From an uncultured Fodinibius sp. (GTDB lineage Bacteria > Bacteroidota > Rhodothermia > Balneolales > Balneolaceae): a DNA stretch of 64,000 nucleotides. The first letter of the stretch is position 1, and each line of letters opens with the position of its first letter. The stretch covers positions 496,001-560,000 of the forward strand of contig CAJXOG010000001.1 in NCBI GenBank assembly GCA_913057775.1, written 5' to 3'. A program made the position numbers and the translations under genes. The notes beneath the pieces were generated by a model. It did not search any database and was not told where the DNA came from. It was given only the letters and a program-made list of their open reading frames with translations. Positions 1 to 64,000 of the stretch are shown here, one piece after another.

Positions 1-1
1 G

Positions 2-1078
2 GAATTTCATACGATGGTACGACATTATGATTCCTCGGTTGAAAAGGTGCCCATAAAACTGGACGACCATCTTAAAGGATGGATGTTAAAAAAACAGTCC
101 ATTTTATTGAGCAATGATATTCTGAAAGATGATCGGTTTAATTTTCTTCAAAAGACATCATTCTCATTCCGCTCCATCCTCTGTGCCCCACTTATGATAA
201 AGGGAGATCTTATTGGTTATCTGGCGGTGTTCAATAAAAAAGACGGCTCCCCATTCTCTGATGAAGATCGACGACTAATCTCAATTATCGCGTCCCAATC
301 AGCTCAAGTGATAGAAAATGCACGCTTGTATGAGGAAGAAAAAGAATTTTTAAGCATGCAGGAAGAAATGAGAATGGCTAGGGACATTCAGTTGCACCTG
401 CTCCCGGATTCAACTCCCGAAATAGATGGTTTTCAAATCAGCTCCACAAACATCCCGGCTAAGTCAGTTGGTGGCGATTATCTTGATTTTATTGGTTTGT
501 CAAACAACAAGCTTGGTTTTTGCGTTGGAGATATTACAGGTAAAGGTATGCCGGCCGCAATGTTAATGGCTAACTTACAGGCAACACTCCGCAGCCATGC
601 GATTATGTATGAGGATTGTGTAAAGTGTCTGCACGGGACAAATAATCTGCTTTACAGAAGTACCGAACCTACTAAATTTGCGACCTTATTTTATGGCATC
701 CTGGATCCCCAAAATGCTACTATCGAATATTCGAATGGCGGCCACGATGCCCCACTACTTATTCGTAATAATGAAGAACCCATTCATCTTGATTCAACGG
801 GGTTACTTTTAGGGGTCATACAAGAATCAGAATATCAAATGCGAACCCTGTCAATGCAGCCTGATGATCTGCTTTTAATTTACTCTGATGGAATCACGGA
901 AGCCATGAACGTCGGAAAAGAAGAGTACGGAATAGAACGATTGAAAGATCAGGCCATCAATAATAAAACTTCTTCATCAAATGAAATGTTAGAAACCATT
1001 TTGCAGGATGTTAAAACTCATGCCACCGGAGCTCCTCAAAGTGATGATATCACCCTTATGGTTATAAAGAAAATATAA
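2..1078 (+). CDS. GAF-SpoIIE (PP2C-type) serine phosphatase, 5'-truncated
   Basis: The reading frame is open to the left edge, so the N-terminus lies outside the window; the ATG at 14 is internal or coincidental. The visible part starts inside a GAF-like sensor domain (to about residue 105 counted from the ATG at 14), passes through a short coiled coil with the usual DIQ-hLLP linker, and ends in a PP2C_SIG/SpoIIE phosphatase domain (about 150-354). Metal-binding motifs are visible: VGGDYLDF, GDITGKGMPAAMLMA, SNGGHDAP, YSDGITEA and QSDDITLM. Such proteins (RsbU/RsbP type) dephosphorylate anti-anti-sigma factors in partner-switching stress pathways. No RsbV/W partner is visible here, so the target is unknown. 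Confidence 0.9.
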   Translation, partial: EFHTMVRHYDSSVEKVPIKLDDHLKGWMLKKQSILLSNDILKDDRFNFLQKTSFSFRSILCAPLMIKGDLIGYLAVFNKKDGSPFSDEDRRLISIIASQSAQVIENARLYEEEKEFLSMQEEMRMARDIQLHLLPDSTPEIDGFQISSTNIPAKSVGGDYLDFIGLSNNKLGFCVGDITGKGMPAAMLMANLQATLRSHAIMYEDCVKCLHGTNNLLYRSTEPTKFATLFYGILDPQNATIEYSNGGHDAPLLIRNNEEPIHLDSTGLLLGVIQESEYQMRTLSMQPDDLLLIYSDGITEAMNVGKEEYGIERLKDQAINNKTSSSNEMLETILQDVKTHATGAPQSDDITLMVIKKI

Positions 1079-1457
1079 GTGAATCTATGCTTGAACCACC
1101 TTGAAAATGCCACCAAAATAAATGCAAATTCTATTAAACTATCTTGAAATATCATCCAAAGCTTAGATAGTAGAAATTATTATAGTTGAATATTGACTAT
1201 ATTTTAGCTCTTAAAAAGAGATTGGTAGTTATCATCGTTTTCGGGGGAAATAGCCACCTTTCTAAGTTATTAGATGAATCCGTAATAGCATGCTTTACCT
1301 GAAAGGCTCCATGCCTTGTTGCCTGACTGAGGATTTATACTTACTATTTAATTAATCAACGATTTAATAGTCCGGTTCCAAATGGTAATCGCTTGGCTAT
1401 TGGTTATTTAAATTGAGGGATTCAATAAAAATTTATTCATATAAAATCAGGGAATAT
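1079..1457. other. intergenic, AT-rich
   Basis: About 380 bases between the phosphatase and the lipoprotein. I see no convincing ORF, RNA or clear terminator; it presumably holds the promoter of the lipoprotein. Confidence 0.4.
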
Positions 1458-2504
1458 ATGCTCTTCTTAGAATTTATAAAACGCCCGATAACATATACGC
1501 TGACATTAGCTCTGGCAGTATCAAGTATAGCCCTTTTGACAGCTTGTAACGATGCCAAGAAAGTAGATGAAAGTGTGGTGGAAGTAACTGCTATCCATGA
1601 CACTGAGGAGAATAAGCACTTATTTGAGATGGGTACTGATGAAATCTCATCCGGCTGGACCACTTTCCAATTTGATAATGCCTCCGGATACGACCATTTC
1701 TTTTTGATCTGGCAAGTTCCAGATGAAGGAATTAAAGCTGCAGAAGCTGCCGGTGAACCACTTCTAGATCACTGGTATCAGGGTATTACCGAACCATTTC
1801 AAAAGCAATTTAACCCATATATAGCAGGCGATATGGAGTTTGGTCAATTCACGGATAGTTTGGTAGCTACTATTTCAGAGAAGGCTCCCTGGTTTTTTGA
1901 TCCCGGTGCAAAGCCAATGGGCGGGCCGGGATTTACTGCAGGTGGGAGAACATCTAAAACATCTGTCCATCTGGAACCCGGTGAGTATATCGTTGAATGC
2001 TACGTAAAGAATAAAGACGAGGTGTTCCATTCATATATCGGAATGCTTGAACATTTAAGTGTTACAAATCAAGAATCTGATATTGAAGAACCGCAACCCA
2101 CAGGAACGTTGACGATTTCATCTACTAACGGAATACAAGTTGATCAGGAGTTAACTCAGGGAAGCCATACGATCGAAATATATTTCGAAGACCAACAATC
2201 TTATGCTCACTTACAGGGTCATAATGTACAGCTGGTAAAATTAAGTGATGCAGAAGATCAAGAACTGCTGAGCAACCTCTCAGCTTGGATGGATTGGCGG
2301 CAAGCCGGTAGCTTGGTTGATCGGGCTCCTGAAGGTGCAAAATTCCTGGGAGGAACAATGGAAATGACGAAAGGCAAAACCGCCTATTTTCATGTAGATC
2401 TAGAACCGGGTGACTATACTTGGATTGCGGAGGTTCCTAATCCTGCTGAACATAATATGTTGAAAACCTTTACCATAGAGGAAGAAAGCAACTCCGCAGA
2501 TTAA
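1458..2504 (+). CDS. secreted lipoprotein of unknown function (paralogue of the gene at 4145-5317)
   Basis: I chose the ATG at 1458, preceded by AGGGA. A TTG start at 1413 would add 15 residues before the signal peptide. The N-terminus has a basic end, a hydrophobic stretch and the lipobox LLTAC, so it should be lipid-anchored. The mature part has two related halves: each has a GWTTF or HTIEIYF strand pattern, a hydrophobic strand ending in a valine/leucine-rich segment, and an LEPG-Y-(V/W)-E strand near its end. This suggests a duplicated beta-sandwich, possibly cupredoxin-like, but I see no His/Cys/Met copper-ligand set. It is clearly paralogous to the minus-strand gene 1.6 kb away: both share HLFE-DEI-SGWTTF, PMGGPG and GGxMEMT motifs. 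Function not recognised. Confidence 0.75.
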   Translation: MLFLEFIKRPITYTLTLALAVSSIALLTACNDAKKVDESVVEVTAIHDTEENKHLFEMGTDEISSGWTTFQFDNASGYDHFFLIWQVPDEGIKAAEAAGEPLLDHWYQGITEPFQKQFNPYIAGDMEFGQFTDSLVATISEKAPWFFDPGAKPMGGPGFTAGGRTSKTSVHLEPGEYIVECYVKNKDEVFHSYIGMLEHLSVTNQESDIEEPQPTGTLTISSTNGIQVDQELTQGSHTIEIYFEDQQSYAHLQGHNVQLVKLSDAEDQELLSNLSAWMDWRQAGSLVDRAPEGAKFLGGTMEMTKGKTAYFHVDLEPGDYTWIAEVPNPAEHNMLKTFTIEEESNSAD

Positions 2505-2696
2505 ATTACTACAGAGCACAGATATCTAAGGTCTTGTATTTGATAAAGCCTGTGCTACAAAGCATGGTCTAAATGCGAATTGGGTTATTTAAACTCCCTC
2601 GTATTGCGCAATCAAGATTAGCATCCGTCGCTGCTGAAAAACTTCCTTATTCACTTTCACCTTAAGTATCCAATCAGTGATAAGCATTTATCCGAA

Positions 2697-2726
2697 ATAA
2701 AAAAGGCCGTGAATCTTCACGGCCTT
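2697..2726 (-). terminator. intrinsic terminator of the 2749-3888 gene
   Basis: Near-perfect inverted repeat AAGGCCGTGAA/TTCACGGCCTT with a 2-4 base loop. On the minus strand it is followed by a run of T residues. It lies 22 bases past the stop codon of the minus-strand gene. Confidence 0.85.
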
Positions 2727-2748
2727 AGATAGATTTTTTAAATTCAAT

Positions 2749-3888
2749 TTATTCTGTCTTCGGAACGCCTGAACCAATAGCCAGAGGAGCAAAATTGGAA
2801 TGCATCAGTTTCCATCCATTATCAAAGAACCAAACTTCACTGGCCCTGGTTTTATAAGCAATGGGTTTATCACTTCCCTTCATGGTATATTCTCCATTAT
2901 TGTCAAAGGTTGTAACGGCCGTCTTCATATCAGGACTAAAATATACTTTAAGATCCACTACATTCCAGCGATTCCAAGTATGATTTACATCTTCCTCTTC
3001 AAAACTGGAGTAAAATACACATGGCTCCATATTCGAGTTACAACCTATCATCCCAATTTTGTCCGAATAAAACTGTTTTAAATTCTCGGAGTCATTATTC
3101 ATTTGGAATTTTATTCGTTGATTGGTCTTGGACTTTATTGAATCTGTAAAAGCCGTTTTATTCGTATGTCCATAATAGATCTGGGCATTATATGAATAGG
3201 CCGACCCAGTACCGGCATAATCAAGCGCTTTCAACTGATGCTCAAATGCCTTCTTATAATTTCTTTTAGTGGCATAATGTTCAGCTATTGAATCATGGCC
3301 ATTGGGTCCATTGTGCGTTAGGAATATCTTTTGTGCAGTTTCAACAGCTTTCGGCATATTCGAATCGTTACCATAAGTTCCATCTGCATATCGGTAAGAC
3401 ATAATGTTATATGCAGGCGAAGCGTATTCGGGAAACGCTAACACATATTCCGCCAACTTATCTTTACCATCTTCAAGAGATACACTTGCCCAGAAAGCAA
3501 AAAGAGGTACATCCGGATATGTTGCTGCAACTTGTTTCGTCGTACCTTCAAATTCTTCATTAGATGCGGACATCACTTTCACCCAGGCTTTTTCTTGGTC
3601 CGTAAACTTCTTGGTGTCCAGTTTTTCCAACTGAGCCGTTCGGGATCCGTACTCACCAGTCATAGCAGTGTTTATAAGTACTAACTTGGCACTACCGCAT
3701 TTTTCATCAATCATAAGAGCTGCTTTGGCCATCCCTACAGCAACCGGTCTCTCCAGATTCACAAAATGAGTGATTGCCTTATCCGTAATTTCTTCAGCTT
3801 TATTGTTACAAGACATGTCTGTTACCCACTGAGCACTAGCAATAGTCGTTAATAGACACAGCCCAACAGTTAAATAGATTTTTTTCAT
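2749..3888 (-). CDS. secreted repeat protein with C-terminal SnoaL/DUF4440-like domain
   Basis: The start is taken at the second ATG (3888), which begins a typical signal peptide (MKKIYL, hydrophobic core, cleavage after ASA-Q); an ATG at 3897 adds only three residues. The middle (about 25-260) is alpha-helical and looks like degenerate tetratricopeptide repeats, including paired segments around MPKAVETAQKIF and YKKAFEHQLKALDYA. The last 110 residues have the pattern of an NTF2/SnoaL-like DUF4440 domain (W-R-W-VVDLKVYFSPD, ending in WFFDNGWKLMHSNFAP). It is probably periplasmic. It is transcribed alone and has its own terminator. Function unknown. Confidence 0.7.
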   Translation of the reverse strand: MKKIYLTVGLCLLTTIASAQWVTDMSCNNKAEEITDKAITHFVNLERPVAVGMAKAALMIDEKCGSAKLVLINTAMTGEYGSRTAQLEKLDTKKFTDQEKAWVKVMSASNEEFEGTTKQVAATYPDVPLFAFWASVSLEDGKDKLAEYVLAFPEYASPAYNIMSYRYADGTYGNDSNMPKAVETAQKIFLTHNGPNGHDSIAEHYATKRNYKKAFEHQLKALDYAGTGSAYSYNAQIYYGHTNKTAFTDSIKSKTNQRIKFQMNNDSENLKQFYSDKIGMIGCNSNMEPCVFYSSFEEEDVNHTWNRWNVVDLKVYFSPDMKTAVTTFDNNGEYTMKGSDKPIAYKTRASEVWFFDNGWKLMHSNFAPLAIGSGVPKTE

Positions 3889-4084
3889 GATAGTCATTTT
3901 AGATTATTTAATAGATTAGATCATCGCTTCATATAACAAAACTAATGATCAATAAACCGTTAATATTTTCTATAAAATATTGATTTTTAAATACTTATAG
4001 ATAAATATAGTTATATCAAATAGTTATAGCTCAATGAAATTATATTATGGACTTCATTCAATTGCACCAGCTCCCATCCCAATA

Positions 4085-4119
4085 TAAAAACCCCGGAAGC
4101 AATTAAGCTATCCGAGGTC
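4085..4119 (-). terminator. intrinsic terminator of the 4145-5317 gene
   Basis: On the minus strand the sequence ACCTCGGA..AGC / GCT..TCCGGGGT forms an 8+3 bp stem with one bulge and one G-U pair, followed by TTTTTAT. It begins about 25 bases downstream of the stop codon. Confidence 0.75.
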
Positions 4120-4144
4120 TGTTTTAAGAACTATAAAATTACTA

Positions 4145-5317
4145 TCACCTGCGGCCTTTTCGATCTAAGAATGCTGCAGGTTTTGCTTGCACTTCTCTCC
4201 CAAACGGTGTTGAAAATATTTTAAGCATATCTTTACCAGCAGGATCGGGAACCTCGGCTATCCAAGCGTAACTGCCGGGCTTTAGGTTAACATGGTAATA
4301 AGCCATGTTGCCTCCAGTCATCTCCATACTTCCACCAATAAACGTAGTTCCCTCTGGCGCGCGATGTACGAACCCCTCTTCAGTTGTCCAATTCATCCAG
4401 GCGCCAAGCTCATCGAGTAATTGCTGATCATAGCCATCATCGAAACGTACCAACTGCACATTGTGCCCCAGAAGGTGTCCATAACCTGCAGCAGGCTGTG
4501 GTCCGAAATGAATAGCTACTGTATGCATTCCCGGACGAACGGATTTTTCATGCTCTATACCGTCTTGAGTTACGGTTACTTCCATCGTTGCACGAGGCTC
4601 CTTTTTACCTGATGCTTCATCAGTTACCCTTATGACATCAAGCATACCATTGTATGAATGAAATTCCTGATTCTCATCTTTTACATAACATTCAGCAACG
4701 TAAGTGCCAGCCGGAAGCTTCACCGTTGTAAGTGAAGTTTGGCCTGCTGATGTTAGACCCGGACCTCCCATAGGTACAGCATCTACAAACCAAGGAGCCG
4801 AACTCAAAACTGCCCCAAAGAGATTATTTACGAAAGTCCCGAAATCGATGTCTCCCTCAATATAGGGATTCCATTCTTGTTGAAAGGGTTCCGTCACGGT
4901 ATTATACCAGTGATCCAGTATAGGTTCACCGGCAGCATCGGCGGCTTCTATAGCAGCCTCTGGTACCTTATAGAGGAGGTAGAAATGGTCTGAATGCGAG
5001 CTGTTGTTAAAACGAAAGGTCGTCCAGCCACTGGGAATTTCATCTTCGCTAACCTCAAAAAGATGTTCATTTGTATCATGATCATGCAGCGAGGTGATAT
5101 CAACTAAATTCGGACCACCCTTGGCTACAAAATTTGCTTTAGTGAGGTTTTCCTCTCCCGATAAGGAATCCGTAGCAATTCCAGACTCTTCGCTACAGCC
5201 GTTGATAGTAAAAAACAACGTCAACATAATTATGCCCGACCGGGTCAAACTATAAAACAGTTTTTTTGAATTTTTCATAAGAGCTCTTTTTTGTGAAAAT
5301 TTTTGGTTCACAGGCAT
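4145..5317 (-). CDS. secreted lipoprotein of unknown function (paralogue of the gene at 1458-2504)
   Basis: Two starts are possible. The ATG at 5317 has GAAAGG upstream. The ATG at 5278 gives a standard 27-residue signal ahead of the lipobox TINGC. The mature protein aligns along its whole length with the 1458-2504 product: HLFEVSEDEIPSGWTTF, DHWYNTVTEPFQ-WNPYIEGD, PMGGPGLTSAGQTS, GYGHLLGHNVQLVRF, GGSMEMTGGNMAYYHV and SYAWIAEVPDPAGKDMLKIF. Its C-terminus adds about 20 basic residues. It is divergent from the BTAD regulator at 5392 across a 74-base gap, so shared control is likely. The family is not recognised beyond a probable duplicated beta-sandwich. Confidence 0.75.
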   Translation of the reverse strand: MPVNQKFSQKRALMKNSKKLFYSLTRSGIIMLTLFFTINGCSEESGIATDSLSGEENLTKANFVAKGGPNLVDITSLHDHDTNEHLFEVSEDEIPSGWTTFRFNNSSHSDHFYLLYKVPEAAIEAADAAGEPILDHWYNTVTEPFQQEWNPYIEGDIDFGTFVNNLFGAVLSSAPWFVDAVPMGGPGLTSAGQTSLTTVKLPAGTYVAECYVKDENQEFHSYNGMLDVIRVTDEASGKKEPRATMEVTVTQDGIEHEKSVRPGMHTVAIHFGPQPAAGYGHLLGHNVQLVRFDDGYDQQLLDELGAWMNWTTEEGFVHRAPEGTTFIGGSMEMTGGNMAYYHVNLKPGSYAWIAEVPDPAGKDMLKIFSTPFGREVQAKPAAFLDRKGRR

Positions 5318-5391
5318 TATAAGGGCCCTTTCTTTGTTTAATCCGTTATTACTCTTAGATTGCTTCTAAGAGACCATTTTTCATACTTCTC

Positions 5392-7542
5392 ATGAATGTT
5401 GAAATTCGCATACTTGGATCTACGACCATTCAGAAAAATAATGGTGAGTACGATCCCTTCCTCCTGACTGGTCCCAAAAGACTGGCTCTCCTTACCTACC
5501 TGATGTTGGGAAATCCCAAGGGATTCAAACGCAGGGATAAAATTATTGCCTTATTTTGGCCGGAATTGAACCAACAAAAGGCAAGAAATGCCCTAAGCAA
5601 CATACTATACCATATCAGAAATTCACTGGGTAAAGAAACTATTCAGAACCGGGGTTCAGAAGAAATTAGTATCCATGAGAGCAACTTTTGGTGCGACGCT
5701 CTTGCTTTTGAAGAGTTAATACATAACCAAAAGTACCAACTTGCTCTCGACCTATATCGCGACGACCTCCTCGTTGGTTTTCATGTAACCGATGTATCCA
5801 ACGATTTCCACAGCTGGCTCGACAACAAAAGAGAACAACTCAGAATGTTAGCTCATGACGCCTCGTGGAAGCTGGCGGAAAAAGCAGAAGAAAATGGGGA
5901 TGTAAAAGCTGCGCAGATATGGGCTAAAAATGCTGTAGACCACACAAAACTTTCTGAAGAGGCCCATATTCGCCTGATAAAATTACTAAATCGGACCGGA
6001 CAACGAACAGATGCACTAAAAATTTATCAGGAGTTCAGTAATCAGCTAAAACAAAAATGGGATATATCACCTTCTAACGCTCTTAAAAAAACCGTTGAAC
6101 GTATTCAGAACCAAATTTCGAATCCAAATGCAAAGCACGACTTAGCAATAGAAGAGCACTTACCTTCCATTGCAGTACTTCCATTCGAGACACTTAAATC
6201 TACAGAGACCTCCACGGCCTTTACTAACGGAATTCATGATGATTTGCTTACTCGTCTTTCAAGCATCTCAGGTATTGAAGTTACTTCCCGAACATCTGTG
6301 ATGCGATACAAAGAAACCACAATGTCGTTAAAGCAAATATCAGAGAAACTTGGAGTTAATTGGATTGTCGAGGGAACCGTGCAGCAAGTAAATAAACAGG
6401 TCAAAGTCCGAGTGAGACTTGTAAATACCAAAACAGATCGACAGTCTTGGTCTAAAGATTTTGAAACCAAACTTACTGCAAATAACCTGTTTCGAATACA
6501 AAGCACTATTACCAAAAAAATTGCGGAGGCCCTTAAAACTAAACTCAGTGCCAAAGAAAAAAAACGCGTAGAAGTCCAGCATACCAATCAGCTGGAAGCC
6601 TACCGGCTCTATACACAGGGATGGACCTGGGTAGAACAACGTACCAAAAAAGGGCTTAAACGAGGTTTATCTTGCTTTGAGGAAGCCAGCACTGTAGACC
6701 CAGATTTTTCCCTAGCTTTAGTAGGTCAGGCCCATGCTCTGCTGGGTTTATACGGCTACGGCTACAAAGAAACCGACAAGATACTAAATGAAGCCGAAGA
6801 ACTTATACATCAGGCACTTGATCAAGATAAAACTCTGGCAGAAGCGCATTCGGCATTAGGACTTTTGTATACCAGTCGCCAAAAAGGTCCGGAAGCCATA
6901 CAAGAATTTAAAAAGGCAATTAACCTCAGACCCGGTTATGCCAATGCTCATAGCAAACTAAGCTGGATTTATCAGCTAATGGGAAAAGAAAAGCTGGCGC
7001 TTGGTAGTGCTAAAAAAGCTGTGGACCTTGATCCCTTTTCACCCGAAGCAGTTATTAATCTGGCCTACTCTTATATGATTAACGGCCATTATAGCGACGC
7101 ATCAAAATACGCATGGCAAGCTTACGATTTACAATCCGATTGGCCTACGGCATCTTTTTATATTGCTTTAATACACTATCACAGGAATAACTATAAAGCA
7201 TCCCAAAAATACTTGGGAGATTTAGTAGTCCCATGGACCTGTAACGGTCCCCAACTGTTACAGACATTAATAGATATAAAGTTACAAAAGAAACAATCTA
7301 GAGAATATCATCTAAAATACTTTAGTCAGGAAAAAGACTTCTTTTCCCAAGGTGTTATACATGCTGCTTTAAGTTATAAAGATCAGGCTTTTGCAGCTTT
7401 TGAAAACATATCGACGTGGGAACCTTGGCCAACCCAGGTAATACATCACCTCCTCCCCAATGAGCTAAAAGAGATTAAGAAAGATTCCCGGTTTTTAACT
7501 TTGTCTGAAAATATTGACAGAGACTGGGGATTACAGGCATGA
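5392..7542 (+). CDS. SARP/BTAD-family regulator with TolB-like domain and TPR repeats
   Basis: 716 residues. Residues 1-100 form a winged-helix Trans_reg_C-like segment (IRILGSTTI, LLTYLML, ALFWPE, ARNALSNILYHIRNSLG). Residues 100-245 form the bacterial transcriptional activation (BTAD) TPR domain. Residues about 258-395 form a TolB/FlgO-like domain often seen in adenylate-cyclase-like regulators (PSIAVLPFE, FTNGIHDDLLTRLS, VTSRTSVMRYK, WIVEGTV). The remainder is a TPR superhelix (LAEAHSALGLLYT, YANAHSKLSWIYQ). Such proteins are cytoplasmic DNA-binding regulators. The natural candidate target is the divergent lipoprotein gene 74 bases away and perhaps its paralogue. No nucleotide-binding motif is visible. 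Confidence 0.85.
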   Translation: MNVEIRILGSTTIQKNNGEYDPFLLTGPKRLALLTYLMLGNPKGFKRRDKIIALFWPELNQQKARNALSNILYHIRNSLGKETIQNRGSEEISIHESNFWCDALAFEELIHNQKYQLALDLYRDDLLVGFHVTDVSNDFHSWLDNKREQLRMLAHDASWKLAEKAEENGDVKAAQIWAKNAVDHTKLSEEAHIRLIKLLNRTGQRTDALKIYQEFSNQLKQKWDISPSNALKKTVERIQNQISNPNAKHDLAIEEHLPSIAVLPFETLKSTETSTAFTNGIHDDLLTRLSSISGIEVTSRTSVMRYKETTMSLKQISEKLGVNWIVEGTVQQVNKQVKVRVRLVNTKTDRQSWSKDFETKLTANNLFRIQSTITKKIAEALKTKLSAKEKKRVEVQHTNQLEAYRLYTQGWTWVEQRTKKGLKRGLSCFEEASTVDPDFSLALVGQAHALLGLYGYGYKETDKILNEAEELIHQALDQDKTLAEAHSALGLLYTSRQKGPEAIQEFKKAINLRPGYANAHSKLSWIYQLMGKEKLALGSAKKAVDLDPFSPEAVINLAYSYMINGHYSDASKYAWQAYDLQSDWPTASFYIALIHYHRNNYKASQKYLGDLVVPWTCNGPQLLQTLIDIKLQKKQSREYHLKYFSQEKDFFSQGVIHAALSYKDQAFAAFENISTWEPWPTQVIHHLLPNELKEIKKDSRFLTLSENIDRDWGLQA

Positions 7543-7955
7543 AATATCCCCCCCTTTTACTACTAAATGTCCTAGAACCATTGACAAAGATCTAAGTGGA
7601 ACAAAAACTGTTAATAAAGGTCTAAAGAGAACAAAAATATAAAAGACACTACGAGGTGTTGACTTCTCAGAATAGGATAGTTTTGCTATTACAGATGACA
7701 ACTTCAGTTTTAATTTTCGATTCAACACTTATACTAATTAAAAGCTCTTGCTTAGTTATTAGTTTGATAAAATGCTCCAAAAAATCAGAAAACTATTTCG
7801 TTATTTTTTTACAAAGATTAATTTTTATTAATAAAATAATTATTAACTTCCTGTGGTACCGTTAAGGAAACAATAGATGCGGCATAATATCATTTACAGA
7901 CGGTTAATTACCCATTTGTAATATATTAGTCCTTTAAAAGGATGAGGATTACATT
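7543..7955. other. intergenic, very AT-rich
   Basis: About 410 bases with no convincing gene. Near 7590-7640 there is a short imperfect tandem repeat (ATCTAAGTGGAACAAAAA and GTCTAAAGAGAACAAAAA). A 69-codon ORF at 7656-7865 has no ribosome-binding site and unusual composition, and I reject it. Confidence 0.4.
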
Positions 7956-8189
7956 ATGACAACGGCAAAAAATTTTAGAAGCTATTATCAAACAGATCGG
8001 TATAAAGGTTTTTATCAAATTAAAAAGAGCACCTACCCTCTTTCTCGGATGACGCTTCTCGCTTTTTCAAACGGTAAGAAAAACATCTATGCCAGTGGGG
8101 TTTATGCTGAAGAAGCCATGGCGAAAATATTTTCCGCTATCGATCAATATTATCTCAAGCAGAAAACAAAGCAATTAACAACGGCATAA
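7956..8189 (+). CDS. small hypothetical protein, 77 aa
   Basis: A good ribosome-binding site (AAAGGATGAGGA) lies about 8 bases before the ATG, supporting a real gene. The product is rich in Tyr and Lys, without signal peptide or membrane segment. It contains YKGFYQIKKSTYPLSRMTLLAFSNG and a helical tail starting EEAMAKIFSAIDQYY. No family recognised. It is isolated between an AT-rich gap and a convergent kinase. Confidence 0.55.
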   Translation: MTTAKNFRSYYQTDRYKGFYQIKKSTYPLSRMTLLAFSNGKKNIYASGVYAEEAMAKIFSAIDQYYLKQKTKQLTTA

Positions 8190-8222
8190 AGGCAAAGGAC
8201 AGCAGTAAAAACAGAGAGTAAG

Positions 8223-11200
8223 CTACAAGGTGCTATAGGAGCCTTTCATTTTTCTCTCGAAAGTAAATGTAAACTCAAACTTGTTGTCTACATTTAGCCT
8301 AAAATCGGCATCGAGCTGTTGTAGCAGTGTGTATATAATAGTGAACCCAAGTGAATCAGCGTTTGCAAGATCAGGTTTTGAAGCCATCCCCCTACCATTA
8401 TCACAGTAAGTAACATGGTATTCATCACGGTTCCTTTCAATCCGCACCGTAATATTTCCTCCAGCATCTCCAAAAGCATACTTCAAAGAGTTGGTAATCA
8501 GTTCATTCAGCAGCATTCCAAGAGGAATGGCTTCGTTGATATTCATATCTATTTGTTCAATATCTATATCAATATCAACCGCCTGAGTCTGATCGAAGGT
8601 AGTCTGGATGATCATTGACAATTCTTTTAGGTATCTGGCAATACTTATTGACGAAAAATCCTCGGTATCGTACAAAAGTTCATGAACCTTCGCCATCGAG
8701 TAGATGCGATTGATACTACGCTGGAAAGATAATTTTGCTTTATCACTATCGAATTCCTCCATTTCCATACTGAGTAGGCCCGAAATGATAGCTAAGTTAT
8801 TTTTCACCCTATGATGAACCTCTTGTAACAGAACCCGGTTATTTTTCTGGGTTTTAACTCGATCAGTAATATTAATGCCATTCCCCAAAATATACTTGTT
8901 ATCGTCAAGCTCAAGCAGTTTACCATTGATGAAAAAATTATATTTCTGGTCGCCGGATATCATTATTGTTTCGGTTTCGGCGTATCCGGTATCGAATACT
9001 TCTGCAATTTTTTGTTTTACTTTTGCTCGTTCAGAAGGAGCAATAAGATGTAACGGCCTGAATTCATCAATAGCATCTTCTTTTAAATCAAAAAAATCAT
9101 AGACATTGCTATTAAGCCTCACGAAATTTAAATCTTCATCCATCATGTAAAATAGACCGGGCAAACTATCCAATATCGTCTCCGAAATAGATATTTGCTC
9201 TTTCAAATCTTCTTCCAGCTGTTTCTGCTGAGTTATATCTTCATTGATAACCAGAATTGCTTCCACCTCTTGATTATGATCTAACAATGGCGCGGCACTG
9301 GTCTTGGCAGGGAAATAGGTTCCATCCTTACGTTTTCTTTTTACTTCCTTGCCTTTAATTTGATTTCCAGTCTTAACTTGTTCTAACATATGGTGGTACG
9401 CATCCAAGTTTGTATCACCAACATGAGGCAACGTTTTCCCCATAATTTCTGCTTCGGTGAAGCCGAATACTTCTTCCGCGGCCTTGTTCCAAAGATCAAC
9501 TACTTTTCCTTCTTTGGATTCTAAATAGATAGGAATAGGTGCGGTCTCAATGAGAGACCTTAGTTTGTGATTATTTTCCTTTTGTTCAGATATATCCAGA
9601 ATATTTGCAACTAACACATCCTTGTTTTGAAATGAATCTTTACTGAGATAAACGTCAACAGGATAGAAAGACCCATCTTTTCGCTGGTGTGTTGTCTGAA
9701 AGTAGAGTGTCTTTTGGACTCCCTTAATTACCGGTTCAACCAAATTTTGAAATTCAGCAAGAGAATAATCAGTCTTAAGTTCCAACGGGGTCATTTGTTG
9801 AATTTGATCCGTGGAATACCCCAGATTATCAACCGCTGCTTGATTGACGTATTCAAACTCTAATGTATCAATGCTAAAAATATATATTTCACTAGCACTT
9901 TGTTCCAGGATACGATAAAGCTCAGTAAGCTCATCCTTTACTTTCTGTTGTTCGGTAACATCAAAAATAACCGTATCCCATTGAATGGTACCATCCTCCA
10001 ACTTAGTTGGGCTCCCCCGGCCTCTTAACCATTTTAGGCTGCCACTCGGTGTTTTTATACGCCAAGTATGATCCCAAAAGCTGAGCTCCCTGGCTGAGGT
10101 TTCTATAGATTTTTTTAATTCTTTTCCATCTTCCTCAAGGGCTTGATCCCACATTTCTTGCGGTGATCTTAGTGCTTCTTCGGGAGAAATTTCATGCACC
10201 TGTTTAATGCCCTCACTAACATATACAACTTTATCTGTACCGTCGGTTAATAATTGATACCGAATAACAAGTCCTTCCAAATTATTAGTGATACTGCTGA
10301 GCTGATTCTGCTTTTGCTGTAATTCAAGTTCGGCTTTTTTTCTCTCTGTGATATCCTGTACAATCCCTCTCAAAGCCACGACCTTTCCATCACTATTTAT
10401 TACCGGAATTCCTTTTGTTTTGATGAACTTCTGATTTCTTTTTTCTGAATAGATTTCAAAATCAGCCTCATATTCCTCAGCATTTTGAATGGCATTGTCA
10501 ACCAATGTCTCAAAATTTTGCGAATAGCTGGTTTCATATAGCTTTTTCAAATCTTTAAAAGCTGGAGGTCCTTTTTCATCATCACGTTCAAATATATCAT
10601 ATACCGTTTCTGACCAGCTGATATCTCCCGATTGAATATCATAATACCAGTCTCCAATATTAGCAATCCTCTGGGCCTCCTGCAGACGTTGGGTCTGCTC
10701 CTCTAACTCTTGTTGGGTTTGAACCTGATCCGTAATTTCATCCTGAATGGCAAAAAATTCTTCGACTTCTCCATCACTGTTTTTTATAGGTGTGATGTCC
10801 ATCTCTATCCAATAGGGCCTCCCGTCTTTACTGTAATTCAGAATACGTTCTGAAAACGGTTCTTCTGCTGCAATGTCTTTAGCGATACGTTTTACAGTCT
10901 GCGAATCTGTTTCCTTCCCCTGTAATAAATTGCCCGGATTTTTACCCTTTACCTCACCCAACTTGTAACCAGTTACCCGTTCAAAAGCCTTATTGACCCA
11001 CTGTATACGCTCTTTATGATCTGTTATAATTACAATATTCTGGGTTTCCCGCGCTACTCTTGATAATTTCTCAAGCTCTTTCTCATCTTCTTTTTGACGA
11101 GTAATATCAGTCAGCGACCCTACTATGGCAATGGTTTTACCATCCTCAACGATCGGAGCTTCATTAGCTTTAACCCAGATACATTCACCGTCTGTTTTTA

Positions 11201-12218
11201 GCAGCTGGAGTTCATAGGGAGGTTGGGCCTTCCCCGTTTCAATCGCAGCTTTTGTTTTTTCAATACCCTCTTTGTTGAGGGGATGATCGGTTAAATAGTC
11301 AGTCCAAGATTCCAATTTTCCTTCATCGGGATCTATGCCTAAAAATTCTTTCGCCTGTGGACTTACATAGGTTAAGTTGTGGTCAGTGTCATGCCGATAG
11401 AACAGAATTGTACTATTCTCAAGAATACTCCGATATTTTTCCTCGGTTTCCTTAAGCTGTAGTTCCGCTGACTTGCGCTTTGTGATATTCTGGGTACTTC
11501 CATAAACTTTTGTGGTGTTTCCATCCTCAATCTTGGTTTTACCTACTGCTCGTACCCACCTTTGATTTGCCTTGGCGGTTACAATTTTGAGTTCAAGATC
11601 AAATGGCTCACCTGTCTCAATGGCCTCGCTTACAGCATTTCTTATCGTCTCTCTGTGTTCCCCTTCTTCATAAAACCTAATAGCAGTTTCAAGGTCGGGC
11701 TCATATTCTTGGCCTACTTCATGAAGCTTTTTTACTTCCGGAGACCAGTACAGGCTTTCATTTTCTAAATCAACTACCCAGTGACCAATATCTGCTAACT
11801 CATACGATTTTTTTAGAATTTCCTCTTCTTGAATGCTTTGTTTTCGTTGGGCAGTAATATCTATCATCAATCCGGTTAACACCTTAGACCCGCCTTCCTT
11901 TTCCTGGACGGTTACAAGGTCTTTCAGCCAAACGAGATTACCATCAGCATCGATCATACGATATTCAAACTCATGATCCTCATTCTCTTTCGTTTTCCGG
12001 TGACAAAAAGCAACCGTTTGGTCACGATCTTCGGGGTGGATATGTTCCTTCCAAAAAGAGGGGTCTTCATACCAAACTTCGGGCGGGTAGCCTAAAATAT
12101 TGTTACTTTGAGGGCTTACGTAGGTAAAAGCAAACGTTTCGGCATCGGCTTCCCAAAGAATACCATTAATCGACTCTGCGATAAATTCTAATCGCTCTTT
12201 GCCAAAGCTGGATGCCAT
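8223..12218 (-). CDS. multi-PAS sensor histidine kinase, HisKA_2 family
   Basis: About 1331 residues; I use the ATG at 12218, with an overlapping TTG one codon earlier. By eye the first 1135 residues hold nine consecutive PAS/PAC units, each ending in the PAC pattern (for example VYGSTQNITKRK, IVGSLTDITRQK, FFAIQDEITDQV, VANILDISEQKE, LVINEDITQQKQ). The kinase core follows: a HisKA_2 box with phospho-accepting His (LLQEVHHRVKNNLAIISGLL) and an HATPase_c domain with NELITNSLKYAF, DNGRGM and LGFTIIYTLLQQL. There is no membrane segment, so it should be a cytoplasmic sensor. No response regulator is adjacent. It may act with the neighbouring kinase. Confidence 0.9.
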   Translation of the reverse strand: MASSFGKERLEFIAESINGILWEADAETFAFTYVSPQSNNILGYPPEVWYEDPSFWKEHIHPEDRDQTVAFCHRKTKENEDHEFEYRMIDADGNLVWLKDLVTVQEKEGGSKVLTGLMIDITAQRKQSIQEEEILKKSYELADIGHWVVDLENESLYWSPEVKKLHEVGQEYEPDLETAIRFYEEGEHRETIRNAVSEAIETGEPFDLELKIVTAKANQRWVRAVGKTKIEDGNTTKVYGSTQNITKRKSAELQLKETEEKYRSILENSTILFYRHDTDHNLTYVSPQAKEFLGIDPDEGKLESWTDYLTDHPLNKEGIEKTKAAIETGKAQPPYELQLLKTDGECIWVKANEAPIVEDGKTIAIVGSLTDITRQKEDEKELEKLSRVARETQNIVIITDHKERIQWVNKAFERVTGYKLGEVKGKNPGNLLQGKETDSQTVKRIAKDIAAEEPFSERILNYSKDGRPYWIEMDITPIKNSDGEVEEFFAIQDEITDQVQTQQELEEQTQRLQEAQRIANIGDWYYDIQSGDISWSETVYDIFERDDEKGPPAFKDLKKLYETSYSQNFETLVDNAIQNAEEYEADFEIYSEKRNQKFIKTKGIPVINSDGKVVALRGIVQDITERKKAELELQQKQNQLSSITNNLEGLVIRYQLLTDGTDKVVYVSEGIKQVHEISPEEALRSPQEMWDQALEEDGKELKKSIETSARELSFWDHTWRIKTPSGSLKWLRGRGSPTKLEDGTIQWDTVIFDVTEQQKVKDELTELYRILEQSASEIYIFSIDTLEFEYVNQAAVDNLGYSTDQIQQMTPLELKTDYSLAEFQNLVEPVIKGVQKTLYFQTTHQRKDGSFYPVDVYLSKDSFQNKDVLVANILDISEQKENNHKLRSLIETAPIPIYLESKEGKVVDLWNKAAEEVFGFTEAEIMGKTLPHVGDTNLDAYHHMLEQVKTGNQIKGKEVKRKRKDGTYFPAKTSAAPLLDHNQEVEAILVINEDITQQKQLEEDLKEQISISETILDSLPGLFYMMDEDLNFVRLNSNVYDFFDLKEDAIDEFRPLHLIAPSERAKVKQKIAEVFDTGYAETETIMISGDQKYNFFINGKLLELDDNKYILGNGINITDRVKTQKNNRVLLQEVHHRVKNNLAIISGLLSMEMEEFDSDKAKLSFQRSINRIYSMAKVHELLYDTEDFSSISIARYLKELSMIIQTTFDQTQAVDIDIDIEQIDMNINEAIPLGMLLNELITNSLKYAFGDAGGNITVRIERNRDEYHVTYCDNGRGMASKPDLANADSLGFTIIYTLLQQLDADFRLNVDNKFEFTFTFERKMKGSYSTL

Positions 12219-12334
12219 CAATAGATCTCTAAATTGCTGTTTATATTGCTAATATATACGCATAACTCGATAATTAAAATTAAATGTGGGGGCAAGACTT
12301 AAAGCAGCAGAAAATGTGTTCAAAAATTATATAC

Positions 12335-13465
12335 TTACTCTTTATCAAATTCTAGAGTAAAGGTTGTACCTTCTTCAGAGGATTCAAACTTATAGTTACC
12401 TTCAAGTTGATTAGTAAGCGTATTAATAAGATTCATACCGAGTGATCCTTTGCGATCTTCAAAATCTGCGGGAAGCCCCACGCCATTATCATTAATACGT
12501 AATCTGATAGTGCTGTTATCCTTGTCCAGTCTGATGGTAATGCGACCTTTTTCTCTCCCTTCAAAAGCGTGTTTAACTGCATTAGTAACTACCTCGTTGG
12601 CAATTAATGTACAAGGCAATGTTTGGGCCATATCTAAATAAACCGTATCGCATTCACTCTTTAACTCAATTTTAGTATTGGTCTCCATCGTGCTGATCAG
12701 GTCAGATGCCAAGTTTTTTATATTTTCTCCCAACGCTACATTGGCGAAGTTCCCCGACTGATACAACTGTTGATGGATACCGGCAACAGCTTTAATTCGA
12801 TTTGTGCTTTCTTGCAGTGACTTGACGACATCAGGATCATCTTCCTGAAGCCATTGCAACTGCAACATGCCTGCGACCACTGCCAAATTATTTTTCAGTC
12901 GGTGATGAATTTCTCCCAATAAGACTTGCTTCTCTTCCAGTGACTCTTCGATTTTCTGTTTTTCCAATTCCCGCTTTGTAACATTTTGATTGGTCCCTAT
13001 GGTAAGTACAGGATCTCCGGCTTCACTATAAAAATGGCGGGCTTGAGCCTCAACATACTTCAACTTTCCATCCGGGAGTTCAAGGCGATAAGTGAGGTTA
13101 TATGGTGCTCGGTTTTCCAATGATTCAGAAAAAGCTTGATTAACTCTTTCTCTATCATCCGGATGTATGCGCTTCATTAATATCTCATAGCTCGGCTCAA
13201 CTTCTTTGGGATCAAATCCTAATATCCGATAGGTCTCATCAGACCAAAATAGCTCATCATCTTTGATATCATGCTCCCAAGCTCCTAAATCTGCAAGTTT
13301 TTCAGCTTGGTCAATCCAAGTTCTAAGCCTATCAAATGCCTTTTTGGCCTGCTCTAGTTTATTGACAATTTGTTTCTGTTCCTCTTTGGAGATTGGGCTG
13401 TCAACCCCTAAGTCTTGCAATGATTCTGTTAGTTTTTGGTCAATATCTTCACGGATACTCTTCAT
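12335..13465 (-). CDS. PAS-domain sensor histidine kinase, HisKA_2 family
   Basis: 376 residues. An N-terminal coiled coil (about 1-55) is followed by one PAS/PAC domain (LGAWEHDIKDDELFWSDE.. to TIGTNQNVTKRE, about 60-175). Next come a HisKA_2 dimerisation box with GEIHHRLKNNLAVVAGML and an HATPase_c domain (NEVVTNAVKHAF, DNGVGLP, GSLGMNLI). It is soluble, with no transmembrane helix. It sits 117 bases upstream of the nine-PAS kinase in the same orientation, so the two are probably co-expressed or paralogous. HisKA_2 kinases often act with stand-alone receiver proteins; none is present here. Confidence 0.9.
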   Translation of the reverse strand: MKSIREDIDQKLTESLQDLGVDSPISKEEQKQIVNKLEQAKKAFDRLRTWIDQAEKLADLGAWEHDIKDDELFWSDETYRILGFDPKEVEPSYEILMKRIHPDDRERVNQAFSESLENRAPYNLTYRLELPDGKLKYVEAQARHFYSEAGDPVLTIGTNQNVTKRELEKQKIEESLEEKQVLLGEIHHRLKNNLAVVAGMLQLQWLQEDDPDVVKSLQESTNRIKAVAGIHQQLYQSGNFANVALGENIKNLASDLISTMETNTKIELKSECDTVYLDMAQTLPCTLIANEVVTNAVKHAFEGREKGRITIRLDKDNSTIRLRINDNGVGLPADFEDRKGSLGMNLINTLTNQLEGNYKFESSEEGTTFTLEFDKE

Positions 13466-13826
13466 AAGAACCTCGTTTTATCATTGACATTTAATTTTAT
13501 GATAAATCGTATCCATGAATAATACATGAAGAGCTTAGAGAGAGTTTATTATTCGAAATAATGATGATTATAAGCATAGTAATACTACCAAAGATATCAT
13601 GACAATCCTCAGCCGGGTACACCTAAAATCAGAAAATATTAAATCACAAGTCAGTTTTGGTGCTAATCTTATTGCGAAAAATCAGCGAATCGATATTAGT
13701 TTTTACGTGGGCTCCGGGGTCATCCTCCATAAGAACTACCGGGTGAATCACGGAAATCCACTCCTTTCGTAATAAGTGCTCCTGAAGCATCCGAACCTAC
13801 GGGATTCTATTCCTGGATTATAAAAC
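13466..13826. other. gap with an unconvincing 57-codon ORF
   Basis: About 360 bases between two minus-strand units. An ATG-initiated 57-codon ORF runs on the plus strand at 13599-13772 but has no ribosome-binding site. Nothing recognisable was found; decayed sequence is possible. Confidence 0.3.
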
Positions 13827-14654
13827 TCAGGTAGCTTTTTTGATGAAATTTTTCGACACCCATCCACTCATCTTTACATCCACTCGGTACCAACCCTCTT
13901 TTTCGTCCTTTATATCGACCACTGTTCCATTCTTGAGTGGTTGCGCGATAGTTTGGGTACCCCCATTTGGGCCAGACCGTATATTGAGCATCGATGCGGT
14001 AACCACTGCGGGATTATCTACGCCGGCCATCTCATTATCACCCTGGTCGCTGCGGTCGGAATGCAGCAACCTTTCGCGCAGCTTGTCGAGCGGAAAAGCC
14101 GGGCCCGGATCTGACTTACGTCCCGGAGAAATCTCTTCATGGCCAAGTATCGATTTAATATCATAGGTATCGATCAGGAGTTCACAAATTTCATAGGTTT
14201 TGGTGATCTGTTGTTCTGAGAACCGGTGCCAGTAGGACAGCTTTTCCTCATTGCGGTGTACCGCCTTGATTACTTCCTGTTCTGGATAGGAGCGGCCGAA
14301 CCAGGAAATATATTGCTCTCCACTTTTAGTTAGCCGTCCTGCATTATCGAGCTCGATGCCTATTGAATATTTATTCAATCCTCGTCGGTCACCCCATGCG
14401 CTCTCCCCGGCATGCCAAGCGATCGTGTTGAACGGAATCAGTTGGGTTACCGCTCCGTCACGGCCTATCACCATGTGGGCTGAAGCTTTGACCTTGGAAT
14501 TGGTGAGCGTTCTCACAGAGGATTCCGCGGAACTGCCGGCGGTATAATGAATCACTATTGTATCCGGAAGATCCTCAGAAAATTCGCCACTGGTGTTGGG
14601 TGACGCCACGAAATTGGCAGATTGCTTGTCCAATTTTGCACCTGATATTTTCAT
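13827..14654 (-). CDS. N-acetylmuramoyl-L-alanine amidase (Amidase_2) with C-terminal SH3b domain
   Basis: 275 residues. The Amidase_2/AmpD-like zinc hydrolase domain spans about 25-190: IVIHYTAG supplies the first zinc His, WHAGESAW the conserved loop, and SILGHEEISPGRKSDPGP the second zinc His and the Asp position. It should cleave the amide between MurNAc and L-Ala. An SH3b cell-wall-binding domain occupies about 210-275 (TASMLNIRSGPN, GWYRV, GWVSKNFI). No signal peptide is visible, so it is either cytoplasmic (muropeptide recycling) or released like an endolysin. It is the last gene of the five-gene minus-strand operon that begins with the patatin gene. Confidence 0.9.
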   Translation of the reverse strand: MKISGAKLDKQSANFVASPNTSGEFSEDLPDTIVIHYTAGSSAESSVRTLTNSKVKASAHMVIGRDGAVTQLIPFNTIAWHAGESAWGDRRGLNKYSIGIELDNAGRLTKSGEQYISWFGRSYPEQEVIKAVHRNEEKLSYWHRFSEQQITKTYEICELLIDTYDIKSILGHEEISPGRKSDPGPAFPLDKLRERLLHSDRSDQGDNEMAGVDNPAVVTASMLNIRSGPNGGTQTIAQPLKNGTVVDIKDEKEGWYRVDVKMSGWVSKNFIKKAT

Positions 14655-14673
14655 GATTTGTTTACCTTAAATA

Positions 14674-15456
14674 TTAGTTGCTTGCCTGCGTGCTGCTTAA
14701 TTGTTTGGTTACATCCAAAATCAGGCTGGCGGTCAACCGAGAGCGTTCCACAATCCCCTGTAGCTGTTTGGCATCATTGACTACCGGCAAGAAATTCAGG
14801 TTATAGGATTCCATCTCTGTGAGAGCATTGCTTCTATTAGCGTCATTGCTCAAAGCCCTGTCAGCACTTATAAATCCGGGCAGTTCCAGGAGACCCTCTC
14901 TATCCGACTGATTTAAGAATTTTTCAAATTCCACATATCTTGTATCACTATTTTCAGCCTCCAGATAATTTACCAACAGACTGGCCTCGTACATTCCAAA
15001 AAAGGTTCCGTCGCTATCGTTAACGATCACATATTTCAACAAAGAATGGCTCCGAAGAGCTACGAAATAATCTCGTATCGCCGACCAGTAGTAACCACCG
15101 TGGCCAAGGCGGAATTCCAGTGATTCCGTCTTGTTCCGAATGAGCTGCGGTATCTTACCTACACTCTCTTTGGTATCGGTTTCGAGCTCGCTTACAGGTA
15201 TGCCTTTCAGAAGATTTACCTGCGAGTTGATCTCTTTGCTTGATGCCTGTTCAAAGGCAGCTTTCACTTTTAGATCACCAAATTCGAAAGATTCGATTTT
15301 GCCCGAGAGAAATAAAATCAGAACCACCGGAAGCAGTGCTAATATTATATCCGAATTTTTGATCTCAAACTTATTATCAGTGCTGGTACGAAGCCAGACA
15401 AGCAGTCCAATTACAGCCGCAAATGCCAGCAATGAGAAAATCAGGATTAATTCCAT
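14674..15456 (-). CDS. membrane protein with possible CBS-like cytoplasmic tail
   Basis: 260 residues. Two hydrophobic segments lie at about 3-22 and 34-53, separated by a short charged loop. A long soluble tail follows. Its last third (from SADRALSNDANRSNALTEM to NFLPVVNDAKQLQGIVERSRL) resembles half of a CBS-pair sensor, although the match is weak. It is in the same operon as the patatin, lipoprotein, helical protein and amidase, 19 bases upstream of the amidase start. Function unknown; a membrane-tethered regulator of the operon's enzymes is speculation. Confidence 0.65.
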   Translation of the reverse strand: MELILIFSLLAFAAVIGLLVWLRTSTDNKFEIKNSDIILALLPVVLILFLSGKIESFEFGDLKVKAAFEQASSKEINSQVNLLKGIPVSELETDTKESVGKIPQLIRNKTESLEFRLGHGGYYWSAIRDYFVALRSHSLLKYVIVNDSDGTFFGMYEASLLVNYLEAENSDTRYVEFEKFLNQSDREGLLELPGFISADRALSNDANRSNALTEMESYNLNFLPVVNDAKQLQGIVERSRLTASLILDVTKQLSSTQASN

Positions 15457-15505
15457 AAATATATGAATTTAGAGGTTTAATACATCTGGAGTATAGATAT
15501 AGGTT

Positions 15506-15841
15506 TCATGAGTGGTCGCCGAAAACGTTGAAAGCGGAGTTCACCACCGTACCAAGAAGGGCATTCTTGAATTTGTCGAGACGTGCCTTGGCTAGCCCTT
15601 TCTGTTTAAGGGCCTCCATTTTAGCTATGTCCTTCTTGCCCTTTACCAGGAATTCAAAATCATCCCTGGTAAGCTTGTCCTCAGCCATCAGTTGAGTCCA
15701 GCGCTTCAGGTCCTCCTTAGCTTCTTCGGCAAAGGCTTTGCCGTCTTCGACAAATTCATCCTTCACATCATCACCAAACTGCCGGGCATGATCAACAAGA
15801 TTGCTTTTCAACTGATCAATAAAGTCATTAAAATTTGGCAT
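15506..15841 (-). CDS. small helical charged protein, unknown function
   Basis: I chose the ATG at 15841 because AAAAGGGAG lies five bases upstream, and because this start avoids overlapping the preceding gene. The 111-residue product is highly charged and predicted almost wholly helical (FIDQLKSNLVDHARQFGDDV, EEAKEDLKRWTQLMAEDKLT). The C-terminal end is more hydrophobic (LGTVVNSAFNVFG). There is no signal or Cys. It resembles late-embryogenesis-like or apolipoprotein-like amphipathic helices but matches no family I recognise. Third gene of the patatin-amidase operon. Confidence 0.65.
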   Translation of the reverse strand: MPNFNDFIDQLKSNLVDHARQFGDDVKDEFVEDGKAFAEEAKEDLKRWTQLMAEDKLTRDDFEFLVKGKKDIAKMEALKQKGLAKARLDKFKNALLGTVVNSAFNVFGDHS

Positions 15842-15851
15842 AATCTCCCTT

Positions 15852-16286
15852 TTAAGGTTTGCGTTTTCCACTTTCAAGCTCCATGATGATATCGAACCCC
15901 TCTTCGATATTACCCTTGGACTGCTCTACCATAGTGGTTGAGATCTGTCCCCGTTCTTTCCACATACTTATAAATCCGCCGAGCAGTGAACCCTCCGGAT
16001 CGATCATAATCTCCCACTGTTGCATGCTCTCTGTATTGTTCGGCCGGCTTTTGGCGTACTCATAAGCTTTCTGAAGCTCGATCTTTAAAGCCTGCACTTC
16101 CTCTTCATGGAGTTCGTAGAGTTGGGTAGCCTTATCCATCATATTCAGCGATTCCACTTTCAGGTTTACCGCTTGCTGATATGCCTGCTCGCTAAAAGCG
16201 GCTTGCATGCTGCTGCAGCTAACTGTTACGTACATCATGAGCAAAGCAAAAAGCCCAGTACGACTATTAGAGGATAGGAAATTCAT
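15852..16286 (-). CDS. small lipoprotein, helical, unknown function
   Basis: 144 residues with an N-terminal signal and lipobox VTVSC, so probably anchored to the outer or inner membrane. The mature part is helical and acidic (QAYQQAVNLKVESLNMMDKATQLYELHEEEVQAL..., ending MELESGKRKP). It begins five bases after the patatin stop codon, which points to translational coupling. Not recognised as a named family. Confidence 0.65.
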   Translation of the reverse strand: MNFLSSNSRTGLFALLMMYVTVSCSSMQAAFSEQAYQQAVNLKVESLNMMDKATQLYELHEEEVQALKIELQKAYEYAKSRPNNTESMQQWEIMIDPEGSLLGGFISMWKERGQISTTMVEQSKGNIEEGFDIIMELESGKRKP

Positions 16287-16291
16287 GGTAA

Positions 16292-17992
16292 TCAGGATTT
16301 GAGTTTAAATTCAGTAAGATCATCTTCAATAATGCCCATGATTTTGTTTACAATATTATTACGCTTAAATCTTGCAACTAACTTTGCTGCTGACCGGGTA
16401 AAACCGCCGTCAATGTATTGATTGATAAGCCGATCAATTACAATTTTTGTCCGGTCGGTAACTTTGTGACGCAATTCATCCAGTTCACGATCGGTCATTT
16501 CCAGAGTTTTCCAGTGCAGCGGGAAGGCTTCGTCTTTGGCATCGCCTACCAACGGGATGATGGGTAAAAAGCGTTTGCCGTTTTTTTGATAGGAAAATCG
16601 TTCAAAGTCTCCCTCGTCATATTCACCGAAAATAGAATTCTTTTTAGCTTGCTCAACCGGTAGAGCGAAGTATCGCCGCAGAAATTGCTGACAATTACGG
16701 CGCCCAAGCTGAAAATCGTGCATGCGGAACTTCTTTGACATGAATCCGCCGAATCCATTCAAGAATCCCGAAGCGATAGGGTATTCGGCCTTTTGATCAT
16801 CTTGTGTGTAGCGAGTGGGGGCAATTAAGAATCGGCTATAGACATCGGAAGAATTGGCTAGAATAAGCTCATCAGGTTTAAAACGCGATTGGGCAATTAG
16901 ACTACCGAATAGTTGGGAAAATACACTGACAATATCGTAGTCTTCAAAGTTAGCTGGCTTTTGAAGCGTATTCATCTTTTCGCTGGGGAAAGGATCGACC
17001 ATAAGAACACTGCGACTGACATTTTCTGCACCACGGGGATTGTATTGATTGTCGCCGGCCAGAGTTTGACGCGCCAGCTCCAAAGGTTCATTATCCATAA
17101 CGCCTCCGTCTACAGAAAGAAAGTTAAACTGATCCTGGTTATTCGAAGGCCAGCTGGGAGCGATATTTTGCATTTCTATACACTTATTTGGGGCTGAAGA
17201 ATCTGATGGATCGGGGCGCAGTGGCACCGGCCAAGATCGTAAATCATAATGAGAAAAGGGTCGCTCAATTAGGCGGGGTGCCAATCCACCCGGGAAGGCA
17301 CCGGTAGCAAGTGCCACTTTTTTCAGAAGATCCCAGTTTGGATGAGTATCGTTTTTGGGGTTGAGCCATTCGGTTTCCCGCGATTGTGGTTGATGGTCAC
17401 TTAACAGGAAGTGAAAGAAATCGGTATGCTGAGTAATGGTATGCCCCTTACCCGATCGTCCCTTAAACTGGATATCATACGGTATGCCCTGCAGGTTTGT
17501 AACGGTCAGGTAAAGATGCAGCATCTCGGATATATAATCCGGCCGGGTTCCGCTCCCATTAAATCGGATAGTTGCATCAGCTATGTCATCAAGGATAGTA
17601 GAGTCGAGCAGGGACGTAACTTTACTGTTTGCCTTTTTTAGATCATTAGCCCGCAATAGTTTGGAAATATCAACTTGATCGACCCATGCGTTATAGAGCT
17701 TATTATGGCTGATTTCATCCGGGGTTGGTTCTCGACCGGGCAAACAGGTAATATTAGTAAATGAATCATTAATCATGGCGGCCAGCATGGCAGCTGTCAT
17801 GCCTCCGGCCGAAGCGCCGGTGATAACCTTAAGCTGAACTTTGTGAGGTGGCGCTTCATCACTCCCCCTTTTTTTTGCTTTGTCCCATTCATTTAGGGCC
17901 TGCAGCAGAAAGTCAATCACTCCCCCGGTGTAAGCCCCAGCTGAAACGGCACCGGCCATAACAAGTCCAATTTCAAAGGTGTTTTTTTCCAT
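16292..17992 (-). CDS. patatin-like phospholipase
   Basis: 566 residues. The N-terminal patatin domain has a glycine-rich oxyanion-type loop (GLVMAGAVSAGAYTGGV), the nucleophile elbow GASAGG (GxSxG) at about residue 60, and the catalytic Asp in VDGGVMDNEPLELA at about 300. These are the Ser-Asp dyad landmarks of the family, which hydrolyses acyl esters of phospholipids. The C-terminal 200 residues are of unknown structure and end in a helical tail. No signal peptide, so it is probably cytoplasmic or secreted by a dedicated system. It is the first gene of a compact operon ending with a peptidoglycan amidase. Confidence 0.85.
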   Translation of the reverse strand: MEKNTFEIGLVMAGAVSAGAYTGGVIDFLLQALNEWDKAKKRGSDEAPPHKVQLKVITGASAGGMTAAMLAAMINDSFTNITCLPGREPTPDEISHNKLYNAWVDQVDISKLLRANDLKKANSKVTSLLDSTILDDIADATIRFNGSGTRPDYISEMLHLYLTVTNLQGIPYDIQFKGRSGKGHTITQHTDFFHFLLSDHQPQSRETEWLNPKNDTHPNWDLLKKVALATGAFPGGLAPRLIERPFSHYDLRSWPVPLRPDPSDSSAPNKCIEMQNIAPSWPSNNQDQFNFLSVDGGVMDNEPLELARQTLAGDNQYNPRGAENVSRSVLMVDPFPSEKMNTLQKPANFEDYDIVSVFSQLFGSLIAQSRFKPDELILANSSDVYSRFLIAPTRYTQDDQKAEYPIASGFLNGFGGFMSKKFRMHDFQLGRRNCQQFLRRYFALPVEQAKKNSIFGEYDEGDFERFSYQKNGKRFLPIIPLVGDAKDEAFPLHWKTLEMTDRELDELRHKVTDRTKIVIDRLINQYIDGGFTRSAAKLVARFKRNNIVNKIMGIIEDDLTEFKLKS

Positions 17993-18291
17993 AGTAAATA
18001 TTTATGACCACACTCTATTAAAATAATTGGTAGCGGTGATACTTATTACAGGTATCCCATTGGGGTTACATATGTCTACCTCTTGATGTTTTTAAGTTAT
18101 TGTTAATTATTATTTTAGCTATATAAATTTATTTTTACAAGTATTTAAAAGTAATTTTAAATACACTCAATTTAGTAAGTGTTCTTTATGATTCTTCATC
18201 TAGCTTTTCTTAAAATTTGTAGGATTTATTTTAGTAATCCCAAAGTACAATCTAACGGGAATTTCAAATTCTTTCTCGGAGCATTTATAAA
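17993..18291. other. intergenic upstream of the patatin operon and repeat element 1
   Basis: About 300 AT-rich bases between the divergent patatin operon and repeat element 1. They probably contain the patatin promoter. No specific site could be assigned. Confidence 0.35.
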
Positions 18292-18444
18292 ATGTGGGAT
18301 AATTTTGACAAAACAGTAAGAGAGGATCCAATAAAGACCGTCACTCGATCAGTGATTTCTCATGGGAAAGATGATAACACAGGAGATGTAGTAATCAACT
18401 ATTTAGCTAACAAAGAGGTTGATGCAGAATGGGATAAAAAATAA
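18292..18444 (+). CDS. 50-aa ORF at the 5' end of repeat element copy 1
   Basis: The ORF starts ATG TGG GAT and stops at TAA 18442-18444, directly abutting the hairpin that follows. The product ends DVVINYLANKEVDAEWDKK. The segment DVVINYLANK-VDAEW recurs in the same relative place in repeat copy 2 (about 31737-31785), with few nucleotide differences, and a fragment of it (EEQLEAKWTEIKK) is found in copy 3. The conservation suggests either a real small protein or a conserved transcribed leader. No ribosome-binding site is obvious. Confidence 0.4.
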   Translation: MWDNFDKTVREDPIKTVTRSVISHGKDDNTGDVVINYLANKEVDAEWDKK

Positions 18445-18476
18445 AAAAGGCTACATCCGTAAAGATGAAGCCTTTT
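18445..18476 (-). terminator. hairpin of repeat element copy 1
   Basis: AAAAGGCT-A-CATC / GATG-A-AGCCTTTT forms a 12 bp stem with one A-A mismatch and a 6-base loop. It starts immediately after the 50-aa ORF stop. On the minus strand it is followed by a long T-rich tract, and on the plus strand its stem ends in TTTT, so it may work in both directions. The other two copies have a hairpin of entirely different sequence at this same position. Confidence 0.7.
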
Positions 18477-18496
18477 GCTCCGTGATAGTTGACGAC

Positions 18497-18806
18497 CTGC
18501 GAACTATATTTTCCGTCAAATGGCCTATCAGAGTCGTTAACAAGGGTTGAAAGGGTATTAGATACGAAGTTAACATCTCAAAACTGCTAAAAATCCACCC
18601 ATTTCTAAATAATGCGAACCATAGGTTTAACAGAGAAAAATGTTAAGTCGAAGGTCAAAAAGAGGAAGAAAAAGAAACGGAAAAGTCGAGCAGAACAGCG
18701 TAAAATTTATCAGGAATTGCTTGACTCAGGAAAGGTGAAAAACTAAGCCGAAATTGCTCGGAAATTTGATTTTTCTCGGCCGTGGATTTCTAAGTTTTGT
18801 CTTGGG
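18497..18806 (+). pseudogene. degenerate HTH gene, repeat element copy 1
   Basis: Translation recovers the same protein as copies 2 and 3 in broken form. The start is CTG instead of ATG, an in-frame TGA follows VVNKG, and there is a frameshift before the lysine-rich run. A TAA also replaces the Gln codon in GKVKN-Q-ADIARKF. The C-terminal part (SRAEQRKIYQELLDSGKVKN) is almost base-for-base the same as copy 3. The 3' flank (GAACACTCTGGAGATATGAAGTC) instead matches copy 2. A decayed member of a dispersed family. Confidence 0.7.
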
Positions 18807-18962
18807 AACACTCTGGAGATATGAAGTCCAAAAGAGACTCATTAAGAAGTCTCCAAAATCTGAAATTAAAGATTATATTGCTTAGTAAACTCCTCCACTA
18901 CCTCTCCAGTTTTCTCCAAGAAGGAATCGAGTTAAAAAATCAATATTTCTAATTCTAAGGTA

Positions 18963-19634
18963 CTATTTTGCCGACTTTTCCACCATTTCAGGTTTCCATT
19001 TACCTGATCGTACATACTTTTGGTACCAAGATACCGCTACATGTGCTGCCTCGCTAAGTTTGTCCGACTCTTCATAAAGATGAGAAGCTCCGGGAATAAC
19101 CGCCAGTTGCTTGGGTCCATCCAATTTCTTTAAGACCTTTTTGTTGCCACCAACAATGTTAAAATCAAGCTCACCAACAATTAATAATATGGGAGTCTTG
19201 ATTTCCGGCAGATCAAATTTATTCAAATCAATAGATCCGCTTATACAAACGACGGCTTTTATTATATCTGGCAACTCCGATGCAACTTGTATCGCAGGTC
19301 CCGCCCCGCGTCCGCTGCCACAGTAAGCCAAGTCAAGATCTCTGTACTCGGAATGACTATGCAACCAATTGGTCGCAGCCAATAAACCCTTGGTTAAGAA
19401 TTCAAACCCATCGGCAACACTTGAAAAATTCTCGTAAACATCCACCGTATCAAAGATAAGTGTTCCATACCCAGCCTGCTGAAAAGCAAGTGCTAATCGG
19501 TGTTCGTGGGGCATTAATGAAGAACGTCCATAACCGTGCGAAAAGATAATCAGACTTTTTGCACTGACCGGCAAACTAAGTTTACCATCTATGCGGTGTC
19601 CACTAAAAGGGAGTTCCATTGTAATCTCGTACAT
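18963..19634 (-). CDS. alpha/beta hydrolase (dienelactone-hydrolase-like)
   Basis: The start at ATG 19634 is preceded by GAGGAG at five bases; a GTG two codons earlier is less likely. The 223-residue product has the alpha/beta hydrolase landmarks: the HGYGRSS oxyanion loop, a nucleophile-elbow region AYCGSGRGAG at about 105, an Asp region (LIVGELDFNIVGG) and the catalytic His in IPGASHLYEE. This family often occurs fused to or beside phosphoribosyltransferases in stress-related loci, and a free-standing phosphoribosyltransferase lies 4 kb away. Substrate unknown. The elbow reads C-G-S-G-R, not the classical G-x-S-x-G. Confidence 0.8.
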   Translation of the reverse strand: MYEITMELPFSGHRIDGKLSLPVSAKSLIIFSHGYGRSSLMPHEHRLALAFQQAGYGTLIFDTVDVYENFSSVADGFEFLTKGLLAATNWLHSHSEYRDLDLAYCGSGRGAGPAIQVASELPDIIKAVVCISGSIDLNKFDLPEIKTPILLIVGELDFNIVGGNKKVLKKLDGPKQLAVIPGASHLYEESDKLSEAAHVAVSWYQKYVRSGKWKPEMVEKSAK

Positions 19635-19893
19635 AACCACTCCTCTATGTTTTTATTTAAGATGATACCATAACTTATATAACTGTCATATTTGGGCTGT
19701 AAGTATTGATAAGGACTTCCTGTAAGATTATTCCCTAAGGGTACTTAATGGATTGAACTACATTTGTCAAAAGGATGCCATTGCAAGGTCAAGCGCTAAT
19801 CCACGGTAATTTTGAAGTAACACAAGAAGAAATATTTACAGCCGCTTTTTTACTATCCGGATGACAAAAACATTTAAAGATTACGGAAGAAAT

Positions 19894-22305
19894 ATGACTA
19901 ATCATCACAATACGTTTGTACGATGGCTGCACGAAGTAGCAAATGAAGATGTTGCCGAAGTAGGGGGCAAAAATGCATCTCTCGGAGAAATGATACAACA
20001 CTTAGAGCCATTGGGCATCAATATACCTACGGGATTCGCCACAACCTCCTCGGCATACCGAACTTTTATCACGCATAATAAACTCCAAAATCCCATAAAA
20101 CAATCTTTACAACGCTACCACAACAAGACTATTTCTGTTGAGGAGGCAAGCCGCCAAATTCGTGAGTTGATACAACAAGGAACCTACCCGCCGGAAATAG
20201 CAAAAAGTATCCGGGAAGGCTATAAGCAATTGTGTGAAAGGTATAATACCCAAAACGTAGATGTAGCGGTCCGCAGCAGTGCTACGGCCGAGGATTTACC
20301 ATCAGCCAGCTTTGCGGGTTTGCAAGAAACCTATCTTAATGTGCAGGGAACAGATGAGTTGTTGGAAGCCTGCAAAAATTGTTTTGGCTCACTTTTTACT
20401 GCCCGCGCCATTGTCTATCGCGAAGAAAAAGACTTCGATCATTTTAAAATTGCGCTTTCGGTAGGTGTTCAAAAGATGGTTCGCGCCGATAAAGCCTGTT
20501 CGGGCGTCATATTCACTATCGACACCGAAACGGGCTTCCCCAATGTAATTGTCATTAACGGCACCTGGGGCCTGGGCGAAAATGTAGTGCGCGGTATCGT
20601 AAATCCGGACCAGTTTATCGTATTTAAACCGCTGCTTGATCGGAATGGCCTCATGCCTATCATCGAGAAAAAACTAGGCAACAAAGAACAGAAAATGATC
20701 TATAGCTCTGATGATGGCAGCAGGGTCAAGAATGTAAATACAACTCCCGAAGAACAGTCGAAATATGTTTTAAACGATACCGAAATCATGACCCTTGCGC
20801 AATGGGCTAAAACTATTGAAAAGCACTACCATCGTCCCATGGATATTGAATGGGTCAAAGATGACCGAACCAATGAGCTTTACATCGTACAGGCACGCCC
20901 CGAAACGGTACATTCTTCCCTTTATGAAGAAAAGATATTTAAAAATTATGGCCTTCTTGATAAAAAAGCCCCTGTATTACTTACGGGACTAAGCATCGGC
21001 AGCAGTATTGTCAATGGCATCGTCAAAAAAGTAAAAAGTGTGGATGATCTCGGTTCTATCACTTCTGACCATATTATAATTACCCAGATGACCGAACCGG
21101 ACTGGGTACCTTCTATGAAGAAAGCTGCAGGCATCATTACAAACTCAGGGGGACGAACCTGCCATGCTGCCATTGTAAGCCGGGAGCTGGGCATCCCTGC
21201 CATTGTAGGCACCCAACATGCCACGACCGTCTTAAAGAATGGCCAGGAAATAACGCTTTCCTGTGCAGAAGGTGACGAGGGTAAGATTTACGATGGGCTA
21301 TTGGAGTTTACTGTTGAGGAAATTGACCTCAGCAACCTGCCCAAGATCTCTACTGACATTATGCTAAATATGGCCGTGCCAGAATCGGCTTTTAAGTGGT
21401 GGCAACTTCCAGTACAAGGTATTGGACTGGCACGTATGGAATTCATCATCAGCTACCATATCAAAGTACATCCCATGGCGTTAATTCATTTCGATAAAGT
21501 AATCAAGGAAAGCGACCGCCGTAAGCTTCAAGAACTGACCCGCAACTTTGATGACAAAGCTGAATATTTTGTAGAGCGATTGTCGCAGGGAATCGCTAAA
21601 ATTGCGGCCTCCCAATATCCCAATCCGGTAATATTACGGACCAGCGACTTCAAAACCAATGAGTATGCCGGACTCATTGGTGGCGATACCTTTGAGCCCG
21701 AAGAGGGAAATCCCATGCTAGGATGGCGCGGTGCCTGCCGCTATTATAGTGATGACTATCGACAAGGGTTTGAGCTCGAATGCAAAGCCATCAAAAAGGT
21801 GCGCGAAGAAATGGGGCTAGATAATGTCGTTGTTATGATCCCATTTTGCCGGACGGTGCTAGAAGCTCAAAAAGTACTGCAAGTGATGGAAGAAAATGGA
21901 TTAAAACGCGGAGAGAAAAACCTACAGGTATATATGATGTGCGAAATCCCCTCCAATGTGATATTGGCCAAACAATTTGCAGAGTATTTTGATGGATTTT
22001 CTATCGGATCTAATGATTTAACACAGCTTGTTTTAGGAGTTGATCGTGACTCTGCTGCACTCTCTTACCTGTTTGATGAAAATGACGAGGCCGTCAAACA
22101 AGCGATCAAAGACGTTATCAAAAAAGCTCACAAGGCGGGAGTCAGAGTGGGGTTTTGCGGTCAGGCGCCAAGTGATAATCCCGATTACGCTGCATTTTTG
22201 GTGGATACAGGAATCGATTCCATTTCATTAAATCCGGACAGTGTTGTACAAGTCATTAAAACGATACATCAGCTCGAAACCAAAAAGAAGCCTACAAAAG
22301 TTTGA
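19894..22305 (+). CDS. ppsA: phosphoenolpyruvate synthase
   Basis: About 803 residues from the ATG at 19894, which has GGAAGA upstream; an in-frame ATG at 19861 adds 11 residues. The N-terminal PPDK_N ATP-grasp domain (EVGGKNASLGEMI, AVRSSATAEDLPSASFAGLQ, MDIEWVKD) occupies about 1-345. The phosphohistidine swivelling domain carries the catalytic His in GGRTCHAAIVSRELGIPAIV. The C-terminal PEP-binding barrel (about 460-800) contains MCEIPSNVILAKQFAEYFDG, SIGSNDLTQL and GFCGQAPSD. It converts pyruvate, ATP and water to PEP, AMP and phosphate in gluconeogenesis. The length matches the family. The next gene starts 25 bases downstream. Confidence 0.95.
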   Translation: MTNHHNTFVRWLHEVANEDVAEVGGKNASLGEMIQHLEPLGINIPTGFATTSSAYRTFITHNKLQNPIKQSLQRYHNKTISVEEASRQIRELIQQGTYPPEIAKSIREGYKQLCERYNTQNVDVAVRSSATAEDLPSASFAGLQETYLNVQGTDELLEACKNCFGSLFTARAIVYREEKDFDHFKIALSVGVQKMVRADKACSGVIFTIDTETGFPNVIVINGTWGLGENVVRGIVNPDQFIVFKPLLDRNGLMPIIEKKLGNKEQKMIYSSDDGSRVKNVNTTPEEQSKYVLNDTEIMTLAQWAKTIEKHYHRPMDIEWVKDDRTNELYIVQARPETVHSSLYEEKIFKNYGLLDKKAPVLLTGLSIGSSIVNGIVKKVKSVDDLGSITSDHIIITQMTEPDWVPSMKKAAGIITNSGGRTCHAAIVSRELGIPAIVGTQHATTVLKNGQEITLSCAEGDEGKIYDGLLEFTVEEIDLSNLPKISTDIMLNMAVPESAFKWWQLPVQGIGLARMEFIISYHIKVHPMALIHFDKVIKESDRRKLQELTRNFDDKAEYFVERLSQGIAKIAASQYPNPVILRTSDFKTNEYAGLIGGDTFEPEEGNPMLGWRGACRYYSDDYRQGFELECKAIKKVREEMGLDNVVVMIPFCRTVLEAQKVLQVMEENGLKRGEKNLQVYMMCEIPSNVILAKQFAEYFDGFSIGSNDLTQLVLGVDRDSAALSYLFDENDEAVKQAIKDVIKKAHKAGVRVGFCGQAPSDNPDYAAFLVDTGIDSISLNPDSVVQVIKTIHQLETKKKPTKV

Positions 22306-22330
22306 CCTTAAGCAATCAGACATTGCAATA

Positions 22331-23430
22331 ATGAAAAGAGCGCTGACACTTGGGAGAATTGCAGGAATTCGGGTACAGGTTCACTGGACTTTCGTATTAC
22401 TAATCCTTTGGATCACCTTTTCCGGAATATGGGCTGAAACCAGCACGGCAGGTATTCTATGGAGCAACTTCTTTGTCATTGTTTTATTCGGATGTGTAGT
22501 ATTGCATGAGTTGGGGCACGCGCTTACGGCCAGACAATTTTCCATCCAAACAAAAGAGATTACACTTTTACCCATTGGCGGTGTAGCAAGTTTAGAGGAC
22601 ATTCCTGAAGAACCACGAGAAGAGTTACTCATTACACTGGCAGGTCCGGCCGTAAATATTGTGATTGCTTTTCTCCTGTACTTGGTCATCCCATTCGATT
22701 TCTTACAGGAATTGGATGAAACACAAATCCAACAATTTTTCAGCGAAATATCTGCCGCAACTTTTTATTTCTGCTATTTTACGCTAACGTTATATTGGCA
22801 GTCTTTAATTTTATCCCCGCTTTTCCTATGGATGGCGGTCGCATTCTTCGAGCACTTCTTTCCATGCGGCTAGATCGGGTTAAAGCAACGCAAATAGCTG
22901 CAAACCTGGGACAGCTTGTAGCCGTCATATTTTTCTTTTTGGGATTGCTCTATAATCCGTTCCTTGCATTAATTGGCGTTTTTATTTTCTTCGGTGCTTT
23001 TGGAGAAAACGTTATGGTACAGCATCTCACGCTCCTTCAAGGATATAATGCAAAAGATGCCATGATGACCGATATCACCGTACTCGATCCAGACGATTCC
23101 CTGGAATCAGTAATTGAGTTAATTCTTTCGGGCACGGAACGCGATTTTATCGTGACGAATTCGGATGGTCTTAGACCTGTGGGAATCGTTTATAACCAGA
23201 ACATTATACAAGCAATGAAAGCAAAAGACGGACCGCTAACCGTTAAAGATGTGATGAACAGCAATTTTGATATTATTAACGAATCAGATGAGCTGACAGC
23301 GATCTATCGAAAAATGCAATCCGAACAAAAGTCATTTTTTCCGGTTACCGATGGCAATCGTCTGAGTGGCGCCATCGACAGAACCAACATTAATGAATTT
23401 ATGGTCTTCAAATCATCTGTAGCTTATTGA
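22331..23430 (+). pseudogene. site-2 protease-like M50 metalloprotease with CBS pair, frameshifted
   Basis: Two reading frames together make one typical M50B protein. Frame 1 from the ATG at 22331 gives MKRALTLGRIAGIRV, membrane helices and the zinc motif HELGHAL. After about residue 145 the family sequence continues in the other frame: reading one extra T near 22762 yields FLFLLFYANVILAVFNFIPAFP followed by the second zinc motif MDGGR, then two CBS domains. In frame 1 translation runs on to a stop at 22873. The break is in a run of five T residues, so a single-base deletion, a sequencing error or ribosomal slippage are all possible. If functional, it would be a membrane protease with nucleotide-sensing CBS modules. 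Confidence 0.85.
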
Positions 23431-24080
23431 TCAAAACGTACTTTTTGAGCCGCTTTTTTGTGCCACTGTTCCATAAAATGGATTACTTTTTTATCGGCTA
23501 CATTAACGAAGTTTTTATAGGCTTGCGAGACAGCATAAAACTGTTCTCTTTTGCTCAGGATAACGATTTCAGCCGTTTTTGATGCAATTTTTCGAGCTTG
23601 ACGAATCCCAGCTACAGGGGCAGCCACCACTACTTTTTTAGGATTTTTGGTGCGACACATGTTGATGGCTGCAAAAATGGTGGATCCCGTAGCAATGCCA
23701 TCATCCAACAAAATTACTACCCGATCAGTTAAATCCGGCAATGGTTGTCCCCGACGGTACTCTTTTATCCTGCGCTGAATTTCTTTCTTCTCCCGTTTTA
23801 TCACTTTTTCGATGATTTCTTTTGTCAAATACTTATTCGACCACGGATTTAAATACAGACTCCCATCTTCTGCCAAAGCCCCGAAGGCTGCTTCGGGCTG
23901 CTGAGGATGTCCTAGCTTGCGGACAATAATAACGTCAAAGTCACATTCCAAATGGAGCGCTGCATAGTATCCCACTTCGACGCCCCCGCGCGGAATACTC
24001 AAGATCAACGGCCGTTCCTGCTGATATTTTTCAAGTGCTCTGCCAAGTTGTTTTCCTGCATCTTCTCTATTTTGAAACAT
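23424..24080 (-). CDS. phosphoribosyltransferase family protein
   Basis: 218 residues with the type I PRPP-binding loop VVILLDDGIATGSTI and the usual N-terminal IPRGGVEVG and VRKLGHPQQPE segments. Stand-alone proteins of this kind are related to ComF and Hpt enzymes. They are often encoded next to, or fused with, a dienelactone-hydrolase-like protein, which here is 4 kb away. It overlaps the end of the M50 gene by 7 bases, convergently. A small protein and a DksA-like protein lie upstream in the same orientation, so the three are probably an operon. Substrate not known. Confidence 0.85.
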   Translation of the reverse strand: MFQNREDAGKQLGRALEKYQQERPLILSIPRGGVEVGYYAALHLECDFDVIIVRKLGHPQQPEAAFGALAEDGSLYLNPWSNKYLTKEIIEKVIKREKKEIQRRIKEYRRGQPLPDLTDRVVILLDDGIATGSTIFAAINMCRTKNPKKVVVAAPVAGIRQARKIASKTAEIVILSKREQFYAVSQAYKNFVNVADKKVIHFMEQWHKKAAQKVRFDQ

Positions 24081-24100
24081 ACTTTACTTTTTATTTTCCC

Positions 24101-24334
24101 TTATTGATCCAAAAAAAGATCAATTTGGTCGATACATTTTTTTAGAGCCTCATCTTCAGTTTCGCCACTGCCGGAAATTTTCATTCCTTGTTTATTGGCA
24201 ACGGTAACTTTAATACCCTCCCAGTGCTTTTCATTATTCTTCACTGAAAATCCCCGGTAACTCTTTGAGGCTAATAAATGTGGACGCTCATGAAATACCG
24301 GGTCCATATCATATCTATATTTTGATTCATCCAT
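24101..24334 (-). CDS. small conserved protein, 77 aa
   Basis: It lies between the DksA-like gene (two bases upstream) and the phosphoribosyltransferase (20 bases downstream), all on the minus strand. The product is charged and soluble (YRGFSVKNNEKHWEGIKVTV, DEALKKCIDQIDLF). It looks like a small alpha/beta fold with a C-terminal helix. No named family recognised. Confidence 0.6.
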   Translation of the reverse strand: MDESKYRYDMDPVFHERPHLLASKSYRGFSVKNNEKHWEGIKVTVANKQGMKISGSGETEDEALKKCIDQIDLFLDQ

Positions 24335-24336
24335 AA

Positions 24337-24741
24337 TTAGAGATCTTTTACCAGTCCTTGGTTTTTAGCTTCAATACTGTATCTCGTGTGCGGCACAGCT
24401 TCCAGACGCCCTATAGCAATGGGTTTACCTGTAGCCTGACAGATGCCATAGGTTTTATTCTCAATACGTTCCAGTGCCTCATTGATATGCTGAATATATT
24501 CTCGATTCCGTTCAATCTGCAGATAATTCATCTCAGCTTCCTGCTCATCAGACCCTACATCTCCCATATGGTGCGCCATTGATGAATAATCAGCATCGTT
24601 TGCATCGCTTAAATTTTCTTGCGTACGCCGAATATTTTCGAGTTTCTCCTGCACTTCGGTACGATTCTTAAGAAGCAGCTTTTTGTAATATTGTAACTCC
24701 TTTTCATTGAATGGAGTTTGAGGCGTTTGTTCAGCAGTCAT
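24337..24741 (-). CDS. DksA/TraR-family protein with degraded zinc finger
   Basis: 134 residues: a long N-terminal coiled coil (KELQYYKKLLLKNRTEVQEKL) with the acidic tip region NDADYSS, then the TraR/DksA C-terminal segment (RIENKTYGICQATGKPIAIGRLEAVPHTRYSIEAK). The classical C4 zinc finger is reduced to one Cys: positions that are Cys in DksA are Thr, Tyr or other residues here. Such proteins bind the RNA-polymerase secondary channel and modulate stress transcription. First gene of a three-gene minus-strand unit. Confidence 0.85.
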   Translation of the reverse strand: MTAEQTPQTPFNEKELQYYKKLLLKNRTEVQEKLENIRRTQENLSDANDADYSSMAHHMGDVGSDEQEAEMNYLQIERNREYIQHINEALERIENKTYGICQATGKPIAIGRLEAVPHTRYSIEAKNQGLVKDL

Positions 24742-24979
24742 GTGATTAATAGGTCTATTAACAGTTTTTTGATCTATATGTAATAATCATTTTAAGAGAA
24801 GGGAAGTCTATAGGAACACAACTGAGATTATTGTAATACATTAACCTACACTCTTAGTAAACTCACCTTGTAAGTAATGTCCTTACAAAGACGTAGTAGA
24901 TTTTATAAAACAGACTGCGGGAAGTTCGTACAACTGTAATTCGCGCTGAATAGTACTATGCTAAAAAACGACGACTATT

Positions 24980-25633
24980 TTGTTATCTGCGCAATCCAAA
25001 AAGCTCATTTTCTCAGCCCGAGATCTCACCAAAGTATATCAAATGGGAGAAGTTCAGGTACAGGCTTTACACGGTATTAATTTAGAAATTTTTGCCGGAG
25101 AAGTGGTCGTATTACTGGGGGCATCGGGCAGCGGAAAATCTACGCTTGTAAATATTTTAGGTGGATTGGATACCGCCAGCGGTGGGCAAGTCACCTACCG
25201 CGATATTGATTTGACGAATGCCTCAGAAAAACAGCTCACCAACTTTCGTCGCCTTAATGTTGGTTTTGTCTTCCAGTTTTATAACCTGATCCCCAGCCTC
25301 ACAGCTAGAGAAAACGTGGCTATCGTCACCGAGATTGCCGAACATCCGATGACGCCCGAAGAAGCTCTAACACTGGTAGATTTGAGTGACCGCATGGATC
25401 ACTTTCCGGCCCAGATGTCGGGCGGTGAACAACAGCGCGTGGCTCCGGAGACCGACCTTGATTCCCTGAACCCTGAAGATGAATTGGGCCCGGTTTTAGA
25501 TATCGATTCCATGGATTTTTATACCATGATGGTGGGCATCAGTGAAGACCTTCAGGTAGAAATCCCAGAACAAGAGTATGGTAACCTGCGAACACTGAAA
25601 AACATCAGAGAATTTTTAAGAAAATCGGTTTGA
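24980..25633 (+). pseudogene. chimera of truncated ABC-transporter ATPase and acyl-carrier-protein tail
   Basis: Residues 1 to about 155 are an ABC ATPase of the LolD/MacB type: [20 protein letters not shown], Walker [11 protein letters not shown]-loop [17 protein letters not shown] and signature [10 protein letters not shown]. The sequence then jumps directly into the C-terminal part of an acyl-carrier-like protein ([23 protein letters not shown] with the phosphopantetheine Ser position, and TLKNIREFL). Walker B, D-loop and H-loop are missing. There is no ATG near the start: translation would need a TTG, while an ATG at 24958 is out of frame. Most likely a deletion fused two genes, with the joint near 25440. 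Confidence 0.75.
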
Positions 25634-25692
25634 GAAAATGGGTTCTCAAAACTTTGCTACGTGCCGCAGCGGAGCTACGGTACAAATTATAA

Positions 25693-26148
25693 TCAATTGT
25701 TGTTAGCCCCCTTACGCCACCCTCTCCATACGGGATATCCATCTTGATCGCGCAGCCGTAATCTCATCTCTCCACGATTTATCGAAGCAGCAATCAATGC
25801 CGGTGCGCCGTCAAACGTAATTCTGGAACCGGTGATAGTTACCTTATCGCCTTTTGTAATCTTTTCTTCCTGCTTTTCCATATACCAGACCGGGCCCAAG
25901 TGAACGGGCATTGTATCCGAATCGGTGGCAACCACGACATGTACGCCCATGCGAGCGGCATTTCTCCGGCCAGGATTGTAGGTTACCTCAACTACTTCGC
26001 CCTCGATAGTCTCAATCGCAGCTGCATCGTATTCTCGCTCGTACATCTGCTTTTTCATCGTTTTACCAGATCGCTGCTGAGCCCACGTGGTTGTTACTAA
26101 TGGCCCCACCAATGCTACCAACACCATAGTTGTTAATAATCTTTTCAT
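25693..26148 (-). CDS. secreted small beta protein of unknown function
   Basis: The ATG at 26148 is chosen: GAGGA lies upstream and a signal peptide follows (MKRLLTTM to TTWA-Q). About 150 residues. The mature region reads like a small OB-fold or SH3-like beta barrel (TIEGEVVEVTYN, VHVVVATDSDTMPVHLGPVWYM, KGDKVTITGSRITF), ending in a basic tail. Probably periplasmic. Last gene of a three-gene minus-strand envelope cluster. Confidence 0.65.
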   Translation of the reverse strand: MKRLLTTMVLVALVGPLVTTTWAQQRSGKTMKKQMYEREYDAAAIETIEGEVVEVTYNPGRRNAARMGVHVVVATDSDTMPVHLGPVWYMEKQEEKITKGDKVTITGSRITFDGAPALIAASINRGEMRLRLRDQDGYPVWRGWRKGANNN

Positions 26149-26171
26149 ATCGTCCTCAAAGTTTGTGTTTG

Positions 26172-27044
26172 TTAAAAGTTGATGCTCCATCCCACTCCAA
26201 TACTAAAATCTGAAGCGGATTCTGTTAGGCCGATCATCATATTCGTACTAAGATTTATTTGAGCAGATACCCTGTAATTCAAACCCGCGCCGATACTTAC
26301 GGGAGGATCTACCTCATCAATAATTTCAGTAGATCCAAAAAGTGACGCCGTCGTCATCCACTTACCATCCTTAAACATACGTCCCAGCGCCGCGCTATAG
26401 CTCAGCATATTATTTAGATTCAAATCATTCATATCGCCCAAAACCCAATACATGCCGCTTAGCATCATCAGGTATTTCTGTTGGATGCGCTGAGACCAGC
26501 TTATTCCACCACCTACATCCCAGCCTCCGGTGCCATAGCCGGAATTTTCATCCGTAAAGGGAATTTTGACGCCCCAGTTGCTCGAAATGCTGGTACGTGC
26601 CGACGGGCTACTCCAAAGCTTAATATTTGCTGATAATGATGGATCACCGAAATGAGTTTTACTGAAATTTACGGTATCAGCTTTTCCCAAATCTATGGTG
26701 TGTTTTCGCTGGCCACGCCCTCCTCCCTGCTGCTGTTGACGGGTACCAGCCAACCTGCTTTGAGGTCCACCAGTAGGCAGTGTCCCCGACCGGGTGTAAG
26801 AAACCCACGGCGTATTTTGGGTAATCAACGGGATAGAAAAATATACGCTCCCTTTATCTCCGGACATGCCCAAGCTATTGCTGAAGTAAAAGCTGCCGGT
26901 ACGCTCCGTAAAATAATAGGAGCCCGTAGCATATTGGAGCGATCCGGAGTAGTACACATCTTGCGCTCGTAGCTTTCCCCCCGATGAACTCCATAACAAC
27001 ATTGCTGCCATCATAATCAGTATACCTCTATCGCGGGAATCCAC
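26172..27044 (-). CDS. putative outer-membrane beta-barrel protein
   Basis: 290 residues with an N-terminal hydrophobic signal (ILIMMAAMLLWSS) and alternating short beta strands rich in Gly, Tyr and Ser, ending in a C-terminal aromatic (IGVGWSINF). That is typical of an outer-membrane barrel of the transporter-like type. The GTG at 27044 follows the upstream stop by three bases; an internal ATG at 27014 is also possible. It is co-oriented with the Gln/Met-rich and OB-like secreted proteins. Function unknown. Confidence 0.65.
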   Translation of the reverse strand: MDSRDRGILIMMAAMLLWSSSGGKLRAQDVYYSGSLQYATGSYYFTERTGSFYFSNSLGMSGDKGSVYFSIPLITQNTPWVSYTRSGTLPTGGPQSRLAGTRQQQQGGGRGQRKHTIDLGKADTVNFSKTHFGDPSLSANIKLWSSPSARTSISSNWGVKIPFTDENSGYGTGGWDVGGGISWSQRIQQKYLMMLSGMYWVLGDMNDLNLNNMLSYSAALGRMFKDGKWMTTASLFGSTEIIDEVDPPVSIGAGLNYRVSAQINLSTNMMIGLTESASDFSIGVGWSINF

Positions 27045-27047
27045 GGA

Positions 27048-27515
27048 TTAATCGGTCGATGCCCGGGCCTGTTGATTCAGGCGCTTTGTTAATCGCTCCA
27101 TGGTACGCACGGCCTCATCAGCCTGACTTGTCATATCTTGTAGGTTTTGTCGAAGTCGATCCATATCACGTTGCATATCGCGATCGCGCATCATCGCTTG
27201 ATCTTTCATCATCATATCGCAGCGATCAGCGGCATTTTTCATTGTTCCCAGGGTCATCTGCATCTGCTCGTTAAAGCGATGCATCATCTGGTATTGATTT
27301 TTCATCTCCTCATTTTGGACCTGCTGCATCCGACGATTCATCTCTTGGTTCATGGTCTGCGTGCGCTCCATCAGATCGTTCATCTTTTGCATCATCTGCT
27401 GCATTTGTTGCATATTCTGCTGCATCTGCTGTTGCTGTCCGGTTTGCTGGGCAAAAACAGAATAATGCCCGCCCCATGAGAGTATTAATAGTGATACCAT
27501 AAGTAAATATTTCAT
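27048..27515 (-). CDS. Gln/Met-rich secreted coiled-coil protein
   Basis: 155 residues with a signal peptide (MKYLLMVSLLILSWGG to FAQQ). A low-complexity Gln/Met region (QQQQMQQNMQQMQQMMQKM) comes next, then a long heptad-like helix rich in Arg, Gln and Met. Probably an elongated periplasmic or surface coiled coil. The Met-rich composition recalls periplasmic metal-binding proteins, but Gln dominates. First gene of the small envelope cluster. Confidence 0.65.
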   Translation of the reverse strand: MKYLLMVSLLILSWGGHYSVFAQQTGQQQQMQQNMQQMQQMMQKMNDLMERTQTMNQEMNRRMQQVQNEEMKNQYQMMHRFNEQMQMTLGTMKNAADRCDMMMKDQAMMRDRDMQRDMDRLRQNLQDMTSQADEAVRTMERLTKRLNQQARASTD

Positions 27516-27804
27516 TACTGTAGTGCTTTATTAGGGTTAGTTAACACTGTAAAGTTCACCATATTAGTCTAACAAAGAGATGCTCTCTTGGTGTAATTTT
27601 CCGTAGATAAGTTACTCATAGATTAGTAGTGCAAAACCCTACAGCTTAATCATATAAGCAAAGAATAGTCATACCTTATCATCTAAAGAAGCGTTCTTGT
27701 CCCAAAATCCCTTATCTAAGCGTAGGGATTTTCCCTGTCGACAACTTTCTCTTTTTTCAATTACCCTTTAAGCAATCAAAACAAACTAATAGAGAGCATA
27801 TATC

Positions 27805-28554
27805 ATGAAAGAAAAAGTAGTATTGGTCACTGGAGCTGGTTCGGGCATAGGGAGAGCAACGGCAGAACTTTTTGCGGTCCACGGAGCTTTTGTTGTCGTC
27901 GCTGATAAAAATCTTCAAGCAGCAAAGGAAACACTCAAACTAATTAAAAAATCAGGCGAAAAAGGGCTGGCACTTGAAGTGGATATCAGCCAGGAAAAGC
28001 AGGTTAAATCTCTCATTGAAGAAACGATCGACCGCTTTGGTCAGCTTAATTATGCCTGCAACAATGCCGGTATTGAAGGTGAGCAGGCGTTCACTACAGA
28101 ATGCTCCACTGAAAATTGGTCAAATGTCATTGACATAAACCTTCGTGGTACCTGGCTGTGTATGAAATATGAAATTCGCGAAATGCTCAAATTTTCTGAC
28201 GGTGCCATTGTTAACATTTCATCAATTGCCGGCCTGGTGGGACTTACAGGCATCCCGGCCTACGTATCCGGCAAACATGGTATCAATGGATTGACAAAAA
28301 CGGCAGCCTTAGAATACGCCGACCAAAATATAAGAGTTAATGCCGTATGTCCGGGCGCAATACAAACTGCCATGATTGACCGCTTTGTAGATAGCGAAAG
28401 CCAAGAGCGCAAAGACTTGATCGCGGCTCATCCGTTGGGGCGATTTGGTCGCCCGGAAGAAGTTGCCGAAGCGGTAGTTTGGCTCTGCTCTGATAAGGCT
28501 TCCTTCATCACGGGACAAACCCTGGCCGTAGATGGTGGATATACTATTCGGTAA
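27805..28554 (+). CDS. short-chain dehydrogenase/reductase (SDR family)
   Basis: 249 residues, the classical SDR length. The NAD(P)-binding motif TGAGSGIG begins at residue 11. NNAG is at about 88, the catalytic Ser at about 140 (INISSIAG), and the YxxxK pair is in YVSGKHG at about 153. The C-terminal PCPG-type motif reads VCPGAIQTAM, and the sequence ends with AVDGGYTIR. The ADK after strand 2 (VVVADKNL) suggests NAD rather than NADP. Substrate unknown. It stands alone; an antisense TPP riboswitch lies just past its end. Confidence 0.92.
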   Translation: MKEKVVLVTGAGSGIGRATAELFAVHGAFVVVADKNLQAAKETLKLIKKSGEKGLALEVDISQEKQVKSLIEETIDRFGQLNYACNNAGIEGEQAFTTECSTENWSNVIDINLRGTWLCMKYEIREMLKFSDGAIVNISSIAGLVGLTGIPAYVSGKHGINGLTKTAALEYADQNIRVNAVCPGAIQTAMIDRFVDSESQERKDLIAAHPLGRFGRPEEVAEAVVWLCSDKASFITGQTLAVDGGYTIR

Positions 28555-28592
28555 TCTTTATATATCTCTTACCTACCAGAACTGTAAGCATT

Positions 28593-28692
28593 AAAAAAAG
28601 CCAGCGATGTTCCTTTCGTCGGTATAACCCGAGTCAAGTTCTAAAGGTATAATCTCAGTCCCTTTAACAGGACACCCTTACTCACTGGCTTT
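28593..28692 (-). ncRNA. TPP riboswitch (THI element), orphan
   Basis: Read on the minus strand, the conserved thi-box parts appear in order: GGGTGTCC, then GGGACTGAGATTATACC, then GAACTTGA, then GGTTATACCGACGAAAGGAAC. The flanks AAAGCCAG and CTGGCTTT pair to close the structure and are followed by T7, so the outer stem resembles a terminator. Leftward, the next sequence is the 3' end of the oppositely oriented SDR gene, and no thiamine gene follows in the riboswitch's direction. Confidence 0.9.
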
Positions 28693-29038
28693 GACTGCCG
28701 GCACTTTTCAGATACCGACAAATTTAACTGATACACACTACTTCATTCTTCCGATAGGATAAACAAAATAGAAATCTACAGGCATTTTTTAGATTACTTT
28801 AAGGTAGTGCCGTAGCAAAACCTGAAAGCGTGTAAATATCAGTATGTCAATTACTCTCTCTAAATCTCAGTATAAATATAACACTCAACCTGCAATCTCA
28901 TTGTAAGGTCTTTAATAATTGGGATGTAGAAATTTCACCTACATGATTTTATATAAGCCATCTAAAGCTGATGGTTACTGTTTATCAAAATCTATTTCGT
29001 CCTTTGAGCTCTGTTTAATTATCTTCTTTTCGACATTT
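28693..29038. other. intergenic between riboswitch and MMPL exporter
   Basis: About 345 bases, AT-rich, containing the 3' end of the exporter transcript and, if it exists, the promoter of the riboswitch RNA. No ORF or further RNA recognised. Confidence 0.35.
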
Positions 29039-31543
29039 TTATGAACTTGCCTTCCACTCAAGTAGTCGTAATACTGCTGGTAGTAGAAACAGCGCAGCCA
29101 AAAGAGTCAAGAAGATACCCAAAATAGCCAGCTCTCCAATCGACTCCATCCCCGGATGCAGGGAAAATAGCAACCCCCCAAATCCAACGATCGTCGTAAA
29201 TGCACTTACGGTAATATGTTCTCCCGTCGAGTATAACACTTTAGTAATAGATCCTTTACCCTCCTCCAAATACCGGTGCACGATATGAATGCCACTGTCA
29301 TCGCCAATACCCAAAACTGTTGGTAATACAACCAAGTTGTAGAAATTAAGTTGCCACCCAAATGCAGGCATCAGCCCAAACATCCACAAAAAACTTGTAG
29401 CAAGAGGTAGCAATGCCAGCAATGTCCACTTGATACCCCCCAACACCAATAATTTAAATATAATGATGATAGAAATTGTCAATACAACCATTATCGGGGC
29501 TTCATCAATCATCAATCGCAACATATCAGATGCCACAATTGATGTTGACCCTGCATAATATGTTTTGTTCTCACTAATTTGAACTTTCCCGACATCATCA
29601 GCAAAATTCATTGAATTACGTCCATCGCCCAAGCTTACCAATGGATAAATAATTACCAAGTTTCCTACCCCACCACTTTTTGATGTAAACGGATTTCGTA
29701 AAAAGTCGGGGACCTCCTCTATCGATATAACCTGGCGAACAGAGGCTGCTCGATTAAGCTGTTCGAGCTGCTCATCATCCTGATCTTTAAGAAATGGGTC
29801 GTCAAGAAGTTGTCGAATATCTGCTAATCTGCTCAGCTTGTCCCGTTTTCGCTGTTCCGTTGTCGGGAATCGATCCTGGAATATCTCCACCCGGTCAACG
29901 GTGGAAGTCACGGTATCTACGGCTATTCGATTACGCAATATTTTTGCCACCTGCTGAGCATCATCGGGCGTATTTGTTACAATATAAGCAGCATTTCGAG
30001 TGCTCCGATCGCTGTACGCCTTACGAACCTTGCTATTTAATTCTTGGTATCGGATATATTCGGGCTCAAGTTCACTAAAATCATATTGAAAACTCACATT
30101 CGACAGATTTATAAAAGCAAAAATGGTAAGCCCAATACCCACTAAAAAAATAGCTGGAATAAATATTTTACTACTGGTAAACGTGTCATTCCGTTCCTTT
30201 ACTTCTCCCTTATCCGCTGAAATATGCAAGTTTAAAAATCGAAACCGCTCCAAAACACTTATAAGAGCTGGTAAAAACATAATATATGCCAAGATTGCAA
30301 ACAGGATTCCGAGTCCTGCAATCATACCAAACTCACTAAAGCCTTTGAAATCGGCGATCATTAATACAAAAAAGGCGGCCGAGGTCGTAATCCCCACCAC
30401 TGTAATGGCCTGACCTGTGGTCATAAAAGTAGTAACTAAAGAGTCAGTCACTGTAAAACCGTTGCCACGCTCCTCGGAATATCGTGCAAAAAAGTGGATA
30501 CCAAAGTCGATCCCCATCCCAAATAATAGTAATCCAAGAGTAGACGTCATGATATTCAAATTTCCGAGCAGCAGGTAAGCAAATCCAAACGTCCAGCATA
30601 GGCTCAACACAAGCGGAAATGCCATAATAATCACGATAGAAGGAATACGAACAATTTCTTGTAACAGGATAGAACCATTAAATGCTACACCTGCTGAAAT
30701 ACGATAACTCTTATAAAAAAAATAAATTACCACAACCAGTAATAGCATAAATACCCCCATCCCAAATGATTCTTTGACATCTTTGGTAATAGTCTCCACT
30801 TCGATAAGGGTTCGAAGAAGCCGGCCGGCAAGTGTCACTTCCATATCCGGATGAAAAGAGGCCGGTTTTATTTCATCAACTAACTGCTGCATAGTCCGGT
30901 AAGCATCACGGATAAATTGCAGGTCCGTCTGCGAGCCGGACGGGTAAAACTTAACCACCATTGTGAGGGAATCCTCTGACATCAGATATTCTGAACCGAT
31001 AAGCTCATCATACATCGAATCGAGCGCTTCGGACAAGGAATCGGTGGGCGAATCATCCTCATCGAGCTCGAAATAAAAGGGATTGGCTGCTTTTTTGGCC
31101 TCATCAATTCTATTTTCAAGAAACTCCTCCAGCAAATCCAGCTCATGCTCTGTGGCAAAGTAGAGGGCATTATTTTTGAGAAAATGAATTTCTTTACGAA
31201 ACTCAGCCCGAGTAAAAAACGGCTCTTCCGATCTCGGATTTTCCAAGGAAAGCGCTTTAGAAATTAGTGTTTCAGCAAATTTTTTGTTGGCCTCAAACGA
31301 TGGACTTTCAATAGCCATCGCCATTTCGTTTTCGGCCCCAACTTGCTCGCGAAGCGTATTTATGGCCTGTACACTCGGGTAGGATTGGGGGATTAACTTT
31401 GAAAGGTCATTATCAATTTTAAGATTGGTTGCCAACCAAAATCCTGCAACAGCCGTAGCAATACAGCCTAACAAAATACGGTAGGGGTTTGCTACAATAT
31501 AATGAATAGCAGGATATAAGAAATTAAACAAGCGCTCAATCAT
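29039..31543 (-). CDS. MMPL/RND-superfamily exporter
   Basis: 834 residues with the two-fold MMPL architecture. There is an N-terminal membrane helix (about 18-38), a large periplasmic domain with coiled segments, then a bundle of about five helices (from GVFMLLLVVVIYFFYKSY, with FGMGIDFGIHFFARY) at about 260-450. A second periplasmic domain and a second bundle follow (IIIIFKLLVLGG, LGIGDDSGIHIVHRY). The paired GMGIDFGIHF and GIGDDSGIHI motifs are the proton-relay region of this superfamily. It probably exports a lipid or hydrophobic compound. No sterol or hopanoid genes nearby identify the substrate. Confidence 0.88.
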   Translation of the reverse strand: MIERLFNFLYPAIHYIVANPYRILLGCIATAVAGFWLATNLKIDNDLSKLIPQSYPSVQAINTLREQVGAENEMAMAIESPSFEANKKFAETLISKALSLENPRSEEPFFTRAEFRKEIHFLKNNALYFATEHELDLLEEFLENRIDEAKKAANPFYFELDEDDSPTDSLSEALDSMYDELIGSEYLMSEDSLTMVVKFYPSGSQTDLQFIRDAYRTMQQLVDEIKPASFHPDMEVTLAGRLLRTLIEVETITKDVKESFGMGVFMLLLVVVIYFFYKSYRISAGVAFNGSILLQEIVRIPSIVIIMAFPLVLSLCWTFGFAYLLLGNLNIMTSTLGLLLFGMGIDFGIHFFARYSEERGNGFTVTDSLVTTFMTTGQAITVVGITTSAAFFVLMIADFKGFSEFGMIAGLGILFAILAYIMFLPALISVLERFRFLNLHISADKGEVKERNDTFTSSKIFIPAIFLVGIGLTIFAFINLSNVSFQYDFSELEPEYIRYQELNSKVRKAYSDRSTRNAAYIVTNTPDDAQQVAKILRNRIAVDTVTSTVDRVEIFQDRFPTTEQRKRDKLSRLADIRQLLDDPFLKDQDDEQLEQLNRAASVRQVISIEEVPDFLRNPFTSKSGGVGNLVIIYPLVSLGDGRNSMNFADDVGKVQISENKTYYAGSTSIVASDMLRLMIDEAPIMVVLTISIIIIFKLLVLGGIKWTLLALLPLATSFLWMFGLMPAFGWQLNFYNLVVLPTVLGIGDDSGIHIVHRYLEEGKGSITKVLYSTGEHITVSAFTTIVGFGGLLFSLHPGMESIGELAILGIFLTLLAALFLLPAVLRLLEWKASS

Positions 31544-31708
31544 AGAGCCTTCTCCATAGTATTACAATAACATTTGCCCTCTTACTATTTAATAGTAATA
31601 CTAATTGGGATAAATTTCTCTTACTATTTGATGATTTAGAAAACTATCTCTAAAAAATCATCATTCTATGGGATGATTCTGTTCTGAGAGAAGACCTAAT
31701 TAAAACTA

Positions 31709-32161
31709 GTGATCCAGTCAATAATTTTCCATGCAGGAGATGTAGTAATCAACTATTTGGCTAACAAACGGGTTGATGCAGAATGGCAGGAAATAAAAAA
31801 GTGCGAACCCGAAAAAGTTCAGGTTCGCACTGTCGGTCTAAGTGGCTCCCCGCGAGTCCCTGAAATGCGAACACTTTTTACCATAATAATGCCTCTCAGG
31901 TCTGTTAACAAGGGTCCAAACGGTATTAAGTATCAGATTTACTACCAAAAATTGGCCGAAAAGTACCCAAATTGGAGTAATGCGAACAAATACAAAATGG
32001 TTAATTCTGTTAACCGAAAACCCAAGAAAAAGGGCAAAAGTAGAGAGGAGCAGAGGGAAATATTTGAACAACTACTAGCTTCTGGAGAGGTAGATTCGCA
32101 AGCTGATATAGCTCGAAAATTTGATTGTTCTCGGGCTTGGGTTTCTAAGGTATTGTCTTGA
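31709..32161 (+). CDS. lysine-rich helix-turn-helix protein, repeat element copy 2
   Basis: The C-terminal 45 residues form a clear HTH: a basic helix (SREEQREIFEQLLASGEVDS) followed by QADIARKFDCSRAWVSKVLS, as in resolvase- or ParB-type DNA-binding domains. Before it lie a lysine-rich linker and an N-terminal segment (MRTLFTIIMPLRSVNKGPNG). The best start is probably the ATG at 31865, which is conserved in copy 3. The longer frame from GTG 31709 exists because the leader and hairpin happen to be in frame here. It is intact, unlike copy 1. Function unknown; a DNA-binding regulator or a domain of a mobile element are both possible. Confidence 0.6.
   Translation: MIQSIIFHAGDVVINYLANKRVDAEWQEIKKCEPEKVQVRTVGLSGSPRVPEMRTLFTIIMPLRSVNKGPNGIKYQIYYQKLAEKYPNWSNANKYKMVNSVNRKPKKKGKSREEQREIFEQLLASGEVDSQADIARKFDCSRAWVSKVLS
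31801..31830 (-). terminator. hairpin of repeat element copy 2
   Basis: GTGCGAACC/GGTTCGCAC forms a perfect 9 bp stem, and inner GAA/TTC may pair too. On the minus strand it is followed by TTTTTTATTT, so it should stop transcripts coming from within the HTH gene in the antisense direction. The plus strand has no T-tract (ACTGTCGG). Shared almost exactly with copy 3. Confidence 0.65.
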
Positions 32162-32265
32162 GAACACTCTGAGCTATGAAGTCTCCTGCTTGTTCATAAG
32201 GTAATGTTCTGAGCATAAATTAATTATCAAATTGAAATACATGGATCAAAATTTTAAGCTCCAAT

Positions 32266-33042
32266 CTATTTTGCGCCTCTAGTTACATGCCCGTACTTCA
32301 GAAGACCTACAAATATAGCGCCCCCCAGAGCGTTACCTATTGTCGCCATTGTGAGGAATAAAAAGTAATCCATAAATCCTATCTCAGTAGAGGTAAATAG
32401 CCCAAACAGTACTTCGACGTTACCTGCGATCGAGTGTGGTAGATGAAGTATTCCGATTGTTGCGGTAATAATCCAGATGATAAAGACCCGGCTGATTGTT
32501 TCCTGCGCGGCCGTAATAAGCCATGCCAGCAACCCCATTAACCATCCGGCAAATATCCCTGCGAGCAAAAGCCAGTGAAGCGGATGAGTAACGAGTTTCA
32601 ATGCAATCGTTTCAAATGCTTCAGGCGATACAACTCCCAGACCCGGCATCAAGAGCACGGCCAAGCCTGTGAAAACTATGCCTCCAAAAATATTGCCGAC
32701 ATAGACAATACCCCAGAGTTTTAATAGCTGTTTAAAAGACGCCTGCCCATCAATTACGGGCATTACAGCCAGAGTAGTATGCTCAGTGAAAAGCTCGGAA
32801 CGACCTAGGATAACTAAGATGAAACCGACGGCATAAGCGCTTGCAAGCAGAAGCTCTGTAGTCAAATCACCAAAACTACTTGCCGACAGAGTCAGGAACA
32901 CTCCCATCAGTAACGGACCAAAACCAATATCCAGACCGGCAGAAAAACTGGACATCGACAGGCCTACGAAATCCCGGTTAAGCTCATGCTTTCCTTTCTC
33001 AATAATCGATATTAAGACTTCTGTCGTAGGCTTCATATCCAT
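32266..33042 (-). CDS. formate/nitrite transporter (FNT) family channel
   Basis: 258 residues with about six hydrophobic segments and the FNT landmarks: LSMSSFSAGLDIGFGPLLMG, the AYAVGFILVILGRSELFTEHT loop, the GNIFGGIVFTG and NVEVLFGLFTST repeats, and a C-terminal GNALGGAIFVGLLKYGH. FNT proteins are pentameric channels for formate, nitrite or hydrosulfide with proton coupling. It lies alone. There is no formate dehydrogenase or nitrite reductase nearby, so the substrate is open. The first Met is at 33042, with a second in-frame ATG two codons on. Confidence 0.88.
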   Translation of the reverse strand: MDMKPTTEVLISIIEKGKHELNRDFVGLSMSSFSAGLDIGFGPLLMGVFLTLSASSFGDLTTELLLASAYAVGFILVILGRSELFTEHTTLAVMPVIDGQASFKQLLKLWGIVYVGNIFGGIVFTGLAVLLMPGLGVVSPEAFETIALKLVTHPLHWLLLAGIFAGWLMGLLAWLITAAQETISRVFIIWIITATIGILHLPHSIAGNVEVLFGLFTSTEIGFMDYFLFLTMATIGNALGGAIFVGLLKYGHVTRGAK

Positions 33043-34000
33043 ATAAAGACCTTGTCTAAAACTATATTTGTAACCTGTAAAAATAATTCTTCCGGTATAT
33101 CAGGGAAATATACCCTTTTTATTGGTTTTTATCTCTCAAGAATAAATGAGTGATGTTTATCAGCTTAATCACATTGTATTTACTAATAGATTATAAACGC
33201 TACAACAAAATATTATTAGATCTATTTTGACTGATAGTCAAAGTGAGGCCGTCATTCAATCAACAGTTTTGTTATAAAGTGCCCAAACCTCTACGTTAAA
33301 ATGATCCAGTTTTTAGGGAGGAGGTCAATATTATTTTCCCAATCCTCCGCGCGAGGCCAGTACCTCCCCTATTTATATACCCCTCCCGGTGCGAATGCCC
33401 GATTTTATTTTTCAAAATTTTATGACGTACTAATCACAATCTTTTGCTCAAAATCATGATTTTTCTATTGACTCTATATAACTTAGCCGAAATCGCAGTT
33501 GTTATTCTTGGCATGATGGCGCTGTCAGCCTCGGTTCAACTCCGAACTCTATTTGGAAAAAATCACAATCAACACAAAATTGCCAAAATTTTGCTCGATA
33601 CATTATCGTCAAGAGAAAATAGCCGACATGGGACTCAGTGATTTAGCAGAAGATCAAATAAATCCCGTTGCCAAATGGTCGACTATTGTAGAGAAATCAG
33701 AAAAGGAAGCAACTTCATGGGTCCAATAGCAGATTTTCGGATACATTTATCGTTCATGCGACAAATTGAAGAAGTTGGCTATCGATATATGTAAGAAGTC
33801 ATTGTTGTAGATATTCTGCTCATCCTTTTATAAAAATAAAAACGCCATAGGTGTCGCAGGTCATATTACTATTAATTAGATGGATTATATCTGATTCGGG
33901 CGTAATCATATCCCATAAAAAACAGCAATTAAGCAAAGTTGTAAAAAAACTCTGTATAATCAATAATTCTAACCTAAATAAGAGACGAGTAATAAATTGC
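33043..34000. other. gap with short broken ORFs, possibly decayed
   Basis: About 960 bases without a convincing gene. From about 33444 a 65-codon ORF with a hydrophobic N-terminus (MIFLLTLYNLAEIAVVILGM) is followed, in other frames, by short open stretches such as MGLSDLAEDQINPVAKWST (33628-33729). This could be a decayed membrane-protein gene, but I cannot identify it. A C/T-rich segment lies near 33345-33395. The SLC13 frame is also open upstream of 34001 but lacks family sequence there. Confidence 0.35.
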
Positions 34001-35767
34001 ATGGAAGAATTTATTGTTTTTATTACCCTACTGATAATTCTTCCACTCTTTGTATGGGAACGCATCAGGCATGATATCGTCGCTTTACTGGCCTTGTTCA
34101 CACTTGTGATCGCTGGCATTATTCCTGCCGAGAATGCGTTTTGGGGTTTTGGCCATCCGGCCGTAATTACCGTTGCTGCCGTACTCGTAATTGGCAAGGC
34201 GCTGGAATTTTCCGGACTGGTTGACGTAATGGGCAAATGGGTTATGAAAATCGGTGACAACCTGTTGCTGCAAATTACTGTCTTATCAATACTTGTAGCC
34301 GTTGCATCGGCCTTTATAAATAATGTTGGCGCATTAGCCCTTATGATTCCGGTTGCCATTCATATTGCCAAAAAAAGCAACCATCCGCCCTCTTATATTT
34401 TAATGCCTATCGCTTTTGCCTCAATATTGGGAGGCATGACTACGCTTATAGGTACTCCTCCGAATATTATTATTGCCACTATTCGTTCAGAAAGGTTCGG
34501 CGAAGCATTCGGAATGTTTGACTTCACTCCTGTCGGACTCAGTATTGCTTTAGTGGGGATCCTCTTTATCAGCCTCATTGGCTGGAGAATACTTCCAAAA
34601 AGAACACCCCGGTCGGGGGATGAACCTTTCGATATCGAAGATTACATAGCTGAAGTACAGGTAGAAAGAGATTCCAAAGCTGAAGGCATGACCCTCTCCA
34701 AAATACGCGAGGAATACGACGGAGATTTTCAAATATTGGGCCTTGTTCGCAATGAGCGGCGTTTACATGCCCCCTCCAGAACAGAAATATTGAAAGCAAA
34801 GGATGTGCTGATCCTTAAAACTGACGCGGATAATCTAAAATCTTTTTTAGACGAAGCCGAATTAAAATTAGTCGGAGAAAAAAAGTTTCGGCAGGATGCT
34901 GTAGGATCGGAAGATATTGTCAATGTGGAAACTGTAGTTGCCGCTAATTCCCCGCTGGTTGGACAGACGGCTTCAGAGATGAAGATGCGAAGCAGATATG
35001 GCATTAATCTGTTGGCAATTGCCAGACAGGATACCAGAATCCGCAAACGGATCGATCAGGTTCGCTTTAAAACAGGCGATGTGCTGTTGCTGCAGGGACG
35101 CGAAGTAATAATAACAGATGCTATGCAGAGAATGGGCTGCCTGCCCTTGACACCGCGAGAGTTAAATATAGGCTCTCCGCGTCAGATCGCTCTTGCACTC
35201 GGTATTTTTGCCGCATCTATTTTTACCGTAGTAATGGGATTTTTACCAGTACAAATCGCATTTACTATGGCTGCCGTTGGTATGGTACTTACCGGAATAC
35301 TTCCTGTAAAAAAAATATACACCAGCATCGACTGGCCCGTAATCGTGTTACTCGGTGCAATGATACCGGTCGGACAAGCTCTTGAGACCAGTGGTGGTTC
35401 CGAAATTATTGCTTCAGGAATTTTAGAACTCGGAAACAATTTTCCAGTATGGGCACTAATCGGTCTAATCATGGTAATTACGATGTTTCTTTCCGACATC
35501 ATAAACAATGCAGCAACCGTAGTGTTGATGGCACCTATCAGTATTAGCGTTGCTAACAACCTGGCATTATCAGTTGACCCATTTCTGATGGCAGTAGCCG
35601 TTGGTGGATCATGCGCTTTTCTTACTCCTATAGGTCATCAATCCAACACTCTTGTTATGGGCCCGGGCGGCTATAAATTTTCCGACTATTCTCGCATGGG
35701 AACTCCCCTTGAGATTCTTATCGTACTGATTGGCGTACCGCTTATCCTATATTTTTGGCCTGCTTAA
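34001..35767 (+). CDS. SLC13/DASS-type anion permease with two RCK_C (TrkA-C) domains
   Basis: 588 residues from the ATG at 34001; the upstream 50 codons look non-coding. The N-terminal membrane half contains FITLLIILPLFVWERIRHDI, GFGHPAVITVAAVLVIGKAL, the Na+/substrate hairpin FINNVGALALMIPVA and GGMTTLIGTPPNIIIA. Two RCK_C modules sit in the central cytoplasmic loop (about 210-410). The second half repeats the fold, with DIINNAATVVLMAPI and FLTPIGHQSNTLVMGPGGY. This is the layout of divalent anion/Na+ symporters of the sulfate/dicarboxylate group. No neighbouring metabolic genes identify the substrate. Confidence 0.9.
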   Translation: MEEFIVFITLLIILPLFVWERIRHDIVALLALFTLVIAGIIPAENAFWGFGHPAVITVAAVLVIGKALEFSGLVDVMGKWVMKIGDNLLLQITVLSILVAVASAFINNVGALALMIPVAIHIAKKSNHPPSYILMPIAFASILGGMTTLIGTPPNIIIATIRSERFGEAFGMFDFTPVGLSIALVGILFISLIGWRILPKRTPRSGDEPFDIEDYIAEVQVERDSKAEGMTLSKIREEYDGDFQILGLVRNERRLHAPSRTEILKAKDVLILKTDADNLKSFLDEAELKLVGEKKFRQDAVGSEDIVNVETVVAANSPLVGQTASEMKMRSRYGINLLAIARQDTRIRKRIDQVRFKTGDVLLLQGREVIITDAMQRMGCLPLTPRELNIGSPRQIALALGIFAASIFTVVMGFLPVQIAFTMAAVGMVLTGILPVKKIYTSIDWPVIVLLGAMIPVGQALETSGGSEIIASGILELGNNFPVWALIGLIMVITMFLSDIINNAATVVLMAPISISVANNLALSVDPFLMAVAVGGSCAFLTPIGHQSNTLVMGPGGYKFSDYSRMGTPLEILIVLIGVPLILYFWPA

Positions 35768-36364
35768 CTGCAGGAGATACTGCTTAAACCAACATCTGAG
35801 TTGGTTACGCATCGATTTTTTTCTCCGAAATTCCATTTGACCAAGAACTTGGGAAAATTACCTATACACAACTAATGTAATTTTACGCAATTACCAACAA
35901 TCTAACTCGGACACACCTCGCCTATTCTTTGCCGCTCTTGGTTTTAAAACTCATCTTTCGTTAGTTGCTATTTCAACATTCATGCGTGTGTACCTTACGC
36001 GTAATGTCATTAGAGCGCTAATTAAAAAAATAAAAACTATATCAGAGAAAATAGTTTCCCAAAATACAGGGGAATTAGTTGCTGTGTCAGTTCAATATTC
36101 TGGATGTCTATCACTTTGAAAATTGTTCAATCGTTGATTTGACTTCCTATTTAGCCGACATTTTACAGGATTTACTTAGAAAGTTGAGGTTCACTTAAAA
36201 TATAACCCCGTTTATTTTCGCAATAGACGTTTACGGCTCTCTTATCCTTAACAAATGCTTTTTTTTAGTCATTCGTGTCAATGCAGATAAACTGCAAGTT
36301 CTTTGCTACTAATTACTATTTTAAATCGTAACATTAGCTCATGTTATTTTAAAACTATTTACTT
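35768..36364. other. intergenic, AT-rich, with one copy of a 41-bp repeat
   Basis: About 600 bases with no coding ORF recognised. It contains the left copy of a direct repeat (35926-35966) whose second copy lies downstream of the ion-channel gene, and short palindromic stretches such as GTGTGTACCTTACGCG near 35985-36000. Probable promoter region for the channel. Confidence 0.45.
35926..35966 (+). repeat. 41-bp direct repeat, left copy
   Basis: TCTTTGCCG....TGGTTTTAAAACT.ATCTTTCGTTAGTT, where the dots are positions differing from the right copy. It matches 37203-37243 with about four mismatches in 41, in the same orientation. The two copies enclose exactly one gene, the voltage-gated channel. 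Confidence 0.7.
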
Positions 36365-37189
36365 ATGGAGGCTGGTAATCAATTGAGCTTAAAACACCGA
36401 CTGCACAAAATCATTTTTGAGGCCGATACCCGGAGCGGCAAAGCGTTTGATATAATTCTTATCCTCAGTATTGTTATCAGCGTATTGGTGGTGATGCTCG
36501 ACAGCGTCTCAAGCTATCATGCAGCGTACGGCGACTGGTTCTACAGCATAGAGTGGTTTTTCACCATACTGTTTACCGTCGAGTATATACTTCGAATAAT
36601 AACGGTAGAGCGGGCGAAGGGGTATATTTTTAGTTTTTACGGGATCGTAGACTTGCTCTCCTTTTTACCTACTTATCTTAGTTTATTAATTCCCGGTAGT
36701 CAGTTCTTTTTGGTGATTCGTATACTCAGGATTTTACGGATTTTTCGGGTACTCAAGTTTGCCAAGTACATTATCGAGGCCGATCAGCTTCAAGAGGCAT
36801 TGGCCTCATCCCGCCAAAAAATTATAATTTTTATTTATACCGTCGTAACCATAACTGTACTTGTCGGTTCGTTGATGTACGTCATTGAAGGTGCCGAAAA
36901 TGGGTTTACCAGCATCCCCAAAGGTATATACTGGGCTATTGTTACGTTAACTACAGTAGGCTATGGTGATATTTCTCCGCAGACAGATTTGGGGCAGATG
37001 GTTTCAGCAATGATTATGATTATGGGATATGGCATTATTGCGGTACCCACCGGAATTTTTACTGTTGAACTGAGTCGTGTTAAGGGAGGAAAACAGACGA
37101 CCGAGGTCTGTCCCTATTGTTCAAAAGAAGGGCATGATGCCGATGCAGAATATTGCAAGTATTGTGGTGGCAGGCTGAATCCCGAATAA
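36365..37189 (+). CDS. voltage-gated potassium channel with C-terminal zinc ribbon
   Basis: 274 residues. Six membrane segments lie between about 25 and 235: S1 IILILSIVISVLVVMLD, an S4 voltage sensor with Arg every third residue (IRILRILRIFRVLKFAKY), and the pore helix plus K+ selectivity filter TLTTVGYGD. The C-terminus carries a four-cysteine zinc ribbon (CPYC-12 to 15-CKYC) instead of a coiled coil or RCK domain. It should conduct K+ across the inner membrane. The zinc ribbon may sense metal or assemble tetramers. Flanked by 41-bp direct repeats. Confidence 0.92.
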   Translation: MEAGNQLSLKHRLHKIIFEADTRSGKAFDIILILSIVISVLVVMLDSVSSYHAAYGDWFYSIEWFFTILFTVEYILRIITVERAKGYIFSFYGIVDLLSFLPTYLSLLIPGSQFFLVIRILRILRIFRVLKFAKYIIEADQLQEALASSRQKIIIFIYTVVTITVLVGSLMYVIEGAENGFTSIPKGIYWAIVTLTTVGYGDISPQTDLGQMVSAMIMIMGYGIIAVPTGIFTVELSRVKGGKQTTEVCPYCSKEGHDADAEYCKYCGGRLNPE

Positions 37190-37202
37190 AGATCTCAAGT
37201 GG

Positions 37203-37243
37203 TCTTTGCCGACCGTGGTTTTAAAACTGATCTTTCGTTAGTT
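37203..37243 (+). repeat. 41-bp direct repeat, right copy
   Basis: Second copy of the repeat at 35926-35966, beginning 13 bases past the channel stop codon. Confidence 0.7.
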
Positions 37244-37303
37244 ATTTATGGAGATGATTTTTACTTACCTACTTTTATAACCCCCATCATACACAATAAA
37301 TGA

Positions 37304-40009
37304 ATGGCTGAATACTACACTCAATCCCTCGAGGAGACCTTAACATCACTTGAAACCGACTCCGAATCCGGCCTTTCGAGAGAGCTTTATCAGAAAAGAA
37401 AAAGGAAGCATGGCCCAAACCGACTTCGAAAAACCCAGAAGACAAGCAGGCTAAAAATCCTAGTCAACCAATTCAAGAGTATTGTGATTCTGGTATTGCT
37501 GGCTGCCGCAATTCTTGCATTTTCGCTTCAGCATATGGCAGAAGGATTAGCAGTTACAGCTGTCCTCTTGGTGAACACCTTGATCGGTTTTTATACCGAA
37601 TTTAAAGCGATTCGCACCATGGAGTCGCTCCGTCAGATCCATAAAGACAAAATCCGGGTCCGGCGCAATTCAACGGAAGAAGAGACAAACACCGAAACGC
37701 TTGTTCCCGGCGATATCATTGTTCTGGAAAGCGGCGACTTGGTTCCGGCCGATGTGCGGATTATTGAATCGAATAACCTTCAGGTCAATGAATCGGCACT
37801 GACCGGGGAATCAGTACCGGTTCAAAAGCAGACGGAAGCCGTTGAGTCTGACACCGTTATAGCGGATCAATCCTGCATGGCATTTAAGGGCACTGTTGTT
37901 ACGGACGGGTCCGGGTTGGGTGCTGTCACAAGTACCGGAATGGATACAGAGCTTGGTAGAATTTCTAAGCTTGCCGAGAGTGCAGAAAAAGAAGCCACGC
38001 CCCTACAGAAAAAACTGGATGATCTCGGAAAAAGACTCGCATGGATCACTATTATTATTGCCGTTTTAATCGCCATTGCCGGCCTTATTGTGGGACAAGA
38101 CACCCGAGTAATGATCGAGACGGCAATCGCCCTTGGAGTGGCAGCCATCCCTGAAGGCCTGCCGATCGTCACGACCATTGCTCTTGCCCGAGGTATGTAT
38201 CTGCTGGCTAAAAAGAATGCGCTGATCAACAAGCTGCAGGCGGTTGAGACTCTGGGAGCTACCGGGGTGATATTTACCGACAAAACCGGCACGCTGACAG
38301 AAAACCATATGACCGTTGAAACAATAGACTCACCGTCCGGTGAATTCAGGATAGAAAACCACGATGATCCGGAAGCTATACAGAATCAGGAGGATGAAAT
38401 TTTCAGGCGAATCATTGAAGTAGGCGTTTTATGCAACAATGCTTCTATTGTTGATGATGATAATGATCAGGTTGCGGAAGACGAGCAGGGAGATCCGACA
38501 GAAACTGCGCTCCTACGCGCCGGGTTGTTGCTGAATGTCGATCGTGAGGAACTGGTTGAGAAAAAGACAGAACTGCGGGAAGAAGCCTTCAGCTCGGATA
38601 CGATGATGATGGCTACCTATCATGAAAGCAATGGTTCCATAGAAGTTGCCGTAAAAGGTGCCCCTGAAAAACTACTTGACACCTGCACCACCATTGTCAG
38701 TGACGGCATAGACTCAGAAAAGCCTTTTTCAGATGAAGTTAAAGAAAAGTGGCTGAATCGTTCGAAGGAGCTTGCCGAAAAAGGGCTTCGGCTTTTAGCG
38801 GTAGCAGACAAGGTTGTTAAAAGTAAAGATACTGAACCCTATGAGGATCTGCGATTTCTGGGGCTGATTGGCCTGCTCGACCCGGCCAGGGATGATGTAG
38901 GACCTGCAATCAACGAATGTCAATCTGCCGGAATTCGCGTTGTCATGATAACGGGTGACCAAGCCCCGACAGCATCTGCAATCGCAAAAGACACGGGTAT
39001 TGCGGAGCAGGAAGATCCACCCATTGTACACAGCAGGGATTTAAGGGATCCGAATGAATTATCGGATCAGGAACGCGAGAAGATGGTCAATACCAATATC
39101 TTTGCGCGAGTGAGTCCGGCCCAGAAACTACACCTCATCAAAATGATGCAGGAGGAATCCAAAGTTGTGGCCATGATCGGTGACGGTATCAATGACACTC
39201 CGGGACTGAAAAAAGCAGACATCGGTGTTGCCATGGGGAAACGCGGGACCGATGCAGCTCGGCAAATTTCAGATATGGTTCTTCTTGATGATGCTTTTAC
39301 AACTATTGTCTCTGCCGTTCGCTACGGGAGAATCATTTTTGAAAATATCAGGAAGTCGGCCATGTTCATGCTGTGCACCAATGTTGCTGAGGTACTTGCC
39401 GTGACCATTGCCACAATTCTCGGCGGATTTTTCTTTTTTCCTCTCCCCCTACTTCCGCTTCAGATTCTCTATCTGAATGTGATCACCGATGTATTTCCGG
39501 CACTTGCCCTCGGCATGGGTAAAGGAGAACCCGGAATTATGCGAAAGCAACCCCGCCCAAAAGATGAAGCAGTATTGACAGTCAGCCACTGGCTGGCTAT
39601 TGCGGGGTGGTCTTTTGTCATATCCACATCGGTGCTCATTGCTCTTGCACTGGCCGTCTACCAGATGGGATTTGATCAAAATCAAGCTGTCACAATCTCG
39701 TTTCTAACCCTTGCTTTCGGAAAACTGTGGTTTGTTTACAATTTACGGGGATCGGGAAGTCGATTTTTTTCAAACGAGATCACAAGTAACAAGTATATTG
39801 CCGGTTCAATTTTGCTCTGTATTGTTCTGCTGCTTGCCGCTGTCTATCTACCGGGATTATCCGATGTACTTAACACGCAAGATCCCGGACGATCTGGCTG
39901 GGCACTGTTACTTGGCATGAGCCTGATTCCTTTTGTGATTGGACAACTAATCCGGGCATTCCAGTCAAAACCTGAAATTACGACAGAAGAAGATAAAAAC
40001 GAGTCATGA
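37304..40009 (+). CDS. P2-type cation-transporting ATPase (Ca2+-ATPase-like)
   Basis: 901 residues. The N-terminal cation_ATPase_N domain is followed by the actuator with ALTGESVPV, M4 with IPEGLP, and the phosphorylation site DKTGTLTEN. The nucleotide domain has KGAPE, and the hinge carries MITGDQAPTA and MIGDGINDTPGLKKADIGVAMG. Six C-terminal helices complete it. The IPEGLP sequence and the length place it among P2A/P2B Ca2+ or related Na+/K+ pumps, not the heavy-metal P1B type. It follows the K+ channel by 115 bases in the same direction, so both may serve ion homeostasis. The substrate cannot be fixed by eye. Confidence 0.92.
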   Translation: MAEYYTQSLEETLTSLETDSESGLSRELYQKRKRKHGPNRLRKTQKTSRLKILVNQFKSIVILVLLAAAILAFSLQHMAEGLAVTAVLLVNTLIGFYTEFKAIRTMESLRQIHKDKIRVRRNSTEEETNTETLVPGDIIVLESGDLVPADVRIIESNNLQVNESALTGESVPVQKQTEAVESDTVIADQSCMAFKGTVVTDGSGLGAVTSTGMDTELGRISKLAESAEKEATPLQKKLDDLGKRLAWITIIIAVLIAIAGLIVGQDTRVMIETAIALGVAAIPEGLPIVTTIALARGMYLLAKKNALINKLQAVETLGATGVIFTDKTGTLTENHMTVETIDSPSGEFRIENHDDPEAIQNQEDEIFRRIIEVGVLCNNASIVDDDNDQVAEDEQGDPTETALLRAGLLLNVDREELVEKKTELREEAFSSDTMMMATYHESNGSIEVAVKGAPEKLLDTCTTIVSDGIDSEKPFSDEVKEKWLNRSKELAEKGLRLLAVADKVVKSKDTEPYEDLRFLGLIGLLDPARDDVGPAINECQSAGIRVVMITGDQAPTASAIAKDTGIAEQEDPPIVHSRDLRDPNELSDQEREKMVNTNIFARVSPAQKLHLIKMMQEESKVVAMIGDGINDTPGLKKADIGVAMGKRGTDAARQISDMVLLDDAFTTIVSAVRYGRIIFENIRKSAMFMLCTNVAEVLAVTIATILGGFFFFPLPLLPLQILYLNVITDVFPALALGMGKGEPGIMRKQPRPKDEAVLTVSHWLAIAGWSFVISTSVLIALALAVYQMGFDQNQAVTISFLTLAFGKLWFVYNLRGSGSRFFSNEITSNKYIAGSILLCIVLLLAAVYLPGLSDVLNTQDPGRSGWALLLGMSLIPFVIGQLIRAFQSKPEITTEEDKNES

Positions 40010-40147
40010 TTTAATAGATTTGTGTTAAACAATTGCGATTAATAATCCTCCTAACAAGCAACATCAAGCCATTATTGATGTTAGAAAAAAAACTCCACCA
40101 TTTTTTGATCATTGTATCATTCTTAAAAATCAAAGAATATTAGAATT

Positions 40148-40711
40148 ATGTTTCTTAATAAAATTACGACGTTCGCTCTTAAATGGATTGCAATTTTTAT
40201 GGTATTTGGTATCACAGGAACCGCTTATGGCCAACATGATATGCATCAAAATAGCACTCCGCTTACCGAACCTGGAAACGATATTTTTGGAACTATTCAG
40301 GAAGTAGTCCAGAAACTGGAAGCAAATTCTGATACTGATTGGTCGCAGGTTAACTTAGAAGCATTGCGTCAGCATCTGCTTGATATGAAAGCGTTTACTG
40401 AAGAAGTAGAAATATTATCAAAAGATCAGATTGAAAAAGGGATTGAAATTACGGTTCATCCTCAGTCTGAAAAAGCTGTTCAAGCGCTGAAAAAATTATT
40501 CAACATGCATCCAGACATGATCAAAAAAGAGAAAGGCTGGGATATGAATGCGGAACAGGATGGCAACAATTGGATCATTACTTGTACTACTATTAATGAG
40601 TCCAAAATACAAAAAATACGGGCATTGGGATACATAGGTTTATTAACTGATGGAGCCCATCACCAGCTTCATCACTGGATGATCGCTACAGGTAAGATGG
40701 AAATGGAATAA
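40148..40711 (+). CDS. secreted protein of unknown function
   Basis: 187 residues with a signal peptide (MFLNKITTFALKWIAIFMVF to TAYG-Q). The mature part starts with a His/Met-containing segment (HDMHQNSTPL), then a predicted helical region (LEALRQHLLDMKAFTEEVEI), and ends with HHQLHHWMIATGKMEME. The His/Met pairs at both ends hint at metal binding, which would suit the adjoining metal region, but no family is recognised. Confidence 0.65.
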   Translation: MFLNKITTFALKWIAIFMVFGITGTAYGQHDMHQNSTPLTEPGNDIFGTIQEVVQKLEANSDTDWSQVNLEALRQHLLDMKAFTEEVEILSKDQIEKGIEITVHPQSEKAVQALKKLFNMHPDMIKKEKGWDMNAEQDGNNWIITCTTINESKIQKIRALGYIGLLTDGAHHQLHHWMIATGKMEME

Positions 40712-40953
40712 AAAGTTTCAAAAAGTGAGTCTAATTCATTAGGCGTAATAAACCTCGCTTTTTTAAGATTTCCCCACTGAGTTGAGATCTTTAAAAACGT
40801 CACTCATATTAACAAATAGCAGCACGGCGGGCGAAAGGCAAATCCGTGCATTAGGCCTTAGAGACTAACCCTTGAATCAGCCCCTCCTGCACTTGGTATT
40901 ACCTAAATCTAAATAGAAGAGCAGCTTGAAGCAAAATGGACTGAAATAAAAAA

Positions 40954-40982
40954 GTGCGAACCCGAAAAGTTCAGGTTCGCAC
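40954..40982 (-). terminator. hairpin of repeat element copy 3
   Basis: GTGCGAACC/GGTTCGCAC with one A fewer in its loop than copy 2. On the minus strand it is followed by TTTTTTATTT. The one-base difference puts the upstream leader (EEQLEAKWTEIKKCEPEK) out of frame with the HTH gene here. Confidence 0.65.
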
Positions 40983-41322
40983 TGTAGGTCTAAGTGGCTC
41001 CACGTACACAGATGATATGCGGAAAGTCTTTCCTCTAAAATTGCCTATCAGAGTCCTAAGGAAGGGTCCAAAAGGAAATGAGTACAAAATTGACTACCGA
41101 AAACTGCTCAATTTGTACCCAAATTTTAATGATGCGAACCAAAAATTTTACACAAAATTTGTTAACCCCAAATCATCAAAGAAGAAGAAAAAACGAAAAA
41201 GTCGAGCAGAGCAGCGTAAGATTTATCAGGAATTGCTTGACTCAGGGAAGGTTAAAAACCAAGCTGACATTGCTCGGAAATTTGGTGTTAGTCGGGCTTG
41301 GATTTCGAAGGTATTATCATAA
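40954..41322 (+). CDS. lysine-rich helix-turn-helix protein, repeat element copy 3
   Basis: Same family as copy 2: an N-terminal segment (MRKVFPLKLPIRVLRKGPKG), a lysine-rich linker (SSKKKKKRKS), and a C-terminal HTH (AEQRKIYQELLDSGKVKNQA then DIARKFGVSRAWISKVLS). The nominal GTG start at 40954 is the first base of the hairpin. The ATG at 41017, aligned with 31865 in copy 2, is the more credible start. The HTH part is nearly identical at DNA level to decayed copy 1, whereas the hairpin matches copy 2. Confidence 0.6.
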   Translation: MRTRKVQVRTVGLSGSTYTDDMRKVFPLKLPIRVLRKGPKGNEYKIDYRKLLNLYPNFNDANQKFYTKFVNPKSSKKKKKRKSRAEQRKIYQELLDSGKVKNQADIARKFGVSRAWISKVLS

Positions 41323-41376
41323 GTATGATATTCAGACTATAACTTCACGTCTTACCAATAAAAAATCCTGATAGTC

Positions 41377-41409
41377 TTTAAGCTTATTTTAAGCAATGCT
41401 TTCTATATT
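41377..41409 (+). promoter_or_regulatory. TTTAAG direct-repeat promoter of the PII-like gene
   Basis: TTTAAG-CTTAT-TTTAAG at 41377-41393, then 10 bases to the -10 box TATATT at 41404-41409. Head-to-tail half-sites 11 bp apart (one helical turn), taking the place of a -35 box, are what OmpR-family activators use. One of four identical arrangements in the metal region. Confidence 0.75.
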
Positions 41410-41441
41410 AGATTTAAACTCCAGTAAAAGCAGAGGTTCGT

Positions 41442-41783
41442 ATGAAACTCATCAAAGCCTATATCCGACCAATGGTGCTTGAAGATGTTTACACAGATCT
41501 TCGAAATGAAGGATTTCACTCTATGACTGTTTTTGAAGGCGAAGGAACAGGCCGGTACAGTGATCCCGATCATCAGCATGGTTCCCTGAAGTTCCCTGCC
41601 ATGCATACCCACGTAGTGAAAATTGAGATCGCTACAGAATCCGAAAATGTAGACGAAATTACTGAAATCATTGAAAAACATGGTCGTACCGGTCACAAAG
41701 GAGACGGTATTATCTTCGTATGTCCTATTGAAAAGGTCACAAGAATACGTGACGGGAAAGAGGGTACTTCTGCTCTGAACTAA
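41442..41783 (+). CDS. PII-family (GlnB-like) signalling protein
   Basis: 113 residues with the ferredoxin-like PII fold pattern: MKLIKAYIRPMVLEDVYTDL (strand 1 and helix 1), a shortened T-loop region, the B-loop-type TGHKGDGIIFVCPIEKVTRI, and a C-terminal RDGKEGT. The T-loop Tyr51 uridylylation motif of GlnB is not evident; the region instead contains His and Asp (SDPDHQHGS). PII-like proteins of this kind occur beside heavy-metal efflux genes. The TTTAAG promoter and the following DUF302 gene suggest a metal-stress role, not nitrogen control. Confidence 0.85.
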   Translation: MKLIKAYIRPMVLEDVYTDLRNEGFHSMTVFEGEGTGRYSDPDHQHGSLKFPAMHTHVVKIEIATESENVDEITEIIEKHGRTGHKGDGIIFVCPIEKVTRIRDGKEGTSALN

Positions 41784-41794
41784 TTTCCATGCTC

Positions 41795-41828
41795 TTTAAG
41801 GTTGCTTTAAGGGAAGTCACTGTATATT
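41795..41828 (+). promoter_or_regulatory. TTTAAG direct-repeat promoter of the DUF302 gene
   Basis: TTTAAG-GTTGC-TTTAAG at 41795-41811, then 11 bases and TATATT at 41823-41828. Confidence 0.75.
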
Positions 41829-41874
41829 GGAGTAGAATTTAAAACTGATTGAATCCTAAAAGACTAAAAACACT

Positions 41875-42261
41875 ATGGAATACTTTACTTCAAAAACAGT
41901 CGACCTCTCCTATGATCAAGCCATCGACAAAGTAACTGGCCTTCTTAAAGAAGAGGGATTTGGCGTATTGACGGAAATCGACGTCAAAGATACCCTGAAA
42001 AAGAAACTGGATGTGGATTTCAAAAAGTACAAGATCCTCGGAGCTTGTAATCCCAACTTTGCCCATAAGGCACTTCAGGCGGAAGACAAAATTGGCGTGA
42101 TGCTGCCCTGTAATGTCATCGTGGAAGAAAACGAAGACGGCACGGTAGAAGTATCAGCCGTCAATCCGGTGGCTTCCATGCAAGCCGTTTCTAATAACAC
42201 GTTGCATCCCATTGCCGAAGAGGTTAAAAACAATCTCGAAAAAGTAATTAACAACTTATAA
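41875..42261 (+). CDS. DUF302 family protein
   Basis: 128 residues matching the DUF302 pattern: YDQAIDKVTGLLKEEGFGVLTEIDV, KYKILGACNPNFAHKAL with the conserved CNP, IGVMLPCNVIV, and VNPVASM. The fold is a small alpha/beta dimer. Its genes are commonly found among metal-resistance loci. No signal peptide, so cytoplasmic. It has its own TTTAAG promoter although PII is just upstream. Confidence 0.88.
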   Translation: MEYFTSKTVDLSYDQAIDKVTGLLKEEGFGVLTEIDVKDTLKKKLDVDFKKYKILGACNPNFAHKALQAEDKIGVMLPCNVIVEENEDGTVEVSAVNPVASMQAVSNNTLHPIAEEVKNNLEKVINNL

Positions 42262-42314
42262 ATAATAATTGATCTGAATTTTCAATCTAACAAACCACAA
42301 TTACGGTGACTACT

Positions 42315-42794
42315 ATGAAACACTTAACACTCACACTATCACTGGTTCTTCTTTTTGTCAGCATGAGTTTTGCTCAGCAAAAGGATATGAATCAAAAGAA
42401 GCAACAGATGATGGAAATGATGGAGGATTCCACCATGCAATCCATGATGATGCAGCATATGGCGGAGAACCCCGAAATGCGTCAAAAAATGATGCAGCAC
42501 ATGATGCAAAACATGGAAGGTGACATGAAAATGGGCAACATGCAGAAGATGATGAAAAACAATCCCCAAATGAAAGAGCGCATGCAAAAGCATATGGAAA
42601 TGATGCAGTCGATGATGGACAGTGACATGAAGATGGATAAAGCCAAAATGAAAAAGATGATGGGCGACTCCTCTATGATGAAGATGCATATGATGTGCAT
42701 GCAGATGATGCAGGGCGGCATGATGGACGGCCAGGGAATGATGAACAAAAAAGATGGCATGAAAGGTAAAGTTCATAACCAACATCACAACTGA
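42315..42794 (+). CDS. methionine-rich secreted protein (putative copper-binding)
   Basis: I use the ATG at 42315; the GTG at 42306 is also in frame. The signal peptide MKHLTLTLSLVLLFVS ends with SFA-Q. By my count about 48 of 159 residues are Met, mostly as MM, MxxM and MQHM motifs, with a few His and one Cys. Such methionine clusters bind Cu(I) or Ag(I) in periplasmic proteins. It directly follows DUF302 and is probably co-transcribed from that TTTAAG promoter. It ends at a strong terminator. The antisense frame looks His-rich only because ATG reads as CAT in reverse. Confidence 0.75.
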   Translation: MKHLTLTLSLVLLFVSMSFAQQKDMNQKKQQMMEMMEDSTMQSMMMQHMAENPEMRQKMMQHMMQNMEGDMKMGNMQKMMKNNPQMKERMQKHMEMMQSMMDSDMKMDKAKMKKMMGDSSMMKMHMMCMQMMQGGMMDGQGMMNKKDGMKGKVHNQHHN

Positions 42795-42822
42795 TTATAA
42801 ACTGACCAACAAATAGTTGGTG

Positions 42823-42854
42823 ACCCCGGTAGATTCTTGCTGCCGGGGTTTTCT
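42823..42854 (+). terminator. intrinsic terminator after the Met-rich gene
   Basis: ACCCCGGTA/TGCCGGGGT (9 bp with one G-U pair) enclosing an 11-base loop, followed by TTTTCTT. Confidence 0.85.
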
Positions 42855-43120
42855 TCTAATTGGATTCCCTGCCATTTAGACTGAGAATCAAATCTATACA
42901 AAAAAGCAACTATTCGAGCTGCACCAGCAATGCTTTGATAAGTTAGAAGTTATCAGGATCTACAATCTTTATCATAAGCTGAGCGTACTTTAATGCACTG
43001 GAATTTCTTTAACAATTACAGAAAAGAGATTAAAAGACCTTTTATACATCATTTGTTTGATGCGCAATTAACGGCAATTACGAATATTTGAGCCGTTAAT
43101 ACTAACGAATAGAGCGCATT

Positions 43121-43876
43121 ATGAAAGAGCATAAGAAAACCACGGTTTATGATTGGCCCACACGAATATTTCACTGGCTTTTCGCATTCCTCTTCTTGGG
43201 AGCCTATCTCATCGTTGAAATAGTGGATGATGATAATCCACTATTTACTCTACATATGATGGCGGGATTGACGATCGGTTTTATGTTAGTTCTGAGAATC
43301 ATTTGGGGATTTGTTGGAACCACCTATGCCCGTTTTTCATCGTTTAAATTACATCCCATTGAATTTATGCGGTACCTGAAAGATGCGATAGTAAAAAAGA
43401 CCAAGAGATACCTCGGACACAATCCGGCCTCCAGCTACGCAGCTATTATCATGTATATTTGCGCTGCGGGTTTAGCCCTCACCGGCGTGATGATGACAGG
43501 TGGCGGCGAAAGTGATTTTTATGAAGAAACGCATGAACTGTTGGCCACTATATTTTTGATTACCGTCATTGCCCACGTAGGAGGTATTATATTCCATCAC
43601 GTTAAGCACCGGGATTCGCTGTGGTCGAGTATGTTCGACGGTAAAAAGAAAGCACTACCAGAAAAAACGGGTATCACCAATAGCAAACGATTTGCCGGAA
43701 TGCTATTTTTAATCCTTACATTAACATGGAGCGGTTATTTGTATTCAACGTATGACAGCACGAATCAAACAATCAATTTATTCGGACAAGAGCTAACCCT
43801 CGGTGAGGAAGAGCATGAGGAACATGAGTCTGTTTATGAAGGAGAAGCTCATGAAGAAGAGAATGATGAGGATTAA
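43121..43876 (+). CDS. cytochrome b561-type membrane protein
   Basis: 251 residues. It starts YDWPTRIFHWLFAFLFLGAY, the common signature of cytochrome b561/Ni-Fe hydrogenase-type b subunits. Four helices carry candidate haem-ligand histidines (FHW, LHMMAGL, ETHELLA, AHVGGIIFHHVKH). A fifth hydrophobic stretch (MLFLILTLTWSGYLYS) leads into an acidic, His/Glu-rich tail (EEEHEEHE, EGEAHEEE) that may bind metal. It likely transfers electrons across the inner membrane, as in diheme b561 partners of small cytochromes. No partner is adjacent. Followed closely by LuxR-type and Crp-type regulators. Confidence 0.85.
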   Translation: MKEHKKTTVYDWPTRIFHWLFAFLFLGAYLIVEIVDDDNPLFTLHMMAGLTIGFMLVLRIIWGFVGTTYARFSSFKLHPIEFMRYLKDAIVKKTKRYLGHNPASSYAAIIMYICAAGLALTGVMMTGGGESDFYEETHELLATIFLITVIAHVGGIIFHHVKHRDSLWSSMFDGKKKALPEKTGITNSKRFAGMLFLILTLTWSGYLYSTYDSTNQTINLFGQELTLGEEEHEEHESVYEGEAHEEENDED

Positions 43877-43887
43877 GCAATAATAAA

Positions 43888-44418
43888 ATGAAAAACAATG
43901 AACGATGGATCATTGCCACTATCCTTTTTGTAATAGCAGTACTGGCATCCATAGATATCTATAACGACTATTTTGAAGGGGTGGCCCTGTGGCATATTTC
44001 GATTGAAGCCATTGTAGGATTTGTTGCGCTGGCAGGGGTTTTTTATTTGGTACGAGGACGCTTCAGGCTGCAACATTCGTTGGCTCAAGAGCAACAATTT
44101 TCGGAGGATCTGCAAGCCGAGGCAGAAAAATGGCAACAGGTGTCCGAAAAATATGTAAAGGGGCTAAGTGTCGAAATAGAAAATCAGCTGGATCGCTGGG
44201 ACCTGACGGAGGCCGAGAAAGAGGTTTCTTTTCTGCTGCTGAAAGGATTAAGTAACAAGGAAATTGCCGAAGTCAGAGGTACCAGCGTTCAAACCGTTCG
44301 AAGCCAAACCAATGCGATCTATACGAAATCAGGACTTAACGGCCGATCTGAACTATCGGCATTTTTTCTTGAAGACTTGCTTCCCCCTCAAAAACAGGAT
44401 ACAAGATCAGAAATGTAA
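43888..44418 (+). CDS. membrane-anchored LuxR-type HTH regulator
   Basis: 176 residues: two N-terminal membrane helices (RWIIATILFVIAVLASIDI and AIVGFVALAGVFYLV), a coiled linker, and a C-terminal LuxR HTH (LTEAEKEVSFLLLKGLSNKE, IAEVRGTSVQTVRSQTNAIYTKSG). It should be inserted in the inner membrane with the HTH inside the cell. It begins 11 bases after the cytochrome b stop and 20 bases before the Crp gene, so one operon. Confidence 0.82.
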   Translation: MKNNERWIIATILFVIAVLASIDIYNDYFEGVALWHISIEAIVGFVALAGVFYLVRGRFRLQHSLAQEQQFSEDLQAEAEKWQQVSEKYVKGLSVEIENQLDRWDLTEAEKEVSFLLLKGLSNKEIAEVRGTSVQTVRSQTNAIYTKSGLNGRSELSAFFLEDLLPPQKQDTRSEM

Positions 44419-44438
44419 GTTCTAAACGCGCTTAATTT

Positions 44439-45185
44439 ATGTCAGATAAAAGAGAAACCCCGCTTAGCACGCCATCATTGCAAGAGCATCACTGCACCGT
44501 TGATCTTCGGTTGGAGAAGCTGGGGATGGTGCCATTCTTTCAAGATCTGCCCGAAGAGCAACTCCGGGAAGTAAATAAAAAGTGTACCGCCAACCACTAT
44601 TCCAAAGGCGAAACCATTTACCGGCAGGGCGATTCCGCGACCATGCTTCGGGTGGTGGTAGCGGGAAACGTTAAACTGGCTGCTCACACTCTGGAGGGAG
44701 AAAGCGTGCTGCTGGATATGCTACAGCCGGGCGATTTTTTCGGCAATCCCACGGCCCGTGGCAGGGATGTCTACAGTGAAACAGCCGAAACCCAAACCTC
44801 TGCGTGTATCCTTTCGATCAGACTTAGTGATTTTCGAGAGGTTATGAACCGGTATCCCTCTGTTGCAATGGCAGTGTTGGATATTACGACCGACCGGCTC
44901 AACGAATCCCGCCAGCGAATCCAGCATCTTTCTACGTTGCCGGTAACAAAGCGTATAGCACATATTCTCGTTACCTTGGGTAATAAGTTCGGCGAAAAAG
45001 ACAGCCGCGGTCTGCTGATTCAACTTCCTCTTTCCCGCAAAGACCTCGCTGATATGGCGGGCACGTCACCCGCAACAGCCAGCCGGATCATGAGCCAGTT
45101 TCAGAACGATAATCTTATCACCTCTGGACGACAATGGGTTGCTATTAACAACAAAGCTGAACTGCTGCGGATTTCAGCTAAATAA
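44439..45185 (+). CDS. Crp/Fnr-family transcriptional regulator
   Basis: 248 residues. The N-terminal cyclic-nucleotide-binding-like beta barrel (MVPFFQDLPEEQLREV, YRQGDSATMLRVVVAGNVKL, LDMLQPGDFFG) covers about 25-150. The C-terminal winged HTH (LSRKDLADMAGTSPATASRI) ends the protein. Only scattered Cys residues occur, so an Fnr-type 4Fe-4S cluster is not supported; the sensory signal is unknown. Third gene of the cytochrome b operon. It could respond to redox or metal state. Confidence 0.87.
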   Translation: MSDKRETPLSTPSLQEHHCTVDLRLEKLGMVPFFQDLPEEQLREVNKKCTANHYSKGETIYRQGDSATMLRVVVAGNVKLAAHTLEGESVLLDMLQPGDFFGNPTARGRDVYSETAETQTSACILSIRLSDFREVMNRYPSVAMAVLDITTDRLNESRQRIQHLSTLPVTKRIAHILVTLGNKFGEKDSRGLLIQLPLSRKDLADMAGTSPATASRIMSQFQNDNLITSGRQWVAINNKAELLRISAK

Positions 45186-45358
45186 TGATCCCTCTCCTTT
45201 TTTGATTTACTGCACCGCTAACCAAGTCATTCCTCAATAGTTTTCCCATTATAAAAAAATATCAGTACTAAATTGATCCAGCTCATTTTAGTGCTTCTGC
45301 CCGCCTGTTACCTTTTGATTGAATCGAAAACACAAACAACACACAAAAGGTACTTAGT

Positions 45359-45961
45359 ATGAAATACTTGCAATCACATATAAAAACGACATTAGCTTCA
45401 ATTTTCACCTTAGTATTTATACTTAGCTTTGTTTCAAGCAGTCAAGCACATTGCGATCGGGTGAACGGTCCCGTGGCAACGGATGCCCGTCAAGCGCTTG
45501 AAACCGGCGATATCTCTCATGCGCTTATTTGGGTAACAGACCAGCAAGCCGAGGAACTCAAATCCACATTTGAGCAGAGCCTGAACGTTTATACCAAGGG
45601 TGAGGAATCACAAGAACTTGCCGAACGCTACTTTATGAGTGAAACAGTACGACTACACCGTGAGGCAGAAGGCATGCCCTTTACTGGTCTAAAACCCGCC
45701 CAGCCAAGCTCACAAGATATTCAGACAGCCGAACAAGCACTTGCCTCAGGCGAACTGGCCCCTGTTACCGACATGCTGGCGAACGAAATCCAGAAGAAAA
45801 CGTCGGAACTTTACAGCAAAGCTATGGAAGCCAAAAGTAAGAAAGATAACAGCGTAGAAGCTGGCCGAAAGTGGGTAGACGCTTATGTAAAGTATATCGT
45901 ATATGTCCACAAACTGTATCAAAAAATTCAGGCCGGACCGGCCCACGGCGTTGGAGAGTAA
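45359..45961 (+). CDS. DUF6448 family secreted protein
   Basis: 200 residues with a signal peptide ending SSSQA-H. The mature region begins with the family motif CDRVNGPVATDARQALETGD, then continues as helices with conserved ALIWV, and ends in YVKYIVYVHKLYQKIQAG. The family is known only by number; the conserved N-terminal Cys and His residues (HCDRVNGP, HALIWV, GPAHG) could bind metal. It sits alone upstream of the HMA chaperone gene. Confidence 0.8.
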   Translation: MKYLQSHIKTTLASIFTLVFILSFVSSSQAHCDRVNGPVATDARQALETGDISHALIWVTDQQAEELKSTFEQSLNVYTKGEESQELAERYFMSETVRLHREAEGMPFTGLKPAQPSSQDIQTAEQALASGELAPVTDMLANEIQKKTSELYSKAMEAKSKKDNSVEAGRKWVDAYVKYIVYVHKLYQKIQAGPAHGVGE

Positions 45962-46035
45962 TACCTATTGCCGGAGATCTGACAGATACTCAACAACAGG
46001 TAGATAAATCATAAAACCTAACAGAGGTAGTTATT

Positions 46036-46260
46036 ATGACAACAACAAAAACAATATTGCGAAGCGATGATCTGAGCTGTCCTACATGCGTAGATAATAT
46101 CGAGTCCAGTTTAAATCAAACGGAGGGGGTATCCCAAGCCAAAGTTCATTTCAATACCGGACGCATTGAGGTGGAGCACGATCCCGAGACTGTTTCTGAA
46201 GACAAGCTGCTTGAAGTCGTCGAGCAGTCAGGGTATGAAGCCCGAATTTCGCAATTTTAA
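46036..46260 (+). CDS. small heavy-metal-associated (HMA) chaperone
   Basis: 74 residues, a stand-alone HMA domain: strand 1, then LSCPTCVDNIESSL with the metal-binding CxxC, and a C-terminal VEHDPETVSEDKLLEVVEQS and GYEA. A ribosome-binding site (AGAGG) precedes the ATG. It is 11 bases upstream of a P1B ATPase that lacks its own HMA domain, so it probably supplies metal to that pump. Confidence 0.93.
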   Translation: MTTTKTILRSDDLSCPTCVDNIESSLNQTEGVSQAKVHFNTGRIEVEHDPETVSEDKLLEVVEQSGYEARISQF

Positions 46261-46271
46261 TCCTAAAAACT

Positions 46272-48233
46272 ATGAAAATACTCCAAAAGCTACTCAGCGG
46301 CTTGACCAATCCTTCAACACGCAAGAAAGTATTATTAATAATCAGTGGCTCGCTTATCACAGCCGGGTGGGCCACTGACTTCTTTCGGGATTCGGCCTTG
46401 TTATTTAATACGTTCATGATTGGGGCTGCGCTGGTTGCCGGGTTAGAAATCGCCCGACGGGCATGGCAGGGACTTAAAAATCGCCATACCAATATTGAGC
46501 TGCTGGTGACGATCGCCGCTACGGGTGGAATTGCCATTGGCGTGCACTGGGAAGCCGCGGCGGTGACGTTCTTGTTCCTACTCGGAGGCTGGCTGGAAGC
46601 GCGGACGATGAGCAAAACACGGGATACCCTACGGGAACTCATTAATATGGCACCCGATACGGCCATAGTGTTAGAGAATGAAAGCCGTCGGGAACTGCCG
46701 GCCCGGGAGGTTAAAAAAGGAATGCTGGTGCTGGTAAAGCCCGGATCAAAAATCCCGGTGGACGGTGTGGTCCAATCCGGCACTACGTCAGTAGATGAAA
46801 GTGCGATAACAGGAGAGCCCATACCCGCAGAAAAGCAATCCGGAGCGGAAGTATTTGCGGGCACTATTAACCAAAATGGAAGTATTCGGGTGCGGGCAAC
46901 CAAAGCCGGAGGCGACACGACTCTGGCCAAAATTATCCAGCGCGTGGAAGAGGCCCAGGAGGAAAAAGCACCCACGCAGCGCTTTATTGAACGGTTTGCC
47001 CAGTGGTATACGCCCGGTATCGTAGGATTGAGTATCCTCTCATACCTGTGGACCTGGAATCTGGAGCTTGCACTCACACTGCTGGTGATTGGCTGTCCCG
47101 GGGCGCTGGTTATTTCTACTCCGATATCGATCATAACCGGAATAGGAAATGCAGCAAAGAAAGGGATCCTTATCAAAGGTGGAGAATACTTGGAAAATGC
47201 TGGAACGATCTCGGCTGTAGCACTGGATAAGACCGGCACGCTTACGCAGGGAAAGCCAAAGATAACAGAGTTTGTTTGCCTCCAAAGAGAGAAAGTCGAG
47301 GCGGATATTGGAAAATCACATGCAAAGGAGGAGTTATCGGTGGTCCCTGCCTCTGATATTGAAGGGGAAAATATCCCAGAACAAGTAACCGACCTTTTGT
47401 ATTGGGCGGGGATGGCAGAGTCGACCTCTGAACACCCGCTGGCCGAAGCTATCCTATCCGAGGTGCCAACATCCCTGGATTTGCCCGAACCCGATTATTT
47501 CACATCCCACACCGGTTTGGGTATAGAGGTCTTACACAAGGAGAAGAAAATCTTAGTGGGAAGCACAAAATTCTTAAAGCGGCAGGAAATTGTTATCGGG
47601 GATAGCTTTGTCAACCAGATAGATAAGCTGGCCGAGAACGGACGTACGACTGTGCTGGTAGCATATGATAACAGGTTGCTTGGAGGCATTGCGATAGCCG
47701 ACCCCATGCGCCCGGAAGCCTCCAAGATGATTAAACAGCTCCAAAAAAGTGGAGTCAATCGAATTGTCATGCTAACCGGTGATGCCAGGGATACTGCTGA
47801 AGCTATTGCCAAAGAAGCAGGGATTAAGGAGGTGCATGCGGGTATGATGCCCGATCAAAAGAATGATATCATCCATGACTTGCAACAAGAAGGTGAGAAC
47901 GTAGCCATGATCGGTGACGGTATCAATGATGCCCCCGCCTTGGCTGCCGCTGATATCGGTATTGCGATGGGAGCTGCCGGCACTGATGTAGCAATAGAAA
48001 CGGCTGATATTGCCTTGATGTCGGATAAGCTAATGACTATACCAGAGGCGTTGAAGATATCAAAACTGACATTGCGAAATATCCATCAGAATGTTGCCAT
48101 TGCCTTGGTGACGGTAGGGGCATTACTTGCTGGTGTATTCATGGGATCAGTACATATGGCAGCGGGAATGCTTATCCACGAGCTTTCAGTGATGGCCGTA
48201 ATATTAAATGGCATGCGATTACGCTGGATTTAG
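46272..48233 (+). CDS. P1B-type heavy-metal-translocating ATPase with CPG membrane motif
   Basis: 653 residues. There is no N-terminal HMA domain; the protein begins directly with the membrane helices (IISGSLITAGWA). The actuator TGEP site (SAITGEPIPAE), the M6 metal motif CPGALVIST, the phosphorylation site DKTGTLTQGKPK, the P1B-specific SEHPLAEA, MLTGDARDTAEAIA and the hinge MIGDGINDAPALAAADIGIAMG are all present. P1B pumps export Cu(I), Zn, Cd or Pb. The CPC usually seen is CPG here, so the specificity class is uncertain. Encoded directly behind its probable chaperone. Confidence 0.92.
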   Translation: MKILQKLLSGLTNPSTRKKVLLIISGSLITAGWATDFFRDSALLFNTFMIGAALVAGLEIARRAWQGLKNRHTNIELLVTIAATGGIAIGVHWEAAAVTFLFLLGGWLEARTMSKTRDTLRELINMAPDTAIVLENESRRELPAREVKKGMLVLVKPGSKIPVDGVVQSGTTSVDESAITGEPIPAEKQSGAEVFAGTINQNGSIRVRATKAGGDTTLAKIIQRVEEAQEEKAPTQRFIERFAQWYTPGIVGLSILSYLWTWNLELALTLLVIGCPGALVISTPISIITGIGNAAKKGILIKGGEYLENAGTISAVALDKTGTLTQGKPKITEFVCLQREKVEADIGKSHAKEELSVVPASDIEGENIPEQVTDLLYWAGMAESTSEHPLAEAILSEVPTSLDLPEPDYFTSHTGLGIEVLHKEKKILVGSTKFLKRQEIVIGDSFVNQIDKLAENGRTTVLVAYDNRLLGGIAIADPMRPEASKMIKQLQKSGVNRIVMLTGDARDTAEAIAKEAGIKEVHAGMMPDQKNDIIHDLQQEGENVAMIGDGINDAPALAAADIGIAMGAAGTDVAIETADIALMSDKLMTIPEALKISKLTLRNIHQNVAIALVTVGALLAGVFMGSVHMAAGMLIHELSVMAVILNGMRLRWI

Positions 48234-48395
48234 CAGATGATCTTGAATCGGGAATGGCAATTTCAACCAAAGTTCATATCTAATGATCGGACTGGTCAAG
48301 TTATTTAGTGCCAAATCAAAATTCCGAGCCAGAGGTATTCTCTCCGACAACAGGTTAAATCCAGTAAATGAAGAAATAGCAAATCCCTCTCCAAT

Positions 48396-48429
48396 TTTAA
48401 GCTTGTTTTAAGGCACCTGTTTCTATCTT
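48396..48429 (+). promoter_or_regulatory. TTTAAG direct-repeat promoter of the SHOCT gene
   Basis: TTTAAG-CTTGT-TTTAAG at 48396-48412, then 11 bases and the weaker -10 TATCTT at 48424-48429. Confidence 0.7.
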
Positions 48430-48470
48430 CCAAATAGATTATTACTAATTGTAATTAATAAATCAGTATT

Positions 48471-48683
48471 ATGCTTTTTGATCATCACTTTATAGGCATG
48501 CACTGGATATGGTGGATTATTGTAGTTGGTATTATCCTGTTGGTTCTTTTCAATGTCATTCCTTATCGCCCAAAAGCCGAACTGGAAGATGATGCCTTGG
48601 ACATATTAAAGAAAAGATTTGCTCAAGGAAAAATTGAACGGGAAGAATTTGAAGAGCGAAAGAAAATACTTAAGGATAATTGA
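48471..48683 (+). CDS. small SHOCT-domain membrane protein
   Basis: 70 residues: one membrane helix (IWWIIVVGIILLVLFNVI), then the C-terminal SHOCT module (ALDILKKRFAQGKIEREEFE and ERKKIL). SHOCT domains are short oligomerisation units of membrane proteins. Preceded by a TTTAAG-type promoter and followed immediately by a methyltransferase, so it is probably copper-induced. Confidence 0.85.
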   Translation: MLFDHHFIGMHWIWWIIVVGIILLVLFNVIPYRPKAELEDDALDILKKRFAQGKIEREEFEERKKILKDN

Positions 48684-48688
48684 CAAGT

Positions 48689-49336
48689 ATGCCAACCGAA
48701 AAAGTGTCATATAAAGAAACAACTCATACCCAACATCGTTACGACTGGATAGCTCCATTCTATAACCTGATGGAGTGGCCGGTAGAAAAACTGCTGTTCC
48801 AAGATTGGCGCAGTGACCTTTGGCAACAGGTCGAAGGGCCAAAGGTACTGGAGATTGGCGTGGGAACCGGCAAAAACATCCCCTATTACCCTGATGATAT
48901 TGATCTATCTGGTATTGACTTATCGCCTAAGATGTTGGAACGAGCCAAATCCCTGCTGGAAAAACATGATAAAAGCCAGGTACAACTTAAAGAGATGGAT
49001 GCCCAAGACATGGACTATCCTGACAATCATTTTGACGATGTGGTGGCTACTTTTGTCTTTTGCTCAGTGCCTGATCCCGTTTTGGGTCTCCAGGAAGCAT
49101 TACGGGTGACCCGCCCCGGCGGCCGGCTTCGTCTGCTGGAACATATGCGTGCTGAATGGTCACCGCTGGCTTTAGTGATGGATCGTCTTGATGCCCCTTT
49201 TCATTATCTAAGCGGCGTACATATTGCCCGTAAAACCGTAGATAACGTAGAAAAAGCAGGATGGCAACTACAAAAAGTTCAGGATCTAACTAATGGAGGC
49301 ATCGTTAAAAAAATCGAAGCCATTAAACCACGTTAG
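48689..49336 (+). CDS. class I SAM-dependent methyltransferase
   Basis: About 215 residues from the ATG at 48689, which has AAGGAT upstream; a TTG three codons earlier would overlap the SHOCT stop. The SAM-binding motif I is VLEIGVGTGKNIPYY and motif II IDLSPKMLERA, followed by PDNHFDDVVATF and a post-motif RPGGRLRLLEHM typical of the UbiE/phospholipid N-methyltransferase group. Soluble. Probably co-transcribed with SHOCT from its TTTAAG promoter. Substrate unknown; membrane lipid or quinone modification is possible. Confidence 0.87.
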   Translation: MPTEKVSYKETTHTQHRYDWIAPFYNLMEWPVEKLLFQDWRSDLWQQVEGPKVLEIGVGTGKNIPYYPDDIDLSGIDLSPKMLERAKSLLEKHDKSQVQLKEMDAQDMDYPDNHFDDVVATFVFCSVPDPVLGLQEALRVTRPGGRLRLLEHMRAEWSPLALVMDRLDAPFHYLSGVHIARKTVDNVEKAGWQLQKVQDLTNGGIVKKIEAIKPR

Positions 49337-50766
49337 GCTTCCTCCTCTTCCAACAATGGCAGCTCTATGACAAACGTACTGCCCTGTCCCGGACCATCAC
49401 TATACGCTCGTATTTTTCCACCGTACAACTCGACAATAGCCTTGACGAGGGGCAGTCCCAAACCACTCCCCGGTTTTTCCTGCACCTTCGATTCATTTGC
49501 CCGATAGAACCGTTCAAAAAGATGCTTTTTAGTCTCCTCCTTAAATCCAATTCCGGTATCACTCAGATGAATGACTGCCTTCCCACTACTTTGTTGAAGC
49601 TCAAGATGTATCTCTCCACCTTCCGTGGTATATTTACAAGCATTTTCTAATAGATTATTTATGACTTCTTCGATGTAGGCTCCATGCGCCTGAACGTGTA
49701 AATCCGCCTTAATTTGGGTCTGTAGATCAATATTCTCCTGATTACATTTTTCCTGATATTCCTTAGCCACCTTATCCGTAATACTACTGATGTTAATCCG
49801 TTCTGGCTCGGAGCGATGGTCGGCTTCCACTCTGGACAGCTGGAGTAACAGATGCACCATTTCGCTCATGCGGCGCACTTCCGCAAGCATACGCTGGATC
49901 GTTTCTCGATACTCTTCTTTTGAGCGCGGCTTGCGCAACATAATTTCGGCATCGCTTTGCAGGGATGATAGCGGGGTCATCAGCTCATGGGCCGCATCCG
50001 AGGTAAACCGCTTTTCTCGCTCAAACCCTCGTTGCAGTCGATTCAACATCATATTGAAGGTTTCCGCCAAGTCGGTCAATTCATCTCGCACCTGGTAGTT
50101 TACGGGTATGCGCTTGTCCAAATCAGTGGCCGTTATAGATTTGGCTGCATCGATAATCGAGGCCACCGGTGACAGTGCCCTGCGCGAGAGCCAGTAGCCG
50201 CCCAGGATGGAAAAGAGCACGCTGATTGCGATAAATACCAACAAGTATCGCCGGAACCGATTGACCTCTTCGTGGAGGGTCCACTCAAAACCAGTCACTT
50301 CCAGCCAGCCACAAAAGTCTCCCCCATTATCTGTAATTGGATAGAAGAGCGTTCGAGCGGGTAAGTCCTGCCACTGGCTGCTAAACGAATATTCTTCGCG
50401 TGTACCCGGAAGTTCTGTCTCCAGCGGTTGGTCTACCTTCGAGAAATTGGGACTGCTGTATATCTGATTTCCCTGTTCATCATACAACTTTACATACGTC
50501 CCATATTCCACGCCGCTTTGTAAGGCTTCGTTCCGGCTGTATCCCGATAGGTTAATGGAAAGCGAATCCTCAGTTTGTATAAAAGGAAGTAGTTGTTCAG
50601 CTTCAAAACGGAGATGGCGATCGTAATTGTGGTGGATGGACTGGTGAAAGGTCTCATATAAAACGTAGCCAAACAGGCTAAGCATCACGAACAGACTCAA
50701 CCCATACCAAAATGCCAATTTCTTAGAAATGGAAAGCCGATCAAGAAATGACGTTAGTTTACTCAA
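49333..50766 (-). CDS. sensor histidine kinase of a metal-type two-component system
   Basis: 477 residues: helix 1 at about 16-38 (LAFWYGLSLFVMLSLFGYV), a periplasmic sensor to about 165, helix 2 (YLLVFIAISVLFSILGGYWL), HAMP, then a HisKA box (DAAHELMTPLSSLQSDAEIM) and HATPase with NNLLENACKYT, DTGIGF and GSGLGLPLVKAIVELYGG. The layout is that of CusS/heavy-metal sensor kinases. Four bases separate it from the response regulator, which is upstream in the same transcript. It overlaps the methyltransferase end tail to tail. The metal ligands of the sensor cannot be picked out. Confidence 0.92.
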   Translation of the reverse strand: MSKLTSFLDRLSISKKLAFWYGLSLFVMLSLFGYVLYETFHQSIHHNYDRHLRFEAEQLLPFIQTEDSLSINLSGYSRNEALQSGVEYGTYVKLYDEQGNQIYSSPNFSKVDQPLETELPGTREEYSFSSQWQDLPARTLFYPITDNGGDFCGWLEVTGFEWTLHEEVNRFRRYLLVFIAISVLFSILGGYWLSRRALSPVASIIDAAKSITATDLDKRIPVNYQVRDELTDLAETFNMMLNRLQRGFEREKRFTSDAAHELMTPLSSLQSDAEIMLRKPRSKEEYRETIQRMLAEVRRMSEMVHLLLQLSRVEADHRSEPERINISSITDKVAKEYQEKCNQENIDLQTQIKADLHVQAHGAYIEEVINNLLENACKYTTEGGEIHLELQQSSGKAVIHLSDTGIGFKEETKKHLFERFYRANESKVQEKPGSGLGLPLVKAIVELYGGKIRAYSDGPGQGSTFVIELPLLEEEEA

Positions 50767-50770
50767 AATA

Positions 50771-51493
50771 CTATTCTTTTTTGCTTATTACATCGACATG
50801 TAACCGGTATCCGGCTCCCCGAATGGTTTCAATAATATTACTGGAATCATCCCATGCCACCTCATCGCATTCTTTAAGCGATTCGCCCAGTTTTTGTCGG
50901 AGCGTAGAAATCGTTGCTTCGATGGTATTATCACTTACGTGATAGGCTGATCCCCAGACTCGCTCGGCAATTTGTGTCTTGGAAAACACCGCTTCCGGTT
51001 CTTTAAGCAGCAGCTCCAGTAGGGTAAACTCTTTGGGACGAAGGGTGCGTTCGATGCCACAAATATTAAGCTTATGCTTTCGGCTATCCAGCTCAATAGG
51101 TCCTGCAGAGACTGTTTCGGTATCATTGATTTCGGATTTTCGCCTTCCCAGCGCCCGTACCCGCGCCAGCAGTTCTTCAAAGGAAAAGGGCTTGCTCATA
51201 TAGTCATCGGCGCCCGCATCAAGCCCCGACACTTTATGATCCAGATCTCCCAAAGCGGTGAGCATCAATACGGGAAAACTCCGTCCCTCCTTCCGCCAGT
51301 GCTGCAAAATCTGTTTCCCATCCCGGTTGGGCAGCCGCCAATCAAGGATCACCACATCATAATCGCTGACCATCCCCTGGAGCTCCGCCTCTTCGCCATC
51401 GTGGATGACTTCAACGACGTGGCCCTCTTCTTCCAACCCGCGCTTGAGGTTACCGGCAAGCTGTTGTTCATCTTCCACTAATAGTATCCACAT
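50771..51493 (-). CDS. OmpR-family response regulator (CusR/CopR-like)
   Basis: 240 residues. The receiver domain has the acidic pair EDEQQ, the phospho-acceptor Asp in VVILDWRLPNRDG, conserved Thr in VLMLTALG, and Lys in DYMSKPFSFEELLAR. The C-terminal winged helix (Trans_reg_C) includes LRPKEFTLLELLLKEPEAVF and GYRLHV. It is divergent from the multicopper oxidase, whose promoter has TTTAAG-N5-TTTAAG. It is the simplest candidate to bind that repeat at all four sites. Confidence 0.93.
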   Translation of the reverse strand: MWILLVEDEQQLAGNLKRGLEEEGHVVEVIHDGEEAELQGMVSDYDVVILDWRLPNRDGKQILQHWRKEGRSFPVLMLTALGDLDHKVSGLDAGADDYMSKPFSFEELLARVRALGRRKSEINDTETVSAGPIELDSRKHKLNICGIERTLRPKEFTLLELLLKEPEAVFSKTQIAERVWGSAYHVSDNTIEATISTLRQKLGESLKECDEVAWDDSSNIIETIRGAGYRLHVDVISKKE

Positions 51494-51549
51494 AAACGAC
51501 TCTGCATTAGGATATAAAAATTTTCACCCCTAAAATAACAGACTCTGAG

Positions 51550-51591
51550 CTTAAATGTTTTAAGCTTCATTTAAGGTTGGGCTGTTATATT
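51550..51591 (+). promoter_or_regulatory. TTTAAG direct-repeat promoter of copA, with inverted half-site
   Basis: TTTAAG-CTTCA-TTTAAG at 51559-51575, then 10 bases and TATATT at 51586-51591. An inverted half-site CTTAAA lies just upstream at 51550-51555 and faces the divergent two-component genes, which would allow autoregulation. Confidence 0.75.
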
Positions 51592-51647
51592 AAGAAACTC
51601 TGTTCAAAGAAATTTCTTCTAAATCAATTAAAAGATACTGAACCGCT

Positions 51648-53477
51648 ATGAGTGAAGACAACAACATGACACGCCGAACATTCTTGCGCTATGCCGGTTC
51701 CTTAGCGGCTTTTGCTGGTGCAAGCGCGGTATTGCCGGGTTACGCCTTAGCCGGCTTCGGCAGTGGGGATCGAGAAGTGTTAACTCCTAAAGGACCTGAT
51801 AATGTCATTGATCTCACCATCGGCAAAATGCCGCATAAAATCGATGGAAAACGAGGCGAAGCCATTGGTATCAACGGATCGGTACCCGGTCCGTTGATCC
51901 GCTTGCAGGAAGGACAAGACGTAATGCTTCGGGTGACCAATGAGTTGGACGATACGACCTCCATTCACTGGCACGGCATCCTATTGCCTTTTCAGATGGA
52001 TGGTGTCCCCGGCGTCAGTTTTGACGGCATCGCCCCTGGGGAGACCTTTGAATATAAGTACCCGGTACGGCAGAATGGCACCTATTGGTATCACAGTCAC
52101 TCGGGCCTGCAGGAACAGCTCGGCCATTATGGCCCTATGATTATTGATCCGGCCGATGAAGATCCGGTAGAGTATGATCGAGAATACCCGATTGTACTCT
52201 CCGACTGGACATTCGAAGATCCTCATGACGTGCTGGACAATGTCATATCGTTGGATGCCTACTACAATTACCAGCAGCGCACGCTCGGAGATTTTTTCGA
52301 CGACGTTAAGGAGAAAGGGTTGGGTGATACGATTAAAAACTACGCGTCTTTTGGAAAAATGCGCATGAAAGCGACCGACCTGTTGGACATTACAGGAGCA
52401 ACCTACACCTATCTGATGAACGGTCGCGGGCCCAACTCCAACTGGAACGCCCTGTTTAAGAAGGGAGAAAAAGTGCGGCTGAGATTTATCAATGCTTCGG
52501 CTGGTACTACCGCGTTTGATGTCCGCATTCCCGGCCTGGAGATGACGGTGGTACAAGCTGATGGTCAAAATATCGAACCGGTCCCCATTGAAGAATTCCG
52601 TATCGGTATTGCCGAAACCTACGACGTGATTGTCGAACCCAAGGAAGAAAAACCATACACCATTTTTGCCGAATCTCTCGACCGCAGTGGCTATGCCCGT
52701 GGAACGCTGGCCCCACGCGAGGGGATGTCAGCCCCAATTCCCGAACTGCGGGAACGTCCCGTCCGAGATATGAGAGATATGGGTATGATGATGGGTATGG
52801 ATGGTATGGATATGAAAGAAGGTGACATGAAGGGCATGGATCACGGAGACATGGACCATGGGAATATGGACCACGGAGGTCAGGATAGTGACGCAATGGT
52901 GCCCGCCTGGAAAGAAACGCCGGTCAAACACGGCCCCAGCAAGCACGGCCCGGGCGCCGCTGCTATTGCCCAGAACCAATTTAATCGGCTCGATGAACCC
53001 GGCATCGGACTTGGTGACGACGGACGCAAAGTGCTTACCTATAACAACTTAAAAAGCCTTCGTCCCAACAAGGATGAACGCGATGCCCAACGCGAAGTTG
53101 AGCTGCACCTGACGGGCAACATGGAACGGTACATGTGGTCATTCGATGGAGATCAGTTCCATGAAGTGGATGGCCCGATTGAGTTTACCCACAATGAGCG
53201 ATTAAGGCTCATCCTCGTCAACGATACCATGATGGAACACCCCATTCACCTGCACGGCATGTGGATGGAGCTGGAAAATGGCAACGGACAGTATAATCCC
53301 CGGCAGCATACCCTGCTGGTACAACCCGCACAACGCATTTCGGCCCTTATTACGCCCCGCGATAAAGGGCGTTGGGCCTTCCACTGCCACATCCTGTATC
53401 ACATGGAGCGGGGTATGTTCCGCGTCGTCCAGGTGGCCGATGAAGACGGCAGTATTTATGGACAGGACTATTCGTAA
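51648..53477 (+). CDS. copA: multicopper oxidase / copper resistance protein CopA
   Basis: 609 residues. A Tat signal (MTRRTFLRYAGSLAAFAG) directs folded export. Four cupredoxin copper-ligand stretches are visible: IHWHGI, YWYHSHSGLQEQLGHYG, HPIHLHGM and HCHILYHMERGM, the last holding the T1/T3 ligands. A methionine/histidine-rich insert (DMRDMGMMMGMDGMDMKEGD and MDHGDMDHGNMDHG) at about 375-425 is typical of CopA/PcoA. It oxidises Cu(I) in the periplasm. Transcribed from the TTTAAG promoter at 51559, then copB, permease and other genes follow in the same direction. Confidence 0.95.
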   Translation: MSEDNNMTRRTFLRYAGSLAAFAGASAVLPGYALAGFGSGDREVLTPKGPDNVIDLTIGKMPHKIDGKRGEAIGINGSVPGPLIRLQEGQDVMLRVTNELDDTTSIHWHGILLPFQMDGVPGVSFDGIAPGETFEYKYPVRQNGTYWYHSHSGLQEQLGHYGPMIIDPADEDPVEYDREYPIVLSDWTFEDPHDVLDNVISLDAYYNYQQRTLGDFFDDVKEKGLGDTIKNYASFGKMRMKATDLLDITGATYTYLMNGRGPNSNWNALFKKGEKVRLRFINASAGTTAFDVRIPGLEMTVVQADGQNIEPVPIEEFRIGIAETYDVIVEPKEEKPYTIFAESLDRSGYARGTLAPREGMSAPIPELRERPVRDMRDMGMMMGMDGMDMKEGDMKGMDHGDMDHGNMDHGGQDSDAMVPAWKETPVKHGPSKHGPGAAAIAQNQFNRLDEPGIGLGDDGRKVLTYNNLKSLRPNKDERDAQREVELHLTGNMERYMWSFDGDQFHEVDGPIEFTHNERLRLILVNDTMMEHPIHLHGMWMELENGNGQYNPRQHTLLVQPAQRISALITPRDKGRWAFHCHILYHMERGMFRVVQVADEDGSIYGQDYS

Positions 53478-53533
53478 ATAGATCCATTAGACTTTGAAGA
53501 ACGAATTCTATCTGACACACAAAATGCAACATA

Positions 53534-54295
53534 ATGACCATGATTAAACGTGCATCGATATTCATTCTCACTGCTTTTGCTCTGATTATAATTGCCGGTA
53601 GCTCAGCTTTTGCTCAGAAAGCACCTGAGTTCAGCAATGACCTGATGATGGGCGATAAAACCTATGCTTATTTTACTGCTGATAAACTGGAGTACCGGAG
53701 TATGGATGGCAGCAATCCTGTTATGTGGGATATAAAAGCCTACATTGGCAAAGATCTAGGGAAGTTTTGGTTCAAGTCCCACGGAGAAGCGGTCCCGACC
53801 GCAAGTGAGGCGCATATGGAATTCCAGGGATTATACAGCCGCGCCATCAGTCCCTATCTTGATGTTACCGGCGGCCTCCGGTACGATCTGGCCTACGAAC
53901 ACGGAAATAAATCCCGGGGATTTGCTACCGTCGGACTTCAGGGCAAAGCGCCCTACTTCATCCATTTTGAAAGCGGAATCTATGTAAGCGAAGCCGGTAA
54001 CATTTCGGCGGATTTGGAAGCTGAATACGATCTACTTTTTACCCAGCGGCTTGTCGGACAGCCAATAGTTGAAACCAGTGTTGCTTTCCAGGAGGTTCCC
54101 GAATGGGGTGTTGGATCTGGCTTAAACAATATTGGACTCGGCTTCCGGCTTCGCTATGAGTTCGTGCGGGAATTTGCCCCGTATATTGGCATCAACTGGG
54201 AGCGTAAACTGGCCGAAACCGCCGACATGGCACGCGCAGAAGGCGGGCATGTAAGCAATCTGAGTCTGCTCGGTGGTGTTCGCATGTGGTTTTAA
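53534..54295 (+). CDS. copB: copper resistance protein B (CopB)
   Basis: 253 residues with a signal peptide (SSAFA-Q) and the CopB beta-barrel pattern: LMMGDKTYAYFTADKLEYRS, YIGKDLGKFWFKSHGEA, GGLRYDLAYE, GLQGKAPYFIHFESGIYVSE, and LNNIGLGFRLRYEF, ending VRMWF. It lacks the long Met/His-rich N-terminal region seen in some CopB proteins. Expected in the outer membrane and functioning with CopA. 56 bases downstream of copA. Confidence 0.93.
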   Translation: MTMIKRASIFILTAFALIIIAGSSAFAQKAPEFSNDLMMGDKTYAYFTADKLEYRSMDGSNPVMWDIKAYIGKDLGKFWFKSHGEAVPTASEAHMEFQGLYSRAISPYLDVTGGLRYDLAYEHGNKSRGFATVGLQGKAPYFIHFESGIYVSEAGNISADLEAEYDLLFTQRLVGQPIVETSVAFQEVPEWGVGSGLNNIGLGFRLRYEFVREFAPYIGINWERKLAETADMARAEGGHVSNLSLLGGVRMWF

Positions 54296-54370
54296 GCTTA
54301 TTATTTGGTTAATTCGCGTAGTAGTTCTTTGCAGAACGAAATTTTCAAATAACCAACTCTCATAATTTAT

Positions 54371-55573
54371 ATGGATTTTATTAACCTGTATGGAGAATCA
54401 GCAAAAACGGCACTGGGCTTCTTTTGGAAATCCGGCTGGGCCTTTGTGCTAGGTTATTTTGTAAGCGGCATGATTCAGGCCTTCGTCCCCAAGAAAGAGC
54501 TAACCAAATACATGGGCGACGCTGATCTAAAAAGTATTTCCCTATCCACCTTCTTTGGCGCCGCTTCCTCGTCCTGTTCCTTTGCCGCCCTCGCGGCCGC
54601 CCGATCACTGGTCAAAAAAGGAGCTCACTTCATCGCCGCCGTTGCTTTTATGTTTGCCTCTACCAATCTGGTTATTGAACTGGGGATTCTGATCCTCATT
54701 TTTCTGGGCTGGCAATTTCTGGCGGCGGAACTTATTGGCGGGCTGGTACTCATTGCCATAAGCAGCTTGCTCATTAAATGGACGTATCCGGAAAGCTGGC
54801 TACAAGCTGCTCGTGAAAAGGTAGAACAATATGATGGGCTGACCGAGGACTTCGACTGGAAAGAGCGCATCACCAGTAAAGAAGGATGGCAGCTGGTTGG
54901 CCACAAATTTGTCAACGACTGGAAGATGGCTTGGGAAGACATCCTCATTGGATTTACCATTGCCGGCTTTGTAGCGGTACTGGTGCCCGAATCATTCTGG
55001 ACGACACTCTTTCTGGCCGATGCCCAACACCTTCCCGACTGGCTGGTAACGCTTGAAAATGCCGCTATTGCTCCCTTCGTGGCGGCCTCCACCTTTATTG
55101 GATCGATGGGAAATATTCCATTGGCGACAGTACTCAATCAAAACGGCGTGCTGTTTGCCGGTATCATGGGCTTTATCTATTCCGACCTGATGGTCCCTCC
55201 GCTGGTGCACATCAATGCGAAATATTACGGTTGGAAAGTAGCACTCTATATTGCTGGCGTCATGTTTGTAAGCATTGTGATTACCGCCTTGCTCCTGAAC
55301 GGACTCTTCTCCTTTCTGGACATCGTACCGGAAAGCAGGCGCGTGGTTTCGGAGATCACCCAGTTTAAAATCGACTACACCTTCTGGATGAACCTCGTCT
55401 TTGTATGGATTGCTGGTTGGCTAGTCTGGCAAAATAAACGCTACCTGGAAGATCACGATATGAAGATGATGGACATGGAAGGCGGTGGTACGATTAAGAA
55501 AGTTGCTGTTACCTTATTTATTATCATTAATGTATTAGGATTATCAGCATTTGCTTACACCCAACTGTTATAA
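54371..55573 (+). CDS. permease of the DUF318/ArsP type
   Basis: 400 residues, about ten membrane helices in two halves. The conserved FFGAASSSCSFAALAAARSL and FASTNLVIELGILILIFLGW match the COG0701 permease family, which includes the organoarsenical exporter ArsP. The second half repeats the pattern (AAASTFIGSMGNIPLATVL-like, then FAGIMGFIYSDLMVPPL). Third gene of the copper operon, so metal or metalloid export is likely; substrate not assignable. Confidence 0.88.
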   Translation: MDFINLYGESAKTALGFFWKSGWAFVLGYFVSGMIQAFVPKKELTKYMGDADLKSISLSTFFGAASSSCSFAALAAARSLVKKGAHFIAAVAFMFASTNLVIELGILILIFLGWQFLAAELIGGLVLIAISSLLIKWTYPESWLQAAREKVEQYDGLTEDFDWKERITSKEGWQLVGHKFVNDWKMAWEDILIGFTIAGFVAVLVPESFWTTLFLADAQHLPDWLVTLENAAIAPFVAASTFIGSMGNIPLATVLNQNGVLFAGIMGFIYSDLMVPPLVHINAKYYGWKVALYIAGVMFVSIVITALLLNGLFSFLDIVPESRRVVSEITQFKIDYTFWMNLVFVWIAGWLVWQNKRYLEDHDMKMMDMEGGGTIKKVAVTLFIIINVLGLSAFAYTQLL

Positions 55574-55591
55574 CAAAAAGAACTTTTCATT

Positions 55592-56668
55592 ATGGAATTA
55601 ATTCCCGAATGGGCTCCGAACATACATCCCATACTCGTTCATTTTCCCATTGCTATTATACTATTGGCAGTACTAATGGACTTACTAAACTTCTTTCTGC
55701 CTGACAAGTGGTGGGATGCTCTTAAAACAACCATCCTTCATGGCTTTGGCGCAGTTTCAGCTATTGTGGCTTACTATACCGGTTCCATTGCGGCTGACAG
55801 TATCTTTTTGCCATCGGGAGCTCAATCGGTGTTGAATGAACATGCCGACTGGGCCTTGTGGACGGTTTGGTTCTTTGGGATCTATGCCTTGCTACGTATT
55901 GCGGTTCATTGGTATGAAAAGATGGATCAAAAGGTAATCAGGATCGGGCTTTTTGTCATTGTTTTGCCCGGTATTTTCTTCCTCTATGAAACCGGTGATC
56001 ACGGTGCTGAAATGGTCTTTGGTTACGGAACGGGCACCGGCCAACTGATCGAACAGCAAGAAACGACATCGCTCACCTCCGATAGCCTGCAAGAGGGCGG
56101 GTCAACATTCACGGTCAGTAATAATGGCAACTGGTCATGGGAAATTGGTCCCAATGTCGTAAGTACGCTGCTTTCCCGGTTCCGGTGGTTGGAAGGATCC
56201 GCCTCTGAACTTCAGCCAACCGTTATTACCAGTGGCAACAATCACCTGCTTAAGATTTCTGGCGATTCCATCGCTAACTTCTTTGTTGGGAAAGACTCAT
56301 TTCAAAACGTGCAGGTCGATTACTACCTGGACCTCTCTGATTTTGAAGGGAAAATTTCGCTGATCAACCATCTGCAGGATGCCCAAAACTATGATTTTGT
56401 AACGCTGTCCTCTGATGGCACTATGTCCCAGGGACGCGTCACCGAGGGCAACCGTGAAGTATTTGCCGAAGAATCCTATTCAGCTTCGGGGATGCTATTT
56501 ATTCGTATCATCGGCAACGGCACGCATTTCCGCGGCTACATTAACAAAGAGATGGTCGTTCATGGCCATGGGGACGCCCCAGAGGCCGGCAGTGTGGGCT
56601 TGCGGCTGGATGGAAACGGAACGGTGCTTATCGATAGAATTTCCTTAACACAACTCAATAATCATTAA
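55592..56668 (+). CDS. DUF2231 membrane protein with C-terminal LamG/DUF1080-like domain
   Basis: 358 residues. The N-terminal DUF2231 helices start with HPILVHFPIAIILLAVLMDL (the family signature), followed by three more segments to about 145. The rest (about 170-355) is beta-rich and resembles concanavalin-like DUF1080/LamG domains (DYYLDLSDFEGKISLINHL, GTHFRGYINKEMVVHGHG). Such fusions are seen in copper clusters. Continues the copA-copB-permease transcript at 18 bases. Confidence 0.82.
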   Translation: MELIPEWAPNIHPILVHFPIAIILLAVLMDLLNFFLPDKWWDALKTTILHGFGAVSAIVAYYTGSIAADSIFLPSGAQSVLNEHADWALWTVWFFGIYALLRIAVHWYEKMDQKVIRIGLFVIVLPGIFFLYETGDHGAEMVFGYGTGTGQLIEQQETTSLTSDSLQEGGSTFTVSNNGNWSWEIGPNVVSTLLSRFRWLEGSASELQPTVITSGNNHLLKISGDSIANFFVGKDSFQNVQVDYYLDLSDFEGKISLINHLQDAQNYDFVTLSSDGTMSQGRVTEGNREVFAEESYSASGMLFIRIIGNGTHFRGYINKEMVVHGHGDAPEAGSVGLRLDGNGTVLIDRISLTQLNNH

Positions 56669-56676
56669 TTAATATT

Positions 56677-57129
56677 ATGTCTAATCGGATATCATTGACT
56701 GCAATTCTACTTTTTATAATCGGAACGTCCATTGCTGTAGGACAACATTCTGCTACAGAAAAGAAGGTGATCCAAACGCTTAATGCGTTTCATGAGGCTA
56801 TTATTGATAATGACAGCCAAGCTGCCAAGGGTCTGCTCTCAGAGTCTGTCCGAATCTTGGAAGGCGTTAACATCGAAACGAAGGGTGAATATCTGTCTCA
56901 CCATTTTCATTCGGATGGAAAATTTCTGAGTGCCATGAAACGGGAAGTTGAATCCCGCAAAGTTTCGATTGACGGTAATACGGCCTGGATCTCAACTCAA
57001 ACACATACCTGGGGTACCTACAGCGATAGGAATCTGGATTTGAACAGTCTCGAACTGGCTGTTCTCAAGAAAGAAGACGGGAACTGGAAGATTGGTGCAC
57101 TTCACTGGTCCTCGGCCAGTAATAAGTAA
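56677..57129 (+). CDS. secreted NTF2/DUF4440-like protein
   Basis: 150 residues with a signal peptide (SLTAILLFIIGTSIAVGQ). The fold pattern is NTF2-like: VIQTLNAFHEAIIDNDSQAA, LLSESVRILEG, AWISTQTHTWGTYSDRNLDL, and WKIGALHWSSA. Such small sheets bind hydrophobic ligands or act as scaffolds. Last gene of the copper operon, seven bases past DUF2231. Confidence 0.82.
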   Translation: MSNRISLTAILLFIIGTSIAVGQHSATEKKVIQTLNAFHEAIIDNDSQAAKGLLSESVRILEGVNIETKGEYLSHHFHSDGKFLSAMKREVESRKVSIDGNTAWISTQTHTWGTYSDRNLDLNSLELAVLKKEDGNWKIGALHWSSASNK

Positions 57130-57139
57130 TATATTTTAT

Positions 57140-57171
57140 TTGACTCTCGACTATGGTACAGGCCTTATATT
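57140..57171 (+). promoter_or_regulatory. MerR-type promoter/operator
   Basis: TTGACT at 57140-57145 and TATATT at 57166-57171 are separated by 20 bp, longer than the usual 17, as in MerR-controlled promoters. The spacer holds a dyad GAC-TATG-GTAC flanked by CTC/AGG, resembling the mer operator core GTAC-N4-GTAC. Placed upstream of the metallothionein-like and merR genes. Confidence 0.75.
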
Positions 57172-57211
57172 ACTGGTGAATTGCAATCCCTAATAAACAA
57201 GAGGTATTGTT

Positions 57212-57358
57212 ATGCCACTTAAAAAAGGAGAAGTTTATCGGTGCCCCGCCGATAGTTGCGGGTGCGAAGTCACCGTAACTAAAGGAGCACCCAGCAACTG
57301 CTCGGGGACGCAAAACCCGACCTGTTGCTGTGGGAAAACGATGGTCAAGAAAAATTAA
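57212..57358 (+). CDS. 48-aa cysteine-rich metallothionein-like peptide
   Basis: ATG at 57212 with GAGG at seven bases; stop TAA at 57356-57358. The product has seven Cys in 48 residues: YRCPADSCGCEVTV, SNC, and a CCC run before GKTMVKKN. Such Cys density and small size fit thiolate metal binding. It lies under the MerR-type promoter and just upstream of merR, and was probably missed by size cut-offs. No exact family recognised. Confidence 0.75.
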   Translation: MPLKKGEVYRCPADSCGCEVTVTKGAPSNCSGTQNPTCCCGKTMVKKN

Positions 57359-57406
57359 GATTACTATCCTGGGATATATATCCCCAGATTAAATAATTCG
57401 TTTATT

Positions 57407-57868
57407 ATGATTGAGGATATGGAGGAAAAATATGACGGCATAACCACCTATAAAATTGGTGACGTAGCCAGACGGGCAGGTGTCAACAAAGAGACCGTCC
57501 GCTACTACGAGAAGCGGGAGCTGATCCCCAAACCCGATCGAAGGCGGTCGGGCTATCGAATCTTTACCCAGCGACATATTGATCAGATCAGGTTCATCAA
57601 GCGGGCCCAAGAGCTTGGGTTTACGCTCAGTGAAATCAAGGAGTTCTTAGAGCTGCGAGTAGATGAAGATACTTCTTGTTCAGAAATTAAGGAAGAAGCA
57701 CAACAAAAGTACCAAGATGTTGCCCAAAAGATTAAAGATCTACAACGGATCAAAGAGACGTTAACTGATCTTATTGATTCCTGTTCTGAAGATGGGCCTG
57801 TCGGAGGTTGTCCGATTCTTGAAGCGTTGGAAGGCAACAGTGAAACCGGGAAACAGCTTAGAACATGA
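57407..57868 (+). CDS. merR: MerR-family mercury-type regulator
   Basis: 153 residues. The N-terminal winged helix reads YKIGDVARRAGVNKETVRYY and RRSGYRIF. The dimerisation helix leads to the Hg(II)-ligand pattern: DTSCSEI, then SCSEDGPVGGCPILEAL. The last two Cys are separated by eight residues as in Tn501/Tn21 MerR (C117 and C126), and the first sits near C82. This supports thiophilic metal sensing by three Cys. An alternative start at 57419 is possible. The stop overlaps the next gene by four bases. Confidence 0.9.
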   Translation: MIEDMEEKYDGITTYKIGDVARRAGVNKETVRYYEKRELIPKPDRRRSGYRIFTQRHIDQIRFIKRAQELGFTLSEIKEFLELRVDEDTSCSEIKEEAQQKYQDVAQKIKDLQRIKETLTDLIDSCSEDGPVGGCPILEALEGNSETGKQLRT

Positions 57869-58077
57869 ATGACCAGACAAAACGACAATCCACGATCACG
57901 TGTCCCGAATGTGGAGACGAGTCAAACGAGACCATGCCGACTGACTCCTGCCAGTATTTTTGGGAGTGTCCGGAGTGCCGGAAACTGTTAAAACCTCAGA
58001 AAGGCGATTGTTGTGTGTTCTGTTCGTATGCTGATGTATCTTGCCCACCCGTTCAAAACGAACAATCTTGTTGTTGA
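57865..58077 (+). CDS. GDCCVxC-domain cysteine-rich protein
   Basis: 70 residues with a duplicated zinc-ribbon-like first part (TCPECGDES, WECPECRKLLKP) followed by the signature GDCCVFCSYADVSCPP, ending CC. The family is found in mercury and other metal-resistance operons. ATG overlaps merR's stop (ATGA), so it is translationally coupled. About ten Cys in all. Likely a metal-binding or trafficking protein. Confidence 0.9.
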   Translation: MNDQTKRQSTITCPECGDESNETMPTDSCQYFWECPECRKLLKPQKGDCCVFCSYADVSCPPVQNEQSCC

Positions 58078-58232
58078 TATTAGGATTTGAAGTCTCCTTG
58101 CACTCAATTTTCCTTTAAAAGCAACTTATCAACTTCCAGTATCCAATAAGTCCCCTATTCTAAAAACATCTCAAGACAAGGGTGAATACTGTTACTGCAT
58201 ACTTTATGTTAAGCATTCTAATAAACTTTGTT

Positions 58233-61200
58233 TTAGTTGGCAATTTTCGTTTCACTGCTCTCAAACTGTGCCAGCAGGGCCGGAATCACAATCATGTTCA
58301 GCAAGGTGGAGCTAATGAGTCCCCCCAGAATAACTTGCGCCATCGGCGACTGTATCTCGTTTCCAGGTTCACCGGCTGCCAATGCCAGCGGAATTAATGC
58401 GAGCCCAGCCGTAAGCGCGGTCATCAAGATGGGATTAAGACGCTCTATAGCGCCCTGCCGGATCGCGTCCATAAAGGATTTGCCTTCCTCCCAACGTAGG
58501 TACTGATAGTGCGAAACGATCAGTATTCCGTTTCGGGTGGCAATGCCAAACAGCGTAATAAAGCCAACCAGCGAGGCAATGGATACGATACCGCTGGTAA
58601 ACCATACGATGAAGATCCCACCGATCAAGGCAAACGGCAGGTTCACCATCACCAGCAGTGCTGTTTTCAAGGAGCTGAACTCCAGGTATAGCAGCAAATA
58701 AATAAGCAGGATGGCGACAATACTCAGCAGCGAGATGGTGCGGGTCGCTTGCGCCTGGCTCTCAAACTGTCCGCCGTACTCCACAAAATAGCCCTGTGGA
58801 AAGTTGACGTTCTCAGAAACATTAGCACTGATGGCATTCACCGTACCGCGCAGGTCGCGGCCGGCCACATTGGCCGAGACCACAATTTTTCGCTGCACGT
58901 TTTCGCGGCTAATGGTGTTGGGACCACTGCGCGATTTGATACTGGCAAGCTCCGAAAGCGGAACCACTGTTCCATCTTCAAGGGTGAATTCGCTGTTTTT
59001 TACAGCCTGGATACTCCCCCTGTGCTGCTCATCGTAGCGGACTATCAAGTCAAACAACCGGTCCCCTTCGATAATCTGCGAGACCGTCTCACCAGCAAAG
59101 GCCACATCTACCTTCTCTGACAGGTCACCTATGTTCATGCCATAACGCGCCAAGGCTCGTCGGTCGGGACGAATCTGAATTTGAGGAACATTCTGCTGCT
59201 GCTCGACCGATAGATCAACCACTCCTTCAACACCTTCCATTTGTCCCCGTACCTCTTCGGCCAAAGTTCGCAGTCGGTACAGATCGGGACCAAAGATCTT
59301 TACTGCAATATTGGCCCGCGTTCCCGAGAGCATGTGGTCAATGCGGTGACCAAGGGGCTGGCCGATCGTGATATTTGTACCCGAAACCACGCTCAAATCA
59401 GACCGCAGCTCTTCCAGGACATGCTCCTTGGTCATGCCTTCTGGAATATCTAAATCCACATTAATTTCAGAGGCGTTCACGCCCTGGGCATGCTCGGACA
59501 TTTCAGCGCGGCCTGTCCGGCTTGCCGTGCTGGTAACCGCCGGGTGGTCGAGCAGAATGTTCTCAATCCGTTGGCCGATCTCATTGGATTCGTCTAGCCC
59601 GGTACCGGGAATGGTTACAGCGCTGATTACCAGCGTGCCTTCATTAAATTCGGGCAGGAAGGAACTTCCCAGATACGGTATCACGGCTAATGTACCCAAG
59701 AATAGAACCAGCGTACCCGTCAGCACACTTTTCTTGTAGCGCAGGACGCTATCCAACATGCGCTGGTAGCCCGATTTGAGTTTCTTGGTAAACCAGCTTT
59801 CTTCCAGCTTGCCCTTTGCCGCTTGTCCGGGCAACAGGTAGTAACACAGCACCGGCGTTACCGTCATGGCAATAACCAAGGAAGCCCCAATGGATACGAT
59901 ATAGGACAGTCCCAAGGGTTTCAACATGCGTCCCTGCAAGCCACTCAAAAAGAAGAGTGGAATAAAGACGATCATGATGATCAGCGTGGCATTAATAATG
60001 GAGGTCCGTATTTCTTTAGATCCTTCAAAGACCACCTGCATCGCCGACTTCTGTTCCGACTCCGGGAGCTTCGCATTCTCTCGAAGCCTTCGAAACACGT
60101 TCTCCACATCGATGATCGCATCATCCACGATCACCCCGATGGCAATAGCCATCCCACCCAAGGTCATGGTGTTAATGGTGATATCGAAGAACTCGAGTAC
60201 GAACACTGATGTAATGAGCGCCAGTGGGATGGCCGTAAGGGAAATCATTGTCGTACGGAAATTCGCCAGGAATAGCAGCAGAATAATCACTACCAGTATT
60301 GCTCCATCCCGCAGGGCTTCAATCACGTTTTCAATGGCAAGGTCGATAAAGTCAGCCTGCCGAAAAATGTGACTGTTAATTGTAAAGCCTTCCGGCAGGT
60401 TTTGCTCAATCTGCGCCAGCGTTTCATCTACTCGTTCGGTTAGCTCAAGGGTATTGGTATCCGGCTGTTTCTTGATAGAGATAATCACGGCCTGATCTCC
60501 GTTGACTGAGGCATCTCCGATCTTTTGGGCAGCAGCTATTTCTACATTGGCAACATCACCAATGGTAATGGGCTGGTTGTTGCGTTCGGCAACCACCGAT
60601 TGTTTGATGTCGTCCAGCGAATTAGCTCGGCCAATACCGCGAATAGTGTACTGCTGGCTGTATTCCTGGAAGAATCCGCCCGAAAAGTTCTCGTTGGATG
60701 ATTCGGTCGCCTCCATCACTTGATCGAGGGTTACATTATAGGCTTTTAGCCTGTCGGGATCTACGCGGACTTGATACTGCTTCACTCCGCCTCCAATGGG
60801 CACCACCTGCGCCACTCCGGGAATGGCCAGCAGTCGCCGCCGAATCTCCCAGTCGGCAGCCGTGCGTATCTCCAGTTCCGAATGACGATCACTTTCTACG
60901 CTTACCAACATGATTTCCCCCATGATCGAGGTGATCGGAGCCATCACCGGTGGAGGTACTTCTTCCGGCAAGCGGTTGCTCACCAGCGATAGTTTTTCGT
61001 TAACGATCTGGCGGGCCTGGTAGATGTCGGTCCCCCATTCAAATTCGACCCAAACGATAGAAAATCCTTTGGAGGTCGCCGAGCGCACCCGTCGCACGCC
61101 GCTCGCACCGTTGGTAGCCGTTTCAATCGGCAGGGTTACCAATTGCTCTACCTCTTCGGGAGCCATGCCGTGCGCTTCGGTCATCACCGTCACGGTGGGA

Positions 61201-61331
61201 GCCGTCAGATCGGGAAACACGTCCACCGGCATATTGATGACCACATATACCCCGGCAAAAAACAACACGATGGAGGTCACCACGACAACGAGTCGCTGCC
61301 TCAATGATCCCTTAATAATTGCATCTAACAT
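58233..61331 (-). CDS. CzcA/CusA-type heavy-metal RND efflux pump
   Basis: 1032 residues with 12 helices and two periplasmic loops. Visible: the N-terminal VVVVTSIVLFFAGVYVVINM with MPVDVFPDLTAPTVTVMTEA, the SNENFSGGFF loop, the TM4 proton-relay region GGMAIAIGVIVDDAIIDVEN, and the C-terminal GFITLFGIATRNGILIVSHY. The TM4 motif V-D-D-A-x3-VEN is of the heavy-metal RND type but does not by itself separate Zn/Co/Ni from Cu/Ag. The order czcC, small lipoprotein, czcB, czcA on the minus strand makes one efflux operon. Confidence 0.93.
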   Translation of the reverse strand: MLDAIIKGSLRQRLVVVVTSIVLFFAGVYVVINMPVDVFPDLTAPTVTVMTEAHGMAPEEVEQLVTLPIETATNGASGVRRVRSATSKGFSIVWVEFEWGTDIYQARQIVNEKLSLVSNRLPEEVPPPVMAPITSIMGEIMLVSVESDRHSELEIRTAADWEIRRRLLAIPGVAQVVPIGGGVKQYQVRVDPDRLKAYNVTLDQVMEATESSNENFSGGFFQEYSQQYTIRGIGRANSLDDIKQSVVAERNNQPITIGDVANVEIAAAQKIGDASVNGDQAVIISIKKQPDTNTLELTERVDETLAQIEQNLPEGFTINSHIFRQADFIDLAIENVIEALRDGAILVVIILLLFLANFRTTMISLTAIPLALITSVFVLEFFDITINTMTLGGMAIAIGVIVDDAIIDVENVFRRLRENAKLPESEQKSAMQVVFEGSKEIRTSIINATLIIMIVFIPLFFLSGLQGRMLKPLGLSYIVSIGASLVIAMTVTPVLCYYLLPGQAAKGKLEESWFTKKLKSGYQRMLDSVLRYKKSVLTGTLVLFLGTLAVIPYLGSSFLPEFNEGTLVISAVTIPGTGLDESNEIGQRIENILLDHPAVTSTASRTGRAEMSEHAQGVNASEINVDLDIPEGMTKEHVLEELRSDLSVVSGTNITIGQPLGHRIDHMLSGTRANIAVKIFGPDLYRLRTLAEEVRGQMEGVEGVVDLSVEQQQNVPQIQIRPDRRALARYGMNIGDLSEKVDVAFAGETVSQIIEGDRLFDLIVRYDEQHRGSIQAVKNSEFTLEDGTVVPLSELASIKSRSGPNTISRENVQRKIVVSANVAGRDLRGTVNAISANVSENVNFPQGYFVEYGGQFESQAQATRTISLLSIVAILLIYLLLYLEFSSLKTALLVMVNLPFALIGGIFIVWFTSGIVSIASLVGFITLFGIATRNGILIVSHYQYLRWEEGKSFMDAIRQGAIERLNPILMTALTAGLALIPLALAAGEPGNEIQSPMAQVILGGLISSTLLNMIVIPALLAQFESSETKIAN

Positions 61332-61369
61332 ATCAGTACTATTTGATAAAGTTCATATTCCAAGCGTCC

Positions 61370-63025
61370 TTAGTGGGTATGCCCGTGGGATGGCGCCTCG
61401 GATGAAAGCGAAGCCAGTTTCACCTGGTAGGCATTTTCGGTCACCACATGCTCTCCACCTTGCAGACCGGAGGTAATCTCTACCCATCCGCGATGCTGGA
61501 TATCCGTTGTAACACGTTGTTTTCGGAAGGATTCTCCCGAGACGTGCACATATACATTGTAGTTTCCTTCTTCCTCAATGAGAGCGGATTGCGGAATCGC
61601 CAGTACATTTTCTTTGGTATCGGTGTTGATATGCACCGTAGAAAACATCCCCAGCGGAAGCCCATTTTCCGTGTTATCGAGCTCATAAATCAGCGGCAGG
61701 GTTCGGCTCTGCCGGTCAATGCTGTTAGCCTTGCTGATCAATCGTCCATCCAGCTCACTCATTTCATATAGGCGATCATCGCCCTGCACCCGAAAGGCGG
61801 CCTGGCTGGCATTGGCAATGCGACTCTGCTTGGCGGCAGGAACATGAGCCTTAAGCCAAACCTTTGAAGCATCAGCTATGCGATATAGTGGCTCACCGGC
61901 TTCCACCTGCATGCCCGGGGTGACGAACGATTCAACGATCGTACCATTGATTGGGGCTTTGAGCTCAAAGCGGTAGGATTCGGCTGATTCCCCGTAACCA
62001 TCGATCGTAGTGGTATCTACCTGGATTACTTCATTGATCGTCTGGTAACGCGTCAGTGCCTGGCGGTACTCAATACGGGCTTTCTGGAGTTCGGTTTGCG
62101 GGATCGCCTCTTTTTCATACAACCGCTTGGATCGATCCAGGTTGGCCTTGGCCAGCTCCAATTCCGATTGGGCATTGATAAATTGCTGGGCGTAATTGTC
62201 GCCGCCGCCCGATTGGATGGCAGGATTCAACACCGCCATCGTGGTACCTTTTGACAGCTGCTGACCTACCACGGGTAGGTTCCTATTTTGGCTGGACAGG
62301 ATGATGCCTGAAAAAGGAGCGGAAACAACGGCCTGGCTATTTTGTGCCGCTATAATTTCCCCGGTGGCATCTACGGTTCGGGTAAGCGTTCGTTGTTGTA
62401 CCTCTTGGGTAGCAAAAGGGATATCCCACTGCTGCTCTTTTAAAAAGGTAATAAGGTTAGGATCTTCCTCGGCGTGCCCTTGGGGCACCTCGTCAGCCGA
62501 ATTGCAGACTGGGATTCCGTTGACCTGTAACGTGTCATTCACCATTCCCTGAATGATGATCGTAAGGTCGTACCGTCCTGCTCGATCAAAGACGACATCA
62601 GGGCCATAAATTCCAGGAACTTGAACTTCCGTTTCAGTGAGGGCCCCTTCGTTGCCTCGTTCTGAGCTAAACACAAACTGCACTTCGGATTCAGAAATAG
62701 GCTGAAAGTCAGAAAGTCGAGTGAGATGAACGGCGAAGGTAGCTTCCTGTCCTACAATCAGTTCAGGATATTCCATGAACAGTTCGGTCTTATCTGTCCA
62801 TTGGGTAATGACCCCAGCCCCCTCCAGTTGAGGTTCTCCCTCCTGGTGCTCGTGACCGGATTCTCCATCATGGGAATGGCCATGATTTTCTTGGGCTTGC
62901 TGAGTGGTTTGCTCATGGGTATGATCGCCTTCTTCACCATGCGTATGCCCTTCGTCGCTCGCACCCCCGCACCCTATCATCACCAGGGATATACTAAGTA
63001 TGATTACCGCTATAAGTTGTTTCAT
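61370..63025 (-). CDS. RND efflux periplasmic adaptor (CzcB/CusB-like) with His-rich N-terminus
   Basis: 551 residues. The signal ends in lipobox MIGCGG. A His-rich region follows (HTHGEEGDHTHEQ, ENHGHSHDGESGHEHQ), then a YtkA-like domain (about 60-175: ITQWTDKTELFMEYPELIVG) and a HlyD-type adaptor core: barrel, lipoyl (VVSAPFSGIILS), a helical hairpin with SELELAKANLDRSKRLYEKE, and the C-terminal domain to SHGHTH. It should link the RND pump to the outer-membrane channel. The His clusters suggest metal collection. Confidence 0.9.
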   Translation of the reverse strand: MKQLIAVIILSISLVMIGCGGASDEGHTHGEEGDHTHEQTTQQAQENHGHSHDGESGHEHQEGEPQLEGAGVITQWTDKTELFMEYPELIVGQEATFAVHLTRLSDFQPISESEVQFVFSSERGNEGALTETEVQVPGIYGPDVVFDRAGRYDLTIIIQGMVNDTLQVNGIPVCNSADEVPQGHAEEDPNLITFLKEQQWDIPFATQEVQQRTLTRTVDATGEIIAAQNSQAVVSAPFSGIILSSQNRNLPVVGQQLSKGTTMAVLNPAIQSGGGDNYAQQFINAQSELELAKANLDRSKRLYEKEAIPQTELQKARIEYRQALTRYQTINEVIQVDTTTIDGYGESAESYRFELKAPINGTIVESFVTPGMQVEAGEPLYRIADASKVWLKAHVPAAKQSRIANASQAAFRVQGDDRLYEMSELDGRLISKANSIDRQSRTLPLIYELDNTENGLPLGMFSTVHINTDTKENVLAIPQSALIEEEGNYNVYVHVSGESFRKQRVTTDIQHRGWVEITSGLQGGEHVVTENAYQVKLASLSSEAPSHGHTH

Positions 63026-63069
63026 TGCATCAAAATTTGTTCGTAATAAATTTATTAGATGACTGAGAA

Positions 63070-63366
63070 TTAATGACTGTGTTCCTCATCTCCATGTGAA
63101 TGGGTATCCTCTTCATGGGTATGATCCCCGTCTTCTCCATGGCTGTGGTCACCTTCTTCATCATGGGTATGCATAGAATCATGGTCTGCGGAATGGTCAC
63201 CACCTCCAATACGGACGGCATCGCTACTATCCGTAGTTGATTGTTGAGCAGGAGCTTCATGCGTGTGATCCCCCTCTTCGCCGTGGCTATGCCCCGAATC
63301 ATCCGAGCCACATCCGGCAATTGTTATTCCTGCTGCAATTGAACAAATAAGAAGTAAGCGTTTCAT
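63070..63366 (-). CDS. small His-rich lipoprotein
   Basis: ATG at 63366 starts a lipoprotein signal with IAGCGS. The mature part is nearly all His/Asp/Glu/Gly repeats (GHSHGEEGDHTHE, EEGDHSHGEDGDHTHE, EDTHSHGDEEHSH). The HSHGEEGDHTHE motif recurs in the N-terminus of the adjacent adaptor, so one may derive from the other. Likely a periplasmic metal-buffering protein of the efflux operon. It begins five bases past the TolC-like stop. Confidence 0.82.
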   Translation of the reverse strand: MKRLLLICSIAAGITIAGCGSDDSGHSHGEEGDHTHEAPAQQSTTDSSDAVRIGGGDHSADHDSMHTHDEEGDHSHGEDGDHTHEEDTHSHGDEEHSH

Positions 63367-63370
63367 AGTA

Positions 63371-64000
63371 TTAGTTGTTTTGAGAGTTAGAAATTCGTCC
63401 TGCGGATTGTACGTTGAGTTCAAAAAGTGCTTGGTTATAATCGGCTATGGTTTCGTAGGTCATCGTCTGTCCATCGACAAAAGCCTGGGTGGCATCGAGA
63501 AGTTCAACCAGCGAATACCGGCCCTGTTGATAGGCAGCGCGTGCCGCTTCCAGCATTGACCCGTCCATCGCACCCTCTTGCATCGAGGTCCACTGCTCCA
63601 ACACAAGTTCTACTCGTTCGTAGGCCGTGGAAACCTGATTCTGCACCGTCTGCTGCTTTAAGGTCAGTTCGGTCTGGCGCGAACGGGTTTGCGATCGGGT
63701 GATCGTTACATTGCCCCGGGTTTGGTTAAAGATGGGGAGCTTGATGGTCCCACCGATGACAAATCCTTCCGCCCCGTCTGACTGCTGCTTGTATCCAACA
63801 TTTAGGTTCAGATCGGGCAGGCGATCTCGTTTTTCAACTTTGTATTGCAGTTCAGAGGCGGCGACTATTTGCTCCAAGGCGGCCAGATCGGCCCGATTGG
63901 CAAGAGCATATTGAATCAGGGTCTGCTCTTGTAGGTTGATGGGCTCAACCATCAGGCTATCGGAAGGCTGGATTTCGGTATCCAGCTTTTGCCCCGAAAA
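63371..64000 (-). CDS. TolC-family outer-membrane factor (CzcC-like), 5'-truncated
   Basis: The frame stays open to the right edge (the part before the ATG at 63952 reads FSGQKLDTEIQPSDSL), so the N-terminus is outside. The visible 210 residues have the TolC helical repeat: YALANRADLAALEQIVAASE, GGTIKLPIFNQTRGNVTITR, ARAAYQQGRYSLVELLDATQ and ALFELNVQSAGRIS. It forms the outer-membrane exit for the CzcBA pair downstream. Confidence 0.92.
   Translation of the reverse strand, partial: FSGQKLDTEIQPSDSLMVEPINLQEQTLIQYALANRADLAALEQIVAASELQYKVEKRDRLPDLNLNVGYKQQSDGAEGFVIGGTIKLPIFNQTRGNVTITRSQTRSRQTELTLKQQTVQNQVSTAYERVELVLEQWTSMQEGAMDGSMLEAARAAYQQGRYSLVELLDATQAFVDGQTMTYETIADYNQALFELNVQSAGRISNSQNN

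Follow-up and report, generated by a model that had tools for sequence, protein, structure and literature searches.

We propose, with a probability of roughly 0.83, that four TTTAAG-N5-TTTAAG repeats (boxes) in a 64,000-nucleotide stretch of a Fodinibius-like genome (the window) are operators of the adjacent CusR/CopR-like response regulator (RR), and that the phosphorylated RR activates the promoters of a copper island, the signal most likely being copper. The preliminary description had assigned this regulon to the neighboring OmpR-type regulator, and the assignment is supported by the co-occurrence of box and RR, phylogenetic footprinting, a fixed −10 spacing, recurrent target genes, and identical boxes proven for OmpR/PhoB regulators, while the gene content points to copper control.

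In the proposed mechanism, the membrane kinase would respond to its trigger, most likely an excess of copper in the periplasm, and a phosphorylated RR dimer would occupy both TTTAAG half-sites in head-to-tail orientation, along a single face of the DNA. There it would replace the missing −35 box and recruit RNA polymerase to the −10 element starting 10-11 bp downstream, switching on copA-copB with the genes after them, the DUF302 and Met-rich genes, the P-II-like gene, and the SHOCT gene with the methyltransferase gene. Since box 4 lies at conserved distances from both the RR and the copA promoters, it probably also tunes RR expression.

Boxes and genes of the copper island

An exact search of the window returned four TTTAAG-N5-TTTAAG sites, all on the plus strand, and dinucleotide shuffles of the window yielded none. 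These are the four repeats listed in the preliminary description, each followed at 10 or 11 bases by the TATATT-like −10 element it had reported (TATCTT at the SHOCT gene), and profile hits agree with its naming of the P-II, DUF302, SHOCT and copA genes behind them, copA encoding a multicopper oxidase (Table 1).

Table 1. Boxes, promoter elements and genes of the proposed regulon in the window
Feature	Position	Strand	Remarks
Box 1, TTTAAGCTTATTTTAAG	41377-41393	+	−10 TATATT at 41404-41409, gap 10
P-II family protein	41442-41783	+	Box 1 target; Pfam P-II, 67.6 bits
Box 2, TTTAAGGTTGCTTTAAG	41795-41811	+	−10 TATATT at 41823-41828, gap 11
DUF302 protein	41875-42261	+	First gene behind box 2; PF03625, 93.3 bits
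Met-rich exported protein	42318-42794	+	Own box in several relatives
Terminator-like hairpin	42822-42850		After the Met-rich gene
Box 3, TTTAAGCTTGTTTTAAG	48396-48412	+	−10 TATCTT at 48424-48429, gap 11
SHOCT protein	48471-48683	+	Box 3 target; PF09851, 28.2 bits
SAM methyltransferase	48680-49336	+	Overlaps SHOCT gene; PF08241, 73.1 bits
Sensor histidine kinase, CusS/CopS-like	49333-50766	−	TIGR01386, 266.6 bits
OmpR/PhoB response regulator (RR)	50771-51493	−	Proposed binder; PF00072, 90.7 bits; PF00486, 74.7 bits
−10-like element of divergent RR promoter, TATTTT	51532-51537	−	Columns AA..TAA invariant; fixed distance from box 4
Box 4, TTTAAGCTTCATTTAAG	51559-51575	+	Between RR and copA; −10 TATATT at 51586-51591, gap 10
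CopA multicopper oxidase	51648-53477	+	TIGR01480, 806 bits
CopB	53534-54295	+	
ArsP_1-type permease	54371-55573	+	
DUF2231-like protein	55592-56668	+	Assigned via its relative in L103
DUF4440	56677-57129	+	

Behind box 4, CopA scored well above the cut-off of 478.95 for the TIGR01480 family of copper-resistance multicopper oxidases, and the genes from CopB to DUF4440 (53534-57129, plus strand) are a probable continuation of the copA operon. The Met-rich protein is probably co-transcribed with DUF302. For the methyltransferase, the listed open reading frame starts with a TTG codon at 48680, and an ATG lies at 48689. Relatives of the P-II protein with a box of their own were found at three other loci (L071, L100 and L105).

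The same gene families recur behind boxes elsewhere. We found 18 boxes before CopA multicopper oxidase genes, 13 before DUF302 (window and fetched loci together), 10 before SHOCT (in another 5 cases a SHOCT-type gene probably separates the box from the called gene) and 10 before a copper ATPase (TIGR01511, 644 bits against a cut-off of 397), followed by the Met-rich protein (6), TolC (5), DUF2231 (4) and P-II (4). In G011 the set of boxes is enlarged, and by inspection some of its targets, such as glgC-like and MFS-type genes, are not obviously tied to copper.

Promoter geometry and occurrence of the box

We aligned 17 intergenic regions between the RR gene and its divergent neighbor, mostly copA. 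The half-sites, a CT in the spacer, the GTT behind half-site 2 and bases of the −10 element were nearly the sole invariant columns. A second invariant patch, reading TTAnnTT on the RR strand, keeps a constant spacing to the box, suggesting that a single operator may serve both the RR promoter and the divergent one. The preliminary description had also noted an inverted CTTAAA at copA. It is indeed present (51550-51555), but it occurs in only 3 of the 17 regions, those of the window and its two nearest loci; thus we rejected it as a conserved element and regard it as probably non-functional.

The distance from box to −10 is nearly constant. Among 101 unique sites, TATNTT started 10 or 11 bases past the repeat in 59, and the looser TANNNT in 94. 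Because the loci had partly been chosen by their −10 element, we retested the geometry on 34 sites whose selection had not involved it; TANNNT stood at 10 or 11 bp in 30 of them, whereas shuffles averaged 2.6 and never exceeded 9. Several sites carry a plain TATAAT as −10, so a reading in which an alternative sigma factor uses the repeat as its −35 element was considered unlikely.

We then searched for the pattern across the 3.1 Mb genome, a Fodinibius-like member of the Balneolaceae whose RR has its nearest named relatives in Fodinibius and Aliifodinibius records. The bare core TTTAAG-N5-TTTAAG was not enriched, with 6 matches against 5 in the reversed control, and therefore proves nothing by itself. 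With TATNTT required 8-13 bp downstream, 5 matches remained against 0 in the control, and 4 of these 5 lie inside the window. When one mismatch was allowed, with the −10 kept, no credible extra site rose above the controls in this genome. Two exact cores lie outside the four boxes (C1:279538 and C8:18733), both without the STT spacer. At the first, TAAAAT resembles a −10 element, yet close relatives lack the repeat where the surrounding promoter aligns, and we judged it a chance occurrence; at the second, a search for an open frame of at least 45 codons starting within 330 bp found none. This leaves four credible boxes in the genome, all in the copper island.

The box follows the RR from genome to genome. 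Among 59 genomes (that of the window and relatives), the motif with its −10 was found in 15 of the 15 carrying an RR of at least 72% identity, plus one other. In a sample of 394 genomes from the phylum, it was present in all 11 genomes with an RR at or above this threshold, while 25 of the other 383 had a few matches, mostly without the consensus spacer. We refined the motif to YTTAAGSTTNNYTTAAG, with the spacer beginning STT, and searched for it without any −10 requirement in 16 family genomes with the RR and 15 without. It gave 104 sites, distributed over 16/16 RR-carrying genomes (identity at least 72%), and was absent from 15/15 genomes lacking the RR (Fisher p = 3e-9; reversed controls, 2 and 2). 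The count of 104 is not independent of the refinement, as the STT spacer was derived from those same RR-carrying genomes; the zero in the 15 RR-less genomes and the reversed controls are independent of it.

Further cases lie outside this close group. G022 and G329 have boxes and lack a close RR ortholog; their boxes lie on contigs 7-15 kb long, which may point to missing or stray sequence, and the two genomes are the main loose end. In G094 and G146, from another genus, an RR of 56-57% identity has TTTAAGGTAGTTTTAAG with a TATAAT in its divergent promoter region. Of 74 more distant RR loci, a single one (L153) has an exact TTTAAG box immediately upstream of the RR gene.

Regulator, signal and competing explanations

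The RR has the receiver and the winged-helix Trans_reg_C domain that define the OmpR/PhoB family. It scored 187.7 bits against TIGR01387 (CusR/CopR/SilR; cut-off, 279.2), which makes it related to this curated family and places it outside, and 156.9 bits against the PmrA equivalog NF007928 (cut-off, 330). The kinase fell below the TIGR01386 cut-off of 292.55, yet this was its best hit in the library. Both proteins therefore resemble those regulators without membership in the curated families. After its first transmembrane segment, the kinase has a His-rich stretch, fH.SIHHNYDRH, that is conserved in orthologs and is in keeping with a metal sensor, though not proof of one.

The scores below the heavy-metal cut-offs leave room for the reading that the RR binds the boxes in response to a metal other than copper, such as silver, or to general envelope stress, or that the RR is a repressor. 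The G011 boxes before glgC-like and MFS-type genes would also fit such a signal. We consider this reading unlikely, since CopA accompanies the RR in 15/15 further genomes (RR identity at least 72%) and the copper ATPase is a frequent target of the box. With regard to repression, a box in place of the −35 element and a fixed −10 spacing are the layout of an activator in CiaR (PMC3091779).

A still less probable explanation is that the boxes are real operators bound by another regulator, either a paralogous OmpR-family RR or a Crp- or LuxR-type protein encoded in the same stretch. A search with the RR as query gave 15 matches in the genome, TTTAAG-N5-TTTAAG is elsewhere the binding site of several different OmpR-family RRs (PMC3091779, PMC10927774, PMC8345958), and the RR-less exceptions G022 and G329 would suit this explanation. 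Against it, the box matches the presence or absence of the RR exactly in 31 genomes, whereas other OmpR-type RRs occur in all relatives searched, and the box is located within the divergent promoter region of the RR itself. In the fetched stretches, the RR, the kinase and CopA were near boxes in all 15 further genomes whose RR has at least 72% identity, while a Crp-type regulator was present in 2 and a LuxR-type regulator in 4; neither tracks the box, and both were rejected as binders. Among the three local regulators tested, the RR alone tracks it, which favors the adjacent response regulator as the candidate binder, as the preliminary description had supposed. Moreover, all of 21 RR ortholog sequences have the recognition helix VSDNTIEAT-S-LR unchanged, and it is shared by none of 73 more distant RRs with a readable helix.

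The last reading, in which the repeats are a coincidence of AT-rich DNA or derive from a single promoter by recent duplication, has a negligible chance, for despite the bare-core counts of 6 and 5 in 3.1 Mb, the four sites have unrelated flanks and are followed by unrelated genes, conservation ends at the box edges, and the refined box, absent from the RR-less genomes, tracks the RR exactly in 31 genomes, which rules out a chance origin.

If the boxes are operators of the adjacent RR, they define a compact, testable copper regulon, of which we found none described for this phylum in the open-licence full-text papers searched. The rule YTTAAGSTTNNYTTAAG, 10-11 bp, TANNNT would then name regulon members in 16 genomes, and DUF302, SHOCT, P-II-like, DUF2231 and Met-rich proteins, whose roles are unclear, would be placed in the copper response.

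Comparison with known systems

The box and its geometry are already known from CiaR, A. baumannii PmrA and HP1043; the novelty lies in the use of this box by a copper-linked RR subfamily of Balneolota. In streptococci, CiaR activates promoters with TTTAAG-N5-TTTAAG and a −10 ten bases downstream (PMC3091779, PMC9603419). The window boxes have this CiaR-type layout, with the −10 at about 10 bp, in line with the OmpR-family activator geometry that the preliminary description read from the head-to-tail half-sites. The two systems share the repeat, a similar −10 placement and an OmpR-family regulator, but they belong to different phyla, and CiaR targets csRNAs and others, in contrast to the copper genes here. 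The spacer here is STTNN with a −10 gap of 10 or 11, and the recognition helix is TIEATISTLRQKL, whereas that of CiaR is VVEVYVSKVRKKL.

PmrA/BasR recognizes TTTAAGNNNNNTTTAAG in A. baumannii and a YTTAAK direct repeat in Salmonella (PMC10927774), and PmrA binds as a head-to-tail dimer with half-site 1 at −35 (PMC4660055). This gamma-proteobacterial regulator differs in its regulon, which is polymyxin resistance. K. pneumoniae PmrA reads bases through Asn188, Asn196 and Arg210; in the alignment, the first and last are matched here, while Asn196 is replaced by Thr. HP1043 (HsrA) of H. pylori uses a pair of TTTAAG hexamers, set 5 bp apart, that overlaps the promoter (PMC8345958); unlike the phosphorylated RR proposed here, it is an essential orphan RR that acts independently of phosphorylation on a broad housekeeping regulon.

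Copper two-component systems of the CopR type in Corynebacterium glutamicum and Synechocystis also have direct-repeat operators, and that of C. glutamicum lies between copR and divergent genes (PMC3140484, PMC4182526). Their repeats are TGAAGATTTnnTGAAGATTT and TTCATN4-5TTCAT, not TTTAAG. PII-NG is a distinct P-II clade found near metal-efflux genes (PMC7726332); compared by domain and setting, the window protein has the P-II domain and its genomic surroundings fit.

We see about an even chance that a separate Balneolota RR subfamily, with its own invariant helix, has adopted the 17-bp operator and promoter spacing known from CiaR, PmrA and HP1043. If true, RRs that answer to different signals in different phyla would have converged on, or retained, a single operator code; in its copper version here, that code would also subject DUF302 and the P-II-like protein to metal control by a two-component system. 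The OmpR-family branches that read the TTTAAG tandem box would be joined by one more, with a different helix, which would aid in decoding how recognition helices read DNA.

TTTAAG boxes in other genomes

In genome G011, we observed an enlarged set of TTTAAG-N5-TTTAAG boxes on contig C47 (loci L091-L093), where the genes behind the boxes include a glgC-like gene as well as genes for a methyltransferase and for MFS-type and MMPL transporters. On short contigs of two other genomes, G022 (locus L094) and G329 (locus L108), boxes precede DUF302 or Cu-ATPase genes. A close ortholog of the window response regulator (RR), the proposed box binder, was not found in G022 or G329.

Response regulators

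An exact TTTAAG box, TTTAAGGTTTATTTAAG, is located at position 1223 of locus L153 from a Campylobacteraceae MAG, 79 bp upstream of the start of an RR with 39% identity to the window RR. The recognition helix of this distant RR is VSSNIINVYMHHLRHK, unlike that of the window RR. In the window RR, the loop between the recognition helix and the wing (residues about 205-222) is long and variable compared with PDB relatives.

Genes within and beside the copper island

Window coordinates of the regulator, the ATPase and the neighboring genes
Feature	Position	Strand	Remark
P1B-type metal ATPase	46272-48233		TIGR01525, 571.8 bits
RR	50771-51493	-	
MerR-type regulator, then small Cys-rich protein	57407-58077		
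RND-type efflux pump genes	58233-63952	-	adjoin the island
Large RND pump protein	58233-61331	-	remaining pump genes upstream

No TTTAAG box was found within the window for the RND-type pump genes, and the P1B-type ATPase has no box of its own. Related pumps usually carry a CPC, SPC or TPC motif; at this position, the window ATPase has GCPGALV.
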